Below are positions 1 through 64,000 of a DNA stretch of 64,000 nt, in pieces. The notes under the pieces were generated by a model. That model saw only the letters and a list, made by a program, of their open reading frames with translations, was not told the DNA's origin and made no database searches. Numbering within the stretch: position 1 is the stretch's first letter; each line of letters begins with the position of its first letter. The position numbers and the translations under genes were made by a program. The DNA is from Lachnospiraceae bacterium 28-4 (GTDB taxonomy: Bacteria; Bacillota; Clostridia; Lachnospirales; Lachnospiraceae), in assembly GCA_000403275.2 (NCBI GenBank), contig KE159599.1:248001-312000 (forward strand). The letters are read 5' to 3'.

Positions 1-2
1 GT

Positions 3-155
3 ATCGTCCGGGTATCCTACATCACCCTTATCGTCCGTTTTATCCCGGTGATCAACGTTATTTTCTGGGCTTATCCCCTTACCTGGTCGCTCAGCTCCAT
101 CGTTTTTTTGATTTACTTTTTAAAAGCCGACTGGGTGCATGGTTTTGAAAAATAG
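3..155 (+). CDS. MATE-family efflux transporter, C-terminal end (partial)
   Basis: This open frame enters from the left edge and ends at the TAG at 153-155, giving 50 residues. It reads as a hydrophobic segment, then WAYPLTWSLSS, another membrane segment, and KADWVHGFE. The WAYPLTW...LIY sequence closing on a charged tail is typical of the last two helices of clostridial MATE multidrug/sodium antiporters. Its 3' end overlaps the convergent glycerate kinase gene by about 43 bases. Family assignment comes only from this tail. Confidence 0.6.
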   Translation: MVRVSYITLIVRFIPVINVIFWAYPLTWSLSSIVFLIYFLKADWVHGFEK

Positions 156-1285
156 CGGGTTCCCGCCTTCCATAGCCTGTAAGCCTGTTCTGCCGTAACG
201 GACAGATTTTTTTCCGCGGTCTGCGGTTCCATCGCTTCTTCCAGGGCCGCCGGTTGCTGTAAAATGGAAAAATATGCGTCAATTTCCTCTTGTCCGCATC
301 CTTCCTCCGCGCTTCCCGCCAAAGCGATAACCGTCTTCCTATATTTTTTTGCCAGCCTCGCCACTCCCAAAGGCGCCTTTCCCATAGCCGTCTGCTTATC
401 CATCCTGCCTTCTCCGGTTATGACAAGATCTGCTTCTTTGAGATGGCGTTCTATTCCCGTCTCGTCCAATATAATATTCACTCCGGGTTCCAAAGTTCCG
501 TTCAAAAAAGTGAGGAAGGCAAAGCCAAGCCCTCCGGCCGCTCCTGTTCCTTCCTTCCACATATCCGCTTCCGCATATTTTTCTTTCGCCAGCAGGGCAT
601 ACCTTTCCATCCACCGGTCCATCCAGGCAGCCATGGATGCATCCGCGCCTTTCTGGGGGCCGTATACCGCACTGCAGCCGTCGGGCCCGCAAAGCGGGTT
701 CGAAACATCACAGGCAATGCGGAACCGGCACTCTTTCAATTCTTTCATCGCATCGGTATCTGTAATACAAGCCAAATCGGCCAGTCCTTTCGCCCCAAAC
801 GCCGTCTGTCTCCCGTCTTTATCCAGAAATCCGAACCCAAGAGCCTGCAGCATACCAATCCCGCCGTCGTTGGTAGCGCTTCCCCCGATGCCTATAATAA
901 AATTCCGGCATCCTTTTCCGATCGCATCTTTAATTATTTCCCCTACCCCGTAAGTCGTGGTATCCATCGGATTTCTTTTTTCCGGCGGCACCAGTGGAAG
1001 CCCCGCAACGCATGCCATTTCCATAACCGCAGTCCTGTTCTCCCCGATCATGCCATATCCGCAGTCCACCATAGCGCCCAAAGGCCCCGTCGCCCTTACC
1101 TTCCGCTCTTTTCCGCCCATCCCCATAATCAGAGAGTCCGCCGTGCCTTCGCCCCCGTCCGCCAGGGGCATTACTTTTATATCCGCTTCCGGATCCGCAC
1201 GCCGTATCCCTTCTGCCACCGCCTTTCCGGCCTCCATGGAAGTCAGGCAGCCTTTCAGCGAATCCATCACTATCACTATTTTCAT
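113..1285 (-). CDS. Glycerate kinase (GlxK/GarK family)
   Basis: The protein begins MKIVIVMDSLKGCLTSMEA and carries MPLADGGEGT near residue 45 and an IGIGGSATNDGG segment, all hallmarks of the glycerate 2-kinase family, which phosphorylates glycerate with ATP. Its length of about 390 residues fits the family. An in-frame start lies 13 codons upstream, but the ATG at 1285 was chosen because a GGGG motif sits about six bases before it and the family starts with MKIV. It follows the MBL hydrolase gene by 43 bases and is probably its operon partner. The sequence before its start (GCCGCGCAG then AAATGGGG) matches the 3' half of the pseudoknot leader seen at 13.4 and 30.9 kb. Confidence 0.9.
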   Translation of the reverse strand: MKIVIVMDSLKGCLTSMEAGKAVAEGIRRADPEADIKVMPLADGGEGTADSLIMGMGGKERKVRATGPLGAMVDCGYGMIGENRTAVMEMACVAGLPLVPPEKRNPMDTTTYGVGEIIKDAIGKGCRNFIIGIGGSATNDGGIGMLQALGFGFLDKDGRQTAFGAKGLADLACITDTDAMKELKECRFRIACDVSNPLCGPDGCSAVYGPQKGADASMAAWMDRWMERYALLAKEKYAEADMWKEGTGAAGGLGFAFLTFLNGTLEPGVNIILDETGIERHLKEADLVITGEGRMDKQTAMGKAPLGVARLAKKYRKTVIALAGSAEEGCGQEEIDAYFSILQQPAALEEAMEPQTAEKNLSVTAEQAYRLWKAGTRYFSKPCTQSAFKK

Positions 1286-1328
1286 TTTTAACCCCATTTC
1301 CTGCGCGGCTTTTTCTCTTCCCACATTT

Positions 1329-1961
1329 TTACTGCAAAAAAGGGTTATATTTCTTCTCCGAACCGATATCCGTCATATCCCCATGGCCGGGATATACTTT
1401 CGTCTCATCAGGCAGCACAAATAATTTTTCCTTAATGGAACGAACGAGGCTGCCCATGCTTCCGGTAGGAAAGTCCGTCCTTCCCACAGATTCCTGGAAC
1501 AAAGTATCCCCGCTGATCAGAATGCCGTCTTCTTCAAAATAATAACAGCAGCTTCCGATCGTATGCCCGGGAGTCGCTATCAGCTTGCAAGTCATGCCCG
1601 CAATCGTTATTTCTTCCCCGTCTTTCAAATAATGGTTGGGCTTCACCGTATAAGCGCGCCCCGCCTGTTCCGACACGTTATTCACCGCATCTTCACATAC
1701 GTTTTTTTCTTCTTCACAGGCATATATTTTGGCACCGCTCAACTCTCTCAGTTTCCTGCTGCCCCATATATGGTCAAAATGCCCGTGTGTCAGAAGAATG
1801 CCCGCCACCTCCAGGCCCTTTCCTTTTAGCGTCTCATAAATGTGGTCTCCCGCATCCGCAGGATCAAAGCAAATAACTTCTTTGCTTCCCTCTCTATATA
1901 CAAAATAACAGTTGGTCTGGCAAATTCCGAGAACCATCCTGCCTATTTTCAGTTCCGCCAT
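1329..1961 (-). CDS. MBL-fold metallo-hydrolase (glyoxalase II-like)
   Basis: The protein has the metallo-beta-lactamase signature LLTHGHFDH (HxHxDH), then TPGHTIGS, ISGDTLF and YPGHG, the metal ligands expected in order for a di-zinc hydrolase. At about 210 residues it fits the small YcbL/glyoxalase II-like group, which hydrolyses thioesters such as lactoylglutathione analogues. The natural substrate cannot be told. The start at 1961 is preceded by AAAGGAG and GAGAGG; a longer in-frame start would overlap the rel stop codon. It lies 22 bases behind rel in the same direction, a common clostridial arrangement. Confidence 0.88.
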   Translation of the reverse strand: MAELKIGRMVLGICQTNCYFVYREGSKEVICFDPADAGDHIYETLKGKGLEVAGILLTHGHFDHIWGSRKLRELSGAKIYACEEEKNVCEDAVNNVSEQAGRAYTVKPNHYLKDGEEITIAGMTCKLIATPGHTIGSCCYYFEEDGILISGDTLFQESVGRTDFPTGSMGSLVRSIKEKLFVLPDETKVYPGHGDMTDIGSEKKYNPFLQ

Positions 1962-1983
1962 TTCCTCTCCGCTCCTTTCTCTG

Positions 1984-4305
1984 TCAGCCCGTCGTCCTCT
2001 CAATGCCGACGACGCTCTCCACCGTGCTGATTTTATCGATAATACGGTTCAGTTCTTCCCGGCTCCTCACCTCAAAGGACGTTGACAACGTAGCGATACC
2101 CTGTTTGCTTATTCTCGTATTCAAAGAAAGAATATCTATATTCTTCTCCGTCAGCGTTTTCGCGATATCTGCCAGAAGGCCGTTCCTGTTGTTTGCAAAA
2201 ATCCTGATCTCGGCAAAATACTTTTCTCCCGTCACCTCTTCCGGCGACTGCTGCCACTCCGCATCGATCAGCCTTACCCTTTCTATCTCCGGCATATTGA
2301 TAATGTTAATACAATCAGTCCTGTGTATGGACACTCCCCTGCCCCTGGTGACAAATCCTACGATTTCATCCCCGGGCACCGGGCTGCAGCACTTGGAAAA
2401 GCGCACCGCTACATCATGAATACCTTTTACGACAATGCCTCCCTGGGATTTTGCCCGCACGAACTTTCCCTGGTTCTCGACAACCGAAGCCAGCGCTTCT
2501 TCATCGGTCATCGCTTTTTTATGAGCCTTGTCGTATAATTCCTGCAGCTTATTAATAATCTGCCCTTCCTTCAGGCCGCCATGTCCGACCGCCGCGCAGA
2601 CAGAATCCCAATCCTTAAATCCATACTTCTTCATGATGCCGTCCATATATTCCGGCTTCATGATCTCCTGCATATTGATGGCCTTTGTCTTGCAATAGGA
2701 AGCCATCATTTCCTTGCCTTTTATAATATTTTCTTCTTTCAGTTCATTCCTGAACCACTGATTGATTTTATTTTTCGCCTGAGTACTTTTTACCACATTC
2801 AGCCAGTCCATGCTGGGCCCTTTGGAATTCTGGGAAGTCAAAATCTCCACGCGGTCGCCGTTTTGTATTTCATAATCGATCGTTACCAATTTTCCGTTCA
2901 CTCTGGCTCCGATCATCCGATTTCCCACCGCGCTGTGAATATTATAGGCAAAATCGATCGGCGTAGATCCTGCCGGAAGATTTTTCACCTCTCCCCTTGG
3001 GGTAAAACAATATACACTATCAGAAAACAGGTCAAGATCGTTCTTCAACAGATTCATAAATTCCCTGTTGTCGGACATATCCTGCTGCCATTCCAAAATC
3101 TGTCTGAGCCAGGTGAGTTTTTCTTCCTCCTGGGCCTCCACTTTCTTGCCATCGGCCGCCTCTTTATATTTCCAATGGGCCGCGATTCCGTATTCCGCCG
3201 CTTTATGCATCTCATGGGTTCTGATCTGTATTTCAAAAGGCTGCCCGTTAGAACCGATCAATGTGGTATGCAGCGACTGGTAACGATTCGGCTTCGGCAT
3301 AGCGATATAATCTTTAAAACGCCCCGGAATCGGCTTATACATCTCATGGATCACGCCCAGCGCCCCGTAGCAGTCCTTGATCGTATCCACTATGATGCGT
3401 ACTGCAAACAGATCATAAATCTGGTCGATCGTCTTATCCTGATTCTTCATTTTTTTATAAATGCTGAAAAAATGCTTGACGCGGCCGTCAATCTGAGCTT
3501 TAATACCCGCATTTTCGATATGTTTACTTACTTCATTGACAATATTCTGGATATATCTTTCCCGTTCGCTCTTACGGACGGCGATCTTATCCACCAGATC
3601 GTAATAAACTTCCGGTTCCAGATATTTTAAAGAAAGGTCATCCAACTCCACCTTAATCTTAGAAATCCCCAGTCTTTGGGCAATAGGAGCATAAATATCC
3701 AAGGTTTCCTTCGCTATCCTCTGCTGCTTTTCCGACGGCATATGTTTCAATGTCCGCATATTGTGCAGCCTGTCAGCCAGTTTAATAATAATAACCCGGA
3801 TATCCTTCGCCATGGCAAGAAACATTTTCCTCAGATTCTCCGCCTGCATTTCCAGCTTATCCGCCGTTTTCCCTTCGTTGTCCCCGGACAACTGCAAAAG
3901 CTGCAGCTTCGTAACACCATCTACCAGCAGAGCTACATCGGAGCCAAACTCGGCCTTTATCTCCTCATCGGTCATAATCGTGTCTTCCACTACATCGTGC
4001 AGAAGACCGGACGCAATCGTTTCCTTATCCATTTCCAGGTCTGCCAAGATAATCGCCACGCAGAGAGGATGGATAATATAAGGTTCTCCTGACTTCCTGA
4101 CCTGCGTTTTATGGGCATCATAAGCAATCCGATATGCCTTTTCTATTAAAGAAATATCATCCGAAGGGTGATATTTCCTTACCCGGGCAATCAGATCCTG
4201 ATACAGCTGGTCGGGACTCTGGAATTCCTGAATCAATTCAATCCTGCCATCGTCAAATATCAGACCTTTTTTTTCAGTTGTTACATGATCCTTTTCTTCT
4301 GTCAT
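1984..4305 (-). CDS. relA: Bifunctional (p)ppGpp synthetase/hydrolase Rel
   Basis: This 773-residue protein has the full long-RSH layout. An N-terminal HD hydrolase domain carries HPLCVAIILADL and LLHDVVEDT. The synthetase domain has RFKDYIAMPKPNRYQSLHTT. A TGS domain lies near residues 410-470 (CFTPRGEVKNLPAGSTPIDFAY), then a cysteine-containing region (FSKCCSPVPGDEIVGFVT) and a C-terminal ACT domain. Both catalytic halves look intact, so it should make and degrade (p)ppGpp in the stringent response. The ATG at 4305 was preferred over one two codons upstream because GGAG lies six bases before it. It follows apt by 66 bases, the usual apt-rel order of Firmicutes. Confidence 0.96.
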   Translation of the reverse strand: MTEEKDHVTTEKKGLIFDDGRIELIQEFQSPDQLYQDLIARVRKYHPSDDISLIEKAYRIAYDAHKTQVRKSGEPYIIHPLCVAIILADLEMDKETIASGLLHDVVEDTIMTDEEIKAEFGSDVALLVDGVTKLQLLQLSGDNEGKTADKLEMQAENLRKMFLAMAKDIRVIIIKLADRLHNMRTLKHMPSEKQQRIAKETLDIYAPIAQRLGISKIKVELDDLSLKYLEPEVYYDLVDKIAVRKSERERYIQNIVNEVSKHIENAGIKAQIDGRVKHFFSIYKKMKNQDKTIDQIYDLFAVRIIVDTIKDCYGALGVIHEMYKPIPGRFKDYIAMPKPNRYQSLHTTLIGSNGQPFEIQIRTHEMHKAAEYGIAAHWKYKEAADGKKVEAQEEEKLTWLRQILEWQQDMSDNREFMNLLKNDLDLFSDSVYCFTPRGEVKNLPAGSTPIDFAYNIHSAVGNRMIGARVNGKLVTIDYEIQNGDRVEILTSQNSKGPSMDWLNVVKSTQAKNKINQWFRNELKEENIIKGKEMMASYCKTKAINMQEIMKPEYMDGIMKKYGFKDWDSVCAAVGHGGLKEGQIINKLQELYDKAHKKAMTDEEALASVVENQGKFVRAKSQGGIVVKGIHDVAVRFSKCCSPVPGDEIVGFVTRGRGVSIHRTDCINIINMPEIERVRLIDAEWQQSPEEVTGEKYFAEIRIFANNRNGLLADIAKTLTEKNIDILSLNTRISKQGIATLSTSFEVRSREELNRIIDKISTVESVVGIERTTG

Positions 4306-4371
4306 ACACATCTCCGGCCATTATTTTTTCTTGCTTTCTTATTTCTTTATAGTCCAAAACCCCTATCTACA

Positions 4372-4896
4372 TTATTTTCCTTCATACCTGATCGCGGATT
4401 CCAGCCGGTAGCCTCCCAGCCGTTCACGCCCTTTTAATCCTGCCAGTTCCATTAAAACTACAATCCCTGTTACTTCTCCTCCCAGGGACTCGATCAATCT
4501 GACCATCGCTTCCGTCGTTCCCCCGGTGGCGATCAGGTCATCTACAATTAATACCTTCTGCCCTTCCCGTACCGAGTCCTTATGCATTTCGATCGTTGCC
4601 TTGCCATATTCAAGGTCATAATCAATGGAAACCGTCTCACAAGGAAGTTTTCCTTTCTTGCGTATCAAAACAAAGGGCTTTTTTAAATTATATGCAATAG
4701 GCATACCAAAAATAAATCCCCTTGATTCCGGCCCGACAATCACATCAAATTCCAAATCTTTTACCTTCTCCTGCATGGTATCCACAGCAAGCTGCAGACC
4801 TTCCGCATCCTGGAGAACGCTTGTCACATCTCTGAAAATAATGCCTTCCTCCGGGAAATCCGGTATACTCCTTACATATTCTTCCAATCTTTTCAT
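4372..4896 (-). CDS. apt: Adenine phosphoribosyltransferase
   Basis: The 174-residue protein begins MKRLEEYVRSIPDFPEEGIIFRD, typical of Apt, and carries the PRPP-binding loop VLIVDDLIATGGT and the PESRGFIFG segment. It converts adenine and PRPP to AMP in purine salvage. Length is standard for the family. A purine-rich GGGGAT lies upstream of the ATG. It is followed by rel in the same direction, so nucleotide salvage and stringent-response genes are probably co-transcribed. Confidence 0.96.
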   Translation of the reverse strand: MKRLEEYVRSIPDFPEEGIIFRDVTSVLQDAEGLQLAVDTMQEKVKDLEFDVIVGPESRGFIFGMPIAYNLKKPFVLIRKKGKLPCETVSIDYDLEYGKATIEMHKDSVREGQKVLIVDDLIATGGTTEAMVRLIESLGGEVTGIVVLMELAGLKGRERLGGYRLESAIRYEGK

Positions 4897-4927
4897 TTTT
4901 TATCCCCATTCCGGCCACAGACGCCGC

Positions 4928-6028
4928 CTAAAAATTCTTATTGCAATGTACCATAAAATATTGTTGCTCCGTAATCATCTGTTCCTTCACGTGAAGGCAC
5001 TCTTTGATCCGGTCCTCTATATTCAAAAACTCATTCACCAGTTCAGGATCAAACTCTATGCCACTTTTTTCAGCGATCATTATCATCGCTCTTTCATGGC
5101 TGAACGGCTCCTTATATGGCCTTTTTGATGTCAAAGCATCGTATACATCCACAATGCTCATGATCCTGGCCACCAATGGGATGTTCTTTCCTTTCAGTCC
5201 ATCCGGATATCCGCTTCCATTCCATTTCTCATGATGGCATCTGGCTATTTGCTCCGCCACTTCGGCAAATTCCCTGTCCGGAATCCTTCCTTTAATAAAA
5301 GCAAAAATATCTCCTCCTATGACAGAGTGCATTTTCATCTGTTCAAATTCTTCTTTGCTCAAGCCTCCTGCTTTTCGAAGCACAGCATCCTCGATCGCTA
5401 TCTTTCCCACATCATGAAGCGGTGCCGAGCGACATGCCCTTCTTACAAGGCTCTCAGGCAGTTCATCTCTATATTTGGGAAGCTCCATCAAATATTCAAT
5501 AAACAATTTGAAAAATAAAGACGTATTTTTCAGATGCCCTCCCGTTACGCCGTCTCTGGACTCCACCAGTCCGGCAAAACTAATGGTCATCAGATCATAC
5601 ATGCTCTCGATCTCTTCTACTTTTTCCGCCACTTTTTCTTCCAGGCTCCGTTCATACTCAGCCAAAGCAATCTGAGTTTCAATTCTTTTTTTCATAACAA
5701 TGGGAACAAAGGGTTTGGTGATATAATCCACGATTCCGCAGTTGAATCCTTCCACTTCCGACTCGGCCCTCGTCTCCGCCGTAAGGAAAATCACCGGAAT
5801 TGTTTTATAGCAAGGTGTCGATTTCAAAATCCTCATCATTTCATAGCCGTCCATCCCCGGCATGATTACATCCAGAAGAATTAAATCCGGCCGTACCGTT
5901 TCCATAATCTCGAAGGCTTCCTTTGCAGACAACGCTTCATACAATTCATACGTATCCTGTAAAACCAGGCTTGCCGCCTTATGGTTAAGCTGTACATCAT
6001 CCACCATCAATATTATCTTTTTCTTCAT
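4928..6028 (-). CDS. Response regulator with HD-GYP phosphodiesterase output
   Basis: Residues 1-120 form a receiver domain (ILMVDDVQLN; phospho-acceptor Asp in DLILLDVIMPGMDGYEM; the conserved Lys in ITKPF). The C-terminal half is an HD-GYP domain with RRACRSAPLHDVGKIAI and HHEKWNGSGYPDG, both motifs intact. Proteins of this design hydrolyse cyclic di-GMP after phosphorylation of the receiver. No kinase lies beside it, so it is probably an orphan regulator. The start at 6028 is preceded by AAGGGTG; a 13-codon longer version begins at 6067. Confidence 0.9.
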   Translation of the reverse strand: MKKKIILMVDDVQLNHKAASLVLQDTYELYEALSAKEAFEIMETVRPDLILLDVIMPGMDGYEMMRILKSTPCYKTIPVIFLTAETRAESEVEGFNCGIVDYITKPFVPIVMKKRIETQIALAEYERSLEEKVAEKVEEIESMYDLMTISFAGLVESRDGVTGGHLKNTSLFFKLFIEYLMELPKYRDELPESLVRRACRSAPLHDVGKIAIEDAVLRKAGGLSKEEFEQMKMHSVIGGDIFAFIKGRIPDREFAEVAEQIARCHHEKWNGSGYPDGLKGKNIPLVARIMSIVDVYDALTSKRPYKEPFSHERAMIMIAEKSGIEFDPELVNEFLNIEDRIKECLHVKEQMITEQQYFMVHCNKNF

Positions 6029-6132
6029 ATGATCACCCTTATCCCCGTTTTCCGCCGCCATGAACAACGCGCCGGTAAATAAATGGTTTCCATAAAAATC
6101 ATATCAATATATTATTTTCTTGTCAACGGATT

Positions 6133-6540
6133 TTAATGCCCCGCAAGGGGTTTCCTGTAGCCGGTCACTGTCATGACAGCTACCTGGTTTCCAAGCTCAT
6201 CCGCAATATCAATATTGTAATAACTCGTGGTGCGCCCGTTTTTTATGCATTGTGCCCGGGCCGTCAGCTTTTCCCCTTTTGCAGTTCCCAGATAAGCAAT
6301 ATTGGAACTGAGGGACACCACCCCCGGATCCTGCCAGTTGGCAGCCACTGCAAACGCAAAATCGGCCAATGTAAAAATAGCTCCTCCCATTACAGCCCCA
6401 AGGGCATTCCTATGGGAATCCGATAGTTTCAGACTACATTTCGCATATCGTTCGCCGATCTCATCGATAACGGCTCCGCTTTCCGTCGCAAACCTATCCT
6501 TTTTAAACAATTTTCTGACTTCATCCAATGTTTTCTGCAT
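6133..6540 (-). CDS. PaaI-type hotdog thioesterase
   Basis: The 135-residue protein has the hotdog-fold core of PaaI thioesterases: RNALGAVMGGAIFTLADFAFAVAAN, where the glycine-rich stretch and the following Asp form the active site, then VVSLSSNIAYLGTAKGEKLTARAQ. Such enzymes hydrolyse acyl-CoA thioesters; the acyl group here is unknown. It stands alone between the HD-GYP regulator and the groEL operon. Confidence 0.88.
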   Translation of the reverse strand: MQKTLDEVRKLFKKDRFATESGAVIDEIGERYAKCSLKLSDSHRNALGAVMGGAIFTLADFAFAVAANWQDPGVVSLSSNIAYLGTAKGEKLTARAQCIKNGRTTSYYNIDIADELGNQVAVMTVTGYRKPLAGH

Positions 6541-6789
6541 TCCCTGCTTATCACTCCCGGCCTGTTTCTAAAAAACGGATATGGAAAGCGCCATGCCTTC
6601 CCCAATGATAGTTCCTTCTTAATTATAACCGCTCCCGCCGCCTATGACAACCGCTTTCCCGGCCAATATCGGCAAATACTATTTTCAAAATATTTTTTCA
6701 CCAGCTTGGATAATATGAACAACCGCGCCAATAACTGGAAATTATCGACGCGGCTGTCTTTTGCCTTTTTTGTTATTCAATCAATTCTA

Positions 6790-8457
<1,668 letters not shown>

Positions 8458-8501
8458 TTACGGCGCTGTCTCTTATAAAGCAAAAATATTTACCGCTTCA
8501 T

Positions 8502-8786
8502 TTATTCGATCACTGCCAATATATCGCTCTGCTTTACAATAATGAATTCTTCTTCGTCAATCTTAACATCCGTCCCCGCATACTTAGAATAGATGACATG
8601 ATCTCCGGCTTTTACTTCCATCTTCACTTCTTTGCCGTCCACCGTTCCGCCCGGCCCCACTGCCACTACTTCCGCCTGCTGCGGCTTCTCCTTATTCTGC
8701 CCCGGAAGGACAATACCCGATTTCGTCGTTTCTTCTGCTACTAACTGCTTTAATACAACTCTGTCGCCTAAAGGTACTAATTTCAT
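8502..8786 (-). CDS. groES: Co-chaperonin GroES (Hsp10)
   Basis: The 94-residue protein starts MKLVPLGDRVVLKQLVAEETTKSGIVLPG, with the mobile loop (EETTKSGIVLPG) that contacts GroEL, and ends in VKQSDILAVIE. It caps the GroEL chamber. The ATG follows AAGGAGG at normal spacing. It is the first gene of the chaperonin operon, with CIRCE and a clear promoter directly upstream. Confidence 0.98.
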   Translation of the reverse strand: MKLVPLGDRVVLKQLVAEETTKSGIVLPGQNKEKPQQAEVVAVGPGGTVDGKEVKMEVKAGDHVIYSKYAGTDVKIDEEEFIIVKQSDILAVIE

Positions 8787-8828
8787 TTTAAAAGCCTCCT
8801 TATGTCAATTTTCATTTTTTTCGTCTTA

Positions 8829-8855
8829 TTAGCACTCTTTTTCATTGAGTGCTAA
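8829..8855 (-). promoter_or_regulatory. CIRCE operator (HrcA binding site)
   Basis: TTAGCACTC, nine bases, GAGTGCTAA: an exact match to the CIRCE inverted repeat bound by the HrcA repressor. It lies between the groES promoter and start codon, where bound HrcA would block transcription at normal temperature. Confidence 0.97.
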
Positions 8856-8867
8856 TCACTAACCCAT

Positions 8868-8896
8868 ATATTAAATTCATATGCAACGGTTTGCAA
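8868..8896 (-). promoter_or_regulatory. Sigma-A-type promoter of groES-groEL
   Basis: On the minus strand, TTGCAA (8891-8896) and TAATAT (8868-8873) are 17 bases apart, and CIRCE starts right downstream of the expected initiation point. Identified by eye. Confidence 0.7.
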
Positions 8897-9042
8897 ATGC
8901 AATTATAAAGGCAAGAATCTCCATTTCTTTATTTTTCTCATCTTTTCTTTATTTTACTCTTATTTACTCACTTTTAATATATTTCATTTTTTAATAATTA
9001 TTTTATAAAGTTTATAGGAAATTATAATGCCCTATCGCACAA

Positions 9043-9075
9043 AGGATTTCATATACTCACCGTACATGAAATCCT
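9043..9075 (-). terminator. Hairpin after the GGDEF gene, possible terminator
   Basis: A 10-bp perfect inverted repeat (AGGATTTCAT / ATGAAATCCT) sits just past the stop codon of the GGDEF gene. Only a short T run follows on the minus strand, so termination strength is uncertain. Beyond it, 8897-9042 is AT-rich with no gene seen. Confidence 0.45.
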
Positions 9076-9090
9076 CTTTAAAAATCCCTC

Positions 9091-10026
9091 TTATTTTTTC
9101 AGCCCTCTTCGAAGTCTCTCCTGATACCCCGGCGCGCTTTTAATTTCCAGTTTGTGGTTAAACATCTCATATTCCGCATCGGATATTTTATCTTCCAGAA
9201 GTTCCTCCACATTGGTCTTATATACGATGCCTGTCGCTACGGAAGGCGCGAGCGCCTCATCTTCATCATAAGCCAGGCATGCATCCTGTATCCTTTGGCA
9301 GTAATCCTCTGCTTCCCCGTCTTCCGCCATGGGAATCAGCACAAGAAATACGTCCCCGTCGATCCTTCCGATCATATACTCGCTTTTCGCCTCTTTTTTT
9401 ATAATAGAAGCAATCAGTTGGATCAGACTGTCGCTCTTCTCGACTCCAAAATTGTCATATACAAATTTCCAGTCGTTAATATTTATATTGATCACTGCTA
9501 CCGGTATTGTTTCGGAACGCTCCAATACCTGCATTTTACTTTCTATGTAATTCTTATTATAAACTCCGGTCAGGACATCCTCCGTCTCACCGCATCTCCT
9601 TTGTTGCCTTCCCTTCCCCAGCCTTACTTCCAGCTCATCGATATAGGCGGCGGATTCCCTGTGCATATATACTTCATTTCCCAAAGATGTCAGGAGTCGT
9701 ATAGATGCTTTCAGCATTTTCCCGGCCTCTTCTCTTTTTTCCTCCTGTACCTTGTCATATTTTACATAAATATGGGCAACAGTGCGATCCGCAATGCGCA
9801 GTTTCTCCCCCGGTTCCGCTTCCACATCCGGTTGAAACCCTGCAAAATCTCCCACTTCCAATATCTTCTCCCCATGGCGGCCCGTAAGGAGTATTTCCAT
9901 ATCATAAGAACCGGCCAGAACTTGAAGATATTCTTCCAACAGATCCATGGCATACAGATTTTTTATTGCATAATTTTTAATATTTTCTTTGATCCTTTTT
10001 TCAAAAGCAATCTCTTGATAACTCAT
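9091..10026 (-). CDS. GGDEF-domain protein with degenerate active site
   Basis: The 311-residue soluble protein has an N-terminal region without recognised motif (1-140) and a C-terminal GGDEF fold starting at DVLTGVYNKNY (150-160). The catalytic loop reads R-IDGDVF (221-227) where active diguanylate cyclases have GG(D/E)EF, so the first Gly and the catalytic Glu are replaced. It is therefore unlikely to make cyclic di-GMP and more likely binds a nucleotide or partner as a regulator. No signal peptide or membrane segment is visible. A promoter and a 15-bp-arm palindrome lie upstream. Confidence 0.8.
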   Translation of the reverse strand: MSYQEIAFEKRIKENIKNYAIKNLYAMDLLEEYLQVLAGSYDMEILLTGRHGEKILEVGDFAGFQPDVEAEPGEKLRIADRTVAHIYVKYDKVQEEKREEAGKMLKASIRLLTSLGNEVYMHRESAAYIDELEVRLGKGRQQRRCGETEDVLTGVYNKNYIESKMQVLERSETIPVAVINININDWKFVYDNFGVEKSDSLIQLIASIIKKEAKSEYMIGRIDGDVFLVLIPMAEDGEAEDYCQRIQDACLAYDEDEALAPSVATGIVYKTNVEELLEDKISDAEYEMFNHKLEIKSAPGYQERLRRGLKK

Positions 10027-10055
10027 AGTTCATCCCTCTTCTGCATTCCATATTT

Positions 10056-10086
10056 ACAGTTAAAAAATCTAAGATTTTTCAACTGT
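10056..10086. promoter_or_regulatory. Palindrome in the GGDEF gene leader
   Basis: Two 15-base arms (ACAGTT..AAATCT and its complement, one mismatch) are separated by one base. The site lies just after the proposed transcription start of the GGDEF gene, so it may be an operator or a leader hairpin. Which one cannot be decided from sequence. Confidence 0.4.
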
Positions 10087-10098
10087 TGTCTCTGTAAC

Positions 10099-10127
10099 AG
10101 TATACCTTTTTTTATGAAGTTTGTCTA
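10099..10127 (-). promoter_or_regulatory. Promoter for the GGDEF gene
   Basis: TAGACA (10122-10127) and TATACT (10099-10104) on the minus strand are 17 bases apart, about 70 bases before the ATG. Confidence 0.5.
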
Positions 10128-10173
10128 TGAATTTTCCTGTTGTTTTCAGCGAAATTCGTAATCCGGATGCCAT

Positions 10174-10731
10174 CTATGCATCCGCCTCAAAGGATTCCTC
10201 CGCCCCCTCCGCTATGTATGCTTCCTGATATCCGTTCCCGTTTCGCACAAACTCTAACGGCATCTTTTCTTTTGCCTCTTCTTCCGTCTCCGGCAGCCTC
10301 TGATATTCGCCGCTTTCCTGAAACTCCCGGAACGCCTGGTTCAATGCCTGGATAATCATATCCCTGTCCGGGTCTTTCTCGCTGATGCTCCCGACAAAAG
10401 CAGAAAATACTTCCTGCGCCTCCTGTTTGGAACGGCAGCTTTTCAGTCTGCTTTCCATTTCCTTTCGTATCCTCTGGGCACGTAATACTTTCTGGTACAA
10501 TTCTGGATTGGTTCTCGCAAGAAAACTCATTTCATCCGCAGTCAGCTTCTGCCCGGACCGTGCCTTCGCATATACCCTTGCTGCATAGGCTTCCTTTGTT
10601 TCCCCCCGCAGCCCTTCCTCTCTGATGCTGCGTGCATACTCCATCAGCTGCTGCTCAATCGGCATCCGCTGTTTTTCTTCCGTCATACCCGGTGCCGCTG
10701 TTTTTCCTTTTCCTATCATGTTCGTAATCAT
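10174..10731 (-). CDS. Hypothetical helical protein (185 aa)
   Basis: Not recognised. The protein is hydrophilic, rich in Glu, Lys and Arg, and probably all alpha-helical, without signal peptide or membrane segments. A middle part reads ADEMSFLARTNPELYQKVLRAQRIRKEMESRLKSC, which resembles helical repeats that bind other proteins. It is the last of three unknown minus-strand genes (12380 to 10174) that are probably one operon; the next gene upstream lies 32 bases away. Confidence 0.7.
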   Translation of the reverse strand: MITNMIGKGKTAAPGMTEEKQRMPIEQQLMEYARSIREEGLRGETKEAYAARVYAKARSGQKLTADEMSFLARTNPELYQKVLRAQRIRKEMESRLKSCRSKQEAQEVFSAFVGSISEKDPDRDMIIQALNQAFREFQESGEYQRLPETEEEAKEKMPLEFVRNGNGYQEAYIAEGAEESFEADA

Positions 10732-10763
10732 ATCCGCACTCCCGCCTCCTCATTATAAAATAT

Positions 10764-11267
10764 CTAAAGTTCCGAACAAATCGCCATGATTTCAGCAACG
10801 CTCAGGCTTTTACTCAAAGGAGCTTTTTCGATATATACATCTTCTCCTACCGCCCGCTCCAAAGATATTTTTTCATTCATCTGCATAATCTCATCCTGTC
10901 TGGCCAGATATTTTTTCAGCGCCAGTTTTTCCCACAATTTCCTCTGTATCCGTCTCTTCCTGAGCCGTTCTTCCTGGAGCCTTTTACTCTCCCTCCGGTT
11001 TCTCTCCCTGACCCGTTTCATCTCCTCATCCCATTTTTTCAGCTTTTCCTCCCAATCCTCTTCGGAACATTCTTCCCCCTCGCCGCCATACTCCTTCCTA
11101 TAGCGCTCATTGATCCCCTCTTTCCGGTTCATTTGCTCCCAAAACGGATTCCCCTGTCTGCCTCTGTTCTCTTGCAAATATTCTTTTGCCGTCTTATCAC
11201 AATATGACCTGCCGCTCCCACATTTTTTTTCATAACCATAGTTCTTTTCCAAATCATGAATATGCAT
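10764..11267 (-). CDS. Hypothetical charged coiled-coil protein (167 aa)
   Basis: Not recognised. The protein is dominated by charged residues with a long Arg/Glu/Lys helix in the middle (WDEEMKRVRERNRRESKRLQEERLRKRRIQ) and a C-terminal part ending LSKSLSVAEIMAICSEL. It has no signal peptide or membrane segment. It lies between two other unknown helical proteins and likely works with them. Confidence 0.65.
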   Translation of the reverse strand: MHIHDLEKNYGYEKKCGSGRSYCDKTAKEYLQENRGRQGNPFWEQMNRKEGINERYRKEYGGEGEECSEEDWEEKLKKWDEEMKRVRERNRRESKRLQEERLRKRRIQRKLWEKLALKKYLARQDEIMQMNEKISLERAVGEDVYIEKAPLSKSLSVAEIMAICSEL

Positions 11268-11417
11268 ATGCTGTCTCCTCCTACCCTCTGATTGACAACG
11301 AGCGCAGATACTTCGGACTCCGTCCTCTATCTGCGCTCTCCCTAGCTTTCCTTATTTCGTGGAACCAATTTCCCTGGTCTTCCGTTTTCCTTATATATAA
11401 CGCTACAGTATAGCGCG

Positions 11418-12380
11418 CTACATAACATCGTTTACCACGAGTCCTTTCATGTCCTCCTCCAACAGTTCCGCTTCCGCCAGTATCTTCTTGATCTCGCCCT
11501 GAAGTTTCTCCTGTTCCGATGCGGTCTCCCGAATAGCTTCCGTCATTTCTTCCTGTTCTTCTTTCTCTTCCTTGCTTTCCTCCAGTTTTTCTTCCTGCTC
11601 TTCTTTCTTCTCCGCCTGCTCCTTCGCCGCCTCGACCAGTTTCTCCATCTCCTCGTCCACGTGTTTCTTGGCATCCTGCCAGAGCATCCCGATAATGGAA
11701 TCGGAAGCAGCATCGAGAATAGATTCCGCCGCCTCTTTCGCCGCCCGGATTCCTTTGCCGCCCGCTTCCAGAATCGCCTGTTTGGCAGCCGTAATGGAAC
11801 TGGTATTCCCCATTTTTTCTCCATTCAGCTTTGTTTCTATACTTGTAATATGTTCTATGATCGCATCGTATTCCAAAGCCCGCTGCTGGTATTCCGTCCT
11901 TTCTCCCATATTCGCCAGCCTTTCCAGCTCATCCTTGGTCAATATGGCAAGATTGCCCGATTCGAAATAATTATTTGCCTTGCGCAGCAATTCCAGATCT
12001 TTCTGTTCCTGGCTGTCCGGGTCAATTCCGAATTTCTCCTGCAGGGCGTCCCGCTCCTCCATAAAACCTTTTTTCTGTTCGGCCAGACCGTTAAGTTCCC
12101 CCATAATCTCCGCATTCCTGGCCCGCATCTCATTCATATTATCCGTTATCTTATTATCCCTGGCAAACTGATCCCGCAGTACCTTTGTCGCCTGTTTTCT
12201 TGCCTGTGCCCGCTTTTGCTCAATCAGATCAGAAATTCCGCCCTTCTTATTCCCTATAAAAACCGATCCGTTTTTTACCTGGCTGCCGTCTCCTTTTTCC
12301 GTATTGGAGTCGTTCGCCGCATGAATGCCATAACCCGGGGTTCCATTTATTCCCGCCAAATTAATCGTTACTGTCGCCAT
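11418..12380 (-). CDS. Hypothetical coiled-coil protein (320 aa)
   Basis: Not recognised. The first 40 residues (MATVTINLAGINGTPGYGIHAAN...) are glycine-rich and lack charged clusters. The rest is long helix with heptad-like spacing, and residues from about 240 are almost pure Glu/Lys coiled coil. No signal peptide or membrane segment is present. It heads the run of three unknown genes. The pattern could suit a structural or surface-associated protein, but this is guesswork. Confidence 0.7.
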   Translation of the reverse strand: MATVTINLAGINGTPGYGIHAANDSNTEKGDGSQVKNGSVFIGNKKGGISDLIEQKRAQARKQATKVLRDQFARDNKITDNMNEMRARNAEIMGELNGLAEQKKGFMEERDALQEKFGIDPDSQEQKDLELLRKANNYFESGNLAILTKDELERLANMGERTEYQQRALEYDAIIEHITSIETKLNGEKMGNTSSITAAKQAILEAGGKGIRAAKEAAESILDAASDSIIGMLWQDAKKHVDEEMEKLVEAAKEQAEKKEEQEEKLEESKEEKEEQEEMTEAIRETASEQEKLQGEIKKILAEAELLEEDMKGLVVNDVM

Positions 12381-12495
12381 CCCGTATCCTCCCTGAAGCT
12401 ACAATGTTCGAAACAAATCCTTTTGTTTCTGTCAAATTTCCTGTTTCCTGTTCTTTATATCGGCTTTTCTTCCCATTTTATGAATATCGCACCGC

Positions 12496-13332
12496 CTATT
12501 TTCTGAATTCTTCCTTTAAAAAGCCAGCTTCCCCGTAGGGAATCACGAAGTCCATGATCCCTGCCGCATGAGGAGAGATAATATATTCATTCACAATAAT
12601 ATGAAATCCTTCATCCCCAAGATACCAGCTGTCTTCCGTCAAAATATCTCCAATGCTCTCCTCATATCCTTCGAAAAACATTCCTCCATATTCTTCCTTT
12701 TTTGTTTCTTCCAAAATAAAATCGTTAATTGCCGCTGTGGCCGCTTCTTTATCTATCACGACATCTTCCAGTGTCAGTATTTTTCCGGTCTCCGTGCTAA
12801 AGTTCAATCCGCACCTCCCACTGTTCGGATGCGCTCCCCCCATATCCCAATAATAGGTAGCGGTAAAGCTGATCACCGCCGAATCCGTCCTCTCCGAAGC
12901 AAAAGTTTCCCCTGACGCATATCCGCGCCAGTTCTCTTTTCCAAGATCCGCATAAGTCTCTTTTGCTATTTCCAACATCTCCTCATCGTATTCCGGAAAA
13001 GCGCTGTTAATATATTCATTAATAGCTTCCGCGCTTTCCGCATGGTTCGATATGGTAACAACCGGAACCGTACGGTCAACCGTCAGCACTACCGTACCGT
13101 CTTCCGCCTCGAATTCCATTTTGGATTGTTTTACTTCCACATAAATATTTCCTCCAGCCTCCGTGGTTTCCTCTTCCGCCGCCGCATCCTCCGGCTTCTG
13201 CTCTTCCTGCCTTTCCTCTTCCGGTTCCTGAGAAACTTCTTCCATATTTTTATTTTCGTTCCCTGTCCCACATGCTCCCAGCGCCATCGTTCCAAATATA
13301 AGGGCCATTGCCAGCCAAATATTTTTTCTCAT
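12496..13332 (-). CDS. Lipoprotein with DUF3298-like (RsiV-type) domain
   Basis: The N-terminus is a lipoprotein signal (MRKNIWLAMALIFGTMALGAC, lipobox LGAC, lipidated Cys 20) followed by a Glu/Pro-rich spacer to about residue 60. The folded part contains YYWDMGGAHPNSGRCGLNF, resembling the GGAHPN motif of DUF3298 (C-terminal part of anti-sigma factor RsiV and related proteins), then a LTLEDV segment. It should sit on the outer face of the membrane. No sigma factor lies nearby, so an anti-sigma role is not supported. Its leader carries the pseudoknot element. Confidence 0.8.
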   Translation of the reverse strand: MRKNIWLAMALIFGTMALGACGTGNENKNMEEVSQEPEEERQEEQKPEDAAAEEETTEAGGNIYVEVKQSKMEFEAEDGTVVLTVDRTVPVVTISNHAESAEAINEYINSAFPEYDEEMLEIAKETYADLGKENWRGYASGETFASERTDSAVISFTATYYWDMGGAHPNSGRCGLNFSTETGKILTLEDVVIDKEAATAAINDFILEETKKEEYGGMFFEGYEESIGDILTEDSWYLGDEGFHIIVNEYIISPHAAGIMDFVIPYGEAGFLKEEFRK

Positions 13333-13341
13333 CTTTTACTC

Positions 13342-13415
13342 CATTTCTGCGCGGCTTTATTGCGCAAAGCCAGCCTGGCTTTCAAGTTTGTGGATGCCGC
13401 GCAGACACAAACTTG
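13342..13415 (-). promoter_or_regulatory. Pseudoknot-forming leader element, copy 1
   Basis: Read on the minus strand, a 10-bp stem (CAAGTTTGTG / CACAAACTTG) encloses a loop containing TCTGCGCGGC. That loop is perfectly complementary to GCCGCGCAGA, which lies directly before the AATGGAG ribosome binding region of the lipoprotein gene. The order stem, loop, stem, downstream strand makes an H-type pseudoknot, with a small extra hairpin (AAAGCCA / TGGCTTT) between. The same architecture with compensating changes precedes nagA. It could control translation or be a mobile extragenic repeat. Confidence 0.55.
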
Positions 13416-13434
13416 GGATTTAACCTCCATGATT

Positions 13435-14259
13435 CTATTCTTCCGGAATAAAACTGTCAAAAATGAATAAATCAAAATCCTTTCTTCTCGCATCCAGCTC
13501 CTTCTGACTCTTTATCGTCCATGCTACCGCAAGATTCCTGTATAATTTCTTACAGATCTGCCTCGACAGCGTCCAGTAATACTTATGATTATATGCGATA
13601 AAATCCGGCTTGGTCATAAAGTTCAGCAGCATATGCTCCAACACAAAATAAAGAAGCCCTTTCAACCCCTCTTCTTGTAAAAAAGCATCGGAAAGCTGCC
13701 CCCGCATTATATTGTTTCTGTTTTTCCTGTACCAGATCAGCGCCAAAGGATTAAAGGATTCTATACAGTATGCCCCATGATAGCCGCTCAATATTCCATC
13801 CGCCAGCGGGCATACTGAAATATCTGTCCATTCCACCTTTAGTTCCACGATCAGAGGCACCCTTCCGTCCACCATCTTCAAAAAGTCTTCCAGTTTCGGA
13901 ATCTTTTCCTCCGTTCCATACAAAGAAAATTTGTTCAGCTCTTCATAGGTATAGTCGTATACCCTTCCTTCCTTTCCGCAAACTCTCTCCAATGTAAAAT
14001 CATGAAAAATAACCGGAACCTTATCTTTGGAAAGCTGTACATCCAGCTCGATTCCATAACCGCCCTCCACCGCTTTTTCAAATGCCTTCATGGAATTTTC
14101 CGGCGCATCGCCCCTGTTATCGTGCAAGCCTCTGTGGGCATACAGGACGCCCTGGAAAGGAGTCTTGTCCGGTTTATGGCACATCCGCGGCATAAGCGCC
14201 AACAGATACAGAGCCGCCAGCACTGCTACTATAGTAAAAATAATCGTCATTTCCTTCAC
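13435..14259 (-). CDS. Membrane-anchored glycerophosphodiester phosphodiesterase
   Basis: Residues 4-25 form one membrane helix. The catalytic GDPD domain follows, with YAHRGLHDN (catalytic His and Arg), GYGIELDVQLSKDKVPVIFHD (metal-binding Glu-x-Asp and His) and FNPLALIWYRK. Such enzymes split glycerophosphodiesters into glycerol-3-phosphate and an alcohol, or cleave related lipid head groups, here probably at the cell surface. The gene follows the MFS carrier gene by nine bases, so the two may act together. Confidence 0.9.
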   Translation of the reverse strand: MKEMTIIFTIVAVLAALYLLALMPRMCHKPDKTPFQGVLYAHRGLHDNRGDAPENSMKAFEKAVEGGYGIELDVQLSKDKVPVIFHDFTLERVCGKEGRVYDYTYEELNKFSLYGTEEKIPKLEDFLKMVDGRVPLIVELKVEWTDISVCPLADGILSGYHGAYCIESFNPLALIWYRKNRNNIMRGQLSDAFLQEEGLKGLLYFVLEHMLLNFMTKPDFIAYNHKYYWTLSRQICKKLYRNLAVAWTIKSQKELDARRKDFDLFIFDSFIPEE

Positions 14260-14268
14260 CTTCGTATT

Positions 14269-15561
14269 TTAGTCATCTACATCAAAATTTTCCAGCATGT
14301 CCTTCTTTTTTTCCGGCCGCGAGTCCCCGTGATGCACCTGAATCATTGTCACAAAGGCCAGCATCGAAAAGAGGAACGCATACGGGAACAACGTCCTGTA
14401 TGAAACGTTCTCCAGAAGAAAGCCGGACAGCACTGGAGTAAATATCTGCGCCGCCATGGAAAAAGTGTAATAAGTTCCCGTAAACTTCCCGATATCGCAC
14501 CCCTTGCTCATTTCCACGATCATCGGGTAAGAGTTTACATTGATGGCCGCCCATCCTACCCCGATCGCCGCAAAGGCAATGTTGACCAGCGGATGATATG
14601 CCCCCACGAACACGGCGGCAAAATAGCAAAGGCTCATCAGCGCAATGCCCGCTAAAATTGTTTTTTTCCTTCCTACGCGGCTCGCAATATTTCCAATCGG
14701 TATATAACTGCAGATCGCGGCCACCGTCGCCACCATCAGGCAGTCGGCAAAGCTTCCTCCCTCCATATGCCAGACGACTCTCGTATACCTGGAAAATGCC
14801 GTCGTCACCGCATTATACGCCGTAAACCAAAGGAAGATGGATATAAGCAGAAAAATCATGCTGCGTTTTACTTCCTTCGGCATCGCCGTCTTTTGGGGAA
14901 CGGCTCTGTCTTCTTTTCCCTCTCCGCTTTCCGCCCCCTGCTTTTTTATTTCCTCCTCAATCCTTTTTTCCTTTACCGTAGCAAACAGCACGGCAACTGC
15001 CACCATCATCAAACCGCCGATACTTATAAACAAAGGGAGGTAATCCGGCCTCTCCCCGGCCCCTACCAATAGTTTTATCATGATCAGGGCATATACTCCG
15101 CCCACCGCCCCCATCAGGTTGATCACAGCATTCGCTTTGCTCCTTAAGCGGTTCGGCGTCAGATCCGGCATCAATGCCACCGCCGGGGAACGGTACAATC
15201 CCATGGAAAGCAGCAGTAAAAATAAAGTAGAAAGAAACATCACAAGGCTCTGCTTTTTATCCGCCGCCGAGAGCAACAGCAAAAATGTAACTGCCAGCAG
15301 CGTGCCGCCTACAATAAAAGGCATCCTCTTTCCGATCTTCGTATCCGCCTTGTCCGACAGCGTGCCGAACAAAGGCAGCAAAAAAATAGCCAGCACATTA
15401 TCCATCGCCATCAGCGCCCCCGTCACCGTCTCTCCCAGATGAAAAGTGTTCTGCAGCATCAGCGGAATAATGCTGTCGTACATCTGCCAAAAACCCGAAA
15501 TGGAAAGAAATGCAAGCCCGATAAAAAATGTCCGTTTATAATTTAATTTCATAGTCCCCAT
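14269..15561 (-). CDS. MFS transporter
   Basis: The 430-residue protein has about 12 hydrophobic segments in two halves, separated by a charged loop near residues 195-225 (KEKRIEEEIKKQGAESGEGKED). The loop after the second helix reads LSDKADTKIGKRMPFIVGG, as in MFS carriers of the glycoside/SLC45-like type. Substrate unknown; coupling with the downstream glycerophosphodiesterase suggests a sugar or glycerophosphodiester. AAAGGGG precedes the start. Confidence 0.85.
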   Translation of the reverse strand: MGTMKLNYKRTFFIGLAFLSISGFWQMYDSIIPLMLQNTFHLGETVTGALMAMDNVLAIFLLPLFGTLSDKADTKIGKRMPFIVGGTLLAVTFLLLLSAADKKQSLVMFLSTLFLLLLSMGLYRSPAVALMPDLTPNRLRSKANAVINLMGAVGGVYALIMIKLLVGAGERPDYLPLFISIGGLMMVAVAVLFATVKEKRIEEEIKKQGAESGEGKEDRAVPQKTAMPKEVKRSMIFLLISIFLWFTAYNAVTTAFSRYTRVVWHMEGGSFADCLMVATVAAICSYIPIGNIASRVGRKKTILAGIALMSLCYFAAVFVGAYHPLVNIAFAAIGVGWAAINVNSYPMIVEMSKGCDIGKFTGTYYTFSMAAQIFTPVLSGFLLENVSYRTLFPYAFLFSMLAFVTMIQVHHGDSRPEKKKDMLENFDVDD

Positions 15562-15851
15562 AACGATTTCAGCCCCTTTCTTTCTCCGATAAGCCCTCTG
15601 TTATTTTTCAGTATATCACCTGGCCAAAAGCTTCACAATAGCTAAAAACATCCCGAAAATGAATTTTGACAGGCCGGAAAAGCGGTATGGCGGGAGGCGG
15701 AATGGAAGGATCGGTGGTTGACGCTGGGGGCGGACTGTTCTGACGGAGCTTCCAATCAGATTTTACTAATGAAATGGGTAAATAATATCATGCCGTACGG
15801 GTCGAAAGCAACGGGCATCCTGCCCATGCTTTCTAAAATTGCCCTCCATGG

Positions 15852-17442
15852 TAATGTCATTAAGTTAGGCTTTGTAATACCGAAGTGATCACAGCGATTG
15901 CTTCGGTATTATTTTGCTTTTTTTGAAAAAGGTATTGACAAATCATCAAAAATGTGTGGCGGAGCCCTTGATGAAAACATACCAAGGAGGACTCCATGAA
16001 ACATATCACACATATTAAGGCCAGCCTTAGGAAGGCCATCAGGCACATATCCGACCAGAAAGAACAATTCGTCTGGAACAGCAAAACCGATTTTACCCGC
16101 AGAAAAAAACTCGACTTCCCTACCATGCTGCGCTTCCTTCTCCAGATGGAAGGCAGCACCATCCGCAACGAACTCACCGATTATTTTCATGACAGCCCGG
16201 ACTGCCCTTCCCCTTCTGCCTTCTACCAGCAGCGCTTAAAGATAAAGCCCGATGCGCTCTATATGCTTTTCCGTACTTTTACCGCCCAGTATAAAGGGAC
16301 CCGCTGGAAGGGATACCGCCTGCTGGCTGTGGATGGGTCCACGATTTATACCCCCAGGAACGAAAAGGATGCTTCCTCTTATCTCTTTAACGGCGCCGGA
16401 AAGAAGGGATGGAACTGCGTACATATGAATGCCCTTTATGACCTTATGGACGGCCTGTATGTGGACGCGGCCGTCCATCCCGGGAAGAAGCCGGGGGAGC
16501 AGGCGGCGCTGAAGCCTATGCTGGACCGGCTCAGCGACCCGGGGCATTCCATCATCATCGGGGACCGCGGCTATGAATCCTTCCAGATGGTTGCCGACCT
16601 CGAGGCCCGCGGCATCCCGTTTGTCATCCGGGTCAAAAAGCCTTCCAGCAACTGGGGGTTCCTTGCAAAGGCAGACTTCCCGGAGCAAAAGGAGTTTGAC
16701 CTTCCATTCACCTGCAAAATAGCCCATGCCAATTCCTTCAAGGGAAACAAGAGCCGCGCCAGAATGCTGGGGGAGGGATACCGGCCTGGCAACCGCTGCT
16801 TTTCCTATGTTTCCAAGGACTCCCCCACTTACCACTTCCAGCCCATGAGGGTGGTCAGATGCGGCAACGACCTGCAGGAGGGGGAACCGGTATACCTCCT
16901 TACGAACCTGCCGGAAGGACGCTTTGGCTTATCGGAAATCAAAGAGCTGTACAAGCTGCGCTGGGGGATAGAGACTTCTTTCCGGGAATTAAAATATGCC
17001 CTTTCGCTGCTCCATTTCCATTCAAAAAAGATGGACCTTATGATGCAGGAGATCTTTGCAAGGCTTACCATGTACAACTTCAGCCACATGATTACCAGTC
17101 AGTTGAAGCCTGAAGTGAAACCGGGGAAAAAACACGCCCGGCAGATCAATCATACATATGCGGCAAAAATATGCAAGGAATACTTCCGCAATAAAATCGG
17201 CCCATCCCATTTGAAAGCACTTATACTGCGCCATACATTGCCCATCCGCCCTGACAGGCATTACGAACGTAAGGCCAACAAAAAGCAGCCAAGGACTTTC
17301 CACTACAGGATATCATAATTCAGATAAAATTTATAGATAAAATTCAGGCAGTGGAAACTGTCTTTTTGGCATGCAAAAAAGGGAGAAGAAAAATGCGAAT
17401 TGTATGGTCTCAGTTATTCTCAAAGCCTAACTTAATGACATT
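15852..17442 (+). mobile_element. IS4-type insertion sequence, complete
   Basis: Terminal inverted repeats of at least 21 bases (ATGTCATTAAGT... at 15854-15874 and its complement at 17421-17441) enclose one transposase gene. The 11-base direct repeat GCCCTCCATGG (15841-15851 and 17443-17453) flanks the element as the target duplication. The target was the tip loop of the palindrome, whose two halves rejoin perfectly if the IS is removed, showing that the IS arrived later. Confidence 0.9.
15996..17318 (+). CDS. IS4-family DDE transposase
   Basis: The 440-residue protein carries the DDE triad: LAVDGSTIY, IIIGDRGYES and the YREK block YKLRWGIETSFRELKY (Y-2-R-3-E-6-K), diagnostic of the IS4 family. 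The frame is intact and a GGAGG precedes the ATG, so it is probably active. It cuts and pastes its own element. Confidence 0.95.
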   Translation: MKHITHIKASLRKAIRHISDQKEQFVWNSKTDFTRRKKLDFPTMLRFLLQMEGSTIRNELTDYFHDSPDCPSPSAFYQQRLKIKPDALYMLFRTFTAQYKGTRWKGYRLLAVDGSTIYTPRNEKDASSYLFNGAGKKGWNCVHMNALYDLMDGLYVDAAVHPGKKPGEQAALKPMLDRLSDPGHSIIIGDRGYESFQMVADLEARGIPFVIRVKKPSSNWGFLAKADFPEQKEFDLPFTCKIAHANSFKGNKSRARMLGEGYRPGNRCFSYVSKDSPTYHFQPMRVVRCGNDLQEGEPVYLLTNLPEGRFGLSEIKELYKLRWGIETSFRELKYALSLLHFHSKKMDLMMQEIFARLTMYNFSHMITSQLKPEVKPGKKHARQINHTYAAKICKEYFRNKIGPSHLKALILRHTLPIRPDRHYERKANKKQPRTFHYRIS

Positions 17443-17617
17443 GCCCTCCATGGCAATTTTCCCCTGATCATCCGCCATTTCATAAGTAAAATAACTGATT
17501 GTACGCAACCGTCAGAACAGTCCGCCCCCAGCGTCAACCACCGATCCTTCCATTCCGCCTCCCGCCATACCGCTTTTCCGGCCTGTCAAAATTCATTTGA
17601 AAAAACATAAGAACCTC

Positions 17618-17645
17618 TTGCAAATTCAGCAATTTTCTGTACAAT
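17618..17645 (+). promoter_or_regulatory. Promoter of the ABC-F gene
   Basis: TTGCAA (17618-17623) and TACAAT (17640-17645) are 16 bases apart, about 90 bases before the ATG and only 20 bases after the giant palindrome. The rest of 17319-17739 holds the IS end and the palindrome's right half. Confidence 0.55.
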
Positions 17646-17739
17646 AAGGAATAGCGGCCTGTGCCAACGGCATACGCCTCCGGCAAAACTTTCAAGCAAA
17701 TAATAGTATAGAAGAAAAATAAAGAAAGGTTTATCCCCT

Positions 17740-19377
17740 ATGATCAGTGCAAACAATGTAACATTAAGATTAGGAAAAAAAGCATTATTCGAAGATGTAA
17801 ACATCAAATTCACCGAAGGAAACTGTTACGGGCTTATCGGCGCAAACGGAGCCGGTAAATCCACGTTTTTGAAAATATTGTCCGGCAAACTGGAAACAAC
17901 AAAAGGCGATATTTTCATCACTCCCGGGCAGCGTATGTCCGTTCTGGAGCAGGATCATTTCAAATATGACGACTATCCCGTTATGGATGTAGTCATTATG
18001 GGCAACGAACGCCTTTACCAGATCATGAAAGAAAAAGACGCTATTTATGCCAAAGAAGATTTCACCGATGAAGACGGTCTCCGCGCCAGCGAGCTAGAAG
18101 GCGAATTCGCCGAAATGAACGGCTGGGAAGCGGAATCCGACGCTGCCATGCTGTTGAACGGCCTTGGCATCAATACGGAACTCCACAATTCCATTATGAA
18201 TACTTTGAACGGTAATGAAAAGGTAAAAGTTCTGCTTGCCAAAGCTCTGTTTGGCAATCCCGATATCCTTCTTCTTGACGAACCTACAAACCACCTGGAT
18301 CTGGATGCTATCTCCTGGCTGGAAGATTTCCTGATCGATTTCGAAAATACCGTCATTGTCGTATCCCATGACCGTTATTTTCTGAACAAAGTGTGTACCC
18401 ATACTGCCGACATCGACTACGGCAAGATCCAGCTCTATGCTGGCAATTATGATTTCTGGTATGAATCCAGCCAGCTCCTCATTCGCCAGATGAAAGAAGC
18501 CAATAAGAAAAAGGAAGAGAAAATCAAGGAATTGCAGGAATTTATTTCCCGTTTCTCCGCCAATGCTTCCAAATCCAAACAGGCAACCAGCAGAAAGCGG
18601 GCGCTGGAAAAAATCGAACTGGACGAAATCAAGCCTTCCAGCAGGAAGTATCCTTATGTGGATTTCCGCCCGGATCGCGAAATCGGCAATGAAGTCCTTA
18701 CCGTAGAGGGTATTTCCAAGACGATAGACGGTGTAAAAATCCTTGACAATATTACCTTTACTGTAGGACATAACGATAAGATCGCCTTTGTAGGCGGCAA
18801 CGAGCTTGCCAAGACCACTCTTTTCCAGATCCTGATGGACGAACTGGAGCCGGACGAAGGCAGCTACAAATGGGGTGTAACCACTTCACAGGCTTATTTC
18901 CCCAAAGACAGCACAAAAGAATTCGATAATGACTATACGATCGTGGACTGGCTGACCGGCTACTCTCCCGTCAAAGACGTTACTTATGTCCGCGGCTTCT
19001 TAGGGCGTATGCTGTTTGCCGGAGAAGACGGCGTGAAAAAAGTAAACATTCTGTCCGGCGGTGAAAAAGTCAGATGCCTTCTGTCCAAAATGATGATCAG
19101 CGGCGCTAACTGCCTGATATTGGACGAACCTACGAATCATCTGGATATGGAATCCATCACCGCTCTGAACAACGGCCTGATCAAATTCCCCGGCGTGGAA
19201 CTTTTTTCCTGCCATGACCACCAGTTTGTCCAGACTACCGCCAACCGCATTATGGAAATCCTTCCTAACGGGCAGCTGGTAGATAAGATCACCACTTATG
19301 ACGAATATCTTGCCAGCGATGAAATGGCAAGAAAACGTACCGTTTATACCAATAAAAACACGGAAGACGACAACTAA
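17740..19377 (+). CDS. ABC-F family ATPase (YkpA/YbiT-like)
   Basis: The protein has two ATPase domains and no membrane segments. The first has Walker A GANGAGKST, the altered signature LNGNEKVKVLLA and Walker B LLLDEPTNHLD; the second has the altered Walker A GGNELAKTT, signature LSGGEKVR and LILDEPTNHLD. A charged linker (about residues 245-290) joins them. These variant motifs are typical of the YkpA/YbiT subgroup of ABC-F proteins, which act on ribosomes rather than in transport. AAAGG precedes the ATG. It stands at the head of a plus-strand run with a PHP and a HAD phosphatase. Confidence 0.93.
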   Translation: MISANNVTLRLGKKALFEDVNIKFTEGNCYGLIGANGAGKSTFLKILSGKLETTKGDIFITPGQRMSVLEQDHFKYDDYPVMDVVIMGNERLYQIMKEKDAIYAKEDFTDEDGLRASELEGEFAEMNGWEAESDAAMLLNGLGINTELHNSIMNTLNGNEKVKVLLAKALFGNPDILLLDEPTNHLDLDAISWLEDFLIDFENTVIVVSHDRYFLNKVCTHTADIDYGKIQLYAGNYDFWYESSQLLIRQMKEANKKKEEKIKELQEFISRFSANASKSKQATSRKRALEKIELDEIKPSSRKYPYVDFRPDREIGNEVLTVEGISKTIDGVKILDNITFTVGHNDKIAFVGGNELAKTTLFQILMDELEPDEGSYKWGVTTSQAYFPKDSTKEFDNDYTIVDWLTGYSPVKDVTYVRGFLGRMLFAGEDGVKKVNILSGGEKVRCLLSKMMISGANCLILDEPTNHLDMESITALNNGLIKFPGVELFSCHDHQFVQTTANRIMEILPNGQLVDKITTYDEYLASDEMARKRTVYTNKNTEDDN

Positions 19378-19389
19378 AATTTTTTATCC

Positions 19390-19420
19390 GCTCCTGTCTG
19401 ACCCACTGTCAGACAGGAGC
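19390..19420 (+). terminator. Hairpin after the ABC-F gene
   Basis: A 12-bp perfect stem (GCTCCTGTCTGA / TCAGACAGGAGC) with a 7-base loop begins 12 bases after the stop codon. The T tract after it is short (TTCC), so it may be a partial terminator or mRNA-processing hairpin. Confidence 0.5.
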
Positions 19421-19452
19421 TTCCATTCACAGGGAAAGGAGACCAATAGGCA

Positions 19453-20376
19453 ATGAATATCGTAGATCTTCACGTACATTCCAACAAATCCGACGGAAGC
19501 CTGACACCCTCCCGCCTGGTAGAGCTTGCAGTGGAAAAAAGACTTTCCGCATTCGCCCTCACCGACCACGATACGACGGAGGGAATTTCCGAAGCCATGG
19601 GCGCGGCGGCAGCGCATAATCTTCGTCTGCAAGAGGGACAAATCCCCCTTCTTCCTTCCGGCGATCCCGCATTACCCCTCGAAGTCGTCCCCGGCATCGA
19701 GTTCTCCACCGAATACAATGGCAAAGATATTCATATACTTGGACTTTATATCGAATATGAAGCTCCCTTTTTCAAGCAGCAGCTTCAGGAGTTCGTAGAC
19801 TCCCGCATTGCCAGAAACCAGAAAATGTGCGCCAATCTACAGGGAGCGGGCATCGATATTTCTTATGAAAAATTACAGGCTGCCTTCCCCGGATCGGTCA
19901 TTACAAGGGGGCACTATGCAAAATATCTTTTGGATCACGGTTATATCAAAAGCATTCCTGAGGCTTTCGAGCGATATATCGGCGACCGCGCCAAATATTT
20001 TGTCCCCAGGGAAAAAGTGACCCCCTCCCAGGCAGTACAACTGATCCTGAAAGCGAACGGTCTGCCGGTTCTTGCCCATCCGCCCCTTTATCATATGAGT
20101 GATGCATCCCTGGACACGCTTGTAAACACTCTGGCCGAAGACGGATTGGCCGGCATTGAAGCCATTTACAGCACTTACCATCAGGCAGAAGAACGCCATA
20201 TGCATTCCCTCGCTAAGAAATACGGCCTGTGCATCAGCGGCGGTTCCGATTTCCATGGTTCCTCCAAGCCCGGACTGGAAATGGCTACAGGCTACGGAAA
20301 ACTGTGTGTTCCTGAAAAAGTTCTGGACGACCTCAAAGCCATACAAAAGAAGAGAAAGGAAATGTATCATGAATAA
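19453..20376 (+). CDS. PHP-domain phosphoesterase (nucleoside bisphosphate phosphatase-like)
   Basis: The PHP metal-binding motifs appear in order: DLHVHSNKSDG, LTDHDT, VPGIEFS, VLAHPP and GGSDFHG. At 307 residues it matches the YciV/RNase AM group, which removes phosphate from 3',5'-nucleoside bisphosphates or trims 5' RNA ends. The active site appears complete. GGAAAGGAG precedes the start. Its stop codon overlaps the start of the next gene (ATGAATAA), so the two are translationally coupled. Confidence 0.9.
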   Translation: MNIVDLHVHSNKSDGSLTPSRLVELAVEKRLSAFALTDHDTTEGISEAMGAAAAHNLRLQEGQIPLLPSGDPALPLEVVPGIEFSTEYNGKDIHILGLYIEYEAPFFKQQLQEFVDSRIARNQKMCANLQGAGIDISYEKLQAAFPGSVITRGHYAKYLLDHGYIKSIPEAFERYIGDRAKYFVPREKVTPSQAVQLILKANGLPVLAHPPLYHMSDASLDTLVNTLAEDGLAGIEAIYSTYHQAEERHMHSLAKKYGLCISGGSDFHGSSKPGLEMATGYGKLCVPEKVLDDLKAIQKKRKEMYHE

Positions 20377-21190
20377 GCAGCCCTATCCACAAATATTTTT
20401 CACCGACTTAGACGGCACCCTTCTGACAACGGACAAAAAAATCACTCCCGCCACCATGGACGCCTTGGGGCAATGGACGGAAGCCGGCAACAAACTGGCT
20501 CTCAGCTCCGGGCGGGCCATCGAAAGCGTAAACCATGTGCGCACCACGCTCGGTTTAGACTTCCCCGGCATGTATCTGATTGGATGCAATGGCAGCGAGA
20601 TCTATGACTGCGACAGCAATACCGTTATTTCCCGCACCGCCCTCACCTTCCCCCAAACCGCCCTTATTATGGAAACTGCCAGGCAGCAGGGGGTTCATTG
20701 CCATACCTATACGGATACCCATATCATCAGCCCTGCCGATACGGAAGAACTCCATTATTACCGGCGCGGCATCCTCACACCGGTTATCATCTGCGAAGAT
20801 GTTCTGAGCGCTCTCGACAAAGAACCCTGTAAATGCATAGCGATTGAAATACATGAAAAAGAAAAATTGGAGCATTTCCGGCAAACCCTGCTTCCTCTCG
20901 TCAAAGATGAGGTCAGCCTTCTATACTCCAACGACCAATATCTTGAAATTTTTCCCGGCTCCTCCGGCAAGGGTTCCGCCATACAAAAACTTTGTTCCCT
21001 GTTAAATATCCCCCTCTCCCGCACCATAGCGGCCGGCGATGAGGCCAACGATATATCCATGCTTCAGGCTGCCGCCCTCGGCATCGCTATGTCCAACGCC
21101 AAAAGCTATGTCAAGCAAGCCGCCAATCTCATAACCGAAACCGACAACGACCACGACGGCCTCGCCCCCATCCTCCTACAATACAAATAA
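20369..21190 (+). CDS. HAD-superfamily phosphatase (Cof type)
   Basis: The 273-residue protein has HAD motif I FFTDLDGTLLTTDKK, motif II LALSSGR and the C-terminal GKGSAIQKL ... AAGDEANDISML block of Cof/YidA sugar phosphatases. The ATG at 20369 was chosen because it overlaps the PHP stop codon, has AAAGGAAA upstream and opens with the family's N-terminus. A longer in-frame start 71 codons upstream would lie wholly inside the PHP gene. Confidence 0.92.
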   Translation: MNKQPYPQIFFTDLDGTLLTTDKKITPATMDALGQWTEAGNKLALSSGRAIESVNHVRTTLGLDFPGMYLIGCNGSEIYDCDSNTVISRTALTFPQTALIMETARQQGVHCHTYTDTHIISPADTEELHYYRRGILTPVIICEDVLSALDKEPCKCIAIEIHEKEKLEHFRQTLLPLVKDEVSLLYSNDQYLEIFPGSSGKGSAIQKLCSLLNIPLSRTIAAGDEANDISMLQAAALGIAMSNAKSYVKQAANLITETDNDHDGLAPILLQYK

Positions 21191-21252
21191 CCCCTCATCA
21201 TCCCCCACTCCCCCCTCATACCGCATCCTCAAACCCAACTGGAACCCAACTG

Positions 21253-21278
21253 AAAAATGCCCGAAAACGGGCATTTTT
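21253..21278. terminator. Bidirectional terminator between convergent genes
   Basis: AAAAATGCCCG and CGGGCATTTTT form an 11-bp stem with a 4-base loop, giving a T run on either strand. It serves the HAD gene from the left and could also stop leftward transcription past the chemoreceptor fusion gene. Confidence 0.85.
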
Positions 21279-21280
21279 CG

Positions 21281-21364
21281 GTGTGAGAAAGACTTGCCAA
21301 AGCAAGTCTTAGTACTTCTTAGCGAAATGCCCTCTGGCATGAGCTCTAGAAGTACTTCTCACAC
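21281..21364. repeat. Cloverleaf-like inverted repeat
   Basis: An outer stem (GTGTGAGAA 21281-21289 / TTCTCACAC 21356-21364) encloses two hairpins: AAGACTTGC / GCAAGTCTT and AGTACTTCT / AGAAGTACT with an inner ATGCC / GGCAT. The outer right arm includes the stop codon of the chemoreceptor fusion gene. A related terminator-plus-GTGTG motif occurs at 52.87-52.91 kb. Confidence 0.6.
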
Positions 21365-23305
21365 TCCCCCTCCGGCCTTCACCATATTATCCAGCAGCAC
21401 ATACTGCCCTACCGGCACGGCTCTTTCCACGTCGCCGGATTCTATGAACTCTCTTTGCTGTATTTCATAAAATCTGGCCACGTCGCCTTTTTTAGCGCCC
21501 ACGCTCACAAAACCCGACGTCAGCCACTGGGCATCTTTTCGCTGTTCATATGCGCTCTTCTTATCGATAGACGTAACCTCCCCGATCCAGTCCGCAACTT
21601 TTCTCACATTCTCCTCTATTGCCCTGTAATTCATCCCGCCATAAATAGCCCGTGTAAAGCGCAGCACCTCACCGGGATGTTCCTTTACATATCCGGGCAG
21701 GGCGATCCATGAAGAGATCGAGGCCGTCTTGCTGCAATAAGTCATATTATTCGCAATCACCGCCACATCATTGCCCAGCTGCTTTAAGATCTCCAGCGTA
21801 TACGGAGACCAGACGGCACAGGCATCGATCCGTCCCTGTTTCATGGCTTCCAGCACTTCTTCCGGCTTCATATTGACGATATCCACGTCCTGGAAAGACA
21901 TTCCCTCCGTTTCCAGCGCAATACGCAAAATCGTTTCGCTGGACGCGTGTTCCACATTTCCGATCCTCTTTCCCCTCAAGTCCGCGATCGTTCTTACTTC
22001 ATGCTTTCTGTTTCCGATGATCGCTTCCGCATTGGATAAATGGGACATTGCCACAATACATGCCCGCCCCTTGATACAGAACTTATGGGCGCCGTTGCCG
22101 ATATAACCGAAGTCTATCTTTCCCTCTTCCATCGCTTTTATGATCTCCAGCCCGTTTCCATAGGCATAAAGCTTTACCTCATAATTCTCCCTGTCAAAAT
22201 ATCCCATCCTGATTGCCGGAATAACAGAGCAGAGACTGCCGTAATTAGGCATATAGGCCACCCGGATTTCTTCCTTCTTCCTCTTCTCCTTCTTCTTTTC
22301 CCCCGTCAGTCCGCCGAAGCAAATCCCTCTCATCTCATCATAAATATTCGTCAGCGCTAACGATTTCGCCCCAATGCCAATCGCATTGCTCACAATACTT
22401 TTAAATCTGGAAACAATATTCTCCGTTGCCGAGTAATTGCTGTCACTAAGCTTTTCCAAGGATTCCATGTTTTCAATAATAAAGCTTTTCTCCTGATCCA
22501 GTTCCCGCGAATTCGTTTCAATCTGCTTTACCTTCTCCGCCACATCCTGAATCAGACGATTCGTCTGCGCCACCATAGCATCTGTTTTTCCCAAACTCTC
22601 CGTCTGCTTTTTAAAAGCATTCTGCACTCTTTGAATATTATCCACAGATTCATTGGATTTCGCTTCCAAAGTAGCGATGATCTTTCCGATCGCTTCCGCG
22701 CTTTGTCTGCTTTGTTCCGCCAGGGCGCGTATTTCCCCCGCTACGACTGCAAATCCCTTCCCAGCTTCGCCCGCCCTCGCCGCCTCTATGGATGCATTCA
22801 GGCTAAGAAGGTTCGTTTTGCTGGCAATGCTGTTAATCATATTAATCGCCTGTTGAATCTCCTGGCTCGCCTTATTGGTTTCCATCGTATTCACCGCGAT
22901 TTCCTGAATACAATTTTCGGTATCGGCATTTTCTTCTATCAGATCATGAAAAATCCCTATGACTTCCTCGTTATTATTTAACATGCTCTGAGTAGCCATA
23001 TTCAGTTCTTCCACATAACCGCCTGTTTTTTCGATGGCCCTTCCCATCTTTACCGTGATCTGGTTAATCTCTTTTGTCCTGGACGCCAGCTCGCTATTGC
23101 CATCGCTGATCGTATCGATGGAATTGCCTACCGCATTAATAGCCACATTGGTATCATCCGCAACATAGTTCATCTCCATAACAGTTTTATTCAGACTGCC
23201 CAGCTTGCTCTGTATGCCATTTACCAGGTCTCCCTGTATCTCCTGCCGCGCGATCCATCTGTCGTTTTTTATTTCTTCCTGTTTTTTACTCGCGAACAAT
23301 TTCAT
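21359..23305 (-). CDS. Cytoplasmic chemoreceptor signalling domain fused to a NitT/TauT-type substrate-binding domain
   Basis: Residues 1-315 are a chemoreceptor coiled coil without any membrane helix. The conserved hairpin tip is at 160-190 ([38 protein letters not shown] in part). After a Lys-rich linker (336-345), residues 346-648 form a periplasmic-binding-protein fold that is clearly paralogous to the lipoprotein encoded at 25693: both share [10 protein letters not shown] or [10 protein letters not shown], GYIGxGAHK, ACAxWSP, YEIQ and a YVxLDxMVxAG end. Neither a signal peptide nor a transmembrane segment is visible, so the binding domain should face the cytoplasm. It lies third in an operon after the kinase and regulator. 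It may sense the imported ligand and signal through CheA/CheW or as a scaffold; no che genes are in the window. Confidence 0.9.
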
Positions 23306-23354
23306 AGAATACCTCTTTCAACACTTTTTCAGCAAATTCTCCAATCTAAAATCC

Positions 23355-24047
23355 TTATAAAAAAAGATGTGTAATATTCAAATCACTGATTATTTTTATC
23401 ACTTCTTTTGTCCTGTTACAGCCGAATTTTCTTAAAAGCCCTTTAATTTGTGTTTTTACCGTTACCGTTTCCACACATCTTTCTTTCGCAATCTCTTTTA
23501 TCGTTTTTCCTTCCAGAAGCTTCTTGATCAGCTCTCTTTCCGTCGCCGTCAGGCGGGATATATTATGGATAAAGAATAAAAGGCTTTTCTCACTTTTCTG
23601 GAGCCTCACATATTCCTGCATCACAACGTCGTGAACCTTTCTCTCCATAATCGGATTCCCTGCATAGGCGCTGCGGATATGAGCCAATATCTCCTCTTCC
23701 CCGCACCCTTTTACAATATAATCGACCGCTCCGGCTCCCATCGCCGTTAAAATCATATCGTTTGTATCATGCACTGTCAGAAAGATCACGTTTGCATTTT
23801 CCTGCCGCTCCCGAATCTGCTCTGTCGCGGTAATTCCTGCATTGAGATTTTCCATTTCTATATCCATAAGAATAATATCAAATTCCTTCTCTTTTGCCAG
23901 CTCTACGATTCCTTTGCCGCTCTGAGCCGTCCCCACTACCTCCATATCATCCTGACTGTCGATAAGTTCACACATGTCCTCCAGCAACAGCCGAATGTCG
24001 TCGGCAATCATAATCCTTATCTTTTTTCCGTCTTTTTTTTCTTCCAT
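23355..24047 (-). CDS. NarL/FixJ-family response regulator
   Basis: Residues 10-130 form a receiver domain with IADD, the phospho-acceptor Asp in IILMDIEM, a conserved Thr in FLTVHD and Lys in YIVKG. Residues 165-225 form a LuxR-type helix-turn-helix (LTATERELIKKLLEGKTIKEIAKERCVETVTVKTQIKGLLRKFG). It probably receives phosphate from the histidine kinase 16 bases upstream and controls the transport locus and possibly its own promoter. AGGAAG precedes the start. Confidence 0.93.
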   Translation of the reverse strand: MEEKKDGKKIRIMIADDIRLLLEDMCELIDSQDDMEVVGTAQSGKGIVELAKEKEFDIILMDIEMENLNAGITATEQIRERQENANVIFLTVHDTNDMILTAMGAGAVDYIVKGCGEEEILAHIRSAYAGNPIMERKVHDVVMQEYVRLQKSEKSLLFFIHNISRLTATERELIKKLLEGKTIKEIAKERCVETVTVKTQIKGLLRKFGCNRTKEVIKIISDLNITHLFL

Positions 24048-24063
24048 TGCTGCTTCCTGATGC

Positions 24064-25563
24064 TCAGGCAGACATATATTTTGGTAATAAAATATAAAAA
24101 CTGCTGCCTTTTCCTTCCTTGCTCTCTACCCTCAAGCTTCCCAAGTGCCCCTTTACGATCGCCCGCACATAATACAGCCCCATTCCCCAATTATGGTTTC
24201 TGTTTTTGCTCGTATAAAAGGGTTCAAATATCTTTTTCATCATCGCTTTCGGGATTCCTACCCCATTATCCTTAATTTCAATGACCGTATAAAGCCTCTC
24301 ATCATGGCTCAGCAAAGAGATCCTTCCTTCCTTTCCCCTTTCCGCCGCTTCTACCGCATCCTGCGCGTTCACCAGCAGATTATAGATCGCTTCGCATAGA
24401 TGGGCTTTATCCGCCAAAACTGCCGCATCGGATTCCAACGCCACTTCCACAGGTATATCCGGGCATTTTTTATGGAACCGCTCCAAAGCGTTTGCCACGA
24501 TCTCTTCCATCCGGCAGACTACCATAAAAATAGAGTTGGATTTTACCGAGCGGTAAAGTTCTTCCATACGCTCTAACAACGATTCATTAATGTCGCCCAG
24601 CACGGTTATGTATTCCTGCATCTTGCGTATGTTTTCTTCTTTGCTCATATCCATTCCGCCCAGCCGCTTAAAAATAACACGGTTAGCCAGAAGCTGGTTT
24701 TTTGTGCTGTGGACAAATACCAGCGTTCCTACCCGGGCCGTATTGTATTTCCGTTCCAGCACTACCTCTTCCATATCATTTGCATAATTCTCCTGCGTAT
24801 AACGCAACAGGCTGATAAAACCTAAAATACCGCAGACAATATTGACAAACATCAGAAGATAGTATGCCTTAATATCCCATACATGCTGCAAATAACCGAT
24901 TCCCCTCCGCCACTTATAAGTGGCATTGTAAAACCGGTATACCTGCCCCGGATCCTGTCCGCAATAAAGCAGATACAGGCCGGAAATGGCGATCATACAA
25001 ACCACGATCAGACTGAACTGACGGCGGAAAAAAAACATCGTTATCGAAAAATACTCATGGATCAACAAAATCAGCGCAATCGATATATACATCAATATCC
25101 AGAAATAAGAAAACTCCGACAGGATATCCTGCAGCCCTGGATTTTGCCTTGTGATCATCTTATAAACGCCCGGATAATAGACCACCAAAGAGACAAACGG
25201 CAAAATCACGGTAAGTTTTTTTATCAAGGGATCGCGGCGAATCACGGAAATCATGGAATACCGCATAGCGATCTGCAAAAGGAAGAGCGGAAACAGATAT
25301 CTTCCAAGAGCTATCATATAACCAATCACATTTAACGGGATCACCAGATATTGTATCTTCGTCTTTAATTCCATGGATACGAAAAGAAACTCCAGCATTT
25401 CTCTGGAATAACCGCCTTTCTTTGCCACAAAAATCAGAATCCCGCAAAATTGCAATATCAGGCTGATACACATCCCTGAAAGAAAAAAGGACTCCATGCT
25501 TCTTTTTCGGTACAGCACAAAACAAGAAGCAATTAAAAAAGCTCCCAGCAGTAAAACCAGCAT
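24064..25563 (-). CDS. Membrane histidine kinase
   Basis: Residues 1-255 contain seven or eight hydrophobic helices with no large outer loop, so the sensor is in the membrane itself or in a partner protein. The phospho-acceptor is likely His 285 in LVFVHSTKNQLL. The ATPase domain has N-box ... YNLLVNAQDAV (Asn 399), DNGVGIP (432-438), FEPFYTSK and NWGMGLYYV. It is followed by the response regulator and the chemoreceptor fusion. AGGAGGGAAGG precedes the ATG at 25563; a longer start would run through this ribosome binding site. A TTGAGA/TATACT promoter lies upstream. Confidence 0.92.
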   Translation of the reverse strand: MLVLLLGAFLIASCFVLYRKRSMESFFLSGMCISLILQFCGILIFVAKKGGYSREMLEFLFVSMELKTKIQYLVIPLNVIGYMIALGRYLFPLFLLQIAMRYSMISVIRRDPLIKKLTVILPFVSLVVYYPGVYKMITRQNPGLQDILSEFSYFWILMYISIALILLIHEYFSITMFFFRRQFSLIVVCMIAISGLYLLYCGQDPGQVYRFYNATYKWRRGIGYLQHVWDIKAYYLLMFVNIVCGILGFISLLRYTQENYANDMEEVVLERKYNTARVGTLVFVHSTKNQLLANRVIFKRLGGMDMSKEENIRKMQEYITVLGDINESLLERMEELYRSVKSNSIFMVVCRMEEIVANALERFHKKCPDIPVEVALESDAAVLADKAHLCEAIYNLLVNAQDAVEAAERGKEGRISLLSHDERLYTVIEIKDNGVGIPKAMMKKIFEPFYTSKNRNHNWGMGLYYVRAIVKGHLGSLRVESKEGKGSSFYILLPKYMSA

Positions 25564-25605
25564 TGGCCTTCCCTCCTTTCCCTCCCCGCCACCGCCAATA
25601 TGCGT

Positions 25606-25642
25606 TTGAGAGTAGTATACCATAAAGGCAGACTACTCTCAA
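25606..25642 (-). promoter_or_regulatory. Promoter of the kinase-regulator-receptor operon inside an inverted repeat
   Basis: On the minus strand, TTGAGA (25637-25642) and TATACT (25614-25619) are exactly 17 bases apart. A perfect 11-bp inverted repeat, TTGAGAGTAGT and ACTACTCTCAA, covers both the -35 and the -10 region. A protein bound to both half-sites would cover the promoter, so repression or autoregulation is likely. It can also fold as a hairpin after the upstream binding-protein gene. Confidence 0.65.
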
Positions 25643-25692
25643 TCCATGTTACATTATTTCAAAACGTTTTTTTGTGTTTTGTGGTTTCCTGA

Positions 25693-26820
25693 TTACTGTC
25701 CTGCTTCTACCATGACATCCAGCATTACATAATCGGCAACTGCCGGAACAGGATCAACCTCTACCGCACCTGCATCCACGAAGCCCTGTTTCTGGATTTC
25801 ATAATATTTTTCCACTTCGCCATTTGCTGCGCCTTCGGAAACTTCCTTACCTGTCAACCAGTCAGCATCGCCTCTCTGTGCGTATACGCTGTCGTAATCC
25901 TGGGCTACCTGAGTCGCCACATATTCGGATACTTCATCATAATGATCATCTGCCGCATAGTCCATTGCTTTGAATAAAGCCTTAGTAAACCTTACAAGGA
26001 TGTCTCTGTTTTCTGCCGCATAAGAAGGCATTACGATCCAGCTTGCAAGGGATACTGTCTTATCGGAGAACGACATATTATCGGTCAGTTTGGTTGCATC
26101 GCTCATTTCTTCCAAAATCTTCAGGCTGTTCGGAGACCATGTTGCACAAGCGTCTACGCCGCCGGAAAGCATTGCTGTCACGATTGCGGAAGCATCCATA
26201 TCCACTGCTTCAATGTCATCCATGGACATGCCAACGGAATTCAGAGAGTCTACAAGGATAGTTTCGCTGGAACTTCCGGAAGAATATGCTACTTTTTTAC
26301 CTGCCAGATCTTCTACCTTTGCGATTCCAGGTCCGCCGATCAGAGCGTCACCGTTAGAAATATGGGAAAGTGCAAAAATAGATGCCCGTCCGTTGATACA
26401 AAGCTTATGTGCGCCCTGTCCGATATATCCGATATCGATGCTTCCGGACTCCATAGCTGCAATGATAGTAGGACCATCTGCAAACTCAACCATTTCTACC
26501 GTAATGCCTACTTCTTCAAAGAAGCCTTTTTCCTTTGCAGTCAATACTGACCAAAGACTTCCGTAGTTAGGCATATAAGCGATATTCAGAGTAACAGGAT
26601 CATAACTTTCCGTCGCTGCTGCTTCTTCTGCAGGAGCTGCTTCTTCTGCGGGTGCTTCCTCTTCAGCAGGAGCCGCTTCTTCTGCAGGAGCTGCTTCCTC
26701 AGCTGCAGGAGCCGCTTCTTCCGTAGGTGCTGCCGCCGGTGCGGGTTCCTGGGTATTGCCACAGCCGACAAAGGTTGCTACCATTGCCAGAGTCAACAGC
26801 AAACTTAATACTTTTTTCAT
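25693..26820 (-). CDS. ABC transporter substrate-binding lipoprotein (NitT/TauT family)
   Basis: The protein starts with a lipoprotein signal (lipidated Cys 20 in TFVGCGN) and a repetitive Ala/Pro/Glu spacer (about residues 25-70) that lifts the domain off the membrane. The binding domain follows ([33 protein letters not shown]), typical of the nitrate/sulfonate/taurine/thiamine-precursor group. GGAGG precedes the ATG. It is the last gene of the permease-ATPase-binding protein operon. Ligand unknown. Its domain is duplicated in the chemoreceptor fusion. Confidence 0.95.
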   Translation of the reverse strand: MKKVLSLLLTLAMVATFVGCGNTQEPAPAAAPTEEAAPAAEEAAPAEEAAPAEEEAPAEEAAPAEEAAATESYDPVTLNIAYMPNYGSLWSVLTAKEKGFFEEVGITVEMVEFADGPTIIAAMESGSIDIGYIGQGAHKLCINGRASIFALSHISNGDALIGGPGIAKVEDLAGKKVAYSSGSSSETILVDSLNSVGMSMDDIEAVDMDASAIVTAMLSGGVDACATWSPNSLKILEEMSDATKLTDNMSFSDKTVSLASWIVMPSYAAENRDILVRFTKALFKAMDYAADDHYDEVSEYVATQVAQDYDSVYAQRGDADWLTGKEVSEGAANGEVEKYYEIQKQGFVDAGAVEVDPVPAVADYVMLDVMVEAGQ

Positions 26821-26899
26821 TTTTTATCCTCCTTATGATAAGCTGATTTATAGATAAACGCCCACCGCAAAAATTGAGCGGACGGTTTAACTATCCTTT

Positions 26900-27691
26900 T
26901 TATTTCCTTACTTCCAGGTATTCCTGGTATACCTGGCTCCAGATATGGTTCTTCAGTTCCAGGAATTCAGGAGCCATCTTCGTTTCCTGTGTACGGGGAT
27001 ATGGAATATTAATATCCACGATCTCTTTAATCCGCCCCGGCCTTGCGCTCATAATAATAACTTTCTGTGCCAGGATAATTGCTTCGTCCACGTCATGAGT
27101 AATAAAGAAACAGGTCTTCCTTTCTTTTTCCCATGTCTCCAGAAGCTCCGACTGCAGCTGCGTCCTCGTCTGCGCATCCAGAGCCCCGAAAGGCTCATCC
27201 ATCAGAAGCACCGAAGGATTTACCGCATATGCCCTCGCAATAGCCACCCTCTGTTTCATACCGCCGGACAGTTCCTTCGGATAATGGTCGAGGAAGTCTT
27301 CCAGCTGCACCATTTTTATGTATTTCATAGCCTTTTCTTCCGCTTCCGCACCTTTGATGCCCTGAAGGTTCAGGCCGAACATTACATTCTTCTTCACCGT
27401 CATCCATGGGAATAAAGCATACTGCTGGAAGACAACGCCTCTCTCCGTCCCTGTGCCTACCACTTCCTTGCCGTCGCAGTACACTTTGCCCGAGGAAGGC
27501 TCCAGCAGACCGGCGATAATATTGAGCAGCGTAGACTTTCCGCAGCCGGAAGGGCCTACCACGCAGATGAATTCATTCTCATAAATATCGAGGCTTACGC
27601 CGTTTAATGCAATCATTTCCCCGTTGCGGGAATTATATATCTTTTTTACATTATCAATTTTTACTTTTATATTTCTCTCTTCTCCTGCCAT
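26900..27691 (-). CDS. ABC transporter ATP-binding protein (SsuB/TauB type)
   Basis: The 263-residue protein has Walker A GPSGCGKST, signature LSGGMKQRVAIARA, Walker B VLLMDEPFGALD and the switch His in FFITHDVDEA. Close overall form to SsuB/TauB/ThiZ ATPases. It energises import through the adjacent permease. Its start overlaps the end of the permease gene by 25 bases. Confidence 0.96.
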   Translation of the reverse strand: MAGEERNIKVKIDNVKKIYNSRNGEMIALNGVSLDIYENEFICVVGPSGCGKSTLLNIIAGLLEPSSGKVYCDGKEVVGTGTERGVVFQQYALFPWMTVKKNVMFGLNLQGIKGAEAEEKAMKYIKMVQLEDFLDHYPKELSGGMKQRVAIARAYAVNPSVLLMDEPFGALDAQTRTQLQSELLETWEKERKTCFFITHDVDEAIILAQKVIIMSARPGRIKEIVDINIPYPRTQETKMAPEFLELKNHIWSQVYQEYLEVRK

Positions 27692-28446
27692 CCCGTCAGC
27701 TTCCTTTCTAATAGTTTAATTACTTTTTCTACCGTAATACCGATGATACCGATGATGATAATATATAACAACATCGGCTCCGACTCAAAACTGTTATTCA
27801 AGGAGCGAATACGCATCCCCAGACCGGCAACGGCGCCTGTGGATTCCGCCGCGATCAGCGTCGTCAGGGCAACGGATGCCCCCAGCCTTACCGCCGTCAT
27901 AATAAACGGGAGAGTCGCCGGAGCAATAACTTTGAGAAAGATATCCTTATCCGTAGCGCCAAGCACTCTGGCCGCTTTGATCAGCGTTTCGTCGATATTG
28001 ATAACGCCCTGGTAGATCGTAATCGTCATAATCAGGAAAGTAGCAATCGTAATAACTATAATCTGAGGTTTTCTGCCTACGCCCGCAGAAATAACAATCA
28101 ACGGAACATACGCCAGAGGAGGAATGTTTCTGACAAACTGGATCCAAGGCTCGATAATATTCCTTACCGGCCGGTACCATGCCATCAAAATAGCGGTGGG
28201 CAGAGATAATATAAAGCCAAGGACAAAACCTGCGCTTACGGAAATCAGGCTGCTCTGGATATCTTTCCAGAAGACCCCTCTTCCGATCATCGTTTTCACT
28301 GCCCCGAACGTCACCACTATGTTCGGGAAGCTTCTTGCCGTCTTAGGATTCAGGGACAGCAAATACCATAAAATCATAGCTGTCAGAAAAGAAATCAACA
28401 GCCATACTTTATTCGGGATTTTTCCACCTTTACTTTTTTCTTTCAT
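27667..28446 (-). CDS. ABC transporter permease (SsuC/TauC type)
   Basis: The 259-residue protein has about six membrane helices and the EAA loop region (EWAAxxLGA equivalent: IKAARVLGATDKDIFLKVIAPATLPFIMTAVRLG), as in NitT/TauT permeases. It is the first gene of the transport operon, before the ATPase and the binding protein. AAAGGAAGAC precedes the start. Confidence 0.95.
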   Translation of the reverse strand: MKEKSKGGKIPNKVWLLISFLTAMILWYLLSLNPKTARSFPNIVVTFGAVKTMIGRGVFWKDIQSSLISVSAGFVLGFILSLPTAILMAWYRPVRNIIEPWIQFVRNIPPLAYVPLIVISAGVGRKPQIIVITIATFLIMTITIYQGVINIDETLIKAARVLGATDKDIFLKVIAPATLPFIMTAVRLGASVALTTLIAAESTGAVAGLGMRIRSLNNSFESEPMLLYIIIIGIIGITVEKVIKLLERKLTGWQEKREI

Positions 28447-28473
28447 CGCAGTCTTCCTTTCTTTTTGTTTTTT

Positions 28474-28511
28474 TGTACATATTTTGAATATATTATACTA
28501 CAAAATGTACA
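28474..28511 (-). promoter_or_regulatory. Transport-operon promoter with inverted repeat
   Basis: TATAAT (28492-28497, minus strand) lies about 50 bases before the permease ATG. No good -35 is present, as in activator-dependent promoters. An imperfect inverted repeat, TGTACATATTTTG and CAAAATGTACA, surrounds the -10 and could bind the neighbouring NarL-type regulator. That link is inference. Confidence 0.45.
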
Positions 28512-28519
28512 GAAAAAAT

Positions 28520-28540
28520 AGTATGAAATTTTTTCATACT
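28520..28540. terminator. Small palindrome upstream of the transport operon
   Basis: AGTATGAAA, TTT, TTTCATACT: a 9-bp perfect stem between the transport operon promoter and the aldolase stop codon. It may be an operator or a weak terminator. Confidence 0.35.
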
Positions 28541-28594
28541 GATCATATTCAACAAAAAGGAAGACCGCGATTGTTTCAACCGTTCCATCTATTC

Positions 28595-29752
28595 CTAAAT
28601 ACCGGCTTTTTTATACCTTTCGGCCATTTCATCCAAAGTTACGCGCTCTACCAACGGTGCTTTTCCTACGGAGCCAAACTGCACGATCAGCGTTCCGACC
28701 ACTTCTTTTACGCCGGCCTCGATACATCCCGTAATGGCCGCAACGTCTTCGTCAGGAACCACGCCTTTCATCAAAGTTTCCATAATAGGCGTCAGGAATA
28801 CCCTTGGATCCACCTGCGTCTTATTTTTCTCCAGCAGTTCATAGATCCCCCCGATGGACGGGCTGTTCTGTTTTTCCGGATATTTTGCAAAAAATTCTTT
28901 CATGTTTCTCGTCACCGCCAGGCGGATATCCGTATCCACATTAATTTTCCCGATTCCGCATGGAATCGCCTGTTTCAATTCTTCTACGGAAATGCCGTAT
29001 GCGTTCTGTACATCGCCGCCCAGGGCGTTGATTTCATCCACGATATATTGGGGAACTGTAGAGGAACCGTGGGATACGAGTACTCCAAAAATATTTTCAT
29101 GGTTCATGCATTCTTTAATCGCTATCGCGATTTCCTTCCGAAGCTTAACATTCTTGCCCTTGGAAGGCCCGTGCATGGTGCCGTAAGAAATAGCCAGGCA
29201 GTCCACTCCCGTCTTGCGGAAAAATTCCACGGCATTCATCGGATTCGTATAAGTGGAAGATGCCGCAAACACATGATCCTCCACGCCGGCGAGTACGCCC
29301 AGTTCCCCCTCTACCGTGATGCCCCTTTCGTGAGCATATTTTACCACTTCCCTTGTCAGCTCAATATTTTCCTCAAAGGGAAGGGAGGAACCGTCTATCA
29401 TAACCGATGTATAACCGCCGTCGATCGCCGCTTTCACCGAATCGAAATCCTTGCCATGATCCAGATGAAGGACTACCGGAATGGGAGAGTCTTCCCCATA
29501 TTTCTTTACTGCCGCGGCGATATTCTTCGCTCCTGCTTTCTTATCCTCCAGAGTCGCGTTCAAAAAGTCGGTTCTGCCCCCCATAAATCCATTGGCAAGA
29601 TCCGCTCCCTGCAGGATCGCCGCCGAACGGAACATTTCATGTACTTCGATCACTGCCTTTGCCTGTGCCACCGCATTGACATTAAAAGCGCCCTGCGCAA
29701 AATGATATTTATCCGTTGTTTCCAGCAACGGTCTTAAAGGTATTAACGCCAT
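28595..29752 (-). CDS. Class II aldolase (fructose-bisphosphate/tagatose-bisphosphate type)
   Basis: The 385-residue protein has class II aldolase motifs: LHLDHGKDF (zinc His and Asp), EGELGVLAG, ISYGTMHG (zinc His) and VSHGSS. It cleaves a ketose-1,6-bisphosphate-type substrate to dihydroxyacetone phosphate and an aldehyde. It is longer than the usual 285-310 residues because of extra C-terminal helices. It ends an operon that also encodes phosphofructokinase and a TPI-like protein, so the three could carry a hexose phosphate to trioses. Confidence 0.88.
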   Translation of the reverse strand: MALIPLRPLLETTDKYHFAQGAFNVNAVAQAKAVIEVHEMFRSAAILQGADLANGFMGGRTDFLNATLEDKKAGAKNIAAAVKKYGEDSPIPVVLHLDHGKDFDSVKAAIDGGYTSVMIDGSSLPFEENIELTREVVKYAHERGITVEGELGVLAGVEDHVFAASSTYTNPMNAVEFFRKTGVDCLAISYGTMHGPSKGKNVKLRKEIAIAIKECMNHENIFGVLVSHGSSTVPQYIVDEINALGGDVQNAYGISVEELKQAIPCGIGKINVDTDIRLAVTRNMKEFFAKYPEKQNSPSIGGIYELLEKNKTQVDPRVFLTPIMETLMKGVVPDEDVAAITGCIEAGVKEVVGTLIVQFGSVGKAPLVERVTLDEMAERYKKAGI

Positions 29753-29763
29753 GTCTTATCTCC

Positions 29764-30918
29764 TTATGATTCTTTGTTTACCTGTTTTCCTCTTACAAAT
29801 GTATCCTTTACGTTGTTTTCTTCATCCAGGATAACGAGATCCGCATCTTTTCCGTCAGCGATCGAACCCTTTTTGCCAAAAACACCGATCAGTTTCGCCG
29901 GATTCACGGTCAGGAGCTGAAGCACTTCTTCTATGGGCCTTCCTGTAAACTTCATAATATTCTTCAGCGCCTGTCCGGTCGTCAGCGTACTTCCCGCGCG
30001 CACTCCGTTGGAAGCCAGCTTCGCATCGCCGTCCACAACCACAACATCATTCACACCCAGTTTATAGTTGCCGTCGGGAAGCCCTGCCGCCATAATGGAA
30101 TCGGTAATCGCCACCACTCTGTCGAGTCCCTTTGTTTTGATCAGCAGACGCACTACGCCCGGATGCAGATGACGCCCGTCGCAGATTGCCTCGCAATAAA
30201 TATCGGACTCCATCGCCGCCCCCATGATCGCCGGAAAATGCTGGTGCAGCAGTTTCATAGCGTTAAAGATATGAGTACAGCTTGCAGCGCCGTTTTCAAT
30301 CGCTTTCATGGAAGTATCGTAATCTGCCCCGGAATGCCCGATGGCCACCACGATTCCAAGATCCCTGACCGCCGGAATCGCATCCACGATTCCTTCGATT
30401 TCAGGGGAAACCGTCAAATACCTGATATTTCCTTCCGCCGCTTCCTGATATTCCTTTAAAAGCTCCACATCCGCATCACGAAGAAGATGTTCCGGCATAG
30501 CCCCTTTGAATTCTTTTGCAAGGAACGGGCCTTCCAAATGGATGCCAAGGAGATCCGCGCCGTCATTTTCCAGCTTTTTATGCTTTTTGAACTCATCGAT
30601 GCACCACAAAGTCTGCTCTTTCGTATCCGTCAGCACGGAACAAAGCCAGGAAGTGGTTCCCTGGGTCGCCATAAAATGTCCTATTTTTCCGAGTTCCTCT
30701 GCCGTCGCCGCATTTACATCCACGCCTACGGCTCCATGGGTATGTATATCGAGGAACCCCGGGACTACCTTTTTCCCTTCCGCATCATATACCTTTGCCC
30801 CGCCTTCCAAATCTGCGTCTTTCGGCAGGATACGTATGCATCCCCCCTCAACGCCTATTGTTTTTTCCTGAAAACTCCCATCCAAAAATACTTTCCCATT
30901 TACAATATACTGTTCCAT
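29764..30918 (-). CDS. nagA: N-acetylglucosamine-6-phosphate deacetylase
   Basis: The 384-residue amidohydrolase has DIHTHG, the metal-binding Glu in LGIHLEGPF, AIGHSGADY, HIFNAM and the catalytic Asp in AITDSIMAAG. It removes acetate from N-acetylhexosamine-6-phosphates. The start at 30918 has GGAGGG just upstream; a longer start 18 codons upstream would include the pseudoknot leader. It lies between the aldolase and the NagB-like gene. Confidence 0.95.
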   Translation of the reverse strand: MEQYIVNGKVFLDGSFQEKTIGVEGGCIRILPKDADLEGGAKVYDAEGKKVVPGFLDIHTHGAVGVDVNAATAEELGKIGHFMATQGTTSWLCSVLTDTKEQTLWCIDEFKKHKKLENDGADLLGIHLEGPFLAKEFKGAMPEHLLRDADVELLKEYQEAAEGNIRYLTVSPEIEGIVDAIPAVRDLGIVVAIGHSGADYDTSMKAIENGAASCTHIFNAMKLLHQHFPAIMGAAMESDIYCEAICDGRHLHPGVVRLLIKTKGLDRVVAITDSIMAAGLPDGNYKLGVNDVVVVDGDAKLASNGVRAGSTLTTGQALKNIMKFTGRPIEEVLQLLTVNPAKLIGVFGKKGSIADGKDADLVILDEENNVKDTFVRGKQVNKES

Positions 30919-30929
30919 TTTCCCTCCAT

Positions 30930-31001
30930 TTCCACGCAGCTCTCGTCCAACTTTAAAACCACGCGCGGGCAAGTTTGTGGATGCTGCGCAAATACAAACT
31001 T
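30930..31001 (-). promoter_or_regulatory. Pseudoknot-forming leader element, copy 2
   Basis: On the minus strand AAGTTTGT and ACAAACTT pair around a loop with TTGCGCAGC. The loop can pair with GCTGCGTGG, which directly precedes AAATGGAGG, the nagA ribosome binding site. Compared with copy 1, a G-C pair in the second helix has become A-T, a compensating change. The segment between the helices differs. Lies between nagB-like and nagA genes of one operon. Confidence 0.55.
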
Positions 31002-31016
31002 ATTCCTTCCCCGTTT

Positions 31017-31835
31017 TTATTCCGGAAGATTTGCCACAAACTCCGTAAACTTAAGATTGATGTCCGGGTGGTTCTGCAACAGGCTCACCGGAAAATGAGC
31101 CGTCGGCTCGCCGTGTGCCGTGCGGCGCACCACGCTCCTGTGCCAGTCGCGGAAACAGCCCAGGCGGATCTTTCTGGCATGGGAAATCTCGTAAATACCA
31201 ATCGTAATGCAGTAATGGGGCATATCGTCCAGCGCGCCGTTCAAATCGCCGATAGAGTTCACCGCCCTGGTTTCTTTGGAAATATCCAGCACTCTTGTTT
31301 TCAGCGCAAGGAATTCCTCCCCTGTCAGCTCGTCCTGCGGCTCATTAAACGCCACGTGTCCGTTGATCCCGATTCCTCCGAAAGCAATATCCACGCCGCC
31401 CAGCTTTTCAATCAGTTCAGGAATATACCCTACATTTTTCGGATCCGGGAACACCCTTTGCTCCTCCGGCATAACCAGCTCCGGCTTTATCTTCGTATAA
31501 ACAGCCCTGTCCATAAACCCCCGGAAACTCAACTTATGCTCTTTATCAATCCACTCCTTGTCATCCGTCAAATATTCATCCATATTAATAAACCACACGT
31601 TTTTCAAATCCACGTTCTTTTCATTCACCATATCCACAAAATAAGGATACTGGCCCACCGGCCCTACCGGGCAGATAAACACCGTCTTCTCGCCCAACGC
31701 GTTCTTCCTCTCGATCTCTTCCACCATTTCCTCCGCCATCGACTGGAACACCTTCGCATTATCTTCCATTACGATCAGCGGAATCTTCGGATTTTTCAAC
31801 AATTCCTCTTTTGTGTAGTAATAATAATCATGCAT
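31017..31835 (-). CDS. nagB: Glucosamine-6-phosphate deaminase/isomerase family protein
   Basis: The protein has WFINMDEYL (base catalyst Asp) and GGIGINGHVAFNEPQDEL (active-site His and Glu), the signatures of NagB, which turns glucosamine-6-phosphate into fructose-6-phosphate and ammonia. At 272 residues it fits. The N-terminal part is divergent from housekeeping NagB, so it may use a different amino-sugar phosphate. It precedes nagA in an operon. Confidence 0.85.
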   Translation of the reverse strand: MHDYYYYTKEELLKNPKIPLIVMEDNAKVFQSMAEEMVEEIERKNALGEKTVFICPVGPVGQYPYFVDMVNEKNVDLKNVWFINMDEYLTDDKEWIDKEHKLSFRGFMDRAVYTKIKPELVMPEEQRVFPDPKNVGYIPELIEKLGGVDIAFGGIGINGHVAFNEPQDELTGEEFLALKTRVLDISKETRAVNSIGDLNGALDDMPHYCITIGIYEISHARKIRLGCFRDWHRSVVRRTAHGEPTAHFPVSLLQNHPDINLKFTEFVANLPE

Positions 31836-31870
31836 CTTTCCTACTTCCTTTCCTTTATATTTATTATGTA

Positions 31871-32071
31871 GTTGCGAAGCTGCAAGTTATGGGAATATTC
31901 TGATAATATATTCCCTGAAAATCCAACTGCGCCGAACATTCCGCCAGGCCTGGAAAAACAAAAACACTCGGGCAGAGGCCCTCCTGTTTTACAGTCCTGG
32001 CTCCATGGCGCAAAAAGGATTTTCATGAAATATATTATCAGAATATTCAGCAAATTTACCTCCCCCGCAAC
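31871..32071 (-). repeat. Large hairpin repeat, family 2, copy 1
   Basis: Arms GAATATTCTGATAATATATT (31893-31912) and the exact complement (32029-32048), plus TGAAAATCC / GGATTTTCA, enclose a core that contains GCGCCATGGAGCC read on the minus strand. TTGCG ends lie about 20 bases outside each arm. Core orientation is opposite to copies 2 and 3. It sits upstream of the NagB-like gene. Confidence 0.8.
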
Positions 32072-32111
32072 TAATTAATATTTCTATTAAACCAATATTT
32101 CTATGATGAGG

Positions 32112-32312
32112 AATTATGAAATCGATAGCCTTGCCGGATATTCTGTCCATCTGTTCCATGAAAATCCTTTTGCGCCATGGAGCCAGAACCGTAAAACAGG
32201 AGGGCCTCTGCCCGAGTGTTTTCGTTTTTCCGGGTCTGGTGGAATGTCCGGCGCAGTTGGATTTTCATGGAACAGATGGACAGAATATCCATACACAGCC
32301 TCTCAATTCACA
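32112..32312 (+). repeat. Large hairpin repeat, family 2, copy 2
   Basis: A perfect 32-bp stem (32136-32167 with 32259-32290, beginning GGATATTCTGTCC) encloses a core with TTTTGCGCCATGGAGCC, GGAGGGCCTCTGCCC and GGAATGTCCGGCGCAGT. The core matches copy 1 in reverse orientation over about 90 bases, while the outer stem sequence differs. Together copies 1 and 2 fill the 490-base gap between the LarA-like and NagB-like genes. Confidence 0.8.
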
Positions 32313-32327
32313 ATTCCCTCATCATCC

Positions 32328-33779
32328 CTATCCGTTGTAAACTTCGTCTTTCATCATCAGATGCACCGCGCTTTTCTTAAAGGTCAGCGGCAGAGCCAAA
32401 ATATTCGGATTCTCCCCGACATATTTCTTCTTCGCATCCTCCAGCGCTTCCTCTATCGTCGCCCTCGTCTTCAATCCCATGCCTCTCGCATATCCCGGTT
32501 CCTGAGCGCCGCAAATATAAATGGCGGAAGTATTCATCTCCGCGATATGTCCACAGGCAATCATGGAAAATCCGTGGAACGGATGGAAAGCGTTGGTATA
32601 ACGGTACTTGCGGATGTATTCTTCGTTTGTCGCAAAATACTCGCCCAGTCTGTTCATATCCGGCAGTGTATTCATCTGATCTTTCTGGAACATGTCGTAC
32701 ATTTCCCTCAAATAAGGCCATAATTCATCATGGAAATAGCCGTTACAGATCGAAGCACAAATAATCACGCAGTTATCGCTCATGATCCTCTTATGGCGGA
32801 TCACCTGTGCGGAAAGCGCCTGCATCATCATGATCGGATTCGTCCCCATTCCCTCGCCATAGTGGAAAAACTGAGGCATGCCGAATATCATCACATCATA
32901 TTTTTTCTCTGCAAAAGGTACATAAGTCCTCTTGTCAGCCACTTTCCATGACTCGGGCTGCATTTCTTTCGCATAGCCGGAGAAAATAGCGATCTGTCTG
33001 GAAGAAGTATCCAGGACGGCGTCACAGCAGAAGAATTTTTTACCCATGCATTTCTCCATGTGCTGTCCGATCTCATCGAACTTCGTCCTCATCAGAGAAT
33101 GACCGCTTACCGGCACAAAGTCCTCCCTATGCATTACCTTCGGCACATGGTGGGAAGCGATGGACCTCCAATGGGTAATGCCCGTCGCGCAATGCTTGTA
33201 TCCGCCGGAATACCCGCCATAAGGATTGCCTTGCGTATGCCCGATCAAAATCGCCACGTCGCTGTCGTATACATATTTATTCATCAACACCGGGTCGCCC
33301 CTGTCCGTCAGCCCAAGATCTACCAAATGGTCATAATCTTCGCTGTCATGGTTGATGATCTGCCCGCAGTACCAGAACTCCTCGAACAATTCTTTCCCTA
33401 GTACGCCCCGTATTTCCTGTTCCGTGTTTTTTCTGTGCAGACCATTGGAGCAGATCAAAAGAATGTCTTTCTTCTCCACGCCCGCCGCATACAGTTCTTT
33501 TAAAATCAGTTTGATCGAAACCTTCCTGTGGGAAGTCGGCTGTTCGCCGCCTTTTACCCTGTCAGGAAATACGATCGTTACTTTGGAGCCCTTTTTCGCC
33601 AGCTTGGAAAGAGGCTCCATCCCCATAGGATTCCTCAAAGACTCCAGCGTCTTAGCCTCCAGTTCTTCCTCCGGAATATACGGCGGGTCAGCCACCGTCA
33701 CTCCCGGAATAAACACATCCGTACTTTCCGGCAGCTCCGCCGCCATCGTTCCTTGTCCATACTCAAATTCCAGTCTCAT
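32328..33779 (-). CDS. LarA-family (lactate racemase-like) nickel-pincer protein
   Basis: The 483-residue protein has CSNGLHRKNT and the segment GGYSGGYKHCATG, where LarA carries the Lys that binds the nickel-pincer nucleotide, and a further His pair nearby (IASHHVPK). Known LarA homologues racemise or epimerise alpha-hydroxy acids. Genes for the cofactor (larB, larC, larE) are not in the window. Its place among sugar genes suggests a sugar-acid or hydroxy-acid substrate; this is inference. Confidence 0.85.
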   Translation of the reverse strand: MRLEFEYGQGTMAAELPESTDVFIPGVTVADPPYIPEEELEAKTLESLRNPMGMEPLSKLAKKGSKVTIVFPDRVKGGEQPTSHRKVSIKLILKELYAAGVEKKDILLICSNGLHRKNTEQEIRGVLGKELFEEFWYCGQIINHDSEDYDHLVDLGLTDRGDPVLMNKYVYDSDVAILIGHTQGNPYGGYSGGYKHCATGITHWRSIASHHVPKVMHREDFVPVSGHSLMRTKFDEIGQHMEKCMGKKFFCCDAVLDTSSRQIAIFSGYAKEMQPESWKVADKRTYVPFAEKKYDVMIFGMPQFFHYGEGMGTNPIMMMQALSAQVIRHKRIMSDNCVIICASICNGYFHDELWPYLREMYDMFQKDQMNTLPDMNRLGEYFATNEEYIRKYRYTNAFHPFHGFSMIACGHIAEMNTSAIYICGAQEPGYARGMGLKTRATIEEALEDAKKKYVGENPNILALPLTFKKSAVHLMMKDEVYNG

Positions 33780-33809
33780 GTTTTTATCCCTTCCTTTCCC
33801 TTTTCTTTT

Positions 33810-34646
33810 TTATTTACCCATGTATGTCCGTATAATTTCCAAATATTCCTCAGGATAAAAACCGATATCTCCCTGGAATCTTGTCAAAGCGATCAGGCCG
33901 CCGTCGATCTCCGGTATGGATGCCAGCATCGCCGCATTGTCCACTTTCAGGCCGCCGCCATAAGCAACCGGCAGACCTCCGGTGCGTTCCTTCACAAAAC
34001 GGGCGATCATCTGGATATAATCCTTCCCCGCCGGCGTTTTTCCCGGCCCGATGGACCAGATCGGTTCATAGGCGATCGCCACTTTGGAAGTATCCACATC
34101 TTTTAAGCCGATTTCCAACTGTTTTCCTAGCACTTCCTGCCATCTCTCCTGCTCTTCCTCGCTCTCGCCGATGCAGTATAGCACGGTAAGCCCCGCTTCC
34201 ACCGCCGCTCTGACTTCCTGATTCAGTATCCGGTTCACCGCATCCGTATCTCCGGCTCCAGCCTCCGCCATGATACCCAATTTATCCCTCCGCTCCTCGC
34301 AATGTCCGATCAAAACGCTGGAACAGCCTAAAGCTTTCACTGCCTTCCCCGTCCTATTCGCAGTAAAAGCACCAAAATTACCGCCTGCCTTCACATCTTC
34401 CCTATGTATCCCTTGGGAACCGATTGCCAGATTCCTGCTTCCATCCATTGCTCCTGCGGCGGAAAGCAGATGCGCCTCCGGCAGATACATAACAAATTCC
34501 ACCTCATCTTCCCCATATTCCGCCAGAGCCTTCTTCGTATTCTCCACAATATACGCCCCCCATTCCTTCACCGGCGCGATACTGTTCACCCCTCCCATCT
34601 CTCTTGGAATATCAAATCTCTTCAAATTCAAATAAATATGTTTCAT
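33810..34646 (-). CDS. Triosephosphate isomerase-like protein
   Basis: The catalytic His (VLIGHCEERRD, where classical enzymes have IGHSERR) and Glu (AYEPIWSIGPGK) are present, as is YGGGLK near the phosphate site. The N-terminus reads LNLKRFDI rather than GNWKMN, although the Lys is retained. At 278 residues it is longer than typical TPI. It is probably an operon paralogue, perhaps for a modified triose or tetrose phosphate. Confidence 0.82.
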   Translation of the reverse strand: MKHIYLNLKRFDIPREMGGVNSIAPVKEWGAYIVENTKKALAEYGEDEVEFVMYLPEAHLLSAAGAMDGSRNLAIGSQGIHREDVKAGGNFGAFTANRTGKAVKALGCSSVLIGHCEERRDKLGIMAEAGAGDTDAVNRILNQEVRAAVEAGLTVLYCIGESEEEQERWQEVLGKQLEIGLKDVDTSKVAIAYEPIWSIGPGKTPAGKDYIQMIARFVKERTGGLPVAYGGGLKVDNAAMLASIPEIDGGLIALTRFQGDIGFYPEEYLEIIRTYMGK

Positions 34647-34708
34647 ACAAATTACTCCTTCCTTAATTATTTCTTTCTTCTATCCATACTTATCTACACT
34701 GTAAGTGA

Positions 34709-34874
34709 TTGCGAAACCGATAACTTCTGCGAATCTTCTGACAATATATTTCATGAAAATCTCTTTTGTGCCATGGAGCCAAGACCGCCCCGCCGGGCTT
34801 GGCGGAATGTTCGGCACGGTGAGATTTTCATGAAATATATTGTCAGAAGATTTCCACAGCCCCGGCCTCCGCAA
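34709..34874 (+). repeat. Large hairpin repeat, family 2, copy 3
   Basis: A perfect 32-bp stem (34732-34763 with 34821-34852, beginning AATCTTCTGACAA) encloses a shortened core that keeps GTGCCATGGAGCCA and GGCGGAATGTTCGGCAC. TTGCG ends lie on both sides (34709 and 34874). It fills the gap between the TPI-like and phosphofructokinase genes, ending four bases from the latter's stop codon. Confidence 0.8.
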
Positions 34875-34878
34875 CCAC

Positions 34879-36069
34879 CTATATCCTGCTTCTTAACACC
34901 TGTCCCGCCTCTTCTTTAAAACTGATCATTTCCGGCAGATCCCCGTCAATCAAAGGTTTACACCACCGGGCAAACGACTCCGTAATATCGTTTCCTCTCT
35001 CGTTGATATAATCTTCCGGCATCACCCGCTCGTTTAACATCACCTCTTCGATCGGTATGAGCGGAGTCTCTATTCCATATTCCTCTCCGCCTTTCCTCCG
35101 AATGCCTACCATAACGCCCGTATGCCCTGCTACGGCCGCCTTTACCGCTTCTCTTCCGACTAAAACCGCCTCTTCCCTGTCCACCTTTGACTGCAGCAGC
35201 ATGGAAGTTCTTCCGCAAAGCCCCGGCTTCTCGCTCCTCGCCTTGATACCCAGTTTTTTAATAACCAGTTCGGCCAGGTATGCGCTTACATCCCCATAAT
35301 AAACCGCCCTGTCCGTTTTGAAAATCGGCGGCACGATCGACTCTCCTTTTTCATTGCGCAGCCCTTCGCTGACAACCACCACTACGCCGCCCAGCTCATC
35401 ATAAAGTCTTTTGACGTCTTCCAGGAACTCTTCTTCTTTGAAATTGCGCTCTGGAAGGTATACCAGATGAGGCGCATCGCCCGGCTCTTTCCTCGCCAGA
35501 ACCGAAGCCGCCGTGATCCACCCCGCATTCCGTCCCATAGCTTCTATCACACATACGTGGATCGGCAGAGACTTCACATCCGCGCCCACTTCCTTCGTTA
35601 CGGTAGCGATATATTTTGCCGCGCTGGGAAAACCGGGCGCATGATCTATAATCGAAATATCATTATCCATTGTTTTCGGAATACCGACTACATAAATCCC
35701 CTCATCCGCACACACCTTGCTCACCTTGCCGCAGGTATCCATGGAACCATTTCCTCCGTTAAACAGCACATATTTAATATCGTTTTTCTTCAGGATGTCC
35801 ACCATCGCCTCATACTGTTCCTGTTCCAGCGGAAACCTTGAAGAGCCGATTGCCGTCCCCGGCGTCTGCAGCAGCAGTTCTATCTTCTCATCTTCCAATT
35901 CCCCCATATCCAGAAAATTTTCCGTCAGAATCGCCTCGGAACCACCGATCGCACCATATATCTTCTTTATATCAGGATTCTTCTGCGCTTCCCTTATTAC
36001 CCCATATAAAGAAGCGTTCAAAACTGCGGTTGGACCGCCTCCATGCACTACCAGCAAATTACCTTCCAT
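34879..36069 (-). CDS. 6-phosphofructokinase (PPi-type signature)
   Basis: The protein starts EGNLLVVHGGGPTAVLNAS and has LFNGGNGSMDT, the catalytic VGIPKTMDNDI and EAMGRNAGW. The Lys in PKTxDND is typical of pyrophosphate-dependent enzymes, while ATP enzymes have GTxDND. It phosphorylates fructose-6-phosphate or a related ketose phosphate. First gene of the operon. The ATG at 36069 was chosen over an in-frame TTG three codons upstream that abuts AGGAG. Confidence 0.9.
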   Translation of the reverse strand: MEGNLLVVHGGGPTAVLNASLYGVIREAQKNPDIKKIYGAIGGSEAILTENFLDMGELEDEKIELLLQTPGTAIGSSRFPLEQEQYEAMVDILKKNDIKYVLFNGGNGSMDTCGKVSKVCADEGIYVVGIPKTMDNDISIIDHAPGFPSAAKYIATVTKEVGADVKSLPIHVCVIEAMGRNAGWITAASVLARKEPGDAPHLVYLPERNFKEEEFLEDVKRLYDELGGVVVVVSEGLRNEKGESIVPPIFKTDRAVYYGDVSAYLAELVIKKLGIKARSEKPGLCGRTSMLLQSKVDREEAVLVGREAVKAAVAGHTGVMVGIRRKGGEEYGIETPLIPIEEVMLNERVMPEDYINERGNDITESFARWCKPLIDGDLPEMISFKEEAGQVLRSRI

Positions 36070-36143
36070 ACCAGCCAATACTCCTTTCTCTTTCTATTCA
36101 TAATAGTAGCACATTCCTTCCGTTTCCCGCTATAATTTTTACC

Positions 36144-36153
36144 CAAACGTTTG
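36144..36153. promoter_or_regulatory. LacI-type operator
   Basis: CAAACGTTTG is a perfect palindrome with the central CG typical of LacI/GalR sites. It lies in the divergent gap between the phosphofructokinase and LacI genes and overlaps the -35 of the lacI-like promoter, so the regulator probably controls both directions. Confidence 0.65.
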
Positions 36154-36179
36154 CGTAAACTTTCTCCTCATGCTACAAT
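36151..36179 (+). promoter_or_regulatory. Promoter of the LacI-family gene
   Basis: TTGCGT (36151-36156) and TACAAT (36174-36179) are 17 bases apart, 35 bases before the ATG. The -35 overlaps the operator. No equally clear promoter was found for the leftward operon. Confidence 0.5.
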
Positions 36180-36213
36180 AAATGATATACAATGTTAAAC
36201 AGAAGGTGTGCTT

Positions 36214-37227
36214 ATGACGCTGAAAGAAATTGCCGCCCTGGCGGGCGTATCCCCCTCTACCGTTTCCCGGGTCATCAATCACCCTGGAACGAAAGCGGCC
36301 AGCAGAGAAGTGGAAAACAAAATATGGCAGATCATCCGGGAAACTGGTTATATTCCCGATCCATCGGCCAGAAACCTTAAAATGCATAAACCGCAGAAAG
36401 GCGCCCCTCCGAAGGCCATCGGCTGCATCCTGGCCCGCACCCATACTACGGATCCTTTTTTCTCTAAAGTGACAAGGGGGCTGGAGCGGGAAGCGCTGCG
36501 CAGCGGTTACAATGTCAAATACATTTTTTCTTATCAGGATATTCAGAAGCCGGATATCCAACAGGCTATCCAGCAGACGCGTGTAGAAGGCGTCGCCCTT
36601 CTGGGCCGCCCGGACTCCAGAATGCGTTCCTTTTTAAAGACAAACTACAAAAAAATTATTTATACCGGTTTAAACAATATCGATTCGGAATTCGACCAGA
36701 TCACCTGCAACGCTTATCTGGCCTCCAAAACGGCAGTGAGTTATCTGGCAGAACTGGGGCATGTCCACATTGCCTATCTGGGAGAACGAAAAAACGAAAT
36801 CCGTTACCGGGGCTATTGGGATGCGCTGTCCCAGCTCGCCCTGCCCTTGAACAGGGATCATATTATCGATACCCCGCTTTCCACGGAAGGCGGCTACCGG
36901 GCCGCCGCCAGGCTTCTGTCTTCCGGCAGCAATATTACCGCCCTGTTCTGCGCCAACGACCTGACTGCCATCGGCGCCATGCAGGCGGCCGGAGAGCTGG
37001 GACGCCGGGTTCCCGAAGAGTTGTCGGTCATAGGCATTGACGATATCGAAACCTGCCAGTACACCACTCCTATGCTCACCACCATCCACATACCGATGGA
37101 AGATCTGGGGATTATGACGGCTAAAATACTGATCGACCGGATAGAAACCGGAAAGAGAATCCCTATGCGTGTGGAACTACCCTTCCGGCTTATCAAAAGA
37201 GGAAGCTGTATGGCTCCTCCTTTATAA
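36214..37227 (+). CDS. LacI-family transcriptional regulator
   Basis: The 337-residue protein has the N-terminal LacI DNA-binding domain (TLKEIAALAGVSPSTVSRVINHPG) with hinge (SARNLKMH), then a sugar-binding domain ending in IGIDDIETCQYTTPMLTTIHIPMEDLG. It should repress the divergent sugar operon until an inducer binds. The ATG at 36214 was chosen because AAGGTG lies upstream; an in-frame GTG lies two codons before it. Confidence 0.93.
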   Translation: MTLKEIAALAGVSPSTVSRVINHPGTKAASREVENKIWQIIRETGYIPDPSARNLKMHKPQKGAPPKAIGCILARTHTTDPFFSKVTRGLEREALRSGYNVKYIFSYQDIQKPDIQQAIQQTRVEGVALLGRPDSRMRSFLKTNYKKIIYTGLNNIDSEFDQITCNAYLASKTAVSYLAELGHVHIAYLGERKNEIRYRGYWDALSQLALPLNRDHIIDTPLSTEGGYRAAARLLSSGSNITALFCANDLTAIGAMQAAGELGRRVPEELSVIGIDDIETCQYTTPMLTTIHIPMEDLGIMTAKILIDRIETGKRIPMRVELPFRLIKRGSCMAPPL

Positions 37228-37270
37228 ATTTTACAAATACAAAATAAAAATAAGAAAGGATGAAACAAGT

Positions 37271-38155
37271 ATGCTGCTCACATTAAAAAACCAAGGCTAT
37301 ACGGTCACATTGGAAACCGTAGGCGCCGAATTAAAATCCTACAAAAGCGAAGCGGGCAAGGAGTTCGTATGGAATTCCGATCCCAAATTCTGGCCCCGCT
37401 CCTCACCGCTTCTTTTTCCTTCCATCGGCAATCTGAGGAATGGAAAGACGATAATAAACGGACAGGAATACGAGATTCCCAGACATGGTTTTGTGAGGGA
37501 TATTGATATGGACTATGAAATGGAAGGGGAAAATAAAGTGACTTTTTCCTGCCAGTCCAACGGAGAAACGTTAAAATGTTATCCTTTCCGTTTCCGTTTC
37601 CAGCAGACTTATGAACTGGACGGCGCCAGCCTCCATACCTCCTACATAATTACCAACGAAGATGAGAAGGATATGTACTATCATATCGGTGCCCATCCCG
37701 GCTTTATGTGTCCTCTGGAAGAAGGCGAAAAATTCTCAGATTATATTCTGAAATTCCCTTTTGCGGAGACATGCGACAGCCCGATTTACGACCTGGATAA
37801 CTTGCAGTTTAACCCGGACAACACAAAAAGATATCTGGATAACAGCGACACCCTGCCGCTGGATTATTCCCTTTTTGATATCGACGCCATCGTCTTTCCC
37901 CATATGAAATCGAAAAGCGTCCAGCTGATCCACTCCGTTACCGGCAAGGGAATCCAGATGGATTATCCTGACTTCGCTACCATCGCTTTCTGGACTCCGG
38001 CCGGCGTACAGGCTCCTTTCCTTTGCCTGGAACCGTGGAACGGAGCGGCCATTTTTGCAGACGAAGATAACGAATTCATCCATAAAAGGGATATTCAGAC
38101 ATTAAAAGCAGGGGAAAGCAGAACTTACCGCTTATCCATCCATTTGCTTGTATAA
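37271..38155 (+). CDS. Aldose 1-epimerase family protein (LacX-like)
   Basis: The 294-residue protein has the galactose mutarotase-like fold: WPRSSPLLFPSIGNL, PRHGFVRD, the catalytic His in YHIGAHPGF and a C-terminal FLCLEPWNG segment carrying the likely catalytic Glu. It interconverts sugar anomers. AAGGATG precedes the ATG at 37271. It follows the LacI gene by 43 bases and likely belongs to the same sugar system. Confidence 0.88.
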   Translation: MLLTLKNQGYTVTLETVGAELKSYKSEAGKEFVWNSDPKFWPRSSPLLFPSIGNLRNGKTIINGQEYEIPRHGFVRDIDMDYEMEGENKVTFSCQSNGETLKCYPFRFRFQQTYELDGASLHTSYIITNEDEKDMYYHIGAHPGFMCPLEEGEKFSDYILKFPFAETCDSPIYDLDNLQFNPDNTKRYLDNSDTLPLDYSLFDIDAIVFPHMKSKSVQLIHSVTGKGIQMDYPDFATIAFWTPAGVQAPFLCLEPWNGAAIFADEDNEFIHKRDIQTLKAGESRTYRLSIHLLV

Positions 38156-38169
38156 AGGTAACGGTTATT

Positions 38170-38601
38170 ATGACAGAAAATATATTGATTTCCATTATTG
38201 ACGGGCAGGGAGGCGGCATCGGGAAGCAGCTGGTCGAAAAGCTTGCCCCCCGCCTGTCAAAAGAAAAAAATGTAACGATCCGCGCCCTCGGCACTAACGC
38301 CCTGGCTACGAATGCCATGCTGAAAGCGGGGGCCGACGACGGAGCTACAGGCGAAAATGCCATCGTACTGAATGCGGGAAAATCCCATATTATCGCCGGC
38401 GTAATGCCTATCGTGATGCCCCACTCCATTTTAGGGGAGGTGACGCCGCGCATGGCGGAGGCAATCGGAAAAAGCGACGCGCTGAAGGTTTTGATCCCCA
38501 TGCCAAGATGCAACATTATGGTTGCCGTTCCTGAAATGGCTCCCTTGGGACAGTGCATTGACCGGGCTGTGGAAATCATTGAGGAATATATGAAAACTTG
38601 A
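38170..38601 (+). CDS. DUF3842 family protein
   Basis: The 143-residue protein opens ILISIIDGQGGGIGKQLVEKL, a glycine-rich nucleotide-binding-like start found in the DUF3842 family of clostridia, and has a middle part NAGKSHIIAGVMPIVMPHSILGEVTPRMAEAI. Function unknown. It follows the epimerase by 14 bases in the same direction. Confidence 0.85.
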   Translation: MTENILISIIDGQGGGIGKQLVEKLAPRLSKEKNVTIRALGTNALATNAMLKAGADDGATGENAIVLNAGKSHIIAGVMPIVMPHSILGEVTPRMAEAIGKSDALKVLIPMPRCNIMVAVPEMAPLGQCIDRAVEIIEEYMKT

Positions 38602-38610
38602 TTTTATCCC

Positions 38611-38640
38611 AATATTATTGATACTATTAATATTTTTCTT
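38611..38640 (+). terminator. Weak terminator after the DUF3842 gene
   Basis: AATATTA and TAATATT form a 7-bp stem followed by TTTTCTT. The stem is AT-only, so confidence is low. Confidence 0.35.
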
Positions 38641-38659
38641 ATCAAAGGAGGATTTAATT

Positions 38660-39006
38660 ATGAAATACGAAAAGAAAAAAATTATTGTTTTTGTATGGCT
38701 CTTGGTTTAATTTTTTCTCCCATTACATCCATGAAAGCAATTGCCTCTAATCATAACTTTAAAAGCTATGAAGCTGTAATTGATCAGGTAAATGAAATGT
38801 ATGGTACAAATATTGCTATAACCGATTTTAATCTATTCTCACAAAATGTATATAACAAAATAGCACCAGAAGAATTTATGAGTATCCTGACTAATACTCC
38901 TACTGATAATAGATCTGTAAAAGCCAGTATGGAAGCCTCTATTCCTCCAACAAGAGCCACTAATGAAGTGGTGTCTTATTATGCTACGGTCAATCATGGA
39001 AATTAA
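38660..39006 (+). pseudogene. Small exported protein gene with a frameshift in the signal peptide
   Basis: AAAGGAGG lies seven bases before ATG at 38660, which encodes MKYEKKKIIVF, the start of a signal peptide, but this frame stops after 16 codons. One base shift near 38680-38694 (runs of A and T) joins it to MALGLIFSPITSMKAIASN and an 85-residue mature part (NHNFKSYEAVIDQVNEMYGTNI in part), open to 39006. Either the gene is broken, or the homopolymer was misread, or slippage restores it. The mature part was not recognised. Confidence 0.6.
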
Positions 39007-39116
39007 ACCACATTCGTCACCTGCAAATTTATTTTATTAATATAAGTTTACAGGTGAAAAAGTAAGGTTTATAGTAAATTAAAACAGAAGGAAGCAGATT
39101 TAAGGAGAAATTTTAA

Positions 39117-39347
39117 ATGCGAAAAAGTTTTTTAGTAATACTCTTAACACTATTTATGCTCCAATGTATCATCCGATTTGTCCCGTCTATAGAAAATAGA
39201 GCACTCCCGGATCTGAAGAAATCTGAAGAGGAAGTCTCCATTCCGCAAGAAAACCTCTCGAACGAAACACAGCATATTTATTGCCCTTCCGAGGATAATG
39301 CGGATGGTATAACTAATACCGATCATGAATGGATTTACTTAAATTAA
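39117..39347 (+). CDS. Small exported or membrane-anchored protein (76 aa)
   Basis: Not recognised. A basic start and one hydrophobic helix (MRKSFLVILLTLFMLQCIIRF) are followed by a hydrophilic tail of about 50 residues rich in Glu, Ser and Asn. AAGGAG precedes the ATG. It follows the frameshifted exported protein; both are AT-rich and probably of the same foreign origin. A long hairpin (CACCTG / CAGGTG ends) lies between them at 39020-39060. Confidence 0.55.
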   Translation: MRKSFLVILLTLFMLQCIIRFVPSIENRALPDLKKSEEEVSIPQENLSNETQHIYCPSEDNADGITNTDHEWIYLN

Positions 39348-39420
39348 GCCAGATTTTACCTTCATCTACTGACCAAAAAACTTAACAAATGCACGGAAAT
39401 CAATTTTTATAGTGCCATAA

Positions 39421-39637
39421 CAGGCGAAGCAAAACGGGGCTGGGGCAACCGGAAAGGAGGCGGGCGGAGGCAGTTTTTTACTTGCGCTTCCAATCAGATT
39501 TCACTAATGAAATGGATATATGATGTCCAGCCGGACGAGCCGGAAGCAACGCATCCATGCCTACGCTTCCTGAAACCGCCCTTCCTGGCGGTTTCGCTCT
39601 GGTCATCCACCATTTCATAAGTGAAATAACTGATTGC
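39421..39637 (+). repeat. Giant palindromic element, copy B (right arm missing)
   Basis: The core from CTTCCAATCAG (about 39485) to CTGATTG (39630-39636) matches that of copy A at 15.75 kb. Stem differences compensate: TTTCACT pairs with AGTGAAA (TTTTACT with AGTAAAA in copy A), and the tip hairpin is GAAACCGCC / GGCGGTTTC (AAAATTGCC / GGCAATTTT in copy A). A GC-rich left arm precedes it, but the right arm is replaced by an IS3 fragment. The stretch 39348-39420 shows nothing else. Confidence 0.7.
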
Positions 39638-39638
39638 A

Positions 39639-39881
39639 GGATGCCCTTACGACAACGCACCTATGGAAAGGTATTTCAACACACTGAAAAACGAATGCGT
39701 CAATCTGTACGAGTGCCAGACAGAGGAGGCGCTGTACCAGGCAGTGGAAGAATTTGCCTATGTCACATACAACCATGTTCGTCCGCACAGCTATAATGGA
39801 TACCGTACGCCTTACAGGCACGGACTGCTTCATAACTTGGAAACTAATTTTATTAGCCATAAGCGTTACAAAAATGCTTGA
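39639..39881 (+). pseudogene. IS3-family transposase OrfB, C-terminal remnant
   Basis: The frame reads GCPYDNAPMERYFNTLKNE, then YVTYNHVRPHSYNGYRTPYRHG: the end of the IS3/IS150 catalytic domain with the third acidic residue (Glu of NTLKNE) and the YNxxRPH motif. The N-terminal 200 or so residues and OrfA are absent, and the fragment starts exactly at the end of the palindromic element. Not functional. Confidence 0.8.
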
Positions 39882-40020
39882 CCACAACAGAGATTGTCAT
39901 TTCAAGGCTCCTTCAGAAATGGTGTAGTAGTGGTATAGTAAGCAGCTTTACCAATGATTTTTAAGCGTTCACTCGCCGGCGCAATTCTTCTTTCGCGTCA
40001 TCAAAGTCCACATGGGTTGA

Positions 40021-41274
40021 TTACTTTATCACATACTTAGTACCCCTTCCTCTGCCTTCAATTTTCACAACACCTTTTTTACCCATCTCTTTCAGTAATT
40101 GTGTTGTCTTTGATTTACCAAACGGGACGTAAGGAGCAATTTCGCTAATTGATTTCAGCATTGTTTTGCTTAAGATTTTATATATTTTTCTTTCGTCTTC
40201 CGTTAAATTCAGGTTTTTCTCAAAAACCGGAAGTACAATCTTAATTGTATTTTTCGACACTTCAAAATCCGGCTGCTTCAGTCCTTCTTCATAGAGCTGC
40301 TTTATCCGTGTAATTCCTGTACCGAATATTTCGACAAACCCCAGCCTGTAAAACACATTTGCAAGATTTCTATTTCTTAAGACTGAAAGTTTCCCCGATA
40401 AATACTCATCTTCCGTTATTCCAGAAGGCAGTCCTCCCGGAGAAATAATTTCTATTCTGTCGTCAAACATCGAAACTTTTATCTGTGATTCCACATCCCA
40501 CACCCTATGAATCAGCGCGTTTGCGATTGCTTCTCTAAACGCGGCCTCCGGTATTTTTTCTACTTTTTTCCTTTCGGTGCCTTGTATTTCTTCATATTGA
40601 TAATAATCTTTGAATACCTCTGATACTTTTTCGTAGTCTGACAAAATGGATATATGATCAAATGTTGCTCTCTTATGAATCACACTGATGTTCTCACCGA
40701 ACCTTATTATATCAATTCCCGGAAAATGATTTTTATCCGCCAAAATACCAGCCGCATTATTATATCCGGTAGCGCTGTTATATAAATTCAGTGTTTTCAA
40801 GGTATCCTGATTAAAAGTTTCAATTTGAATACATTCTTTTAATTTTTGACATAGCGTATCAAAAGTTAGTTCTTGATCTTTACATGGCAATTCTTCAAAC
40901 CTAATATTTTTTCCTTCTAAAATCAGTCTTGACAGCTCCAGTGTGTCAGCCTCTATTGTTGCAGTATCATTTCGCTTATATGCTTTCGATTTATATAAAT
41001 ATGGCTTTTGAAGCCCGCTTTTTACAGTCAATTTTATCGTTCTGTCATTATTCTGCAATTCCAGTGTGTAATCAGGCTGCGGAGTAATGCTGTCATTAAT
41101 TTTATTTTCGATATCCAGACACGCTTGTTTTACATCCGACAATCCTTTGATATTGCCATTGTCATCAATGCCAAAAAATATTTCTCCACCATCATAATTC
41201 GAAAAGGCACTTACTGTTTTTAAAAATGTATTTGTAATCATTTCTTTGAACTCTGTTGTTCTTGTTTCACGCAT
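40021..41274 (-). CDS. AlbA_2/Schlafen-like ATP-binding protein with winged helix
   Basis: Residues 1-110 form an AlbA_2 (Schlafen-type) domain (RETRTTEFKE, FSNYDGGEIFFGIDDNGNIKGL). The middle has EAAFREAIANALIHRVWD and DRIEIISPGGLP, typical of the ATP-binding C-terminal domain of this family, and residues 350-417 form a winged helix (LLKEMGKKGVVKIEGRGRGTKYVIK). Such proteins are common in mobile elements and act as putative regulators or defence proteins. The ATG at 41274 follows AAAGGGAG; upstream in-frame starts lie across the promoter -10. Confidence 0.85.
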   Translation of the reverse strand: MRETRTTEFKEMITNTFLKTVSAFSNYDGGEIFFGIDDNGNIKGLSDVKQACLDIENKINDSITPQPDYTLELQNNDRTIKLTVKSGLQKPYLYKSKAYKRNDTATIEADTLELSRLILEGKNIRFEELPCKDQELTFDTLCQKLKECIQIETFNQDTLKTLNLYNSATGYNNAAGILADKNHFPGIDIIRFGENISVIHKRATFDHISILSDYEKVSEVFKDYYQYEEIQGTERKKVEKIPEAAFREAIANALIHRVWDVESQIKVSMFDDRIEIISPGGLPSGITEDEYLSGKLSVLRNRNLANVFYRLGFVEIFGTGITRIKQLYEEGLKQPDFEVSKNTIKIVLPVFEKNLNLTEDERKIYKILSKTMLKSISEIAPYVPFGKSKTTQLLKEMGKKGVVKIEGRGRGTKYVIK

Positions 41275-41307
41275 ACACTGCTCTCCCTTTCCAATTTTAT
41301 TGCTCAT

Positions 41308-41358
41308 ATTATACACAGAAATATGCAAAAAATCAATCGTATTTTTTTACGATTGATT
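41308..41358 (-). promoter_or_regulatory. Promoter of the AlbA_2 gene overlapped by an 11-bp palindrome
   Basis: TTGATT (41331-41336) and TATAAT (41308-41313) on the minus strand are 17 bases apart. The arms AATCAATCGTA (41331-41341) and TACGATTGATT (41348-41358) start at the -35, making a likely operator for autorepression by the winged-helix protein. Confidence 0.6.
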
Positions 41359-41360
41359 TT

Positions 41361-41500
41361 CTAAGTGTAGGTAATTCCCAAGCTATTTATAGCTTTTTTC
41401 TCCCACATAGGGCGTTCCTTTATCCATTGTTCTACATAGGAATTATTGGCTGGTAAAGCTGCCCGAAACTCAATCCTGCAGCGTAAATAAATTAGTATAC
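41361..41500 (-). pseudogene. Remnant reading frame of unknown origin
   Basis: Upstream of a TAG at 41361-41363 the minus strand reads RCRIEFRAALPANNSYVEQWIKERPMWEKKAINSL, which looks like a real protein end but has no start codon or ribosome binding site. It abuts the DUF6034-like gene end. Probably the tail of a deleted gene. Not recognised. Confidence 0.3.
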
Positions 41501-42574
41501 TTCTCCAATCACACTTCCGTCATAAGCATTGATCACATAGGAAAGATTCTGCAGGGAATTTCCCCCAATACTTTCTTGGACAGTAAAAATCCACGCCGGA
41601 ACCAACCATGCATGCTCCGGCTCCTGATAGGCTGTGGTATAAGTATACTGCAGCTTCGCGTTTACCACATCATATTCCAGCAAAGTAGTATCGTTGGCGG
41701 ACTGCCCTTTTCCGGAATACCAATAAAAGATCTGATCCGTCAGCTTTGCCTGTATTTTTTCAAAAGGCAGAAGCTTTGTATTTTCCGTCACTGTACGGAC
41801 TTCCTCCGCTATCCCATCCCATTTAAAATACTTAACTCCTTCCTCTGTGATCAGAATGGAGATTGTTTCTATCTGGAACGGCGGCACATAGCTGTCCACT
41901 GTTCCTTCCGCAGCCATACCCTCGGAAACTGAGGTAAGCCCCTCTACGCTTCTTGAAAAAGAATACAGGTATCCTGGCAATCCCTTATCCAGATCCCCCT
42001 GCCACAAGGCATCACTGCCAAGGCCCAGACCATTTTTCTCCGAACATGCGCCCTTCGGGAACCACACAGCACGGCCGGAATCTACAATACCCATGTCATC
42101 GATACCGAGATCCTCTAAAATTTGTTCCGCCTGTTCCTTTCCATCTTCCTCTGTGAAGGTGATCTTATCCATGCACTCTCGGTACGCATCTGCCAGCTCA
42201 TGAAATTTCTCTGTATAGCCGTTGGTATCCATGCCGAAGCTGCTGTAATACTCGCTCTGCATTTCCTCATCCTCTATTGTTTCTTCCTCTATAAAATTAG
42301 AGCCCTCCATCCAGAGAAAGCTGCTGTCATTGTCAATTTTCTGATTATACCGCTCTGCTTTTATATGTGCTGCCCTGTCCTCTCCCAAATCCACAGCAAA
42401 ATAATCCTCTGTATCTGTGTTTTCCGGTTCAGCACCCATCCAGCTCCGCGCCGCCTCCACGCCGGGATCCTCTGATTTTTTATAAAATCCTATCTCCGCC
42501 TTTTCCGGGGCAGACGTCTCGTCCGGCGCAAGCTCCATCCCTTCCCGGGTTGCATTTTGATGTAAGTTTGTCAA
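41492..42574 (-). CDS. DUF6034-like protein, probably truncated at the N-terminus
   Basis: The soluble 360-residue sequence resembles clostridial DUF6034 lipoproteins: a conserved C-terminal half (KWDGIAEEVRTVTENTKLLPFEKIQAKL, then WLVPAWIFTVQ and NAYDGSVIGEVY). Family members start with a lipoprotein signal. Here no signal peptide is found, and the only early starts are a TTG without ribosome binding site and an ATG at residue 13. The gene is therefore likely 5'-truncated. The family name is from memory and should be treated as tentative. Confidence 0.5.
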   Translation of the reverse strand: MTNLHQNATREGMELAPDETSAPEKAEIGFYKKSEDPGVEAARSWMGAEPENTDTEDYFAVDLGEDRAAHIKAERYNQKIDNDSSFLWMEGSNFIEEETIEDEEMQSEYYSSFGMDTNGYTEKFHELADAYRECMDKITFTEEDGKEQAEQILEDLGIDDMGIVDSGRAVWFPKGACSEKNGLGLGSDALWQGDLDKGLPGYLYSFSRSVEGLTSVSEGMAAEGTVDSYVPPFQIETISILITEEGVKYFKWDGIAEEVRTVTENTKLLPFEKIQAKLTDQIFYWYSGKGQSANDTTLLEYDVVNAKLQYTYTTAYQEPEHAWLVPAWIFTVQESIGGNSLQNLSYVINAYDGSVIGEVY

Positions 42575-42666
42575 ACATATGTTACACCGACTGTACTTGA
42601 CCGCGAATTTCTTTTATCTCAATTAATAAATTTACCTCTACAACTTCCGATTTGTCGCTTTATTAT

Positions 42667-42852
42667 TCAGCTATGTGCTTTCGTTCCAAATCCTTTAATA
42701 ACTGTTACCCTTAAATCCTTTGCGTCAATCAAACTTTCCTGCTTGCATTTCGGACAGTAGAGGGGATAATTCTCCAAAACCGTATCTTCTCTAAGCCTGT
42801 CACGGGTTTTATTACCGCAAACAGGACAATATATCCATTCTGATTTATTCAA
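42667..42852 (-). CDS. Cysteine-rich KTR domain protein
   Basis: The 61-residue protein contains WIYCPVCGNKTRDRLREDTVLENYPLYCPKCKQ, with two CPxC zinc-binding knuckles and the KTR signature. Members of this family are carried by Tn916-like and other conjugative elements of Firmicutes. Function unknown. It ends the TetR-FMN-flavodoxin run, 32 bases after the flavodoxin gene, and marks this region as mobile-element derived. Confidence 0.85.
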   Translation of the reverse strand: MNKSEWIYCPVCGNKTRDRLREDTVLENYPLYCPKCKQESLIDAKDLRVTVIKGFGTKAHS

Positions 42853-42884
42853 TTTATTACCTGTCCTTTCTGCATTTCTGATGC

Positions 42885-43412
42885 CTATTTTTTCAAAAAA
42901 TCCATTAATGGGATTAAATACTTTTTATCTGTCCAGTCACAATCTTGTCCTACCGCACACATAAGAGCTTTCATCCACGGTTCGTATGTATTTGGGTCTT
43001 TTTTTGCTACAGATTTTTGTAACATTTTGCATAAAGTTCTGTCCATAAATTTCATTTTACTTTCGTTCCATGCACCTCGCCCATAAAAAAGTGGAATATC
43101 TCTTAAATTACCCGTCAAATTATGCTCTTTAATTGCTGTAAATGCCCCCTCATCATAAGGAGACGCACCTACACATAATATAGCAATTTTTTTGCTTTTC
43201 AGCTTATCTATATTCTTTTTCAAAAATGATAATCCAGATATTCCAGAAGCATATATGCCGCCGCACAATATGATTATTTCATACTGTGCCACTTCATTTA
43301 CCGCTGCTTTTGATGTTTCTACACAATGATAATCCGTCATTGCTTGAAGCCACTCGGCATATTTTTTTGTTGCCCCATATTTTGACTGATAAACAATAAT
43401 TCCTTTTTCCAT
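42885..43412 (-). CDS. Flavodoxin-domain protein
   Basis: The 175-residue protein begins GIIVYQSKYGATKKYAEWL, the phosphate-binding loop of flavodoxins (compare menaquinone-dependent HemG), followed by ILCGGIYASGISG and ILCVGASPYD, which shape the FMN site. It likely carries electrons or reduces a partner through FMN. AAAGGAAATC precedes the start. It follows the FMN-binding protein gene by 31 bases. Confidence 0.88.
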   Translation of the reverse strand: MEKGIIVYQSKYGATKKYAEWLQAMTDYHCVETSKAAVNEVAQYEIIILCGGIYASGISGLSFLKKNIDKLKSKKIAILCVGASPYDEGAFTAIKEHNLTGNLRDIPLFYGRGAWNESKMKFMDRTLCKMLQKSVAKKDPNTYEPWMKALMCAVGQDCDWTDKKYLIPLMDFLKK

Positions 43413-43443
43413 AATGATTTCCTTTCAGTGTAACACTTATATT

Positions 43444-43836
43444 TTATTTGCTCCCACTTTGCAATGCGTTCTCGATAGCTTTTATAATACATTTACTGCT
43501 CACGGTGGCCCCAGATACCGCACCGACTTCTAATGATTGTCTGCTGATTACATTATCAACAATTTTTTCGGCTTTACCACCTAACCCGTTTTCATGTTCG
43601 ATAATTTTTATATTGGTTATCTTATGCTCTGTTACCGATACTTCTACTTCGACATAAACAGGCGTAATAGAATATTCTCCCACATATATTCCGTCTGTAA
43701 TATTAGCCATATTGAGATTTGAAACCGTAATACTATTAACATCATTAACTAACGTCTTTAAATAAAGACTTGCACCTATCAAAGCAAACAGTATGGTACA
43801 CAATAGTATTATGAGTATTTTCTTCTTCATCATCAT
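43444..43836 (-). CDS. Membrane-anchored FMN-binding domain protein
   Basis: Residues 4-26 form one membrane helix. The outer domain ends in SGATVSS, the SGAT motif where FMN is covalently attached to Thr in RnfG/NqrC-type domains. It probably takes part in extracytoplasmic electron transfer. Its start overlaps the stop of the TetR gene by four bases, so the two are co-expressed. Confidence 0.88.
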   Translation of the reverse strand: MMMKKKILIILLCTILFALIGASLYLKTLVNDVNSITVSNLNMANITDGIYVGEYSITPVYVEVEVSVTEHKITNIKIIEHENGLGGKAEKIVDNVISRQSLEVGAVSGATVSSKCIIKAIENALQSGSK

Positions 43837-44399
43837 TCCTCATTTCTCAATGCCTGTTTTAAAAACGCCTCATAAGCAACTTCCTGCTGTGTATATATTT
43901 CGTCTGTTGAAATTCCCGGCGTCGTTACTGAAAAAATAGTACCAATGCCAATCGTATAAATTAGCATATTTAAATGTAACTGTTTTGCTCGCTCTACATT
44001 AATGTTTAACTCCTTAGCAATGACCTCAGCGGTATGTGGATTAGCTTCTGCTTGATATAAATCATTTAGTGAAGAAATTCCCTCACGCTGATGTAAAATA
44101 AAAATCCTAAATAAATGAGGTTCCTCTTGCGCTAATCGAATGTAAGATTTACCCGTACTGCGAAACAAGTCATCCTTGTTTATATGACTCACTACATACT
44201 CTTGTATAAAGTGATTAACCTGCTCAATTACATCTTGTCGTAAGCCATCCATATTTTTGCAATAACTATAAATCGGCTGTACGGAACATCCTATTTTATC
44301 TGCAATATTTTTTACCATAACTTGCTCCATACCGCTGCTTCTTGCAATTTCAAAAGCGGCATCAACAACCATTTCTTTTGTAATTCTTTGTTTTGGCAT
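43833..44399 (-). CDS. TetR-family repressor
   Basis: The N-terminus carries the helix-turn-helix (ITKEMVVDAAFEIARSSGMEQVMVKNIADKIGCSVQPIYSYCKNMDGL). The C-terminal ligand domain is a divergent WHG-type region. The ATG at 44399 follows AAGGAGG. It heads the operon with FMN-binding, flavodoxin and KTR genes. The perfect palindrome just upstream is most likely its own operator. Confidence 0.93.
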   Translation of the reverse strand: MPKQRITKEMVVDAAFEIARSSGMEQVMVKNIADKIGCSVQPIYSYCKNMDGLRQDVIEQVNHFIQEYVVSHINKDDLFRSTGKSYIRLAQEEPHLFRIFILHQREGISSLNDLYQAEANPHTAEVIAKELNINVERAKQLHLNMLIYTIGIGTIFSVTTPGISTDEIYTQQEVAYEAFLKQALRNEE

Positions 44400-44410
44400 T
44401 GTACTCCTCC

Positions 44411-44453
44411 TTATAATCAAGTTATATAAATCGTTTATATAACTTGATTATAA
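44411..44453. promoter_or_regulatory. TetR operator, 20-bp perfect arms
   Basis: TTATAATCAAGTTATATAAA (44411-44430), three bases, and its exact complement (44434-44453) lie between the TetR promoter -10 and the ribosome binding site. Position and symmetry fit autorepression. Confidence 0.85.
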
Positions 44454-44474
44454 ATTTGCAATGGATTTTGTCAA
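44447..44474 (-). promoter_or_regulatory. Promoter of the TetR-FMN-flavodoxin operon
   Basis: TTGACA (44469-44474) and TATAAT (44447-44452) on the minus strand, both perfect consensus, are 16 bases apart. The -10 lies inside the operator. Confidence 0.8.
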
Positions 44475-44690
44475 TCACCATAATACAAAATGCGGCAAAG
44501 ATTTCTCCCTGCCGCTTGTCAGCAGATTGATATATGTACCTCTGCGACACTCTTTCAGATACCGCAAATGCCACTGTCCCCATACGCTGATAGATATTTC
44601 TTTTTCGTCGGGTAAGGTATGGCGTGGGATTAAATAGTCGCCCTGTCTTTCGTATCTACCGCCCATTTCCTCAAATAATGATTTTGCCAT
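44475..44690 (-). CDS. TnpV-like transposon protein, short
   Basis: The 71-residue protein reads MAKSLFEEMGGRYERQGDYLIPRHTLPDEKEISISVWGQWHLRYLKE, then NLLTSG, matching the N-terminal half of TnpV proteins of clostridial mobilisable transposons. It stops where the family usually continues for about 45 more residues, so it is probably truncated. GGAGG precedes the ATG at 44690. Between here and 44979 nothing else was seen. Confidence 0.7.
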   Translation of the reverse strand: MAKSLFEEMGGRYERQGDYLIPRHTLPDEKEISISVWGQWHLRYLKECRRGTYINLLTSGREKSLPHFVLW

Positions 44691-44978
44691 TTTGCAATTC
44701 CTCCAAATAAGATTATTCACTCCACCTTATTATGTCTGCTGTCTTAAACACAATTTTAAGTTTTCTCCTTATCTGGGTTCAGAGAGAGATTGTCAAGTGT
44801 GTTTGTAAATTTTTTCTTTGATGTTATATTTTATGAACAAAGACAAAAATGCCTGACTCTGATCCAAACGAATTCGGTCATTTTGGTTCCACGAGCAGCC
44901 CTGCAAGTACTGGTGCAGAGCACTAGACAACGGTCTTAACAATGGTATACTGGATCCGCAGATTAAAGCCCTTCTCCT

Positions 44979-46292
44979 CTACAATTTGAACTTTTTCATA
45001 ACTTCTATATTCACTGGCGATAACTCTATCTGTTGCTTACTTTTCGTCTTCTCATGTAAACCGTGCGCAATCTGTGTGGTCAAAATGACATTTTTTCCAT
45101 CAAATTCCGATTTTATCATCGTACTCCTCAATCTTTGACAGCAGTATGAACATGCAACCGTAATAATATATGGAACTTCCATGTTAGTATCAGGATTTTC
45201 ATTTTCTAACAGAACTATCCTTCTACTATGTTTCTTTTTTATATCCTCTCCATAATCAAAAGTTTCCATAGGAATATCTGAACATATTGGGCAAAAAATG
45301 TCATAGCTACCACGTGCTGTGAGTAAACGGTACAAAATCTCTGTATCATTAATAGATGATATTCCTTCCGATAATTCAGCCCACTCTAGCAAAAGTTTCT
45401 TCTTTACTTTAGCAAGATTCCTTCTTCGAGACATATAACTCATTGTCTTTGTTGTATTTCCGTTATGAATATATCCTTCTAGAAGTTCCAGATTCTTTGT
45501 GCTCACACCAATTTCATCAAGAACATTTGTAATAGCCTGCTGAGTATCATTCGGAATATTATCATAAAAAATATACACATTCTTATCCGTCAAAGAAGAC
45601 CTTGCAACCTCTTTGAACTTTCTAGCTGCATCTGTTTTTACTTGGCATTTTCCTTCTCCAAAATATGCCAATATCTTTCTTCTGGAATTAGATACAAATC
45701 TATAAACATGAACACGATATCCAGTAATCTTTTGAACAAACTCAGCGTTCTCGATTGGAACCTCATTATTACTATTTTCAATTATCTCTGCTATCTCTAC
45801 ATCAGATGGTGCAAATTCATCAAGTAGATATCTCTTATTCTCTCCTTCTGGACTTTCAACCATAACAGGTAATACATCCTCAACTATGTCTTTTGTTGAA
45901 ATTGATTCCTCTCGACACGAGATATGGATATACTTCTGCAGTTCTTCGGTTAACATACATCTGTACTTAATAGCATTAATAAATTCCACAAAACTATCTA
46001 AATTAATATCTCTTATGCATGACAGTTGAATAATCTGCTGCTCATCAATCATATAATTTTTGAACTGGTAATCCCTCCTCCACATTCCTTTTGATTTTTT
46101 TTCAAAAAGTTTAAGTTCTGTTCCAGACAATCTTAATCCTGTAAACTTCTCATCAATAGCCATTCTTTCTAGTAATAACTCTGGCTCTGAAAGTTTATCT
46201 CGGAAATTCTGAGATGTACACATTTCATAATAATCATATGTACCATCCCAACCAGCAACTGATTTTCCCACTGGACGAATGCAACGAATCAT
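44979..46292 (-). CDS. Zinc-finger partner of the GHKL ATPase
   Basis: Not recognised as a whole. The 437-residue protein has a C-terminal pair of cysteine knuckles, FCPICSDIP and ACSYCCQRL, about 50 residues apart, with RRIVLLENENPD between. This spacing is like an HNH-derived treble-clef zinc site without the catalytic His pattern. The rest is mixed helix and strand with no membrane segments. Its start overlaps the stop of the ATPase gene by four bases (ATGA), so the two are made together and probably form one system. Confidence 0.75.
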   Translation of the reverse strand: MIRCIRPVGKSVAGWDGTYDYYEMCTSQNFRDKLSEPELLLERMAIDEKFTGLRLSGTELKLFEKKSKGMWRRDYQFKNYMIDEQQIIQLSCIRDINLDSFVEFINAIKYRCMLTEELQKYIHISCREESISTKDIVEDVLPVMVESPEGENKRYLLDEFAPSDVEIAEIIENSNNEVPIENAEFVQKITGYRVHVYRFVSNSRRKILAYFGEGKCQVKTDAARKFKEVARSSLTDKNVYIFYDNIPNDTQQAITNVLDEIGVSTKNLELLEGYIHNGNTTKTMSYMSRRRNLAKVKKKLLLEWAELSEGISSINDTEILYRLLTARGSYDIFCPICSDIPMETFDYGEDIKKKHSRRIVLLENENPDTNMEVPYIITVACSYCCQRLRSTMIKSEFDGKNVILTTQIAHGLHEKTKSKQQIELSPVNIEVMKKFKL

Positions 46293-48268
46293 ATATGAAT
46301 TCTTTTTATTACCAAAATCCTGATATCTTTTTTCAATAATTCCTGTTTCAATTTGAAATACTTCTCATCATAGAACTGATTCTGATACTGTGACAAAAGC
46401 CCATGACTTGAGGTCAGTATTCCATTAAACAGATAATCTTTGAAACTAAGATTTGTATGTCGAATGCTACCATCATAAGCAATAGCATCATTCAATCCAT
46501 ATCTACCTACAAGTTTCAGGAACATTCCGGCATCAAAATACTTACCAACTTCTTCCTGGAGGCCAAGAAGCCAACTATCAATTTCTGCATCTGAAACAAA
46601 TAATTCTTCTCTATGTTCTCCACATATTTCGTAAACTAAATACTCTCCTATGGAAGAAAAATGATTTGTTATTCTAGAAGCAATTACTCTATTTTGTTCA
46701 GGAATTTCATTACTTTGGTCTGAAAGTAATCCGTACACTTTACAAACACCATAAATACATTCTGAATCCAGTATTAACTCTTGCAAATCATATGTGTTTT
46801 TCTTCTCAACAAACTCGAAATAATTCTCCTTAAGTTCCTTGACAACATCGCCTTCCTGATAAGAAACACTATCATAAGCCTCCTTACGCTTATGCTCTAT
46901 AACAAAAGCCTTAGCTTTCTCTTTATATTTTTTAGGTAAAAACGAATTGCTGTAATAATCTTCAAATAAAGGAGTTTCAGGATAATCTTTTCTATCCAGC
47001 ATCAAATATCTTGCAACTATATTATGAAACACATCACTTACTGCCTCAGCACAAGATAAACGTGCAATTTCTTCTGAACACATGAATCCATACAGGTTCT
47101 TCATATATCCTCTTAATTTATCATAAACTTCATTAATCTTTTCTTCGCTATCACCAACATCATTCCTATGTATGTTTGCATATTTAGAATCAACCAGCAT
47201 ACCAATTGGCAGAAGTTGCTCTTTAATATCTGCCTTCAAATAATAGGTTGAATACATTCTATTATAATCTGTAGAAAACTCTGACACTGGAAATGCCACC
47301 GAAATACTGTTATTAGAAAAAACAATATATTGCTTTTCATATCTGACATTTTGGTCTAGTTTTACTTTAAGCTGAAGTACACCGGTTCGCCAACTTTCTT
47401 CAGCTACTGTAATCGTCTTTACCTTTATTACATCCTCACAGCTTACCTTTACACTGTGATTTTTTCCCTTAAACTCTAGATTTGAAATGCTTCGCTTCGT
47501 CTTTCCATTCAACTGCATAAATATCAAAGATCGTATATCAAATACCATCTCCGAATCATCCCCTGTCAGGAAAAACCTAAAAACATCCGCATTTTGCTTA
47601 CCACATAAGTATTCTATAAGTGAAGACAACTTTCTTATATTGAACTCGCTTTCAACTTTTGGGTCATAACTAATAAAAAGCGATGTCTGTTCACCAGACC
47701 ATGCACTATTTATCTTCGTACTTCCTACTATATTGTTATCGTTAATCGACCTATTAATTGAAAAATCAAAAAGAACATTGCTCTCTATTCTTAGATTTTC
47801 AACAAACTTGAAGAATGACTTTATTCCAACTCCAAATTTTCCAGTTTGACTATCATCGTCTGTTTTATCTGACATTTCTCTATTCAAAAAAGCATAAATA
47901 TTAGACAACGAAAAACCTTTATCATCATACTGACACTCAAGAGTAAGTTTATTCCCATCTTCCCCTGTAATTATGCATATAGAGTCACCACAATGAAGAT
48001 CATTTGCATTTTGAATAATTTCATTAAAATATCCTTCCCTATATCCTTGAAGTGACGATATCCCCTGAGCCACTGAAGTTGCCCTACATATTGTCTCGAC
48101 CAACTTACATCGGTTAGAATCTAAAAAGCCGTCTAACCATACCGGTTTTTCTCCAGATCTTTTCATCAAATATGCATTAGCATCTGAGATAGCCCTCACA
48201 TAATCCGGAGACATATTTTCAGTTTTTATTCCTTTTGCAAGAATCTCATTAATGTCCTGATAATGCAT
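46289..48268 (-). CDS. GHKL-type (HSP90/sacsin-like) ATPase
   Basis: The N-terminal ATPase has the N-box EGYFNEIIQNANDL (Asn 87), the G1 box YDDKGFS (114-120) and the G2 box TGKFGVGIKSFF (142-153): complete Bergerat-fold motifs in the sacsin/HSP90/MORC style. The remaining 500 residues show no known domain or membrane segment. GHKL ATPases paired with small partner genes in mobile regions are frequent in anti-phage defence, so a defence role is plausible but not shown. The start is uncertain: ATG at 48268 or GTG at 48307, neither with a strong ribosome binding site. Confidence 0.8.
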   Translation of the reverse strand: MHYQDINEILAKGIKTENMSPDYVRAISDANAYLMKRSGEKPVWLDGFLDSNRCKLVETICRATSVAQGISSLQGYREGYFNEIIQNANDLHCGDSICIITGEDGNKLTLECQYDDKGFSLSNIYAFLNREMSDKTDDDSQTGKFGVGIKSFFKFVENLRIESNVLFDFSINRSINDNNIVGSTKINSAWSGEQTSLFISYDPKVESEFNIRKLSSLIEYLCGKQNADVFRFFLTGDDSEMVFDIRSLIFMQLNGKTKRSISNLEFKGKNHSVKVSCEDVIKVKTITVAEESWRTGVLQLKVKLDQNVRYEKQYIVFSNNSISVAFPVSEFSTDYNRMYSTYYLKADIKEQLLPIGMLVDSKYANIHRNDVGDSEEKINEVYDKLRGYMKNLYGFMCSEEIARLSCAEAVSDVFHNIVARYLMLDRKDYPETPLFEDYYSNSFLPKKYKEKAKAFVIEHKRKEAYDSVSYQEGDVVKELKENYFEFVEKKNTYDLQELILDSECIYGVCKVYGLLSDQSNEIPEQNRVIASRITNHFSSIGEYLVYEICGEHREELFVSDAEIDSWLLGLQEEVGKYFDAGMFLKLVGRYGLNDAIAYDGSIRHTNLSFKDYLFNGILTSSHGLLSQYQNQFYDEKYFKLKQELLKKDIRILVIKRIHI

Positions 48269-48298
48269 ACATACAACATCATAACCGCTAAAAAATGC

Positions 48299-48327
48299 TT
48301 GCGGCACTTTGGAGATTGTGGTATATT
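48299..48327 (+). promoter_or_regulatory. Promoter of the antisense RNA
   Basis: TTGCGG (48299-48304) and TATATT (48322-48327) are 17 bases apart and fire toward the toxin gene's 3' end. Confidence 0.5.
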
Positions 48328-48333
48328 GAACAT

Positions 48334-48450
48334 AAAGAAGGACATCTGCGCTAACAGATGCCCAACAGGAGCTACCGATAGACGGTTAGCCCGGTTAAAT
48401 GATTATGACAAAAATAGTCGCCTCACTTTAGCGGAGCAGGGCGGCTATTT
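48334..48450 (+). ncRNA. Putative antisense antitoxin RNA of a type I system
   Basis: From the promoter at 48299 a short RNA would contain the hairpin CATCTG / CAGATG, then a leader-like stretch (CTACC..CGGTTAGCCC) and end in the hairpin AATAGTCGCC / GGCGGCTATT. The last hairpin overlaps the end of the toxin gene and its terminator, so the RNA would pair with the 3' end of the toxin mRNA. Start and end are predicted only. Confidence 0.45.
48409..48449 (-). terminator. Terminator of the toxin mRNA
   Basis: On the minus strand AATAGCCGCC and GGCGACTATT form a stem followed by TTTTTG, right at the toxin stop codon. Confidence 0.6.
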
Positions 48451-48543
48451 CTGTGTCTTGTTACTATCTTTACCGATAGAGTATCCTATTCCGAAGCAGG
48501 TCAAGCCAAAGCTCAACACTGCCATAAGTCCTAAAATATCCAT
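48445..48543 (-). CDS. Putative holin-like type I toxin (32 aa)
   Basis: The 32-residue peptide starts MDILGLMAVLSFGLTCFGIGYS and ends in a polar IGKDSNKTQK tail: a single membrane helix, as in the putative holin-like toxin family of Firmicutes. AAAGGAGGG lies eight bases before the ATG at 48543. Overproduction of such peptides damages the membrane; translation is normally kept low by an antisense RNA. It is shorter than typical gene-finder limits. Confidence 0.8.
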   Translation of the reverse strand: MDILGLMAVLSFGLTCFGIGYSIGKDSNKTQK

Positions 48544-48652
48544 TGGCTCAGCCCTCCTTTCTCCAGATTCCCTTGCGGGTTTCTATGTAATCGGAGGGTC
48601 ACAGTCCCTCCGGAGAGGGCTAACCGCCTACCATCCTGGTAGTTCCAAAGAA

Positions 48653-48681
48653 ATATTACCATATTTCGACAAGAACTTCAA
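48653..48681 (-). promoter_or_regulatory. Promoter of the toxin mRNA
   Basis: TTGAAG (48676-48681) and TAATAT (48653-48658) on the minus strand are 17 bases apart, giving an mRNA with a leader of about 100 bases. The leader begins GGAACTACC and contains GGCGGTTAGCCC, nearly repeated in the antisense RNA region as an inverted copy (48369-48396). Confidence 0.55.
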
Positions 48682-48787
48682 TCTGATTTTCCCACGTCCC
48701 GCGAAAATTCCGGCAACATTTGTAATAAAATCCCGCCATTGGCATTTTTAATGCAATGGGGGAACTTTGTTCCCCTTGACTGCCTCT

Positions 48788-48867
48788 TAGCAGGATACAC
48801 AGATAATGTCAAGACCGCCGCAGGCGAGGCGGAGCCGCTGTCTTGACATTATCTGTGTATCCTGCTA
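48788..48867. repeat. 28-bp perfect inverted repeat with GC-rich loop
   Basis: TAGCAGGATACACAG... (48788-48815) and its exact complement (48840-48867) flank a 24-base GC-rich loop. It lies between the toxin locus and a TnpV-like gene. It could be a strong bidirectional terminator, a transfer-origin hairpin or a protein site of the ancestral mobile element. The rest of 48682-48954 shows nothing recognisable. Confidence 0.7.
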
Positions 48868-48954
48868 CAAAACCAGAATTGTATTGAAATATTTTAGCAA
48901 AAATACAGACTGCCGTATCAAAACAACAGCCTGTACGATTGTCAGTGATTGGCA

Positions 48955-49308
48955 TTAAAGGGAATATATCAGATCGTGCAGCACTACTTCCTCCGCCCTG
49001 CTCCTAATGCTGTTCATCTTTTGAAGCCAACAGATCCAGTCATCGGATTTAAGCTGCTCCGTCACGCTCTCCTTTTTTGCCATCTGCCTTACAAGCCTGT
49101 CGATCATTTCATTGCATTCTTCATCGACTTCCGCAAGATGCTTCCAAAGGGTTTCCGATAAAATCATATATGAATAAATGCCTCCGTGATTCTCCTTTAA
49201 AAAACGCTGCCTCATTCTCCCGTACTTTCCGATCTGATACTCCGTTGTATCCGAAAGTTTGAGGTCGGGAATCAGATAATCTCCTTCCCAATGATAAGTA
49301 ATTTGCAT
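48955..49308 (-). CDS. TnpV-like transposon protein
   Basis: The 117-residue protein reads ITYHWEGDYLIPDLKLSDTTEYQIGKYGRMRQRFLKENHGGIYSYMILSETL and ends in QMAKKESVTEQLKSDDWICWLQKMNSIRSRAEEVVLHDLIY, full length for TnpV. The function of TnpV is not known; it marks clostridial transposons. AAAGGCGG precedes the ATG at 49308. The stretch 49309-49536 shows no gene. Confidence 0.75.
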   Translation of the reverse strand: MQITYHWEGDYLIPDLKLSDTTEYQIGKYGRMRQRFLKENHGGIYSYMILSETLWKHLAEVDEECNEMIDRLVRQMAKKESVTEQLKSDDWICWLQKMNSIRSRAEEVVLHDLIYSL

Positions 49309-49536
49309 ATACAACCGCCTTTCTCTGTGCTAAACTGTTTACAGATACGAATAAAAGGATTATCACCTTCTTCCTTTACCACAACATCTGCAAGTTTCCA
49401 TTCACCACAAATGAGCCAGCCGCATATGTTGTTTTTTGCAGATGCGCATTTCCGCTAAAATACAGCGTTTTACGGAAATGTTTACATCTACAGTTCACAA
49501 CATATCACATCATTCATGTATTGTAATCCTGCAAAC

Positions 49537-49549
49537 TGCGGAAACTCAA
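49537..49549 (+). repeat. Solitary IS end
   Basis: TGCGGAAACTCAA is identical to the right terminal repeat of the neighbouring IS and is followed by the same 10-base target sequence, GTATATACCC. It looks like the end of a second, now mostly lost, IS copy inserted next to the first. Confidence 0.6.
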
Positions 49550-49559
49550 GTATATACCC

Positions 49560-50998
49560 TTGAGTTTCCGCAAATTGTAATTCCAAAATGAATATAATCT
49601 CCCAAAGCACCAATCTGCCGAATTTTGAAAAGATATAGAGCAGCAGTCTTATGAATAGAGGCACTTTAATAAGCCCCGCCGGAACCGGACTTTGGGTGAC
49701 ATATTCTTTTATCTATTCAAACAGCCAGCTTAAGGCAAAGTTGACGGTATGCAGGGCGCCTTGTCCTGAACCAGCGTTTGATGCCCTCTTTTGCATACGA
49801 CAGTATGCCTGGGATGCCTTTTGCCAGCCGGTAATAGCAGAATGCTATTTTTCCTTTAATCGGATCGGCAGTTCGTATAATTGCAACTTTTAACATATTG
49901 GTTTCTGATTTCATAGAAATACGTCCCAGAAATGCCATGCACAAAGTGATGTAAAAATTTAATGCATTGATTGCCTTTAGTTTCCGCACCCGGAAATTTT
50001 CTAACTGGAACACCTGCTTTTTACAACGGAAATATTCTTCGATTTTCCATCTGGAAAAATAAAGTTTTGCAGCCTTTATTACATCATCTTTCGATTGGAT
50101 CTCTTTGTTTGTTGCAAGCATCATTGGATGTTCCGTAATGCCATAAACAAGGAATACCCACTTATTGTGGTACAGAAGCTTACGCTTTGCAGTCAGACGT
50201 ATCACATAATCCTGCCCCATGGAATCCAACTTCAGGAACATTTTATTATCATCATAACCACGGTCCATGACAAAGGCTGCTTTTCCGAACAGCGCTTTCG
50301 CACGTTCCATTGCAGAGAAGGTTACATCATTGATGGAAGTGAAATTCTTCTCTTTAGAAGAATGGATCTCTGAAAAAATGCTGACAGGATGATTGCTGCC
50401 TGTAAGTACAGTCGCTTCCGTTACATGATATCCCTTTTTATAAACATTCTTTGCTGCGGTGCTCCCTGAGCCATCGCGCACCCAGCCGAGGGATTCAAAT
50501 TTGTAACCGTCAGGTTTGACAACGTCACTGTCATCGATATGGATAACTGGCTGGTCCGGGCACCATTTCTTCGCTTGTGCCAGATAAGCTTTCAGAGCCT
50601 CTTTTGGGGTTCCTTTTGCAAGATGCCTGGAAAGACGGTCAACAATGTTAATCTTTCTGGAAGGTTCCTGTAACTGGTCAACGATATCGGTAAGAATACA
50701 GCTACCGGAGGAAAGAATACCATAATTCATGTCAGCAATAAACTTTCTTTCTGGCTTGGGAAGGTTTCTGGAAATTTTATTAGAAAAAGATAAAATTTCC
50801 CGTTTCATTTGATAAGTATTTGATGTAAAATTAACCACAGGGAATCCTCCTTCTTTTTGTTTAGTATGATTTTTTTGTGGTGATTAAATTTTACATCAAA
50901 AAGGAATAGGATTCCTTATATTTTGGGCGTTTTTTGAAAGTTGTGTATAATCCGCATAGCCGATCGACGGTTTTGTGGACAGAACTGCGGAAACTCAA
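49560..50998 (-). mobile_element. Complete insertion sequence with YREK-type transposase
   Basis: Terminal inverted repeats TTGAGTTTCCGCA (49560-49572) and TGCGGAAACTCAA (50986-50998) enclose one transposase gene. GTATATACCC directly flanks both ends (49550-49559 and 50999-51008) as a 10-base target duplication. The right end lies two bases before the -35 of the ECF transporter promoter. Confidence 0.88.
49717..50838 (-). CDS. IS4-like DDE transposase
   Basis: The 373-residue protein has HIDDSDVVK, FVMDRGYDDN and the YREK-type block YFSRWKIEEYFRCKK (Y-2-R-3-E). The frame is intact. It is unrelated in sequence to the transposase at 16 kb apart from these motifs. A GGAGG lies 10-15 bases before the start. 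It moves its own element. Confidence 0.92.
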   Translation of the reverse strand: MVNFTSNTYQMKREILSFSNKISRNLPKPERKFIADMNYGILSSGSCILTDIVDQLQEPSRKINIVDRLSRHLAKGTPKEALKAYLAQAKKWCPDQPVIHIDDSDVVKPDGYKFESLGWVRDGSGSTAAKNVYKKGYHVTEATVLTGSNHPVSIFSEIHSSKEKNFTSINDVTFSAMERAKALFGKAAFVMDRGYDDNKMFLKLDSMGQDYVIRLTAKRKLLYHNKWVFLVYGITEHPMMLATNKEIQSKDDVIKAAKLYFSRWKIEEYFRCKKQVFQLENFRVRKLKAINALNFYITLCMAFLGRISMKSETNMLKVAIIRTADPIKGKIAFCYYRLAKGIPGILSYAKEGIKRWFRTRRPAYRQLCLKLAV

Positions 50999-51010
50999 GT
51001 ATATACCCCC

Positions 51011-51040
51011 TTGACACGCCCCGCCTTCCCGGTTTATAAT
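51011..51040 (+). promoter_or_regulatory. Promoter of the ECF transporter gene
   Basis: TTGACA (51011-51016) and TATAAT (51035-51040), both perfect, are 18 bases apart. The adjacent IS could disturb upstream control. Confidence 0.75.
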
Positions 51041-51231
51041 AACTACACTGTGCAATCTGAAGATTGTAATTCTTTATGTAAAAGATATCTCGTAATGGAC
51101 ATTGATCGATACCATGAAGGTATTAGCCTTTTTTCGAAGGATTCCTTTAGAAAAAGGATAATTTCTTTATGGTATTTTTATATTCCGCCATAAAGAAAAC
51201 AAACATAATCATCAAGAAAGGATTGCCTGAT
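51041..51231 (+). promoter_or_regulatory. Structured 190-base leader of the ECF gene
   Basis: The leader contains hairpins CAATCT / AGATTG, ATACC / GGTAT, CCTTTTTTC / GAAAAAGG and TTTATGG / CCATAAA. Its length suggests regulation by a riboswitch or attenuator, but no known riboswitch consensus (TPP, folate, preQ1) or T-box sequence was found. Confidence 0.35.
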
Positions 51232-51834
51232 ATGAAAACAAACAAAAACAATCAACAAGAACCAAAGACCAACAATGAAAATGTAAGAAATGTAGTAAAC
51301 GCCGCCTTATGCCTCGCGCTCTGCATGGTGCTGCCCTTTCTGACCGGGCAGATCCCGCAGATCGGGAGCGCCCTGTCACCGATGCACATACCCGCTCTTC
51401 TCTGCGGTTTTATTTGCGGATGGCCTTATGCGCTTGTCGTAGGGTTTGCGGCTCCGTTGCTGCGTTTTATGCTGTTCGGCATGCCGCCCCTTTTTCCTAC
51501 GGGGACTGCAATGGCTTTCGAGCTTGCTGCCTATGGCGCGGCAGCCGGAATTCTTTATAAGAAACTGCCCAGGACCATTCCCTGCATTTATATCTCCCTG
51601 ATCGGGGCCATGCTGGCCGGACGTGTTGTCTGGGGAACCGCAATGGCTGTCATAGCAGGAGTCAGCCAGGTTCAGTTTTCCTTCCAGGCATTTCTTGCCG
51701 GTGCATTCCTCAACGCAGTGCCCGGCATCATCTGCCACATTATATTGATACCCGTTATTATCATCGCCTTACAGAAAGCGCATTTTATCGATCATGAATA
51801 CTACTCATCAGCTCGTCCGGACACACTTAACTAA
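51232..51834 (+). CDS. ECF transporter S component
   Basis: The 200-residue protein has a polar 20-residue start, then about six membrane helices with GQIPQIGSALSPMHIPALLCGFICGWPYALVVGFAAPLLRFMLFGMPP, typical of vitamin-binding S components of energy-coupling factor transporters. It would bind its substrate in the membrane and use the shared EcfAAT module encoded elsewhere. The ATG at 51232 follows AAAGGA; in-frame starts upstream lack a binding site. The downstream kinase overlaps it by 41 bases, suggesting that it traps the imported compound by phosphorylation. Confidence 0.85.
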   Translation: MKTNKNNQQEPKTNNENVRNVVNAALCLALCMVLPFLTGQIPQIGSALSPMHIPALLCGFICGWPYALVVGFAAPLLRFMLFGMPPLFPTGTAMAFELAAYGAAAGILYKKLPRTIPCIYISLIGAMLAGRVVWGTAMAVIAGVSQVQFSFQAFLAGAFLNAVPGIICHIILIPVIIIALQKAHFIDHEYYSSARPDTLN

Positions 51835-52825
51835 ATACCCGCTTATGAAGCTTACCGATGCGGTAAAGCTTCTCTATCAAAGCGAATTTGGCCCAGGGCA
51901 TATGATCCCGGACGAGTCCGCCAGTCTGCAAAGGCTTTATGAGGAATGGGAAAATACATCCCATTCCTCTTCAGAGCCTTTTTCAGAAGCTATCGGGAAC
52001 GGCCTTGTACGGATTTATCTGGATACATTAAAAAAAGAAGAACTTCCTGTTTTAAATGCTATGTTCTGCCAAACTGCCTCCCGGGTGCATGGCAGCCGGG
52101 AAAAATTCATACGGGATCTGGATTTCCTTTCCCTGTATTTCCCCGACACGGAAAGCTTTTTTTCCGAATACAAAAAAATGGGATATCCTCCTGTCAGCCA
52201 TAGCGCTTCTTACCGGCTTGCCTACAACCCTTCCTACCGGGTCGTGATGCAAAGCCATGCCGATTTCCTACGGCTGATCCGCACTTTGGACTCCTTTTTA
52301 CAGAAAAATATCCCTTTTATTCTTGCGATCGACGGAAACTGCGCTTCCGGCAAAACAACGCTGAGCCGTCTGCTCGCTATGTATTTTGACTGCAATATCA
52401 TCCCTATGGATGATTTCTTTCTCCCGCCCGGTCTCCGCACTGACGAACGCCTTGCTCTGACGGGGGGAAATGTTCATTATGAGCGTTTTATAGAAGAAGT
52501 AATGAAGCCTCTGCAAAACGGTTCCGAAGTATCCTACCGCCGTTTCCGCTGCGATATCATGGACTACGGAGACACCATCGTTCTCCCGCCCAAGCCTTTT
52601 ACTATTGTGGAAGGCTCTTACTGCATGCGCCCGGAACTGCGCGGCCTTTACCATTACTCCGTATTTTTATCCTGTTCTTACGAGAATCAGACTGCCCGCA
52701 TCCGCACACGCAACGGGGAGGAAATGTTAAAGAACTTCGTTTCCCGATGGATCCCCCTGGAAAACGCCTACTTTGACGCTTTCCAGGTAAAAAACGCCTG
52801 TTCCATGGTCATAAAAACCGGCTAA
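51794..52825 (+). CDS. P-loop kinase of the uridine kinase type with N-terminal domain
   Basis: Residues 1-165 form a domain of unknown function with YQSEFGPGHMI and YRLAYNPSYRVV. Residues 170-343 form a P-loop kinase domain with Walker A AIDGNCASGKTT, NIIPMDDFFLPP and RTRNGEEML, like uridine kinase/phosphoribulokinase. It overlaps the ECF S-component gene, so it probably phosphorylates the imported vitamin or nucleoside. The substrate is unknown. Confidence 0.8.
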   Translation: MNTTHQLVRTHLTKYPLMKLTDAVKLLYQSEFGPGHMIPDESASLQRLYEEWENTSHSSSEPFSEAIGNGLVRIYLDTLKKEELPVLNAMFCQTASRVHGSREKFIRDLDFLSLYFPDTESFFSEYKKMGYPPVSHSASYRLAYNPSYRVVMQSHADFLRLIRTLDSFLQKNIPFILAIDGNCASGKTTLSRLLAMYFDCNIIPMDDFFLPPGLRTDERLALTGGNVHYERFIEEVMKPLQNGSEVSYRRFRCDIMDYGDTIVLPPKPFTIVEGSYCMRPELRGLYHYSVFLSCSYENQTARIRTRNGEEMLKNFVSRWIPLENAYFDAFQVKNACSMVIKTG

Positions 52826-52869
52826 ACCGGCCACCATGACACAGCTTTGCTGCGACACAAATCTGGATG

Positions 52870-52910
52870 AAAAATGCCGTATTTCAGGCATTTTCCGGTG
52901 TGGACCACAC
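52870..52910. terminator. Terminator with GTGTGG motif
   Basis: AAAATGCC and GGCATTTT form an 8-bp stem; it is followed by GTGTGG-A-CCACAC. The layout repeats that at 21253-21364 in reduced form and again lies between convergent genes. Confidence 0.65.
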
Positions 52911-52912
52911 TA

Positions 52913-53176
52913 CTAACCTTCTACGATCAGATACCTTCCGTCGCCGATGTCGAACACCTCATCCGCACCCAATATTTCTTCCTCGTCCGCGCCTTCCGTA
53001 TCGATGCCAGCTTCTTTAAAATATTCCAATACTTCCTGCACCGATGCCACGACGACCGCCATACAATCCTCCAGAAAAGCTTCCGCCTCTTCCGGAGTTT
53101 CCGCTACATCTTCCGGAAAAAGCTGCTTCTGTTTTTTCAGGAAACATGCCAAAACGGCATCATCATATTCGTGCAT
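52913..53176 (-). CDS. Hypothetical acidic protein (87 aa)
   Basis: Not recognised. The small protein is acidic (HEYDDAVLACFLKKQKQLFPEDVAETPEEAEAFLEDCMAVVV in part), probably helical, and ends in VFDIGDGRYLIVEG. GGAGGGG precedes the ATG at 53176. It follows a HAD phosphatase gene's upstream side with 55 bases between and could be in the same operon. Confidence 0.7.
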   Translation of the reverse strand: MHEYDDAVLACFLKKQKQLFPEDVAETPEEAEAFLEDCMAVVVASVQEVLEYFKEAGIDTEGADEEEILGADEVFDIGDGRYLIVEG

Positions 53177-53231
53177 ATCCGCCCCTCCTTTCCCGACAAA
53201 ATTCAACTCTCTTTTTCACTATATACTGTCC

Positions 53232-54029
53232 TCACGTAAGAATCAAGTCTTTTACTATTCGATATACTCCTTTTTCCAGATAGGACGGGCAGATATGTTT
53301 TGCCGCGGTTTTTACCTCTTCCCTGGCATTCTCCACCGCATAGCTTTCCGCAGCTGCTCTCATCATACCGATATCGTTATTGTTATCCCCAAAGGCCATC
53401 GTCTCTTCCTTCGATATATGAAAATAATCCTGTATAAAAGCAAGCGCCTTCCCTTTATCTACGGACAGATCCATAAAGTCCACCCATTCATCGCCGGACA
53501 TGCACGCTTTTACCTTATCCCCCCATTGGGGAATCAGCACGCTCTCCCCCAGTTCCCGTATGCTGTCCTTTTGGTATACGGCGATCTTGATGATCTCCGC
53601 CCCCTCTTCCAGCACATCATCCACTAAGGTGAATTTATTCCGGTATCCGTAGGTCAGCAAATCCACAAATGCCTTATTCCTCGATTCCACCAGGCCGCCA
53701 TTCGGCGTGGAAACCATAATATCGCACATGCCTTCATACTCTCTGAGCTGCCGGATAATAGCTTCCGCATACTCCCTCCGCATCAATGTCAGCCGGATAT
53801 CCTTCTCCTGATACCTGATCTGTGCGCCGTTTTCCGCAATAAATACAATGCCTTCCTTAATATCCCGAAAAACGTTGCGGATGCTCTCATACTGTCTGCC
53901 GCTTGCCGCGCAGAATAAAATATCCCGTTTTTTCAATTCCCGAATGGCATCCGCCATTTCAGGATAGAGGTCCGGTGTCGAATCCTTTATCAGTGTGCCG
54001 TCTATATCGCTCGCTATCAATCGAATCAT
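53232..54029 (-). CDS. HAD-superfamily phosphatase (Cof type)
   Basis: Motif I LIASDIDGTLIKDS, motif II FCAASGR and the motif III/IV block DKGKALAFIQDY ... MAFGDNNNDIGMM are complete. The 265-residue protein fits the Cof sugar-phosphatase group. It follows maf by ten bases. Substrate unknown. Confidence 0.92.
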   Translation of the reverse strand: MIRLIASDIDGTLIKDSTPDLYPEMADAIRELKKRDILFCAASGRQYESIRNVFRDIKEGIVFIAENGAQIRYQEKDIRLTLMRREYAEAIIRQLREYEGMCDIMVSTPNGGLVESRNKAFVDLLTYGYRNKFTLVDDVLEEGAEIIKIAVYQKDSIRELGESVLIPQWGDKVKACMSGDEWVDFMDLSVDKGKALAFIQDYFHISKEETMAFGDNNNDIGMMRAAAESYAVENAREEVKTAAKHICPSYLEKGVYRIVKDLILT

Positions 54030-54039
54030 TTTTTTCGTT

Positions 54040-54660
54040 TTATCCTTTCATTTCCAGGGTACACCCTCTGTTTTCCAGTCTCAGTTCCTGCCAGAGCCTT
54101 CCCACCGGCAGCCCCACCACATTGTTATAATCTCCGCAAATGCCTTTAATATACGCCGCGCATCTGCCCTGCACCGCATAAGCTCCCGCCTTATCCATCG
54201 GTTCCCCTGTTGCCACGTAATCCCTGATTTCTTCTTCGGACATCGGATACATGGATACATCCGTTTTTTCGTAAAAGGTATGGAACCGAACCGGCTTCCC
54301 ACGCTCTTTCATACACAGAGTCACGCCTGTGTACACCTGATGGACATTGCCTTGCAAAATCCCCAGCATCCTTTTGGCATCCCCCTCGTCCTCCGGTTTT
54401 CCCATCACCATTCCCCGAAAAGAAACTACCGTATCCGCGCCGATCACCGTATACCCGTCTTCTTTTTCCTTCTCCAGCCTGGCATGGATATCCGATGCCT
54501 TTCGGATGGACAGTTCGCAAACCATCTCTTCCGGCGGCTTCTTCCCTATATTTTCGTCGGCGCCGCTTGGCATTACTTCATATACTACGCCGATCTGTTC
54601 CAACAACTCTTTCCGCCTGGGCGACGCCGAGGCCAAAATCACACGTCCTGTCTTATTCAT
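54040..54660 (-). CDS. maf: Maf-family nucleotide pyrophosphatase
   Basis: The protein begins VILASASPRRKELLEQIG, the Maf signature, and has IGADTVVSFRG with the catalytic Asp and DKAGAYAVQG. Maf proteins hydrolyse dTTP, UTP or modified nucleotides and affect cell division. The start at 54660 overlaps the ppk stop codon by eight bases, and GGAG lies upstream. Confidence 0.92.
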   Translation of the reverse strand: MNKTGRVILASASPRRKELLEQIGVVYEVMPSGADENIGKKPPEEMVCELSIRKASDIHARLEKEKEDGYTVIGADTVVSFRGMVMGKPEDEGDAKRMLGILQGNVHQVYTGVTLCMKERGKPVRFHTFYEKTDVSMYPMSEEEIRDYVATGEPMDKAGAYAVQGRCAAYIKGICGDYNNVVGLPVGRLWQELRLENRGCTLEMKG

Positions 54661-56881
54661 GATGTATCTCCGGTATAAATACGCGGTCATCCGCCGCCTT
54701 TTTCCCCAGTCCGGCCGCCGCTTTCGCCTCCAGTGAAAACTCCAGCTGGGAATTGTAGATAACTTTTCCCCGTTTATCTACCTTGTCATAGTTTCCGTCC
54801 GGTTTCAGCACATGGGCTTTTACCGTATCTTTCAATTCTCCTTCCAGAATGTGCATCAACTTCTCCCGCAGGCCCATTTCCTCTATCGGAAAGAGAATCT
54901 CCACCCGCCGTTCCAGATTCCGGGGCATCCAGTCGGCGCTGGCGCAATACATTTCCGGCGAACCATCGTTTTCAAAGTAAAAGATCCTGCTATGCTCCAA
55001 AAAATTACCGACGATGGAACGCACGCTGATATTCTCGCTTACGCCCGGGATACCTACCTTCAGGCAGCAGATTCCCCGGATAATCAGTTCTATTTTCACT
55101 CCTGCCGCGCTGGCTTCATATAATGCCTCAATAATATCCTTATCGCAAAGAGAATTCATCTTGGCAATGATATGGGCCGGGCGGCCGGCTTTTGCATAAT
55201 TTTTTTCCCTGCCGATCATATAGAGGAATTTATCCTTCAGCCAAAGAGGCGCAAGGGACAGCTTATTCCATGTACGGGGTTCCGAATAGCCGGAAAGCAT
55301 ATTGAATACCGCCGTAGCATCCTCCCCGATCTGTCTGCTGCATGTAAACATGCCCACATCCGTGTATAGCTTTGCCGTAGCGTCATTATAATTGCCCGTT
55401 CCCAAATGGACATAACGGCGGATGCCGTCTTCCTCTCTTCTTACCACCAGCGTGATCTTGCTATGGGTCTTTAAGCCTACCAGGCCGTAAATTACATGGC
55501 AGCCCGCCTTCTCCAGCATCTTCGCCCATACGATATTGTTCTCTTCATCAAAACGCGCCTTTAACTCCACCAGCACGGATACCTGTTTCCCATTTTCCGC
55601 TGCCAGAGCCAGAGCCGCTATGATCGGCGAATTGCCGCTGACGCGGTACAAAGTCTGTTTGATCGCCAGTACATCGGGATCTTTCGCCGCCGTCCTGATA
55701 AAATTCACCACCGGCGTAAAACTCTGGTACGGATGATGAAGAAGGATATCCCCTTTCCTTATCTCATCAAAAATATTGCAATCTTCCGGCAGTTCCGGCA
55801 CTGGCTGAGGAGGCAGATATGCGGACTCCTTCAGCCGGCCGAATCCTTCCAGACCATACATTTTCATTAAAAAGGTCAGATCCAGAGGCCCGTCGATCTG
55901 GTAAATATCCTCTGTTTCAATGGACAAATCATCTTTGATGATCTTCAATAAGCGCTTATCGATGCCGCCTTCCACCTCCAGCCGGATCGCCTGTCCCCAC
56001 TGTCTCTTCTTCAGCTGTTTTTCGATCTCTTTGAGCAAATCCTCGGCCTCATCCTCCTCGATCGTCAAATCCGCATTACGCATGATCCGAAAAGGGCTGG
56101 TGCAAACGATATGGTAGTTCAGAAACAGCTTTTCAATATTTCTTTCGATGATTTCTTCTAACAGAATGACAACCTTTTCCCCTTCTTTTTCCGATGGAAC
56201 CGGCACGATCCTCGGAAGAACGCTGGGAACCTGAACCGTAGCGAATTCCAGTTCCGTTTTATTTTCTTTTTCGGCTTTGCCCTCTTTCGCCGCCTTGCCT
56301 TCCTTTACAGCTTTCCCTTCTTTTTCCGCCTTCCCTTCCTTTTTCTTTACAAGAGCCCCTATATTTAAAGTCTTATTCCTGATCAGTGGAAAGGGCCGGG
56401 AGGAGTCCACCGCCATAGGCGTTAAAACCGGATATACATTTTCTTCAAAATATTTATCCACGTAGGCGGCTTCCTTTGCCGTCATTTCCTCATGATGTTC
56501 TATGATCCGGAGTCCGTTTGACAAAAGCAGCGGCAACAGCGATCTGTTGTATGTACTGTACTGCTGGTTCACTAAATCGTGGGTCGCTTCGTTGAGCATC
56601 TTCAACTGCTCGGACGGATTCAGCCCCGCAATGTCCGGCTTCGTATATCCGGCATGAACCATATCCTTCAAAGACGCCACTCTTATCATAAAAAACTCGT
56701 CCAGGTTCGAAGCCGTAATGCTCAGAAATTTCAGCCTTTCAAAAAGGGGAATATGCTTATCCCTCGCCTCGCTCAACACTCTTTTATTGAATAAAATCCA
56801 GCTCAGTTCACGATTCGTATAATAGCGGGGATCAGAAAAAGTGATCGCCCCATTTTTTTTATCCATTTCCTTCCCATTCAT
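54653..56881 (-). CDS. ppk1: Polyphosphate kinase
   Basis: The 742-residue protein has the PPK1 order of domains: N-terminal ELSWILFNKRVLSEA, head SNLDEFFMIRV, and the two catalytic regions with LKTHSKITLV (phospho-His) and YVHLGTGNYN. It makes and consumes inorganic polyphosphate from ATP. Residues 181-208 are a four-fold tandem repeat of the type KEGKAE, an insertion not usual in the family. It lies in a run with ppx and maf. Confidence 0.95.
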   Translation of the reverse strand: MNGKEMDKKNGAITFSDPRYYTNRELSWILFNKRVLSEARDKHIPLFERLKFLSITASNLDEFFMIRVASLKDMVHAGYTKPDIAGLNPSEQLKMLNEATHDLVNQQYSTYNRSLLPLLLSNGLRIIEHHEEMTAKEAAYVDKYFEENVYPVLTPMAVDSSRPFPLIRNKTLNIGALVKKKEGKAEKEGKAVKEGKAAKEGKAEKENKTELEFATVQVPSVLPRIVPVPSEKEGEKVVILLEEIIERNIEKLFLNYHIVCTSPFRIMRNADLTIEEDEAEDLLKEIEKQLKKRQWGQAIRLEVEGGIDKRLLKIIKDDLSIETEDIYQIDGPLDLTFLMKMYGLEGFGRLKESAYLPPQPVPELPEDCNIFDEIRKGDILLHHPYQSFTPVVNFIRTAAKDPDVLAIKQTLYRVSGNSPIIAALALAAENGKQVSVLVELKARFDEENNIVWAKMLEKAGCHVIYGLVGLKTHSKITLVVRREEDGIRRYVHLGTGNYNDATAKLYTDVGMFTCSRQIGEDATAVFNMLSGYSEPRTWNKLSLAPLWLKDKFLYMIGREKNYAKAGRPAHIIAKMNSLCDKDIIEALYEASAAGVKIELIIRGICCLKVGIPGVSENISVRSIVGNFLEHSRIFYFENDGSPEMYCASADWMPRNLERRVEILFPIEEMGLREKLMHILEGELKDTVKAHVLKPDGNYDKVDKRGKVIYNSQLEFSLEAKAAAGLGKKAADDRVFIPEIHHE

Positions 56882-56899
56882 ATTTCCTGCTTTCCTCCA

Positions 56900-58435
56900 T
56901 CAAAAATTCCTTCTCTGTTTGATTACCGGTTTCACGCTGTAAACCTCTTCAAAAAAGTCGGCTCTGTGGCTGAACATCCCTTTTTCAAGAGTAATATCTT
57001 CATTCGTGTCCACAGTGATCGTCAGCACATCGTCTTTCAGCACGGTTTTTACATCTTTAAATTTCTGCTTGTGGCTTCTGTCCAGCCCGTTCGCCACCCG
57101 GAGGATGGCTGTCAGTTTAGCGATTTTCAAATATGCCTCCCTGTCCATAATCGATGTCCGCAGCACTTCATAATATTCGAATTCCTCATGGTTGAATTTG
57201 ACCACATTCGCCACGATCTCCCGTTCCATATGGGACAGCCCTATGATCTCCGTCGCCATGATGATGCTATAGGAACACTCGCCCAGATTGACCATGCTGA
57301 CATATTTGCCGCAGTCGTGCAGCAGCGCCGCCAGCCGCAGGAGCAGCCGTTCCCTCTGCCCGAGGCCATGAACTTTCTTCATGCTGTCAAAAATAGTCAG
57401 GGCGATCTTCTCCAACGTCTCTCCCCGTTTCCTGCTTCCCATATAACGCTTGCTGATATTTCGGACACAGACGAGTATATCCTGCTCAAAATCATGCTCC
57501 GGCAATATTACTTTATGATCCTGGGCATATTCGTAGGCAATACCGTCGCACAAAGTTACGCCCGGCGCCCATAGCATCTCCACATCCATCACGCCTATTA
57601 CTCTTTTCAGCAGTACATAGGATATGTATAACAGTTCAATGCTCTCCTGGGACATGTCGAATATCCTCGTCAGCTCCTGGGGCGTTCTCTCTTCCACCAG
57701 TTTCATCAGCTTCTGGAAAGATTTGACCTCGATCGGCTCTCCCACTTTTTCCGAAAAAAATCTCTTCTGTACCAAAGCGTTAATATAATCATCCACGATA
57801 ATTACGTTACTGATCTGTTTGTCTTTCAGGTACAGTTTTTTGAATACCGACAGCTGGGAATTCGCCATTTCCGTAATCACCGCTTCATATTGGGCTGCCC
57901 CCACATCCAAATGGCTCAATATCTCCCTCAGCCGCAGGACTCCGAGACGCATATTCTGAGTTGCCATCAGCTTGTCGTTATCGAACAGGGATATCTGTAT
58001 GCTTCCCCCGCCAATATCCACGATCGCCGTCCCCTTTTCTATAAATTTATTAAAATCCTCTCCTTTAAACGCGATCGCCTTATAGCCGAGGAATCTCTGC
58101 TCCGAGTTGCTGAGTACCCCTATTTTGATCCCCGTGCGCTGCTGGATCTGATCCAGAATAATGCTTGTATTTTCCGTCTCGCGGATAGCGCTCGTGCCGT
58201 AGGCCCTGTATTCCGATACCCTGTAACTTTTCATAATCTTCGTATACTCGTTCAGGTAGCGGCACAATTCATCCACCCTTTCGCGCGCCATTTTTCCCGT
58301 AGCATAGGTTTCCGTTCCCAGGTCGATCCGGTGGCTGATATGATCGATCTCCCGCATACCGGACTTGGAAGATATTTCGAATATCTTCATGGACAGTTCA
58401 AAAGAACCCACATCAATCGCCGCAAATGTTTTCAT
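56900..58435 (-). CDS. ppx: Exopolyphosphatase (Ppx/GppA) with HD domain
   Basis: The N-terminal half is a Ppx/GppA domain (FAAIDVGSFELSMKIFEI, AYGTSAIRETEN, AIVDIGGGSIQISLF). The C-terminal part, from about residue 320, is an HD-like domain (LRLAALLHDCGKYVSM). It removes phosphates from polyphosphate or ppGpp precursors and sits just upstream of ppk, so synthesis and breakdown of polyphosphate are coupled. Confidence 0.93.
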   Translation of the reverse strand: MKTFAAIDVGSFELSMKIFEISSKSGMREIDHISHRIDLGTETYATGKMARERVDELCRYLNEYTKIMKSYRVSEYRAYGTSAIRETENTSIILDQIQQRTGIKIGVLSNSEQRFLGYKAIAFKGEDFNKFIEKGTAIVDIGGGSIQISLFDNDKLMATQNMRLGVLRLREILSHLDVGAAQYEAVITEMANSQLSVFKKLYLKDKQISNVIIVDDYINALVQKRFFSEKVGEPIEVKSFQKLMKLVEERTPQELTRIFDMSQESIELLYISYVLLKRVIGVMDVEMLWAPGVTLCDGIAYEYAQDHKVILPEHDFEQDILVCVRNISKRYMGSRKRGETLEKIALTIFDSMKKVHGLGQRERLLLRLAALLHDCGKYVSMVNLGECSYSIIMATEIIGLSHMEREIVANVVKFNHEEFEYYEVLRTSIMDREAYLKIAKLTAILRVANGLDRSHKQKFKDVKTVLKDDVLTITVDTNEDITLEKGMFSHRADFFEEVYSVKPVIKQRRNF

Positions 58436-58460
58436 CCCATCTCCTGCCTTTCCCTTATTA

Positions 58461-59783
58461 TCATCCCTGCTTTCCCAATCCTGACAAATAATCGATAAAC
58501 TGCTGCGCCGTCCTTCCCGAAAGCCCGCCGTGGTACAGCTCCCACTGGTTAGCTTCTGCCAAAAGTTCCTCTTCCGGCATCTCTATGCCGTTCCTTTCCG
58601 CCAGCACACTGACAATCTCCTGGAACTGGCGTTTGTCCGGCGCGCAGAAGAAGACCGTCACCCCGAACCGGGATGCCAGAGACAATTTTTCCTGCACCGT
58701 ATCGCTGGCATGGAGCTGATCCCTGCGCCCTTCCTTGTCCGCAAAGGTTTCCTTAACTAAGTGTCTTCTGTTGGAAGTGGCATAAATCAATACATTTTCC
58801 GGTTTTTTCTCCAGCCCTCCTTCGATCACGGCTTTTAAATATTTGTATTCCGTTTCGAACTCCTCAAAACTTAAATCATCCATATAAATAATAAACTTGT
58901 AATTGCGGTTCTTGATCTGCCCGATCACATCATTCAAATCCCTGAACTGATGCTTATACACTTCGATCATACGAAGTCCTTTATCATAATACATATTGGC
59001 AATCGCCTTCATGCTGGAAGACTTCCCTGTTCCTGCATCCCCGAACAGCAGACAATTATTCGCCCTCCTCCCCTCCACGAAAGCCTCCGTATTTTCCACC
59101 AGCTTCTTTTTAGGGATATCATATCCTACCAGGTCGTCCAGGCACACATGAGCCATATTCAATATGGGAACCATATTGACCCCATGATCATCACGTACAA
59201 TGCGGAATGCCTTATGAAGCCCGAGTTTCCCCACTCCGTACTCTTTGTAAAATTCCGTCAGGGTCGCCTTCATCGCTTCCGGGGAGCGATCCTGCCTAAG
59301 CTGCTCCGTCAGGTCACAGATCCTTTTACAGATACGGCGGTTATACACCTTGCTTTCCCGCTCACAGCTATCGTAATCCAGGACAAGCTCAAATTCCCAT
59401 GCATCCAGGCAATCCATCACCCCCCTGAAATCATAATTGTACCATTCCTTAAATATGGCAATGTCGTGAAGTACCGCGCGGTTGACCGTCCCCTGCACTT
59501 CCCCTCTCATTTCACAGGCCAGGCTGTAACTATTTTCGTTATTTACAAGAAGATCAGCCAGATAGCAGTGCCACAAGTTCCCGTAAAAACCGTAGTGTCC
59601 TGCCATTTCCAGCAGCCGGTGCATGCAGCTGTACAACAGGGAACGGTTTTTCTCCCTTTCTCCCGCAGTCTGCAAACTCCGGTCGGCCTCTCCGCCCCCG
59701 CAATGTTCCATCAGCCAGATCATATCATCCAAAAGTTCTCTGTTTTCCGTTTCCCTGTATATCAATAATTCCCTCTTTTTCAC
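58461..59783 (-). CDS. DUF815-family AAA+ ATPase
   Basis: The 440-residue protein has an N-terminal helical part and a C-terminal AAA+ core with Walker A LLFGDAGTGKSSS and Walker B FIIYMDDLSF, a sensor-type YATSNRRHLVKE and SLASRFGVTVFF. This is the DUF815 layout. The role is unknown, though the core looks like a helicase-loader/DnaA-type ATPase. It lies between pheA and ppx. Confidence 0.88.
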   Translation of the reverse strand: MKKRELLIYRETENRELLDDMIWLMEHCGGGEADRSLQTAGEREKNRSLLYSCMHRLLEMAGHYGFYGNLWHCYLADLLVNNENSYSLACEMRGEVQGTVNRAVLHDIAIFKEWYNYDFRGVMDCLDAWEFELVLDYDSCERESKVYNRRICKRICDLTEQLRQDRSPEAMKATLTEFYKEYGVGKLGLHKAFRIVRDDHGVNMVPILNMAHVCLDDLVGYDIPKKKLVENTEAFVEGRRANNCLLFGDAGTGKSSSMKAIANMYYDKGLRMIEVYKHQFRDLNDVIGQIKNRNYKFIIYMDDLSFEEFETEYKYLKAVIEGGLEKKPENVLIYATSNRRHLVKETFADKEGRRDQLHASDTVQEKLSLASRFGVTVFFCAPDKRQFQEIVSVLAERNGIEMPEEELLAEANQWELYHGGLSGRTAQQFIDYLSGLGKQG

Positions 59784-59801
59784 TTTCCACTCCTTATATC
59801 A

Positions 59802-60929
59802 TTAATAGTTTCCTAAAATCCTCATATTCCTCGCCTCTTCCCGAAGCCCCCGCAAAGCGTTCTTTACCGCGCCGTCTCCCAGATTTCCGTCGAAATCGAT
59901 GAAGAAACGATACTCCCAATTCCTGTCTTCTATAGGCCGGCTTTCTATCCTGTTCATATTCAGGTTATTATAAATAATGTGGGAAAGCATATGGTAAAGC
60001 GATCCGCTTTCGTGGGGTACTTCGAAGCATATGCTGACCTTTCCCGCATCCTTTAAAAAGATCTTCCGGTTTGTCACGATAATGAAACGAGTGGAGTTGG
60101 CGCTTGACCGGTTCACTCCTTTTTCCAATATCTCCAGCCCGTATGTCTCCGCAGCATGGAAGCCGGCTATCGCCGCCTGCGTCCTGTCGCCATCCTCCGC
60201 TACCTTTCTGGCCGCAAAAGCGTTGTTATCCATGCCGATCTGCCGCCATGAACTATGTTCCCGCAAATATTTGGAGCTTTGCATCAGCGACTGCGGATGG
60301 GAATAGACAGTCTTTATGTCTTCCGGCCCGGTTCCCGGCAGCGCCATCAGGCAATGCTCTATCTTTATGATCTGTTCCCCTACGATATAATTCTCGAATT
60401 CCACCAGCATATCATATATTTCATTTACGATGCCCGCCGTGGAATTCTCGATGGGCAGCACCGCATAATCCGCACTTCCTTCATCGATGGCTATCATCGC
60501 ATCCCGAAAAGTATCCACATGGAAGCTGTTCACATTTTTTCCAAAATACCGTTTCATAGCCTCCTGTGTATAAGCGCCCTCCGCCCCCGGAAAAACCACT
60601 CTCGCTTTTTCTTTGCCAAGGCTGTCCACTTCCATAAAAGGAAGCCTTCCTATGCTTCCTTTTTCCGCCAGCATTTTATACTGGAGTTTTCTGCTCATGG
60701 ACATAATCTGCTCGAACAGCTCTTCCACTCCATGGCGGCTGAACTCATCGCTCGTCAAAGACTTTACTTTTCTCAGCTTTTCTTCTTCCCTTTCCTTATC
60801 GAAAACTTTTTTCCCCGTTTCGATCTTGTATTCCGCTACCTGCCTGGAAATATCCATTCTCCGTTCATAGAGTTCCACAATCTGTTGATCGATCCCGTCG
60901 ATCTGTTCCCTCAAATCCGTCAAATCCAT
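59802..60929 (-). CDS. pheA: Bifunctional chorismate mutase/prephenate dehydratase
   Basis: Residues 1-90 are a chorismate mutase (DLREQIDGIDQQIVELYERRMDISRQVAEYK). A prephenate dehydratase follows (VVFPGAEGAYTQEAMKRYFG, VLPIENSTAGIV) and then an ACT domain with the ESRP Phe-binding motif. It makes phenylpyruvate from chorismate with feedback by phenylalanine. AAAGGA precedes the ATG at 60929; longer in-frame starts would lie within the divergent promoter region. Confidence 0.95.
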   Translation of the reverse strand: MDLTDLREQIDGIDQQIVELYERRMDISRQVAEYKIETGKKVFDKEREEEKLRKVKSLTSDEFSRHGVEELFEQIMSMSRKLQYKMLAEKGSIGRLPFMEVDSLGKEKARVVFPGAEGAYTQEAMKRYFGKNVNSFHVDTFRDAMIAIDEGSADYAVLPIENSTAGIVNEIYDMLVEFENYIVGEQIIKIEHCLMALPGTGPEDIKTVYSHPQSLMQSSKYLREHSSWRQIGMDNNAFAARKVAEDGDRTQAAIAGFHAAETYGLEILEKGVNRSSANSTRFIIVTNRKIFLKDAGKVSICFEVPHESGSLYHMLSHIIYNNLNMNRIESRPIEDRNWEYRFFIDFDGNLGDGAVKNALRGLREEARNMRILGNY

Positions 60930-60985
60930 ATTCCACATTCCTTTCACAGTCCTTAAATCATTTTTAATCTTATAACAAAACCTAC

Positions 60986-61014
60986 TTGATAGCAAGTAGA
61001 TAAACGTTTATAAT
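60986..61014 (+). promoter_or_regulatory. Promoter of the DUF5050 gene
   Basis: TTGATA (60986-60991) and TATAAT (61009-61014) are 17 bases apart and face away from pheA. Confidence 0.7.
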
Positions 61015-61052
61015 TTATTTGACAATACTAGTGCAGCTACGAGGTTAAAATA

Positions 61053-62114
61053 ATGAAAAACAAAAAGAAAACCAAAACAATTATCATCGCCGTAATCGCC
61101 GTACTTATCTTCGCTTCAGCCATGGTATTCATGCTTCTTTCCCAGAAAGTCAAAATGAACAAAGGCTATGTTACCGGCAATACGGCAGGAAATTTGAATA
61201 ACGGAGGGCTTTTCTGCGAATCAGAAGGCATCGTTTATTTTTCTAATCTTTATGACGATGGCTGCCTCTATTCCATGAACGCCGATGGAACAGACATGAA
61301 AAAGCTGAGTACTTCCAAAGTAACCTCCATCAATGCCGACTCCAACTATGTCTATTATTATATGGACAGCGCCAAAAAGGGGGAAAGCTATGTACAGCGT
61401 AATTACGGCATCTTCCGCAGCAAGCGCAACGGAAAAGACTCTCATTGCCTGAAAAGAGGGAATGCCATCACCATTCAGCTTTGCGGCAATTATCTTTTTT
61501 ACCAGAGTTTCAGCAACTACAACCAAAACGGCACGGAGCTTTATAAAATCAAAATCGACAAATCCGAAGATATACTGGTAGCGGATTATCTAGTCAATCC
61601 GGCCTGTATCGTAGACGGCGTTATGTATTTCAGCGGCACCCAGGACGACCACTATCTGTATACTCTGAACACCTATAACCATTCCGTTGCCGTCCAATGG
61701 ATCGGAGCCGATGTATGGAATCCTATCTATTACGAAGGGTATTACTATTATATGGACGTCGCTAACAACTATCGTTTGTGCCGTTATTTCCCGGTGGAAA
61801 ACAGTATCGAAGTGTTGACCGAAGACAGGGTGGATTGCTTTAACGTCTATGGAGACTATATTTATTATCAGAAAAACTCCCAAAGCGAACCCGCCCTTAA
61901 GCGTATGTATATCGATGGCAGCGGGAACGAAGTGGTAGCCTCCGGCAATTACACCAATATCAATATGACCGCCGATTACGTTTATTTCACCGTTTTCGGC
62001 AGCAATACTCCCATGTACCGGACTCCTACCATGGGGCCTGTCAATGTCACCGTTTTTGACGCGGCTGAAACAGCCGCCATTGCGGAACAGGCGAAGGAAG
62101 CGAAGAAGAAATAA
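61053..62114 (+). CDS. DUF5050-family membrane-anchored beta-propeller-like protein
   Basis: One N-terminal membrane helix (about residues 9-30) is followed by repeated blocks of the type YVYYYMD, NYLFYQS, GVMYFSG, GYYYYMD, DYIYYQK and DYVYFTV, as in DUF5050 and related propeller-like proteins. The domain should face outward. Function unknown. GAGG precedes the ATG. Confidence 0.85.
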   Translation: MKNKKKTKTIIIAVIAVLIFASAMVFMLLSQKVKMNKGYVTGNTAGNLNNGGLFCESEGIVYFSNLYDDGCLYSMNADGTDMKKLSTSKVTSINADSNYVYYYMDSAKKGESYVQRNYGIFRSKRNGKDSHCLKRGNAITIQLCGNYLFYQSFSNYNQNGTELYKIKIDKSEDILVADYLVNPACIVDGVMYFSGTQDDHYLYTLNTYNHSVAVQWIGADVWNPIYYEGYYYYMDVANNYRLCRYFPVENSIEVLTEDRVDCFNVYGDYIYYQKNSQSEPALKRMYIDGSGNEVVASGNYTNINMTADYVYFTVFGSNTPMYRTPTMGPVNVTVFDAAETAAIAEQAKEAKKK

Positions 62115-62205
62115 TGAAAAAAGCAGGGAAAGGCCGGCTATCCCTGCAAATTCCTGTTATTTATACCGTATCTTCCGGTATATTTCCCTAAAAACAGGAA
62201 ATACT

Positions 62206-62613
62206 ATGCCTATGAAAAAATTAGTGCATAACTTCATCCATTGCGGTATTCTCGGCTGGTGCCTGGAGATTTCCTTTACCGCCCTGAACTCCTTCCGCCG
62301 GAGGGAATTCACCCTAAACGGAAACACCTCCGTCTGGATGTTTCCCATATATGGCATGGCCGCCTTTCTGGCCCCCGTGTGCCGCATCGTCAGGAAGCGC
62401 GGTTTCCTCGTGCGCGGTTTCCTGTATGCGCTTCTCATTTTCGCCGGAGAATTCATCACCGGTTCCCTTTTAATGCGCCGCGAACTCTGCCCCTGGAATT
62501 ACGAACGTTCCAAATGGAATATTAAAAAAGTCGTCCGCCTGGACTACCTGCCCTGCTGGATCTTTGCCGGGCTTCTTTTTGAGCGCCTGATGAAAGAAAC
62601 CGATGAAAACTGA
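62206..62613 (+). CDS. Putative ABC transporter permease-like (CmpB family) membrane protein
   Basis: The 135-residue protein has about four membrane segments with HCGILGWCLEISFTAL, WMFPIYGMAAFLAPV and a LCPWNYERSKWNIKKVVRLDYLPCW tail, typical of the putative ABC-transporter CmpB family of clostridia. Role unknown. The start at 62206 follows AGGAAATAC; an upstream ORF extension lies in the previous gene. Confidence 0.8.
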   Translation: MPMKKLVHNFIHCGILGWCLEISFTALNSFRRREFTLNGNTSVWMFPIYGMAAFLAPVCRIVRKRGFLVRGFLYALLIFAGEFITGSLLMRRELCPWNYERSKWNIKKVVRLDYLPCWIFAGLLFERLMKETDEN

Positions 62614-62651
62614 CCGCCCGCTCATCTTAGAGCCTATTTGAACTTTCAACC

Positions 62652-63017
62652 CTAATCCATCTCGTCTATTCCTTCGGAACCGATGTCCAGCGTATTCAAT
62701 GTCCTTCTCTTCCTTCTCGCCTCTTCCGATTCTTTCAATATATAATCCTTAATTTCTTTTGCATTTTTAATTCGTTCCAGCAGCAAGCGCGGATGGGTCG
62801 TATCGCCGGTATAACATACTACCGTTCCAAGCCCGAAGATTCTTTCTATCAAAGAAGCCTGGAGTTCCACATCCTGAATCTTATACATATAGCAGTTATT
62901 TTCACAGGTTTTCAGAAAGCCGCTGTTGATCACAACATCGTCCTCCCTTATCGTATACTTTGTAAATGTCCATGGCAAACCGAAAAACAGCAGCCGTTTT
63001 CTTTCCCTATATTCCAT
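62652..63017 (-). CDS. PH-domain (bPH2/DUF304-like) protein
   Basis: The 121-residue protein starts LLFFGLPWTFTKYTIREDDVVINSGFLKTCENNCYMYKIQDVELQASLIERIFGLGTVVCYTGD, the strand-rich bPH2 fold. It lacks the membrane helices seen in larger relatives. A membrane-associated binding role is likely. It follows RNase H by 18 bases. Confidence 0.8.
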   Translation of the reverse strand: MEYRERKRLLFFGLPWTFTKYTIREDDVVINSGFLKTCENNCYMYKIQDVELQASLIERIFGLGTVVCYTGDTTHPRLLLERIKNAKEIKDYILKESEEARRKRRTLNTLDIGSEGIDEMD

Positions 63018-63035
63018 CGTTTTCTCTCCTTTTCC

Positions 63036-63704
63036 TTATTCTGGCTCCGCATTATACCTGCTTATTTTAGGAATTCCGTTTCCGTGGATAATCGCCGATT
63101 TTGCAAGCTCATCCGCCATATCATTATACCTGTTATTGGAATGGGCTGCAATCTTTAAAAAGGAAATGCGTATGGAGCGCTTCCAATCGTTCATTGCCGC
63201 CGCATATTTCTGCGCCAGTTCATTTTTCGCTTTCCATATTCCCTGCACCCATTTTTCAATTCCTTCATAATCATAACGCAGTTCCACTTCCGAATATCCG
63301 TTGATCATCGCCCATTTTACCGCATACATCGCGCCAAGCATTTCCCCTGCCACATTGCGTATCGCCAGCGATTCCGGATTATTCCCGTTTCCTGATTCCT
63401 TTACAATGTCGCCGGAAGGCAGAAGCAGAATGCACCCAAAAGAATATTTTTTCAGCTTATCGTCATAGCTCCCATCCACATAAGCTATAACCTTTTCAGG
63501 CCCCTGCTCAAAATTCTCTTCCGCAGCCGCCTCTTCCTTCCCTCCATCCGTTCCTCCCAGATAGTTCCGCGCTTCTTCCCTGGTGGAAAAGCTCTTATAT
63601 TCCGCGCTCCCATATCCCGACACAACGGCCTGGCATTCCTGCCAGCTTTCAAATATTCCCGTCCGCAGCCCTTTTCTGACCGCATAATATTTCTTTTTCG
63701 CCAT
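63036..63704 (-). CDS. Ribonuclease H with N-terminal RNA-binding domain
   Basis: The first 45 residues form the caulimovirus-type RNA:DNA-binding domain (KKYYAVRKGLRTGIFESWQECQAVVSGYGSAEYKSF). After a Glu-rich linker comes RNase HI with AYVDGSYDD, AGEMLGAMYA, LRYDYEGIEKW and RYNDMADELA, giving the D-E-D-D active site. It removes RNA from hybrids. AGGAGG precedes the ATG at 63704; a start 33 codons upstream was rejected. Confidence 0.92.
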   Translation of the reverse strand: MAKKKYYAVRKGLRTGIFESWQECQAVVSGYGSAEYKSFSTREEARNYLGGTDGGKEEAAAEENFEQGPEKVIAYVDGSYDDKLKKYSFGCILLLPSGDIVKESGNGNNPESLAIRNVAGEMLGAMYAVKWAMINGYSEVELRYDYEGIEKWVQGIWKAKNELAQKYAAAMNDWKRSIRISFLKIAAHSNNRYNDMADELAKSAIIHGNGIPKISRYNAEPE

Positions 63705-63838
63705 CCGAGCCTCCTGATTTTCTGATCCATTCTGTCTACCCAGTATACTATCTCGCCGCCAGGATTTCAAGCACAGGAAAAAGCCCGGAACACGGGAATC
63801 CATTTTTGCAAATTTTTTAAGGGAATTCCCATTTCGAG

Positions 63839-63867
63839 TTGAAAGCGTTCCTTCGTTATGTTATCAT
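63839..63867 (+). promoter_or_regulatory. Promoter of the nitroreductase gene
   Basis: TTGAAA (63839-63844) and TATCAT (63862-63867) are 17 bases apart, about 60 bases before the ATG. Confidence 0.5.
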
Positions 63868-63929
63868 AAGGCAGGAAAGATTTTATGAAAAACGTTTGAT
63901 AAGCAAAACCAATTTAAAGGAGGTAACGA

Positions 63930-64000
63930 ATGACAGCAAAAGAATGTATCAAAGGACGCAGGAGCATCCGTAAATTCACTGACCAGCCGATCGACCATTC
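63930..64000 (+). CDS. Nitroreductase-family protein (partial, N-terminus)
   Basis: AAAGGAGG lies seven bases before ATG at 63930. The 23 visible residues, MTAKECIKGRRSIRKFTDQP, contain the RRSIRKF FMN-phosphate-binding start of nitroreductases. The gene continues beyond the window. Confidence 0.75.
   Translation, partial: MTAKECIKGRRSIRKFTDQPIDH

Follow-up and report, generated by a model that had tools for sequence, protein, structure and literature searches.

The locus studied here raises the question of what a protein that joins a chemoreceptor signalling hairpin to an importer-type substrate-binding domain would sense, and to which partner it would report. The gene lies within a window of 64,000 nucleotides (the whole stretch of DNA that was analysed) from Lachnospiraceae bacterium 28-4. 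An original prediction, made from the letters of the window, had placed it at 21359-23305, and both the coordinates and the reading frame proved exact.

The fusion and its gene run

The fusion gene and its parts are as follows.

21359-23305, minus strand: MCP-SBP fusion, 648 aa, a predicted cytoplasmic chemoreceptor with a C-terminal TauA/SsuA-like binding domain
22310-23236, minus strand: signalling hairpin, residues 24-332, limits set by symmetry about the tip
22274-22309, minus strand: variable linker, residues 333-344
21371-22273, minus strand: NMT1/TauA-like binding domain, residues 345-645

Pfam matched both predicted halves over cut-off, residues 126-284 as MCPsignal (PF00015; 109.1 bits against a cut-off of 34.6, E 2.8e-31) and residues 362-560 as NMT1 (PF09084; 78.8 bits against a gathering score of 20.5, E 6.9e-22). 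The SsuA subfamily model TIGR01728 scored 111.3, below its NCBIfam cut-off of 163.5. Neither a HAMP nor a CZB domain was matched in the fusion by Pfam. As had been claimed, a simple hydropathy scan predicted no membrane helix, and no signal peptide or lipobox was found, the N-terminus having no hydrophobic stretch in the translation or the scan. The fusion is predicted from these features to be a cytoplasmic chemoreceptor. Its C-terminal domain was 44% identical over 301 residues (E 6e-86) to the importer lipoprotein encoded at 25693-26820, and the alignment included the motifs on which their paralogy had been proposed.

The fusion gene (ending at 21359) is the last gene of a co-oriented run that starts with a phosphofructokinase gene at 36078. 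The other genes of the run, in order, are:

34879-36078, minus strand: phosphofructokinase, diphosphate-dependent subfamily model (NF010675, over cut-off)
33810-34646, minus strand: triosephosphate-isomerase-like protein (NCBIfam below cut-off)
32328-33779, minus strand: LarA-like nickel-pincer racemase/isomerase (NCBIfam below cut-off)
31017-31835, minus strand: divergent NagB-like protein (below NCBIfam cut-offs, no Pfam match)
29764-30972, minus strand: NagA-type deacetylase (TIGR00221, over cut-off)
28595-29752, minus strand: class II aldolase of the ketose-bisphosphate aldolase family (TIGR00167, over cut-off)
27667-28446, minus strand: importer permease, 259 aa (nearest NCBIfam models SaoP and TauC, below cut-off)
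26900-27691, minus strand: importer ATPase, 263 aa (nearest NCBIfam models SaoA and TauB, below cut-off)
25693-26820, minus strand: importer substrate-binding lipoprotein, 375 aa
24064-25623, minus strand: multi-helix histidine kinase, 519 aa as called (only HATPase_c in Pfam)
23355-24047, minus strand: NarL-type response regulator, 230 aa (Pfam Response_reg and GerE)

The multi-helix kinase and NarL-type regulator of the original prediction were thus recovered. The kinase had six membrane helices in the hydropathy scan and at least eight at a laxer threshold, and H305, picked by eye, is its candidate phosphorylated histidine. The lipoprotein had a single N-terminal hydrophobic stretch. Assignment of the importer to the Sao type was rejected since the Sao models scored under cut-off. 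The last six genes, permease through fusion, lie close together (49 bases separate the regulator gene from the fusion gene), so that one operon is likely. A LacI-type regulator gene (36208-37227) is divergent to the run. Positions 19000-38500 contained no riboswitch at gathering score. Scans for promoter-like sites (31 against 22.6 +/- 4.8 in shuffles) and terminator-like sites (19 against 13.5 +/- 3.6) were not used as evidence; one terminator-like site lies just beyond the end of the fusion gene (21281-21261, minus strand).

Full-length orthologues of the fusion, with 64-91% identity, were detected in seven contigs, six labelled Lachnospiraceae and the seventh 'uncultured bacterium'. With the window and two further genomes (G273 and G288), ten species carry the fusion. 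The proposed linkage to the ABC genes was conserved throughout: all ten carrier loci had permease, ATPase and binding-protein genes together with the fusion.

Sensor half and candidate ligands

An AF2 model of residues 341-648 (16-row alignment) was good, with a pLDDT of 91.5 and a pTM of 0.86. The full-length model (8 rows; pLDDT 61.6, pTM 0.34) was poor and therefore gave no usable geometry between the domains. By E-value, the best PDB fold matches of the sensor half were TauA and SsuA (best E 1.7e-19), and the 50 matches listed included the regulatory domain of CmpC (9uak, 9uai) and NrtBCD (8wm7). TauA binds the sulfonate through Gln30 and the main chain of Gly61, Gly79 and Thr132, while Glu106, Thr132 and Asp205 bind the amine (PMC6906117). 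Gln30, Gly61, Gly79, Thr132, Glu106 and Asp205 aligned with M352, G385, G403, S455, E427 and S531 of the fusion in our own numbering, in alignments near 20% identity. G385, G403 and S455, the counterparts of the main-chain sulfonate holders, did not vary among the 16 rows, fused or free. The original prediction had allowed that the domain might lack a ligand pocket, an idea that gains no support when these anion-holding positions appear to be kept. Taurine is disfavoured as the ligand because Met352 and Ser531 stand where TauA has Gln30 and Asp205.

Eight fused domains were compared with six importer-clade rows, the free domains of two carrier loci, L002 and L005, being set aside. In this comparison 142 columns were fixed in both groups, of which 91 agreed and 51 differed. 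Four of the ten contact positions in the TauA paper were among those fixed differently: N384, E427 (Asp in the importer clade), I530 and S531 (Ala in the importer clade). Contact positions were not enriched for differences (4/10 against 47/132 of the other fixed columns); an apparent enrichment (8/14, p 0.076) was rejected because four positions had been added after it was seen that they differed. The anion-holding frame seems to have been kept while part of the shell changed, and, judged by sequence alone, the two domains may or may not share a ligand.

The proposal that the fused domain is an internal gauge of the imported ligand therefore has two parts. That it may be a gauge is the simplest reading and has a precedent in NrtC and CmpC; that it reads exactly the imported ligand is unproven, given the four differing contacts and the importers of L002 and L005, which belong to another clade. 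A comparison of this gauge with outside supply, also part of the original prediction, is conjecture. An overlapping explanation is that what the domain senses is not the imported substrate but an intermediate or waste product further down the pathway, so that the receptor reports pathway flux or a bottleneck. It would fit the differing contacts and also the genomes of L002 and L005, which carry the same fused domain and in which the only other homologue detected was a divergent importer binding protein, 52-54% identical to the free one of the window. It would likewise fit the TauE/SafE-type gene that immediately follows the fusion gene in six of the ten loci (by clustering; Pfam checked for L038 only). 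Yet the contacts differ no more than other fixed columns do, the differences may only tune affinity, and the low identity of the alignments weakens the mapping itself. Moreover, the genome of L002, apparently G399 and only 65% complete, could hide a matching importer. We regard a downstream metabolite as the strongest competitor, although an unlikely one.

The genes around these importers suggest what the substrate may be. Genes for NagA, the NagB-like protein, phosphofructokinase, the aldolase and the triosephosphate-isomerase-like and LarA-like proteins recur, with a DUF4838 gene added in some loci (Pfam on one), and resemble an amino-sugar and glycolysis route. The TauE/SafE-type gene described above belongs in this picture too; in the window's genus a homologue (53-55% identity) lies elsewhere, in 4 of 4 genomes. 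Together with the sulfonate-type fold, these genes lead us to guess at an amino sugar with a sulfate or another anionic group, for example GlcNAc-6-sulfate, and the guess is rather more apt to be wrong than right. Literature searches found no published sulfated GlcNAc pathway of this type.

Output of the receptor half

The original prediction left it open whether the fusion steers motility or the linked kinase. A signal to the kinase and regulator, controlling expression of the importer, would fit the gene order permease-ATPase-SBP-HK-RR-fusion, which is that of the window and was found in 7 of 10 carrier loci; histidine kinase genes were present in nine loci and response regulator genes in eight, and in L038 the fusion gene is located after the LarA-like gene. 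Against such an output, the kinase and regulator genes also stood alongside the importer in 7 of 17 loci that have no fusion, and in four of these seven genomes (G217, G149, G062 and G244) no CheW match was detected. Two of the seven kinases were distant (27-30% identity). The kinase pair thus most likely works without the receptor. Conversely, the fusion gene of L005 lies between an aldolase gene and a TauE-type gene, with no kinase or regulator gene in 21.9 kb. Since each occurs without the other, and since the MCP tip is strongly conserved, CheA is the likelier output; the kinase half of the prediction gained no support, and we consider control of importer expression through it very improbable.

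The features of the receptor half are consistent with an output through CheA. The tip motif NLLSLNA begins at residue 165, inside the interval of residues 160-190 where the tip had been expected, and 43 of the 55 columns of the CheA/CheW-binding tip were invariant in eight orthologues. Alignment of the hairpin with membrane MCPs ran along their cytoplasmic part almost as far as their end, and the arms of the hairpin have a length that fits the 44H class. All nine carrier genomes that were searched for the CheW family (those of every carrier but L004) contained it, and flagellin was found in 6 of 6. When carriers were compared with genomes that have a related binding protein and no fusion, CheW was found in 6/6 against 17/28, a difference that was not significant (one-sided p 0.075, kinship ignored); flagellin gave the same counts, in a different set of genomes. 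The 28 non-carriers were chosen from the family, genus and order samples described below, with the weakest matches (including G153) left out. One CheA-sized CheW match was detected in G288, one in G1102 (the genome of L005) and two in the genome of the window; with a single such match in the first two, the fusion can apparently do without the second system.

A strict methylation motif, based on what we take to be the canonical MCP consensus, was missing in 7 of 8 fusion orthologues and present in that of L002. The same motif was found in 20 of 25 other MCP genes of the window's genome (21 of 26 rows, one gene appearing twice), these 25 being the genes recovered by the tip pattern from 31 other places listed. 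Four other MCPs of this genome had no predicted helix, and two of them end in CZB domains. The missing motif suggests weak or no adaptation by CheR and CheB, so that the receptor may report a level and not a gradient; it could also mean an unusual function. A further reading is that of a remnant, in which the binding domain has no ligand and serves in structure or regulation as a dimer or membrane-proximal anchor. This would fit the missing motif, but it accords poorly with the good AF2 model of the domain, with the 91 invariant columns that are identical in the importer clade, and with purifying selection, which acts on the domain much as it does on the hairpin. We judge a ligandless remnant to be about as improbable as an output through the kinase.

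Selection and distribution

The dN/dS values (NG86) were 0.05-0.08 for the hairpin (3 of 4 pairs computable) and the binding domain (4 of 4 pairs), with synonymous sites saturated in some pairs; by this estimate both halves are under purifying selection. In the binding domain 159 of 301 columns were invariant in the eight orthologues, against 0 of 12 in the linker. In a tree of binding domains (50 rows of the 76 extracted, rows with identical last 200 residues having been dropped), the ten fused domains formed one side of a branch with a support of 99/100 and a long stem (0.70).

Fused frames of about 650 aa were detected in 4 of 397 genomes sampled from the family, 4 of 16 from the genus and 2 of 392 from the order. 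Among 391 genomes of the class, with at most three candidates per genome scored, which limits sensitivity, both halves of a full-length profile were matched only in the window's own genome, and the same was true of a fused-domain profile among 398 genomes of the phylum with at most five per genome scored. These samples overlap and all lie within the phylum Bacillota. Judged from these sequences, this is a real, rare and selected gene fusion. That two genes were joined by an error of assembly or annotation is scarcely credible, since the same domain order in one open frame recurs in ten species and nothing was found in favour of an error; the two objections foreseen at the outset, a fusion unique to one assembly and a misjoined sequence, fall with the orthologues in seven contigs, G273 and G288.

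Proposed mechanism and its meaning

The explanation that we prefer starts from a duplicate of the importer's binding domain that no longer had an export signal and was fused behind a complete MCP hairpin, the product being a cytoplasmic chemoreceptor that would signal to CheA. The two-lobed domain would close once the imported substrate, or a metabolite closely related to it, built up in the cytoplasm. Its closing would act on the hairpin at the end usually taken up by HAMP and membrane helices and, by way of CheW at the tip, would change the activity of CheA. Swimming might then be biased by how well the cell takes up and uses the nutrient. We put the probability of this explanation as a whole at roughly 60%. 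What the sequences show is the architecture, its conservation in a single clade, the linkage to the importer, the lack of a predicted helix and the CheW and flagellin genes of carriers; ligand binding, sensing in the cytoplasm, the CheA output and the sign of the response are what we infer. A fuller version holds that a class of cytoplasmic receptors, having domesticated an importer domain and lost the canonical methylation sites, steers gut Lachnospiraceae by the level inside the cell of an amino-sugar nutrient or intermediate that is probably anionic and may be sulfated. We hold this version tentatively, at somewhat less than even odds.

Bacteria are usually viewed as steering by external supply or by their general energy state. 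If the mechanism is correct, taxis could follow the uptake of one nutrient through the importer's binding fold inside the cell, and some swimming gut bacteria probably steer by what was taken in and not by outside supply. Because the inside and outside domains are paralogous and encoded together, deleting or mutating either one would show directly whether cells follow an outside gradient or an internal level.

Comparison with known systems

The original prediction knew of no described system with this order of parts, and our literature searches agree: no MCP joined to an intracellular SBP-type domain was found in the accessible parts of the sources consulted (including PMC9602780, PMC6978683, PMC8547431, PMC11349869, PMC6603209, PMC10613068 and PMC6906117), most subscription journals being outside their scope. 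Many clusters of ligand-binding domains in one survey may, by its own account, be unknown types (PMC8547431), and an unnamed entry of this kind may exist there. Cytoplasmic receptors with a C-terminal sensor and cytoplasmic NMT1-type domains are known separately, and the combination is the part for which no precedent was found.

CZB receptors of the TlpD type resemble the fusion in having no transmembrane segment, the MCP hairpin first and a C-terminal sensor, and the two in the window's genome are of this build. The fusion differs in that its sensor has the two-lobed SBP fold and its gene is encoded with an importer. SBP-stimulated transmembrane chemoreceptors also couple an importer binding protein to chemotaxis, through a separate, extracytoplasmic SBP that docks on an external ligand-binding domain (PMC9602780), whereas the fusion carries the SBP fold within the receptor itself, at a predicted intracellular site. 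MtpA of Methylobacterium is a cytosolic, metabolism-linked MCP for taxis by an internal metabolite; unlike in the fusion, only an MCP signalling domain and no SBP domain was detected in it (PMC10613068). NrtC and CmpC, of the cyanobacterial nitrate and bicarbonate importers, have a cytoplasmic NMT1-type domain, related to the importer's own binding protein, that is thought to bind solute inside the cell (PMC11349869, PMC6603209). For the fusion, a similar cytoplasmic placing is a prediction that would agree with the 44% identity to the linked binding protein, the lack of a predicted helix and the fold matches to 9uak and 8wm7. In NrtC and CmpC the domain is joined to the ABC ATPase and regulates transport. 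The ATPase of the importer linked to the fusion is a separate protein of 263 aa, not joined to an NMT1-type domain, and the domain is fused instead to a chemoreceptor.

Gene neighborhoods of the fusion and importer

The chemoreceptor-binding domain fusion was directly adjoined by a TauE/SafE-type gene in six of the ten carrier loci, as judged by gene clustering with Pfam on one member; the three copies listed are examples from these six. The divergent importer clade was adjoined by a DUF4838 gene at loci L002 and L005.

L038:15432-16226, TauE/SafE-type gene beside the fusion
L004:12114-12902, TauE/SafE-type gene beside the fusion
L047:7483-8271, TauE/SafE-type gene beside the fusion
L002:5589-7463, DUF4838 gene, the one of the two copies run against Pfam
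L005:15889-17682, DUF4838 gene

Genes for NagA, a NagB-like protein, a diphosphate-type PFK, a class II aldolase, and TPI-like and LarA-like proteins lie in one run (28595-36078, minus strand), which looks like a dedicated route from an amino sugar to triose. This run was found again near these importers in relatives. Among the annotated genes, which cover part of the window, neither a PTS gene nor a hexose kinase of its own was seen. The importer lipoprotein (25693-26820) has an N-terminal hydrophobic stretch followed by a repetitive Ala/Pro/Glu linker. Upstream of the region, an ORF (15996-17318, plus strand) resembles an IS4-type transposase by eye, from its translation.

Other chemoreceptors and chemosensory systems

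In one genome without the fusion (G099), an MCP gene (L046:85-1734), its product apparently transmembrane by eye, adjoins the same importer/NagA locus, hinting that this pathway has recruited chemoreceptors more than once. In the window's genome, tip-to-end lengths of MCPs fell mostly into two groups, about 142 and 169. This genome also encodes two cytoplasmic CZB chemoreceptors.

L097:3809-5260, cytoplasmic CZB chemoreceptor
L104:1431-2795, cytoplasmic CZB chemoreceptor

The same genome contains two CheA-sized frames (C1:721606 and C1:1533161), each with an adjacent CheW-sized frame, and thus probably has two chemosensory systems.
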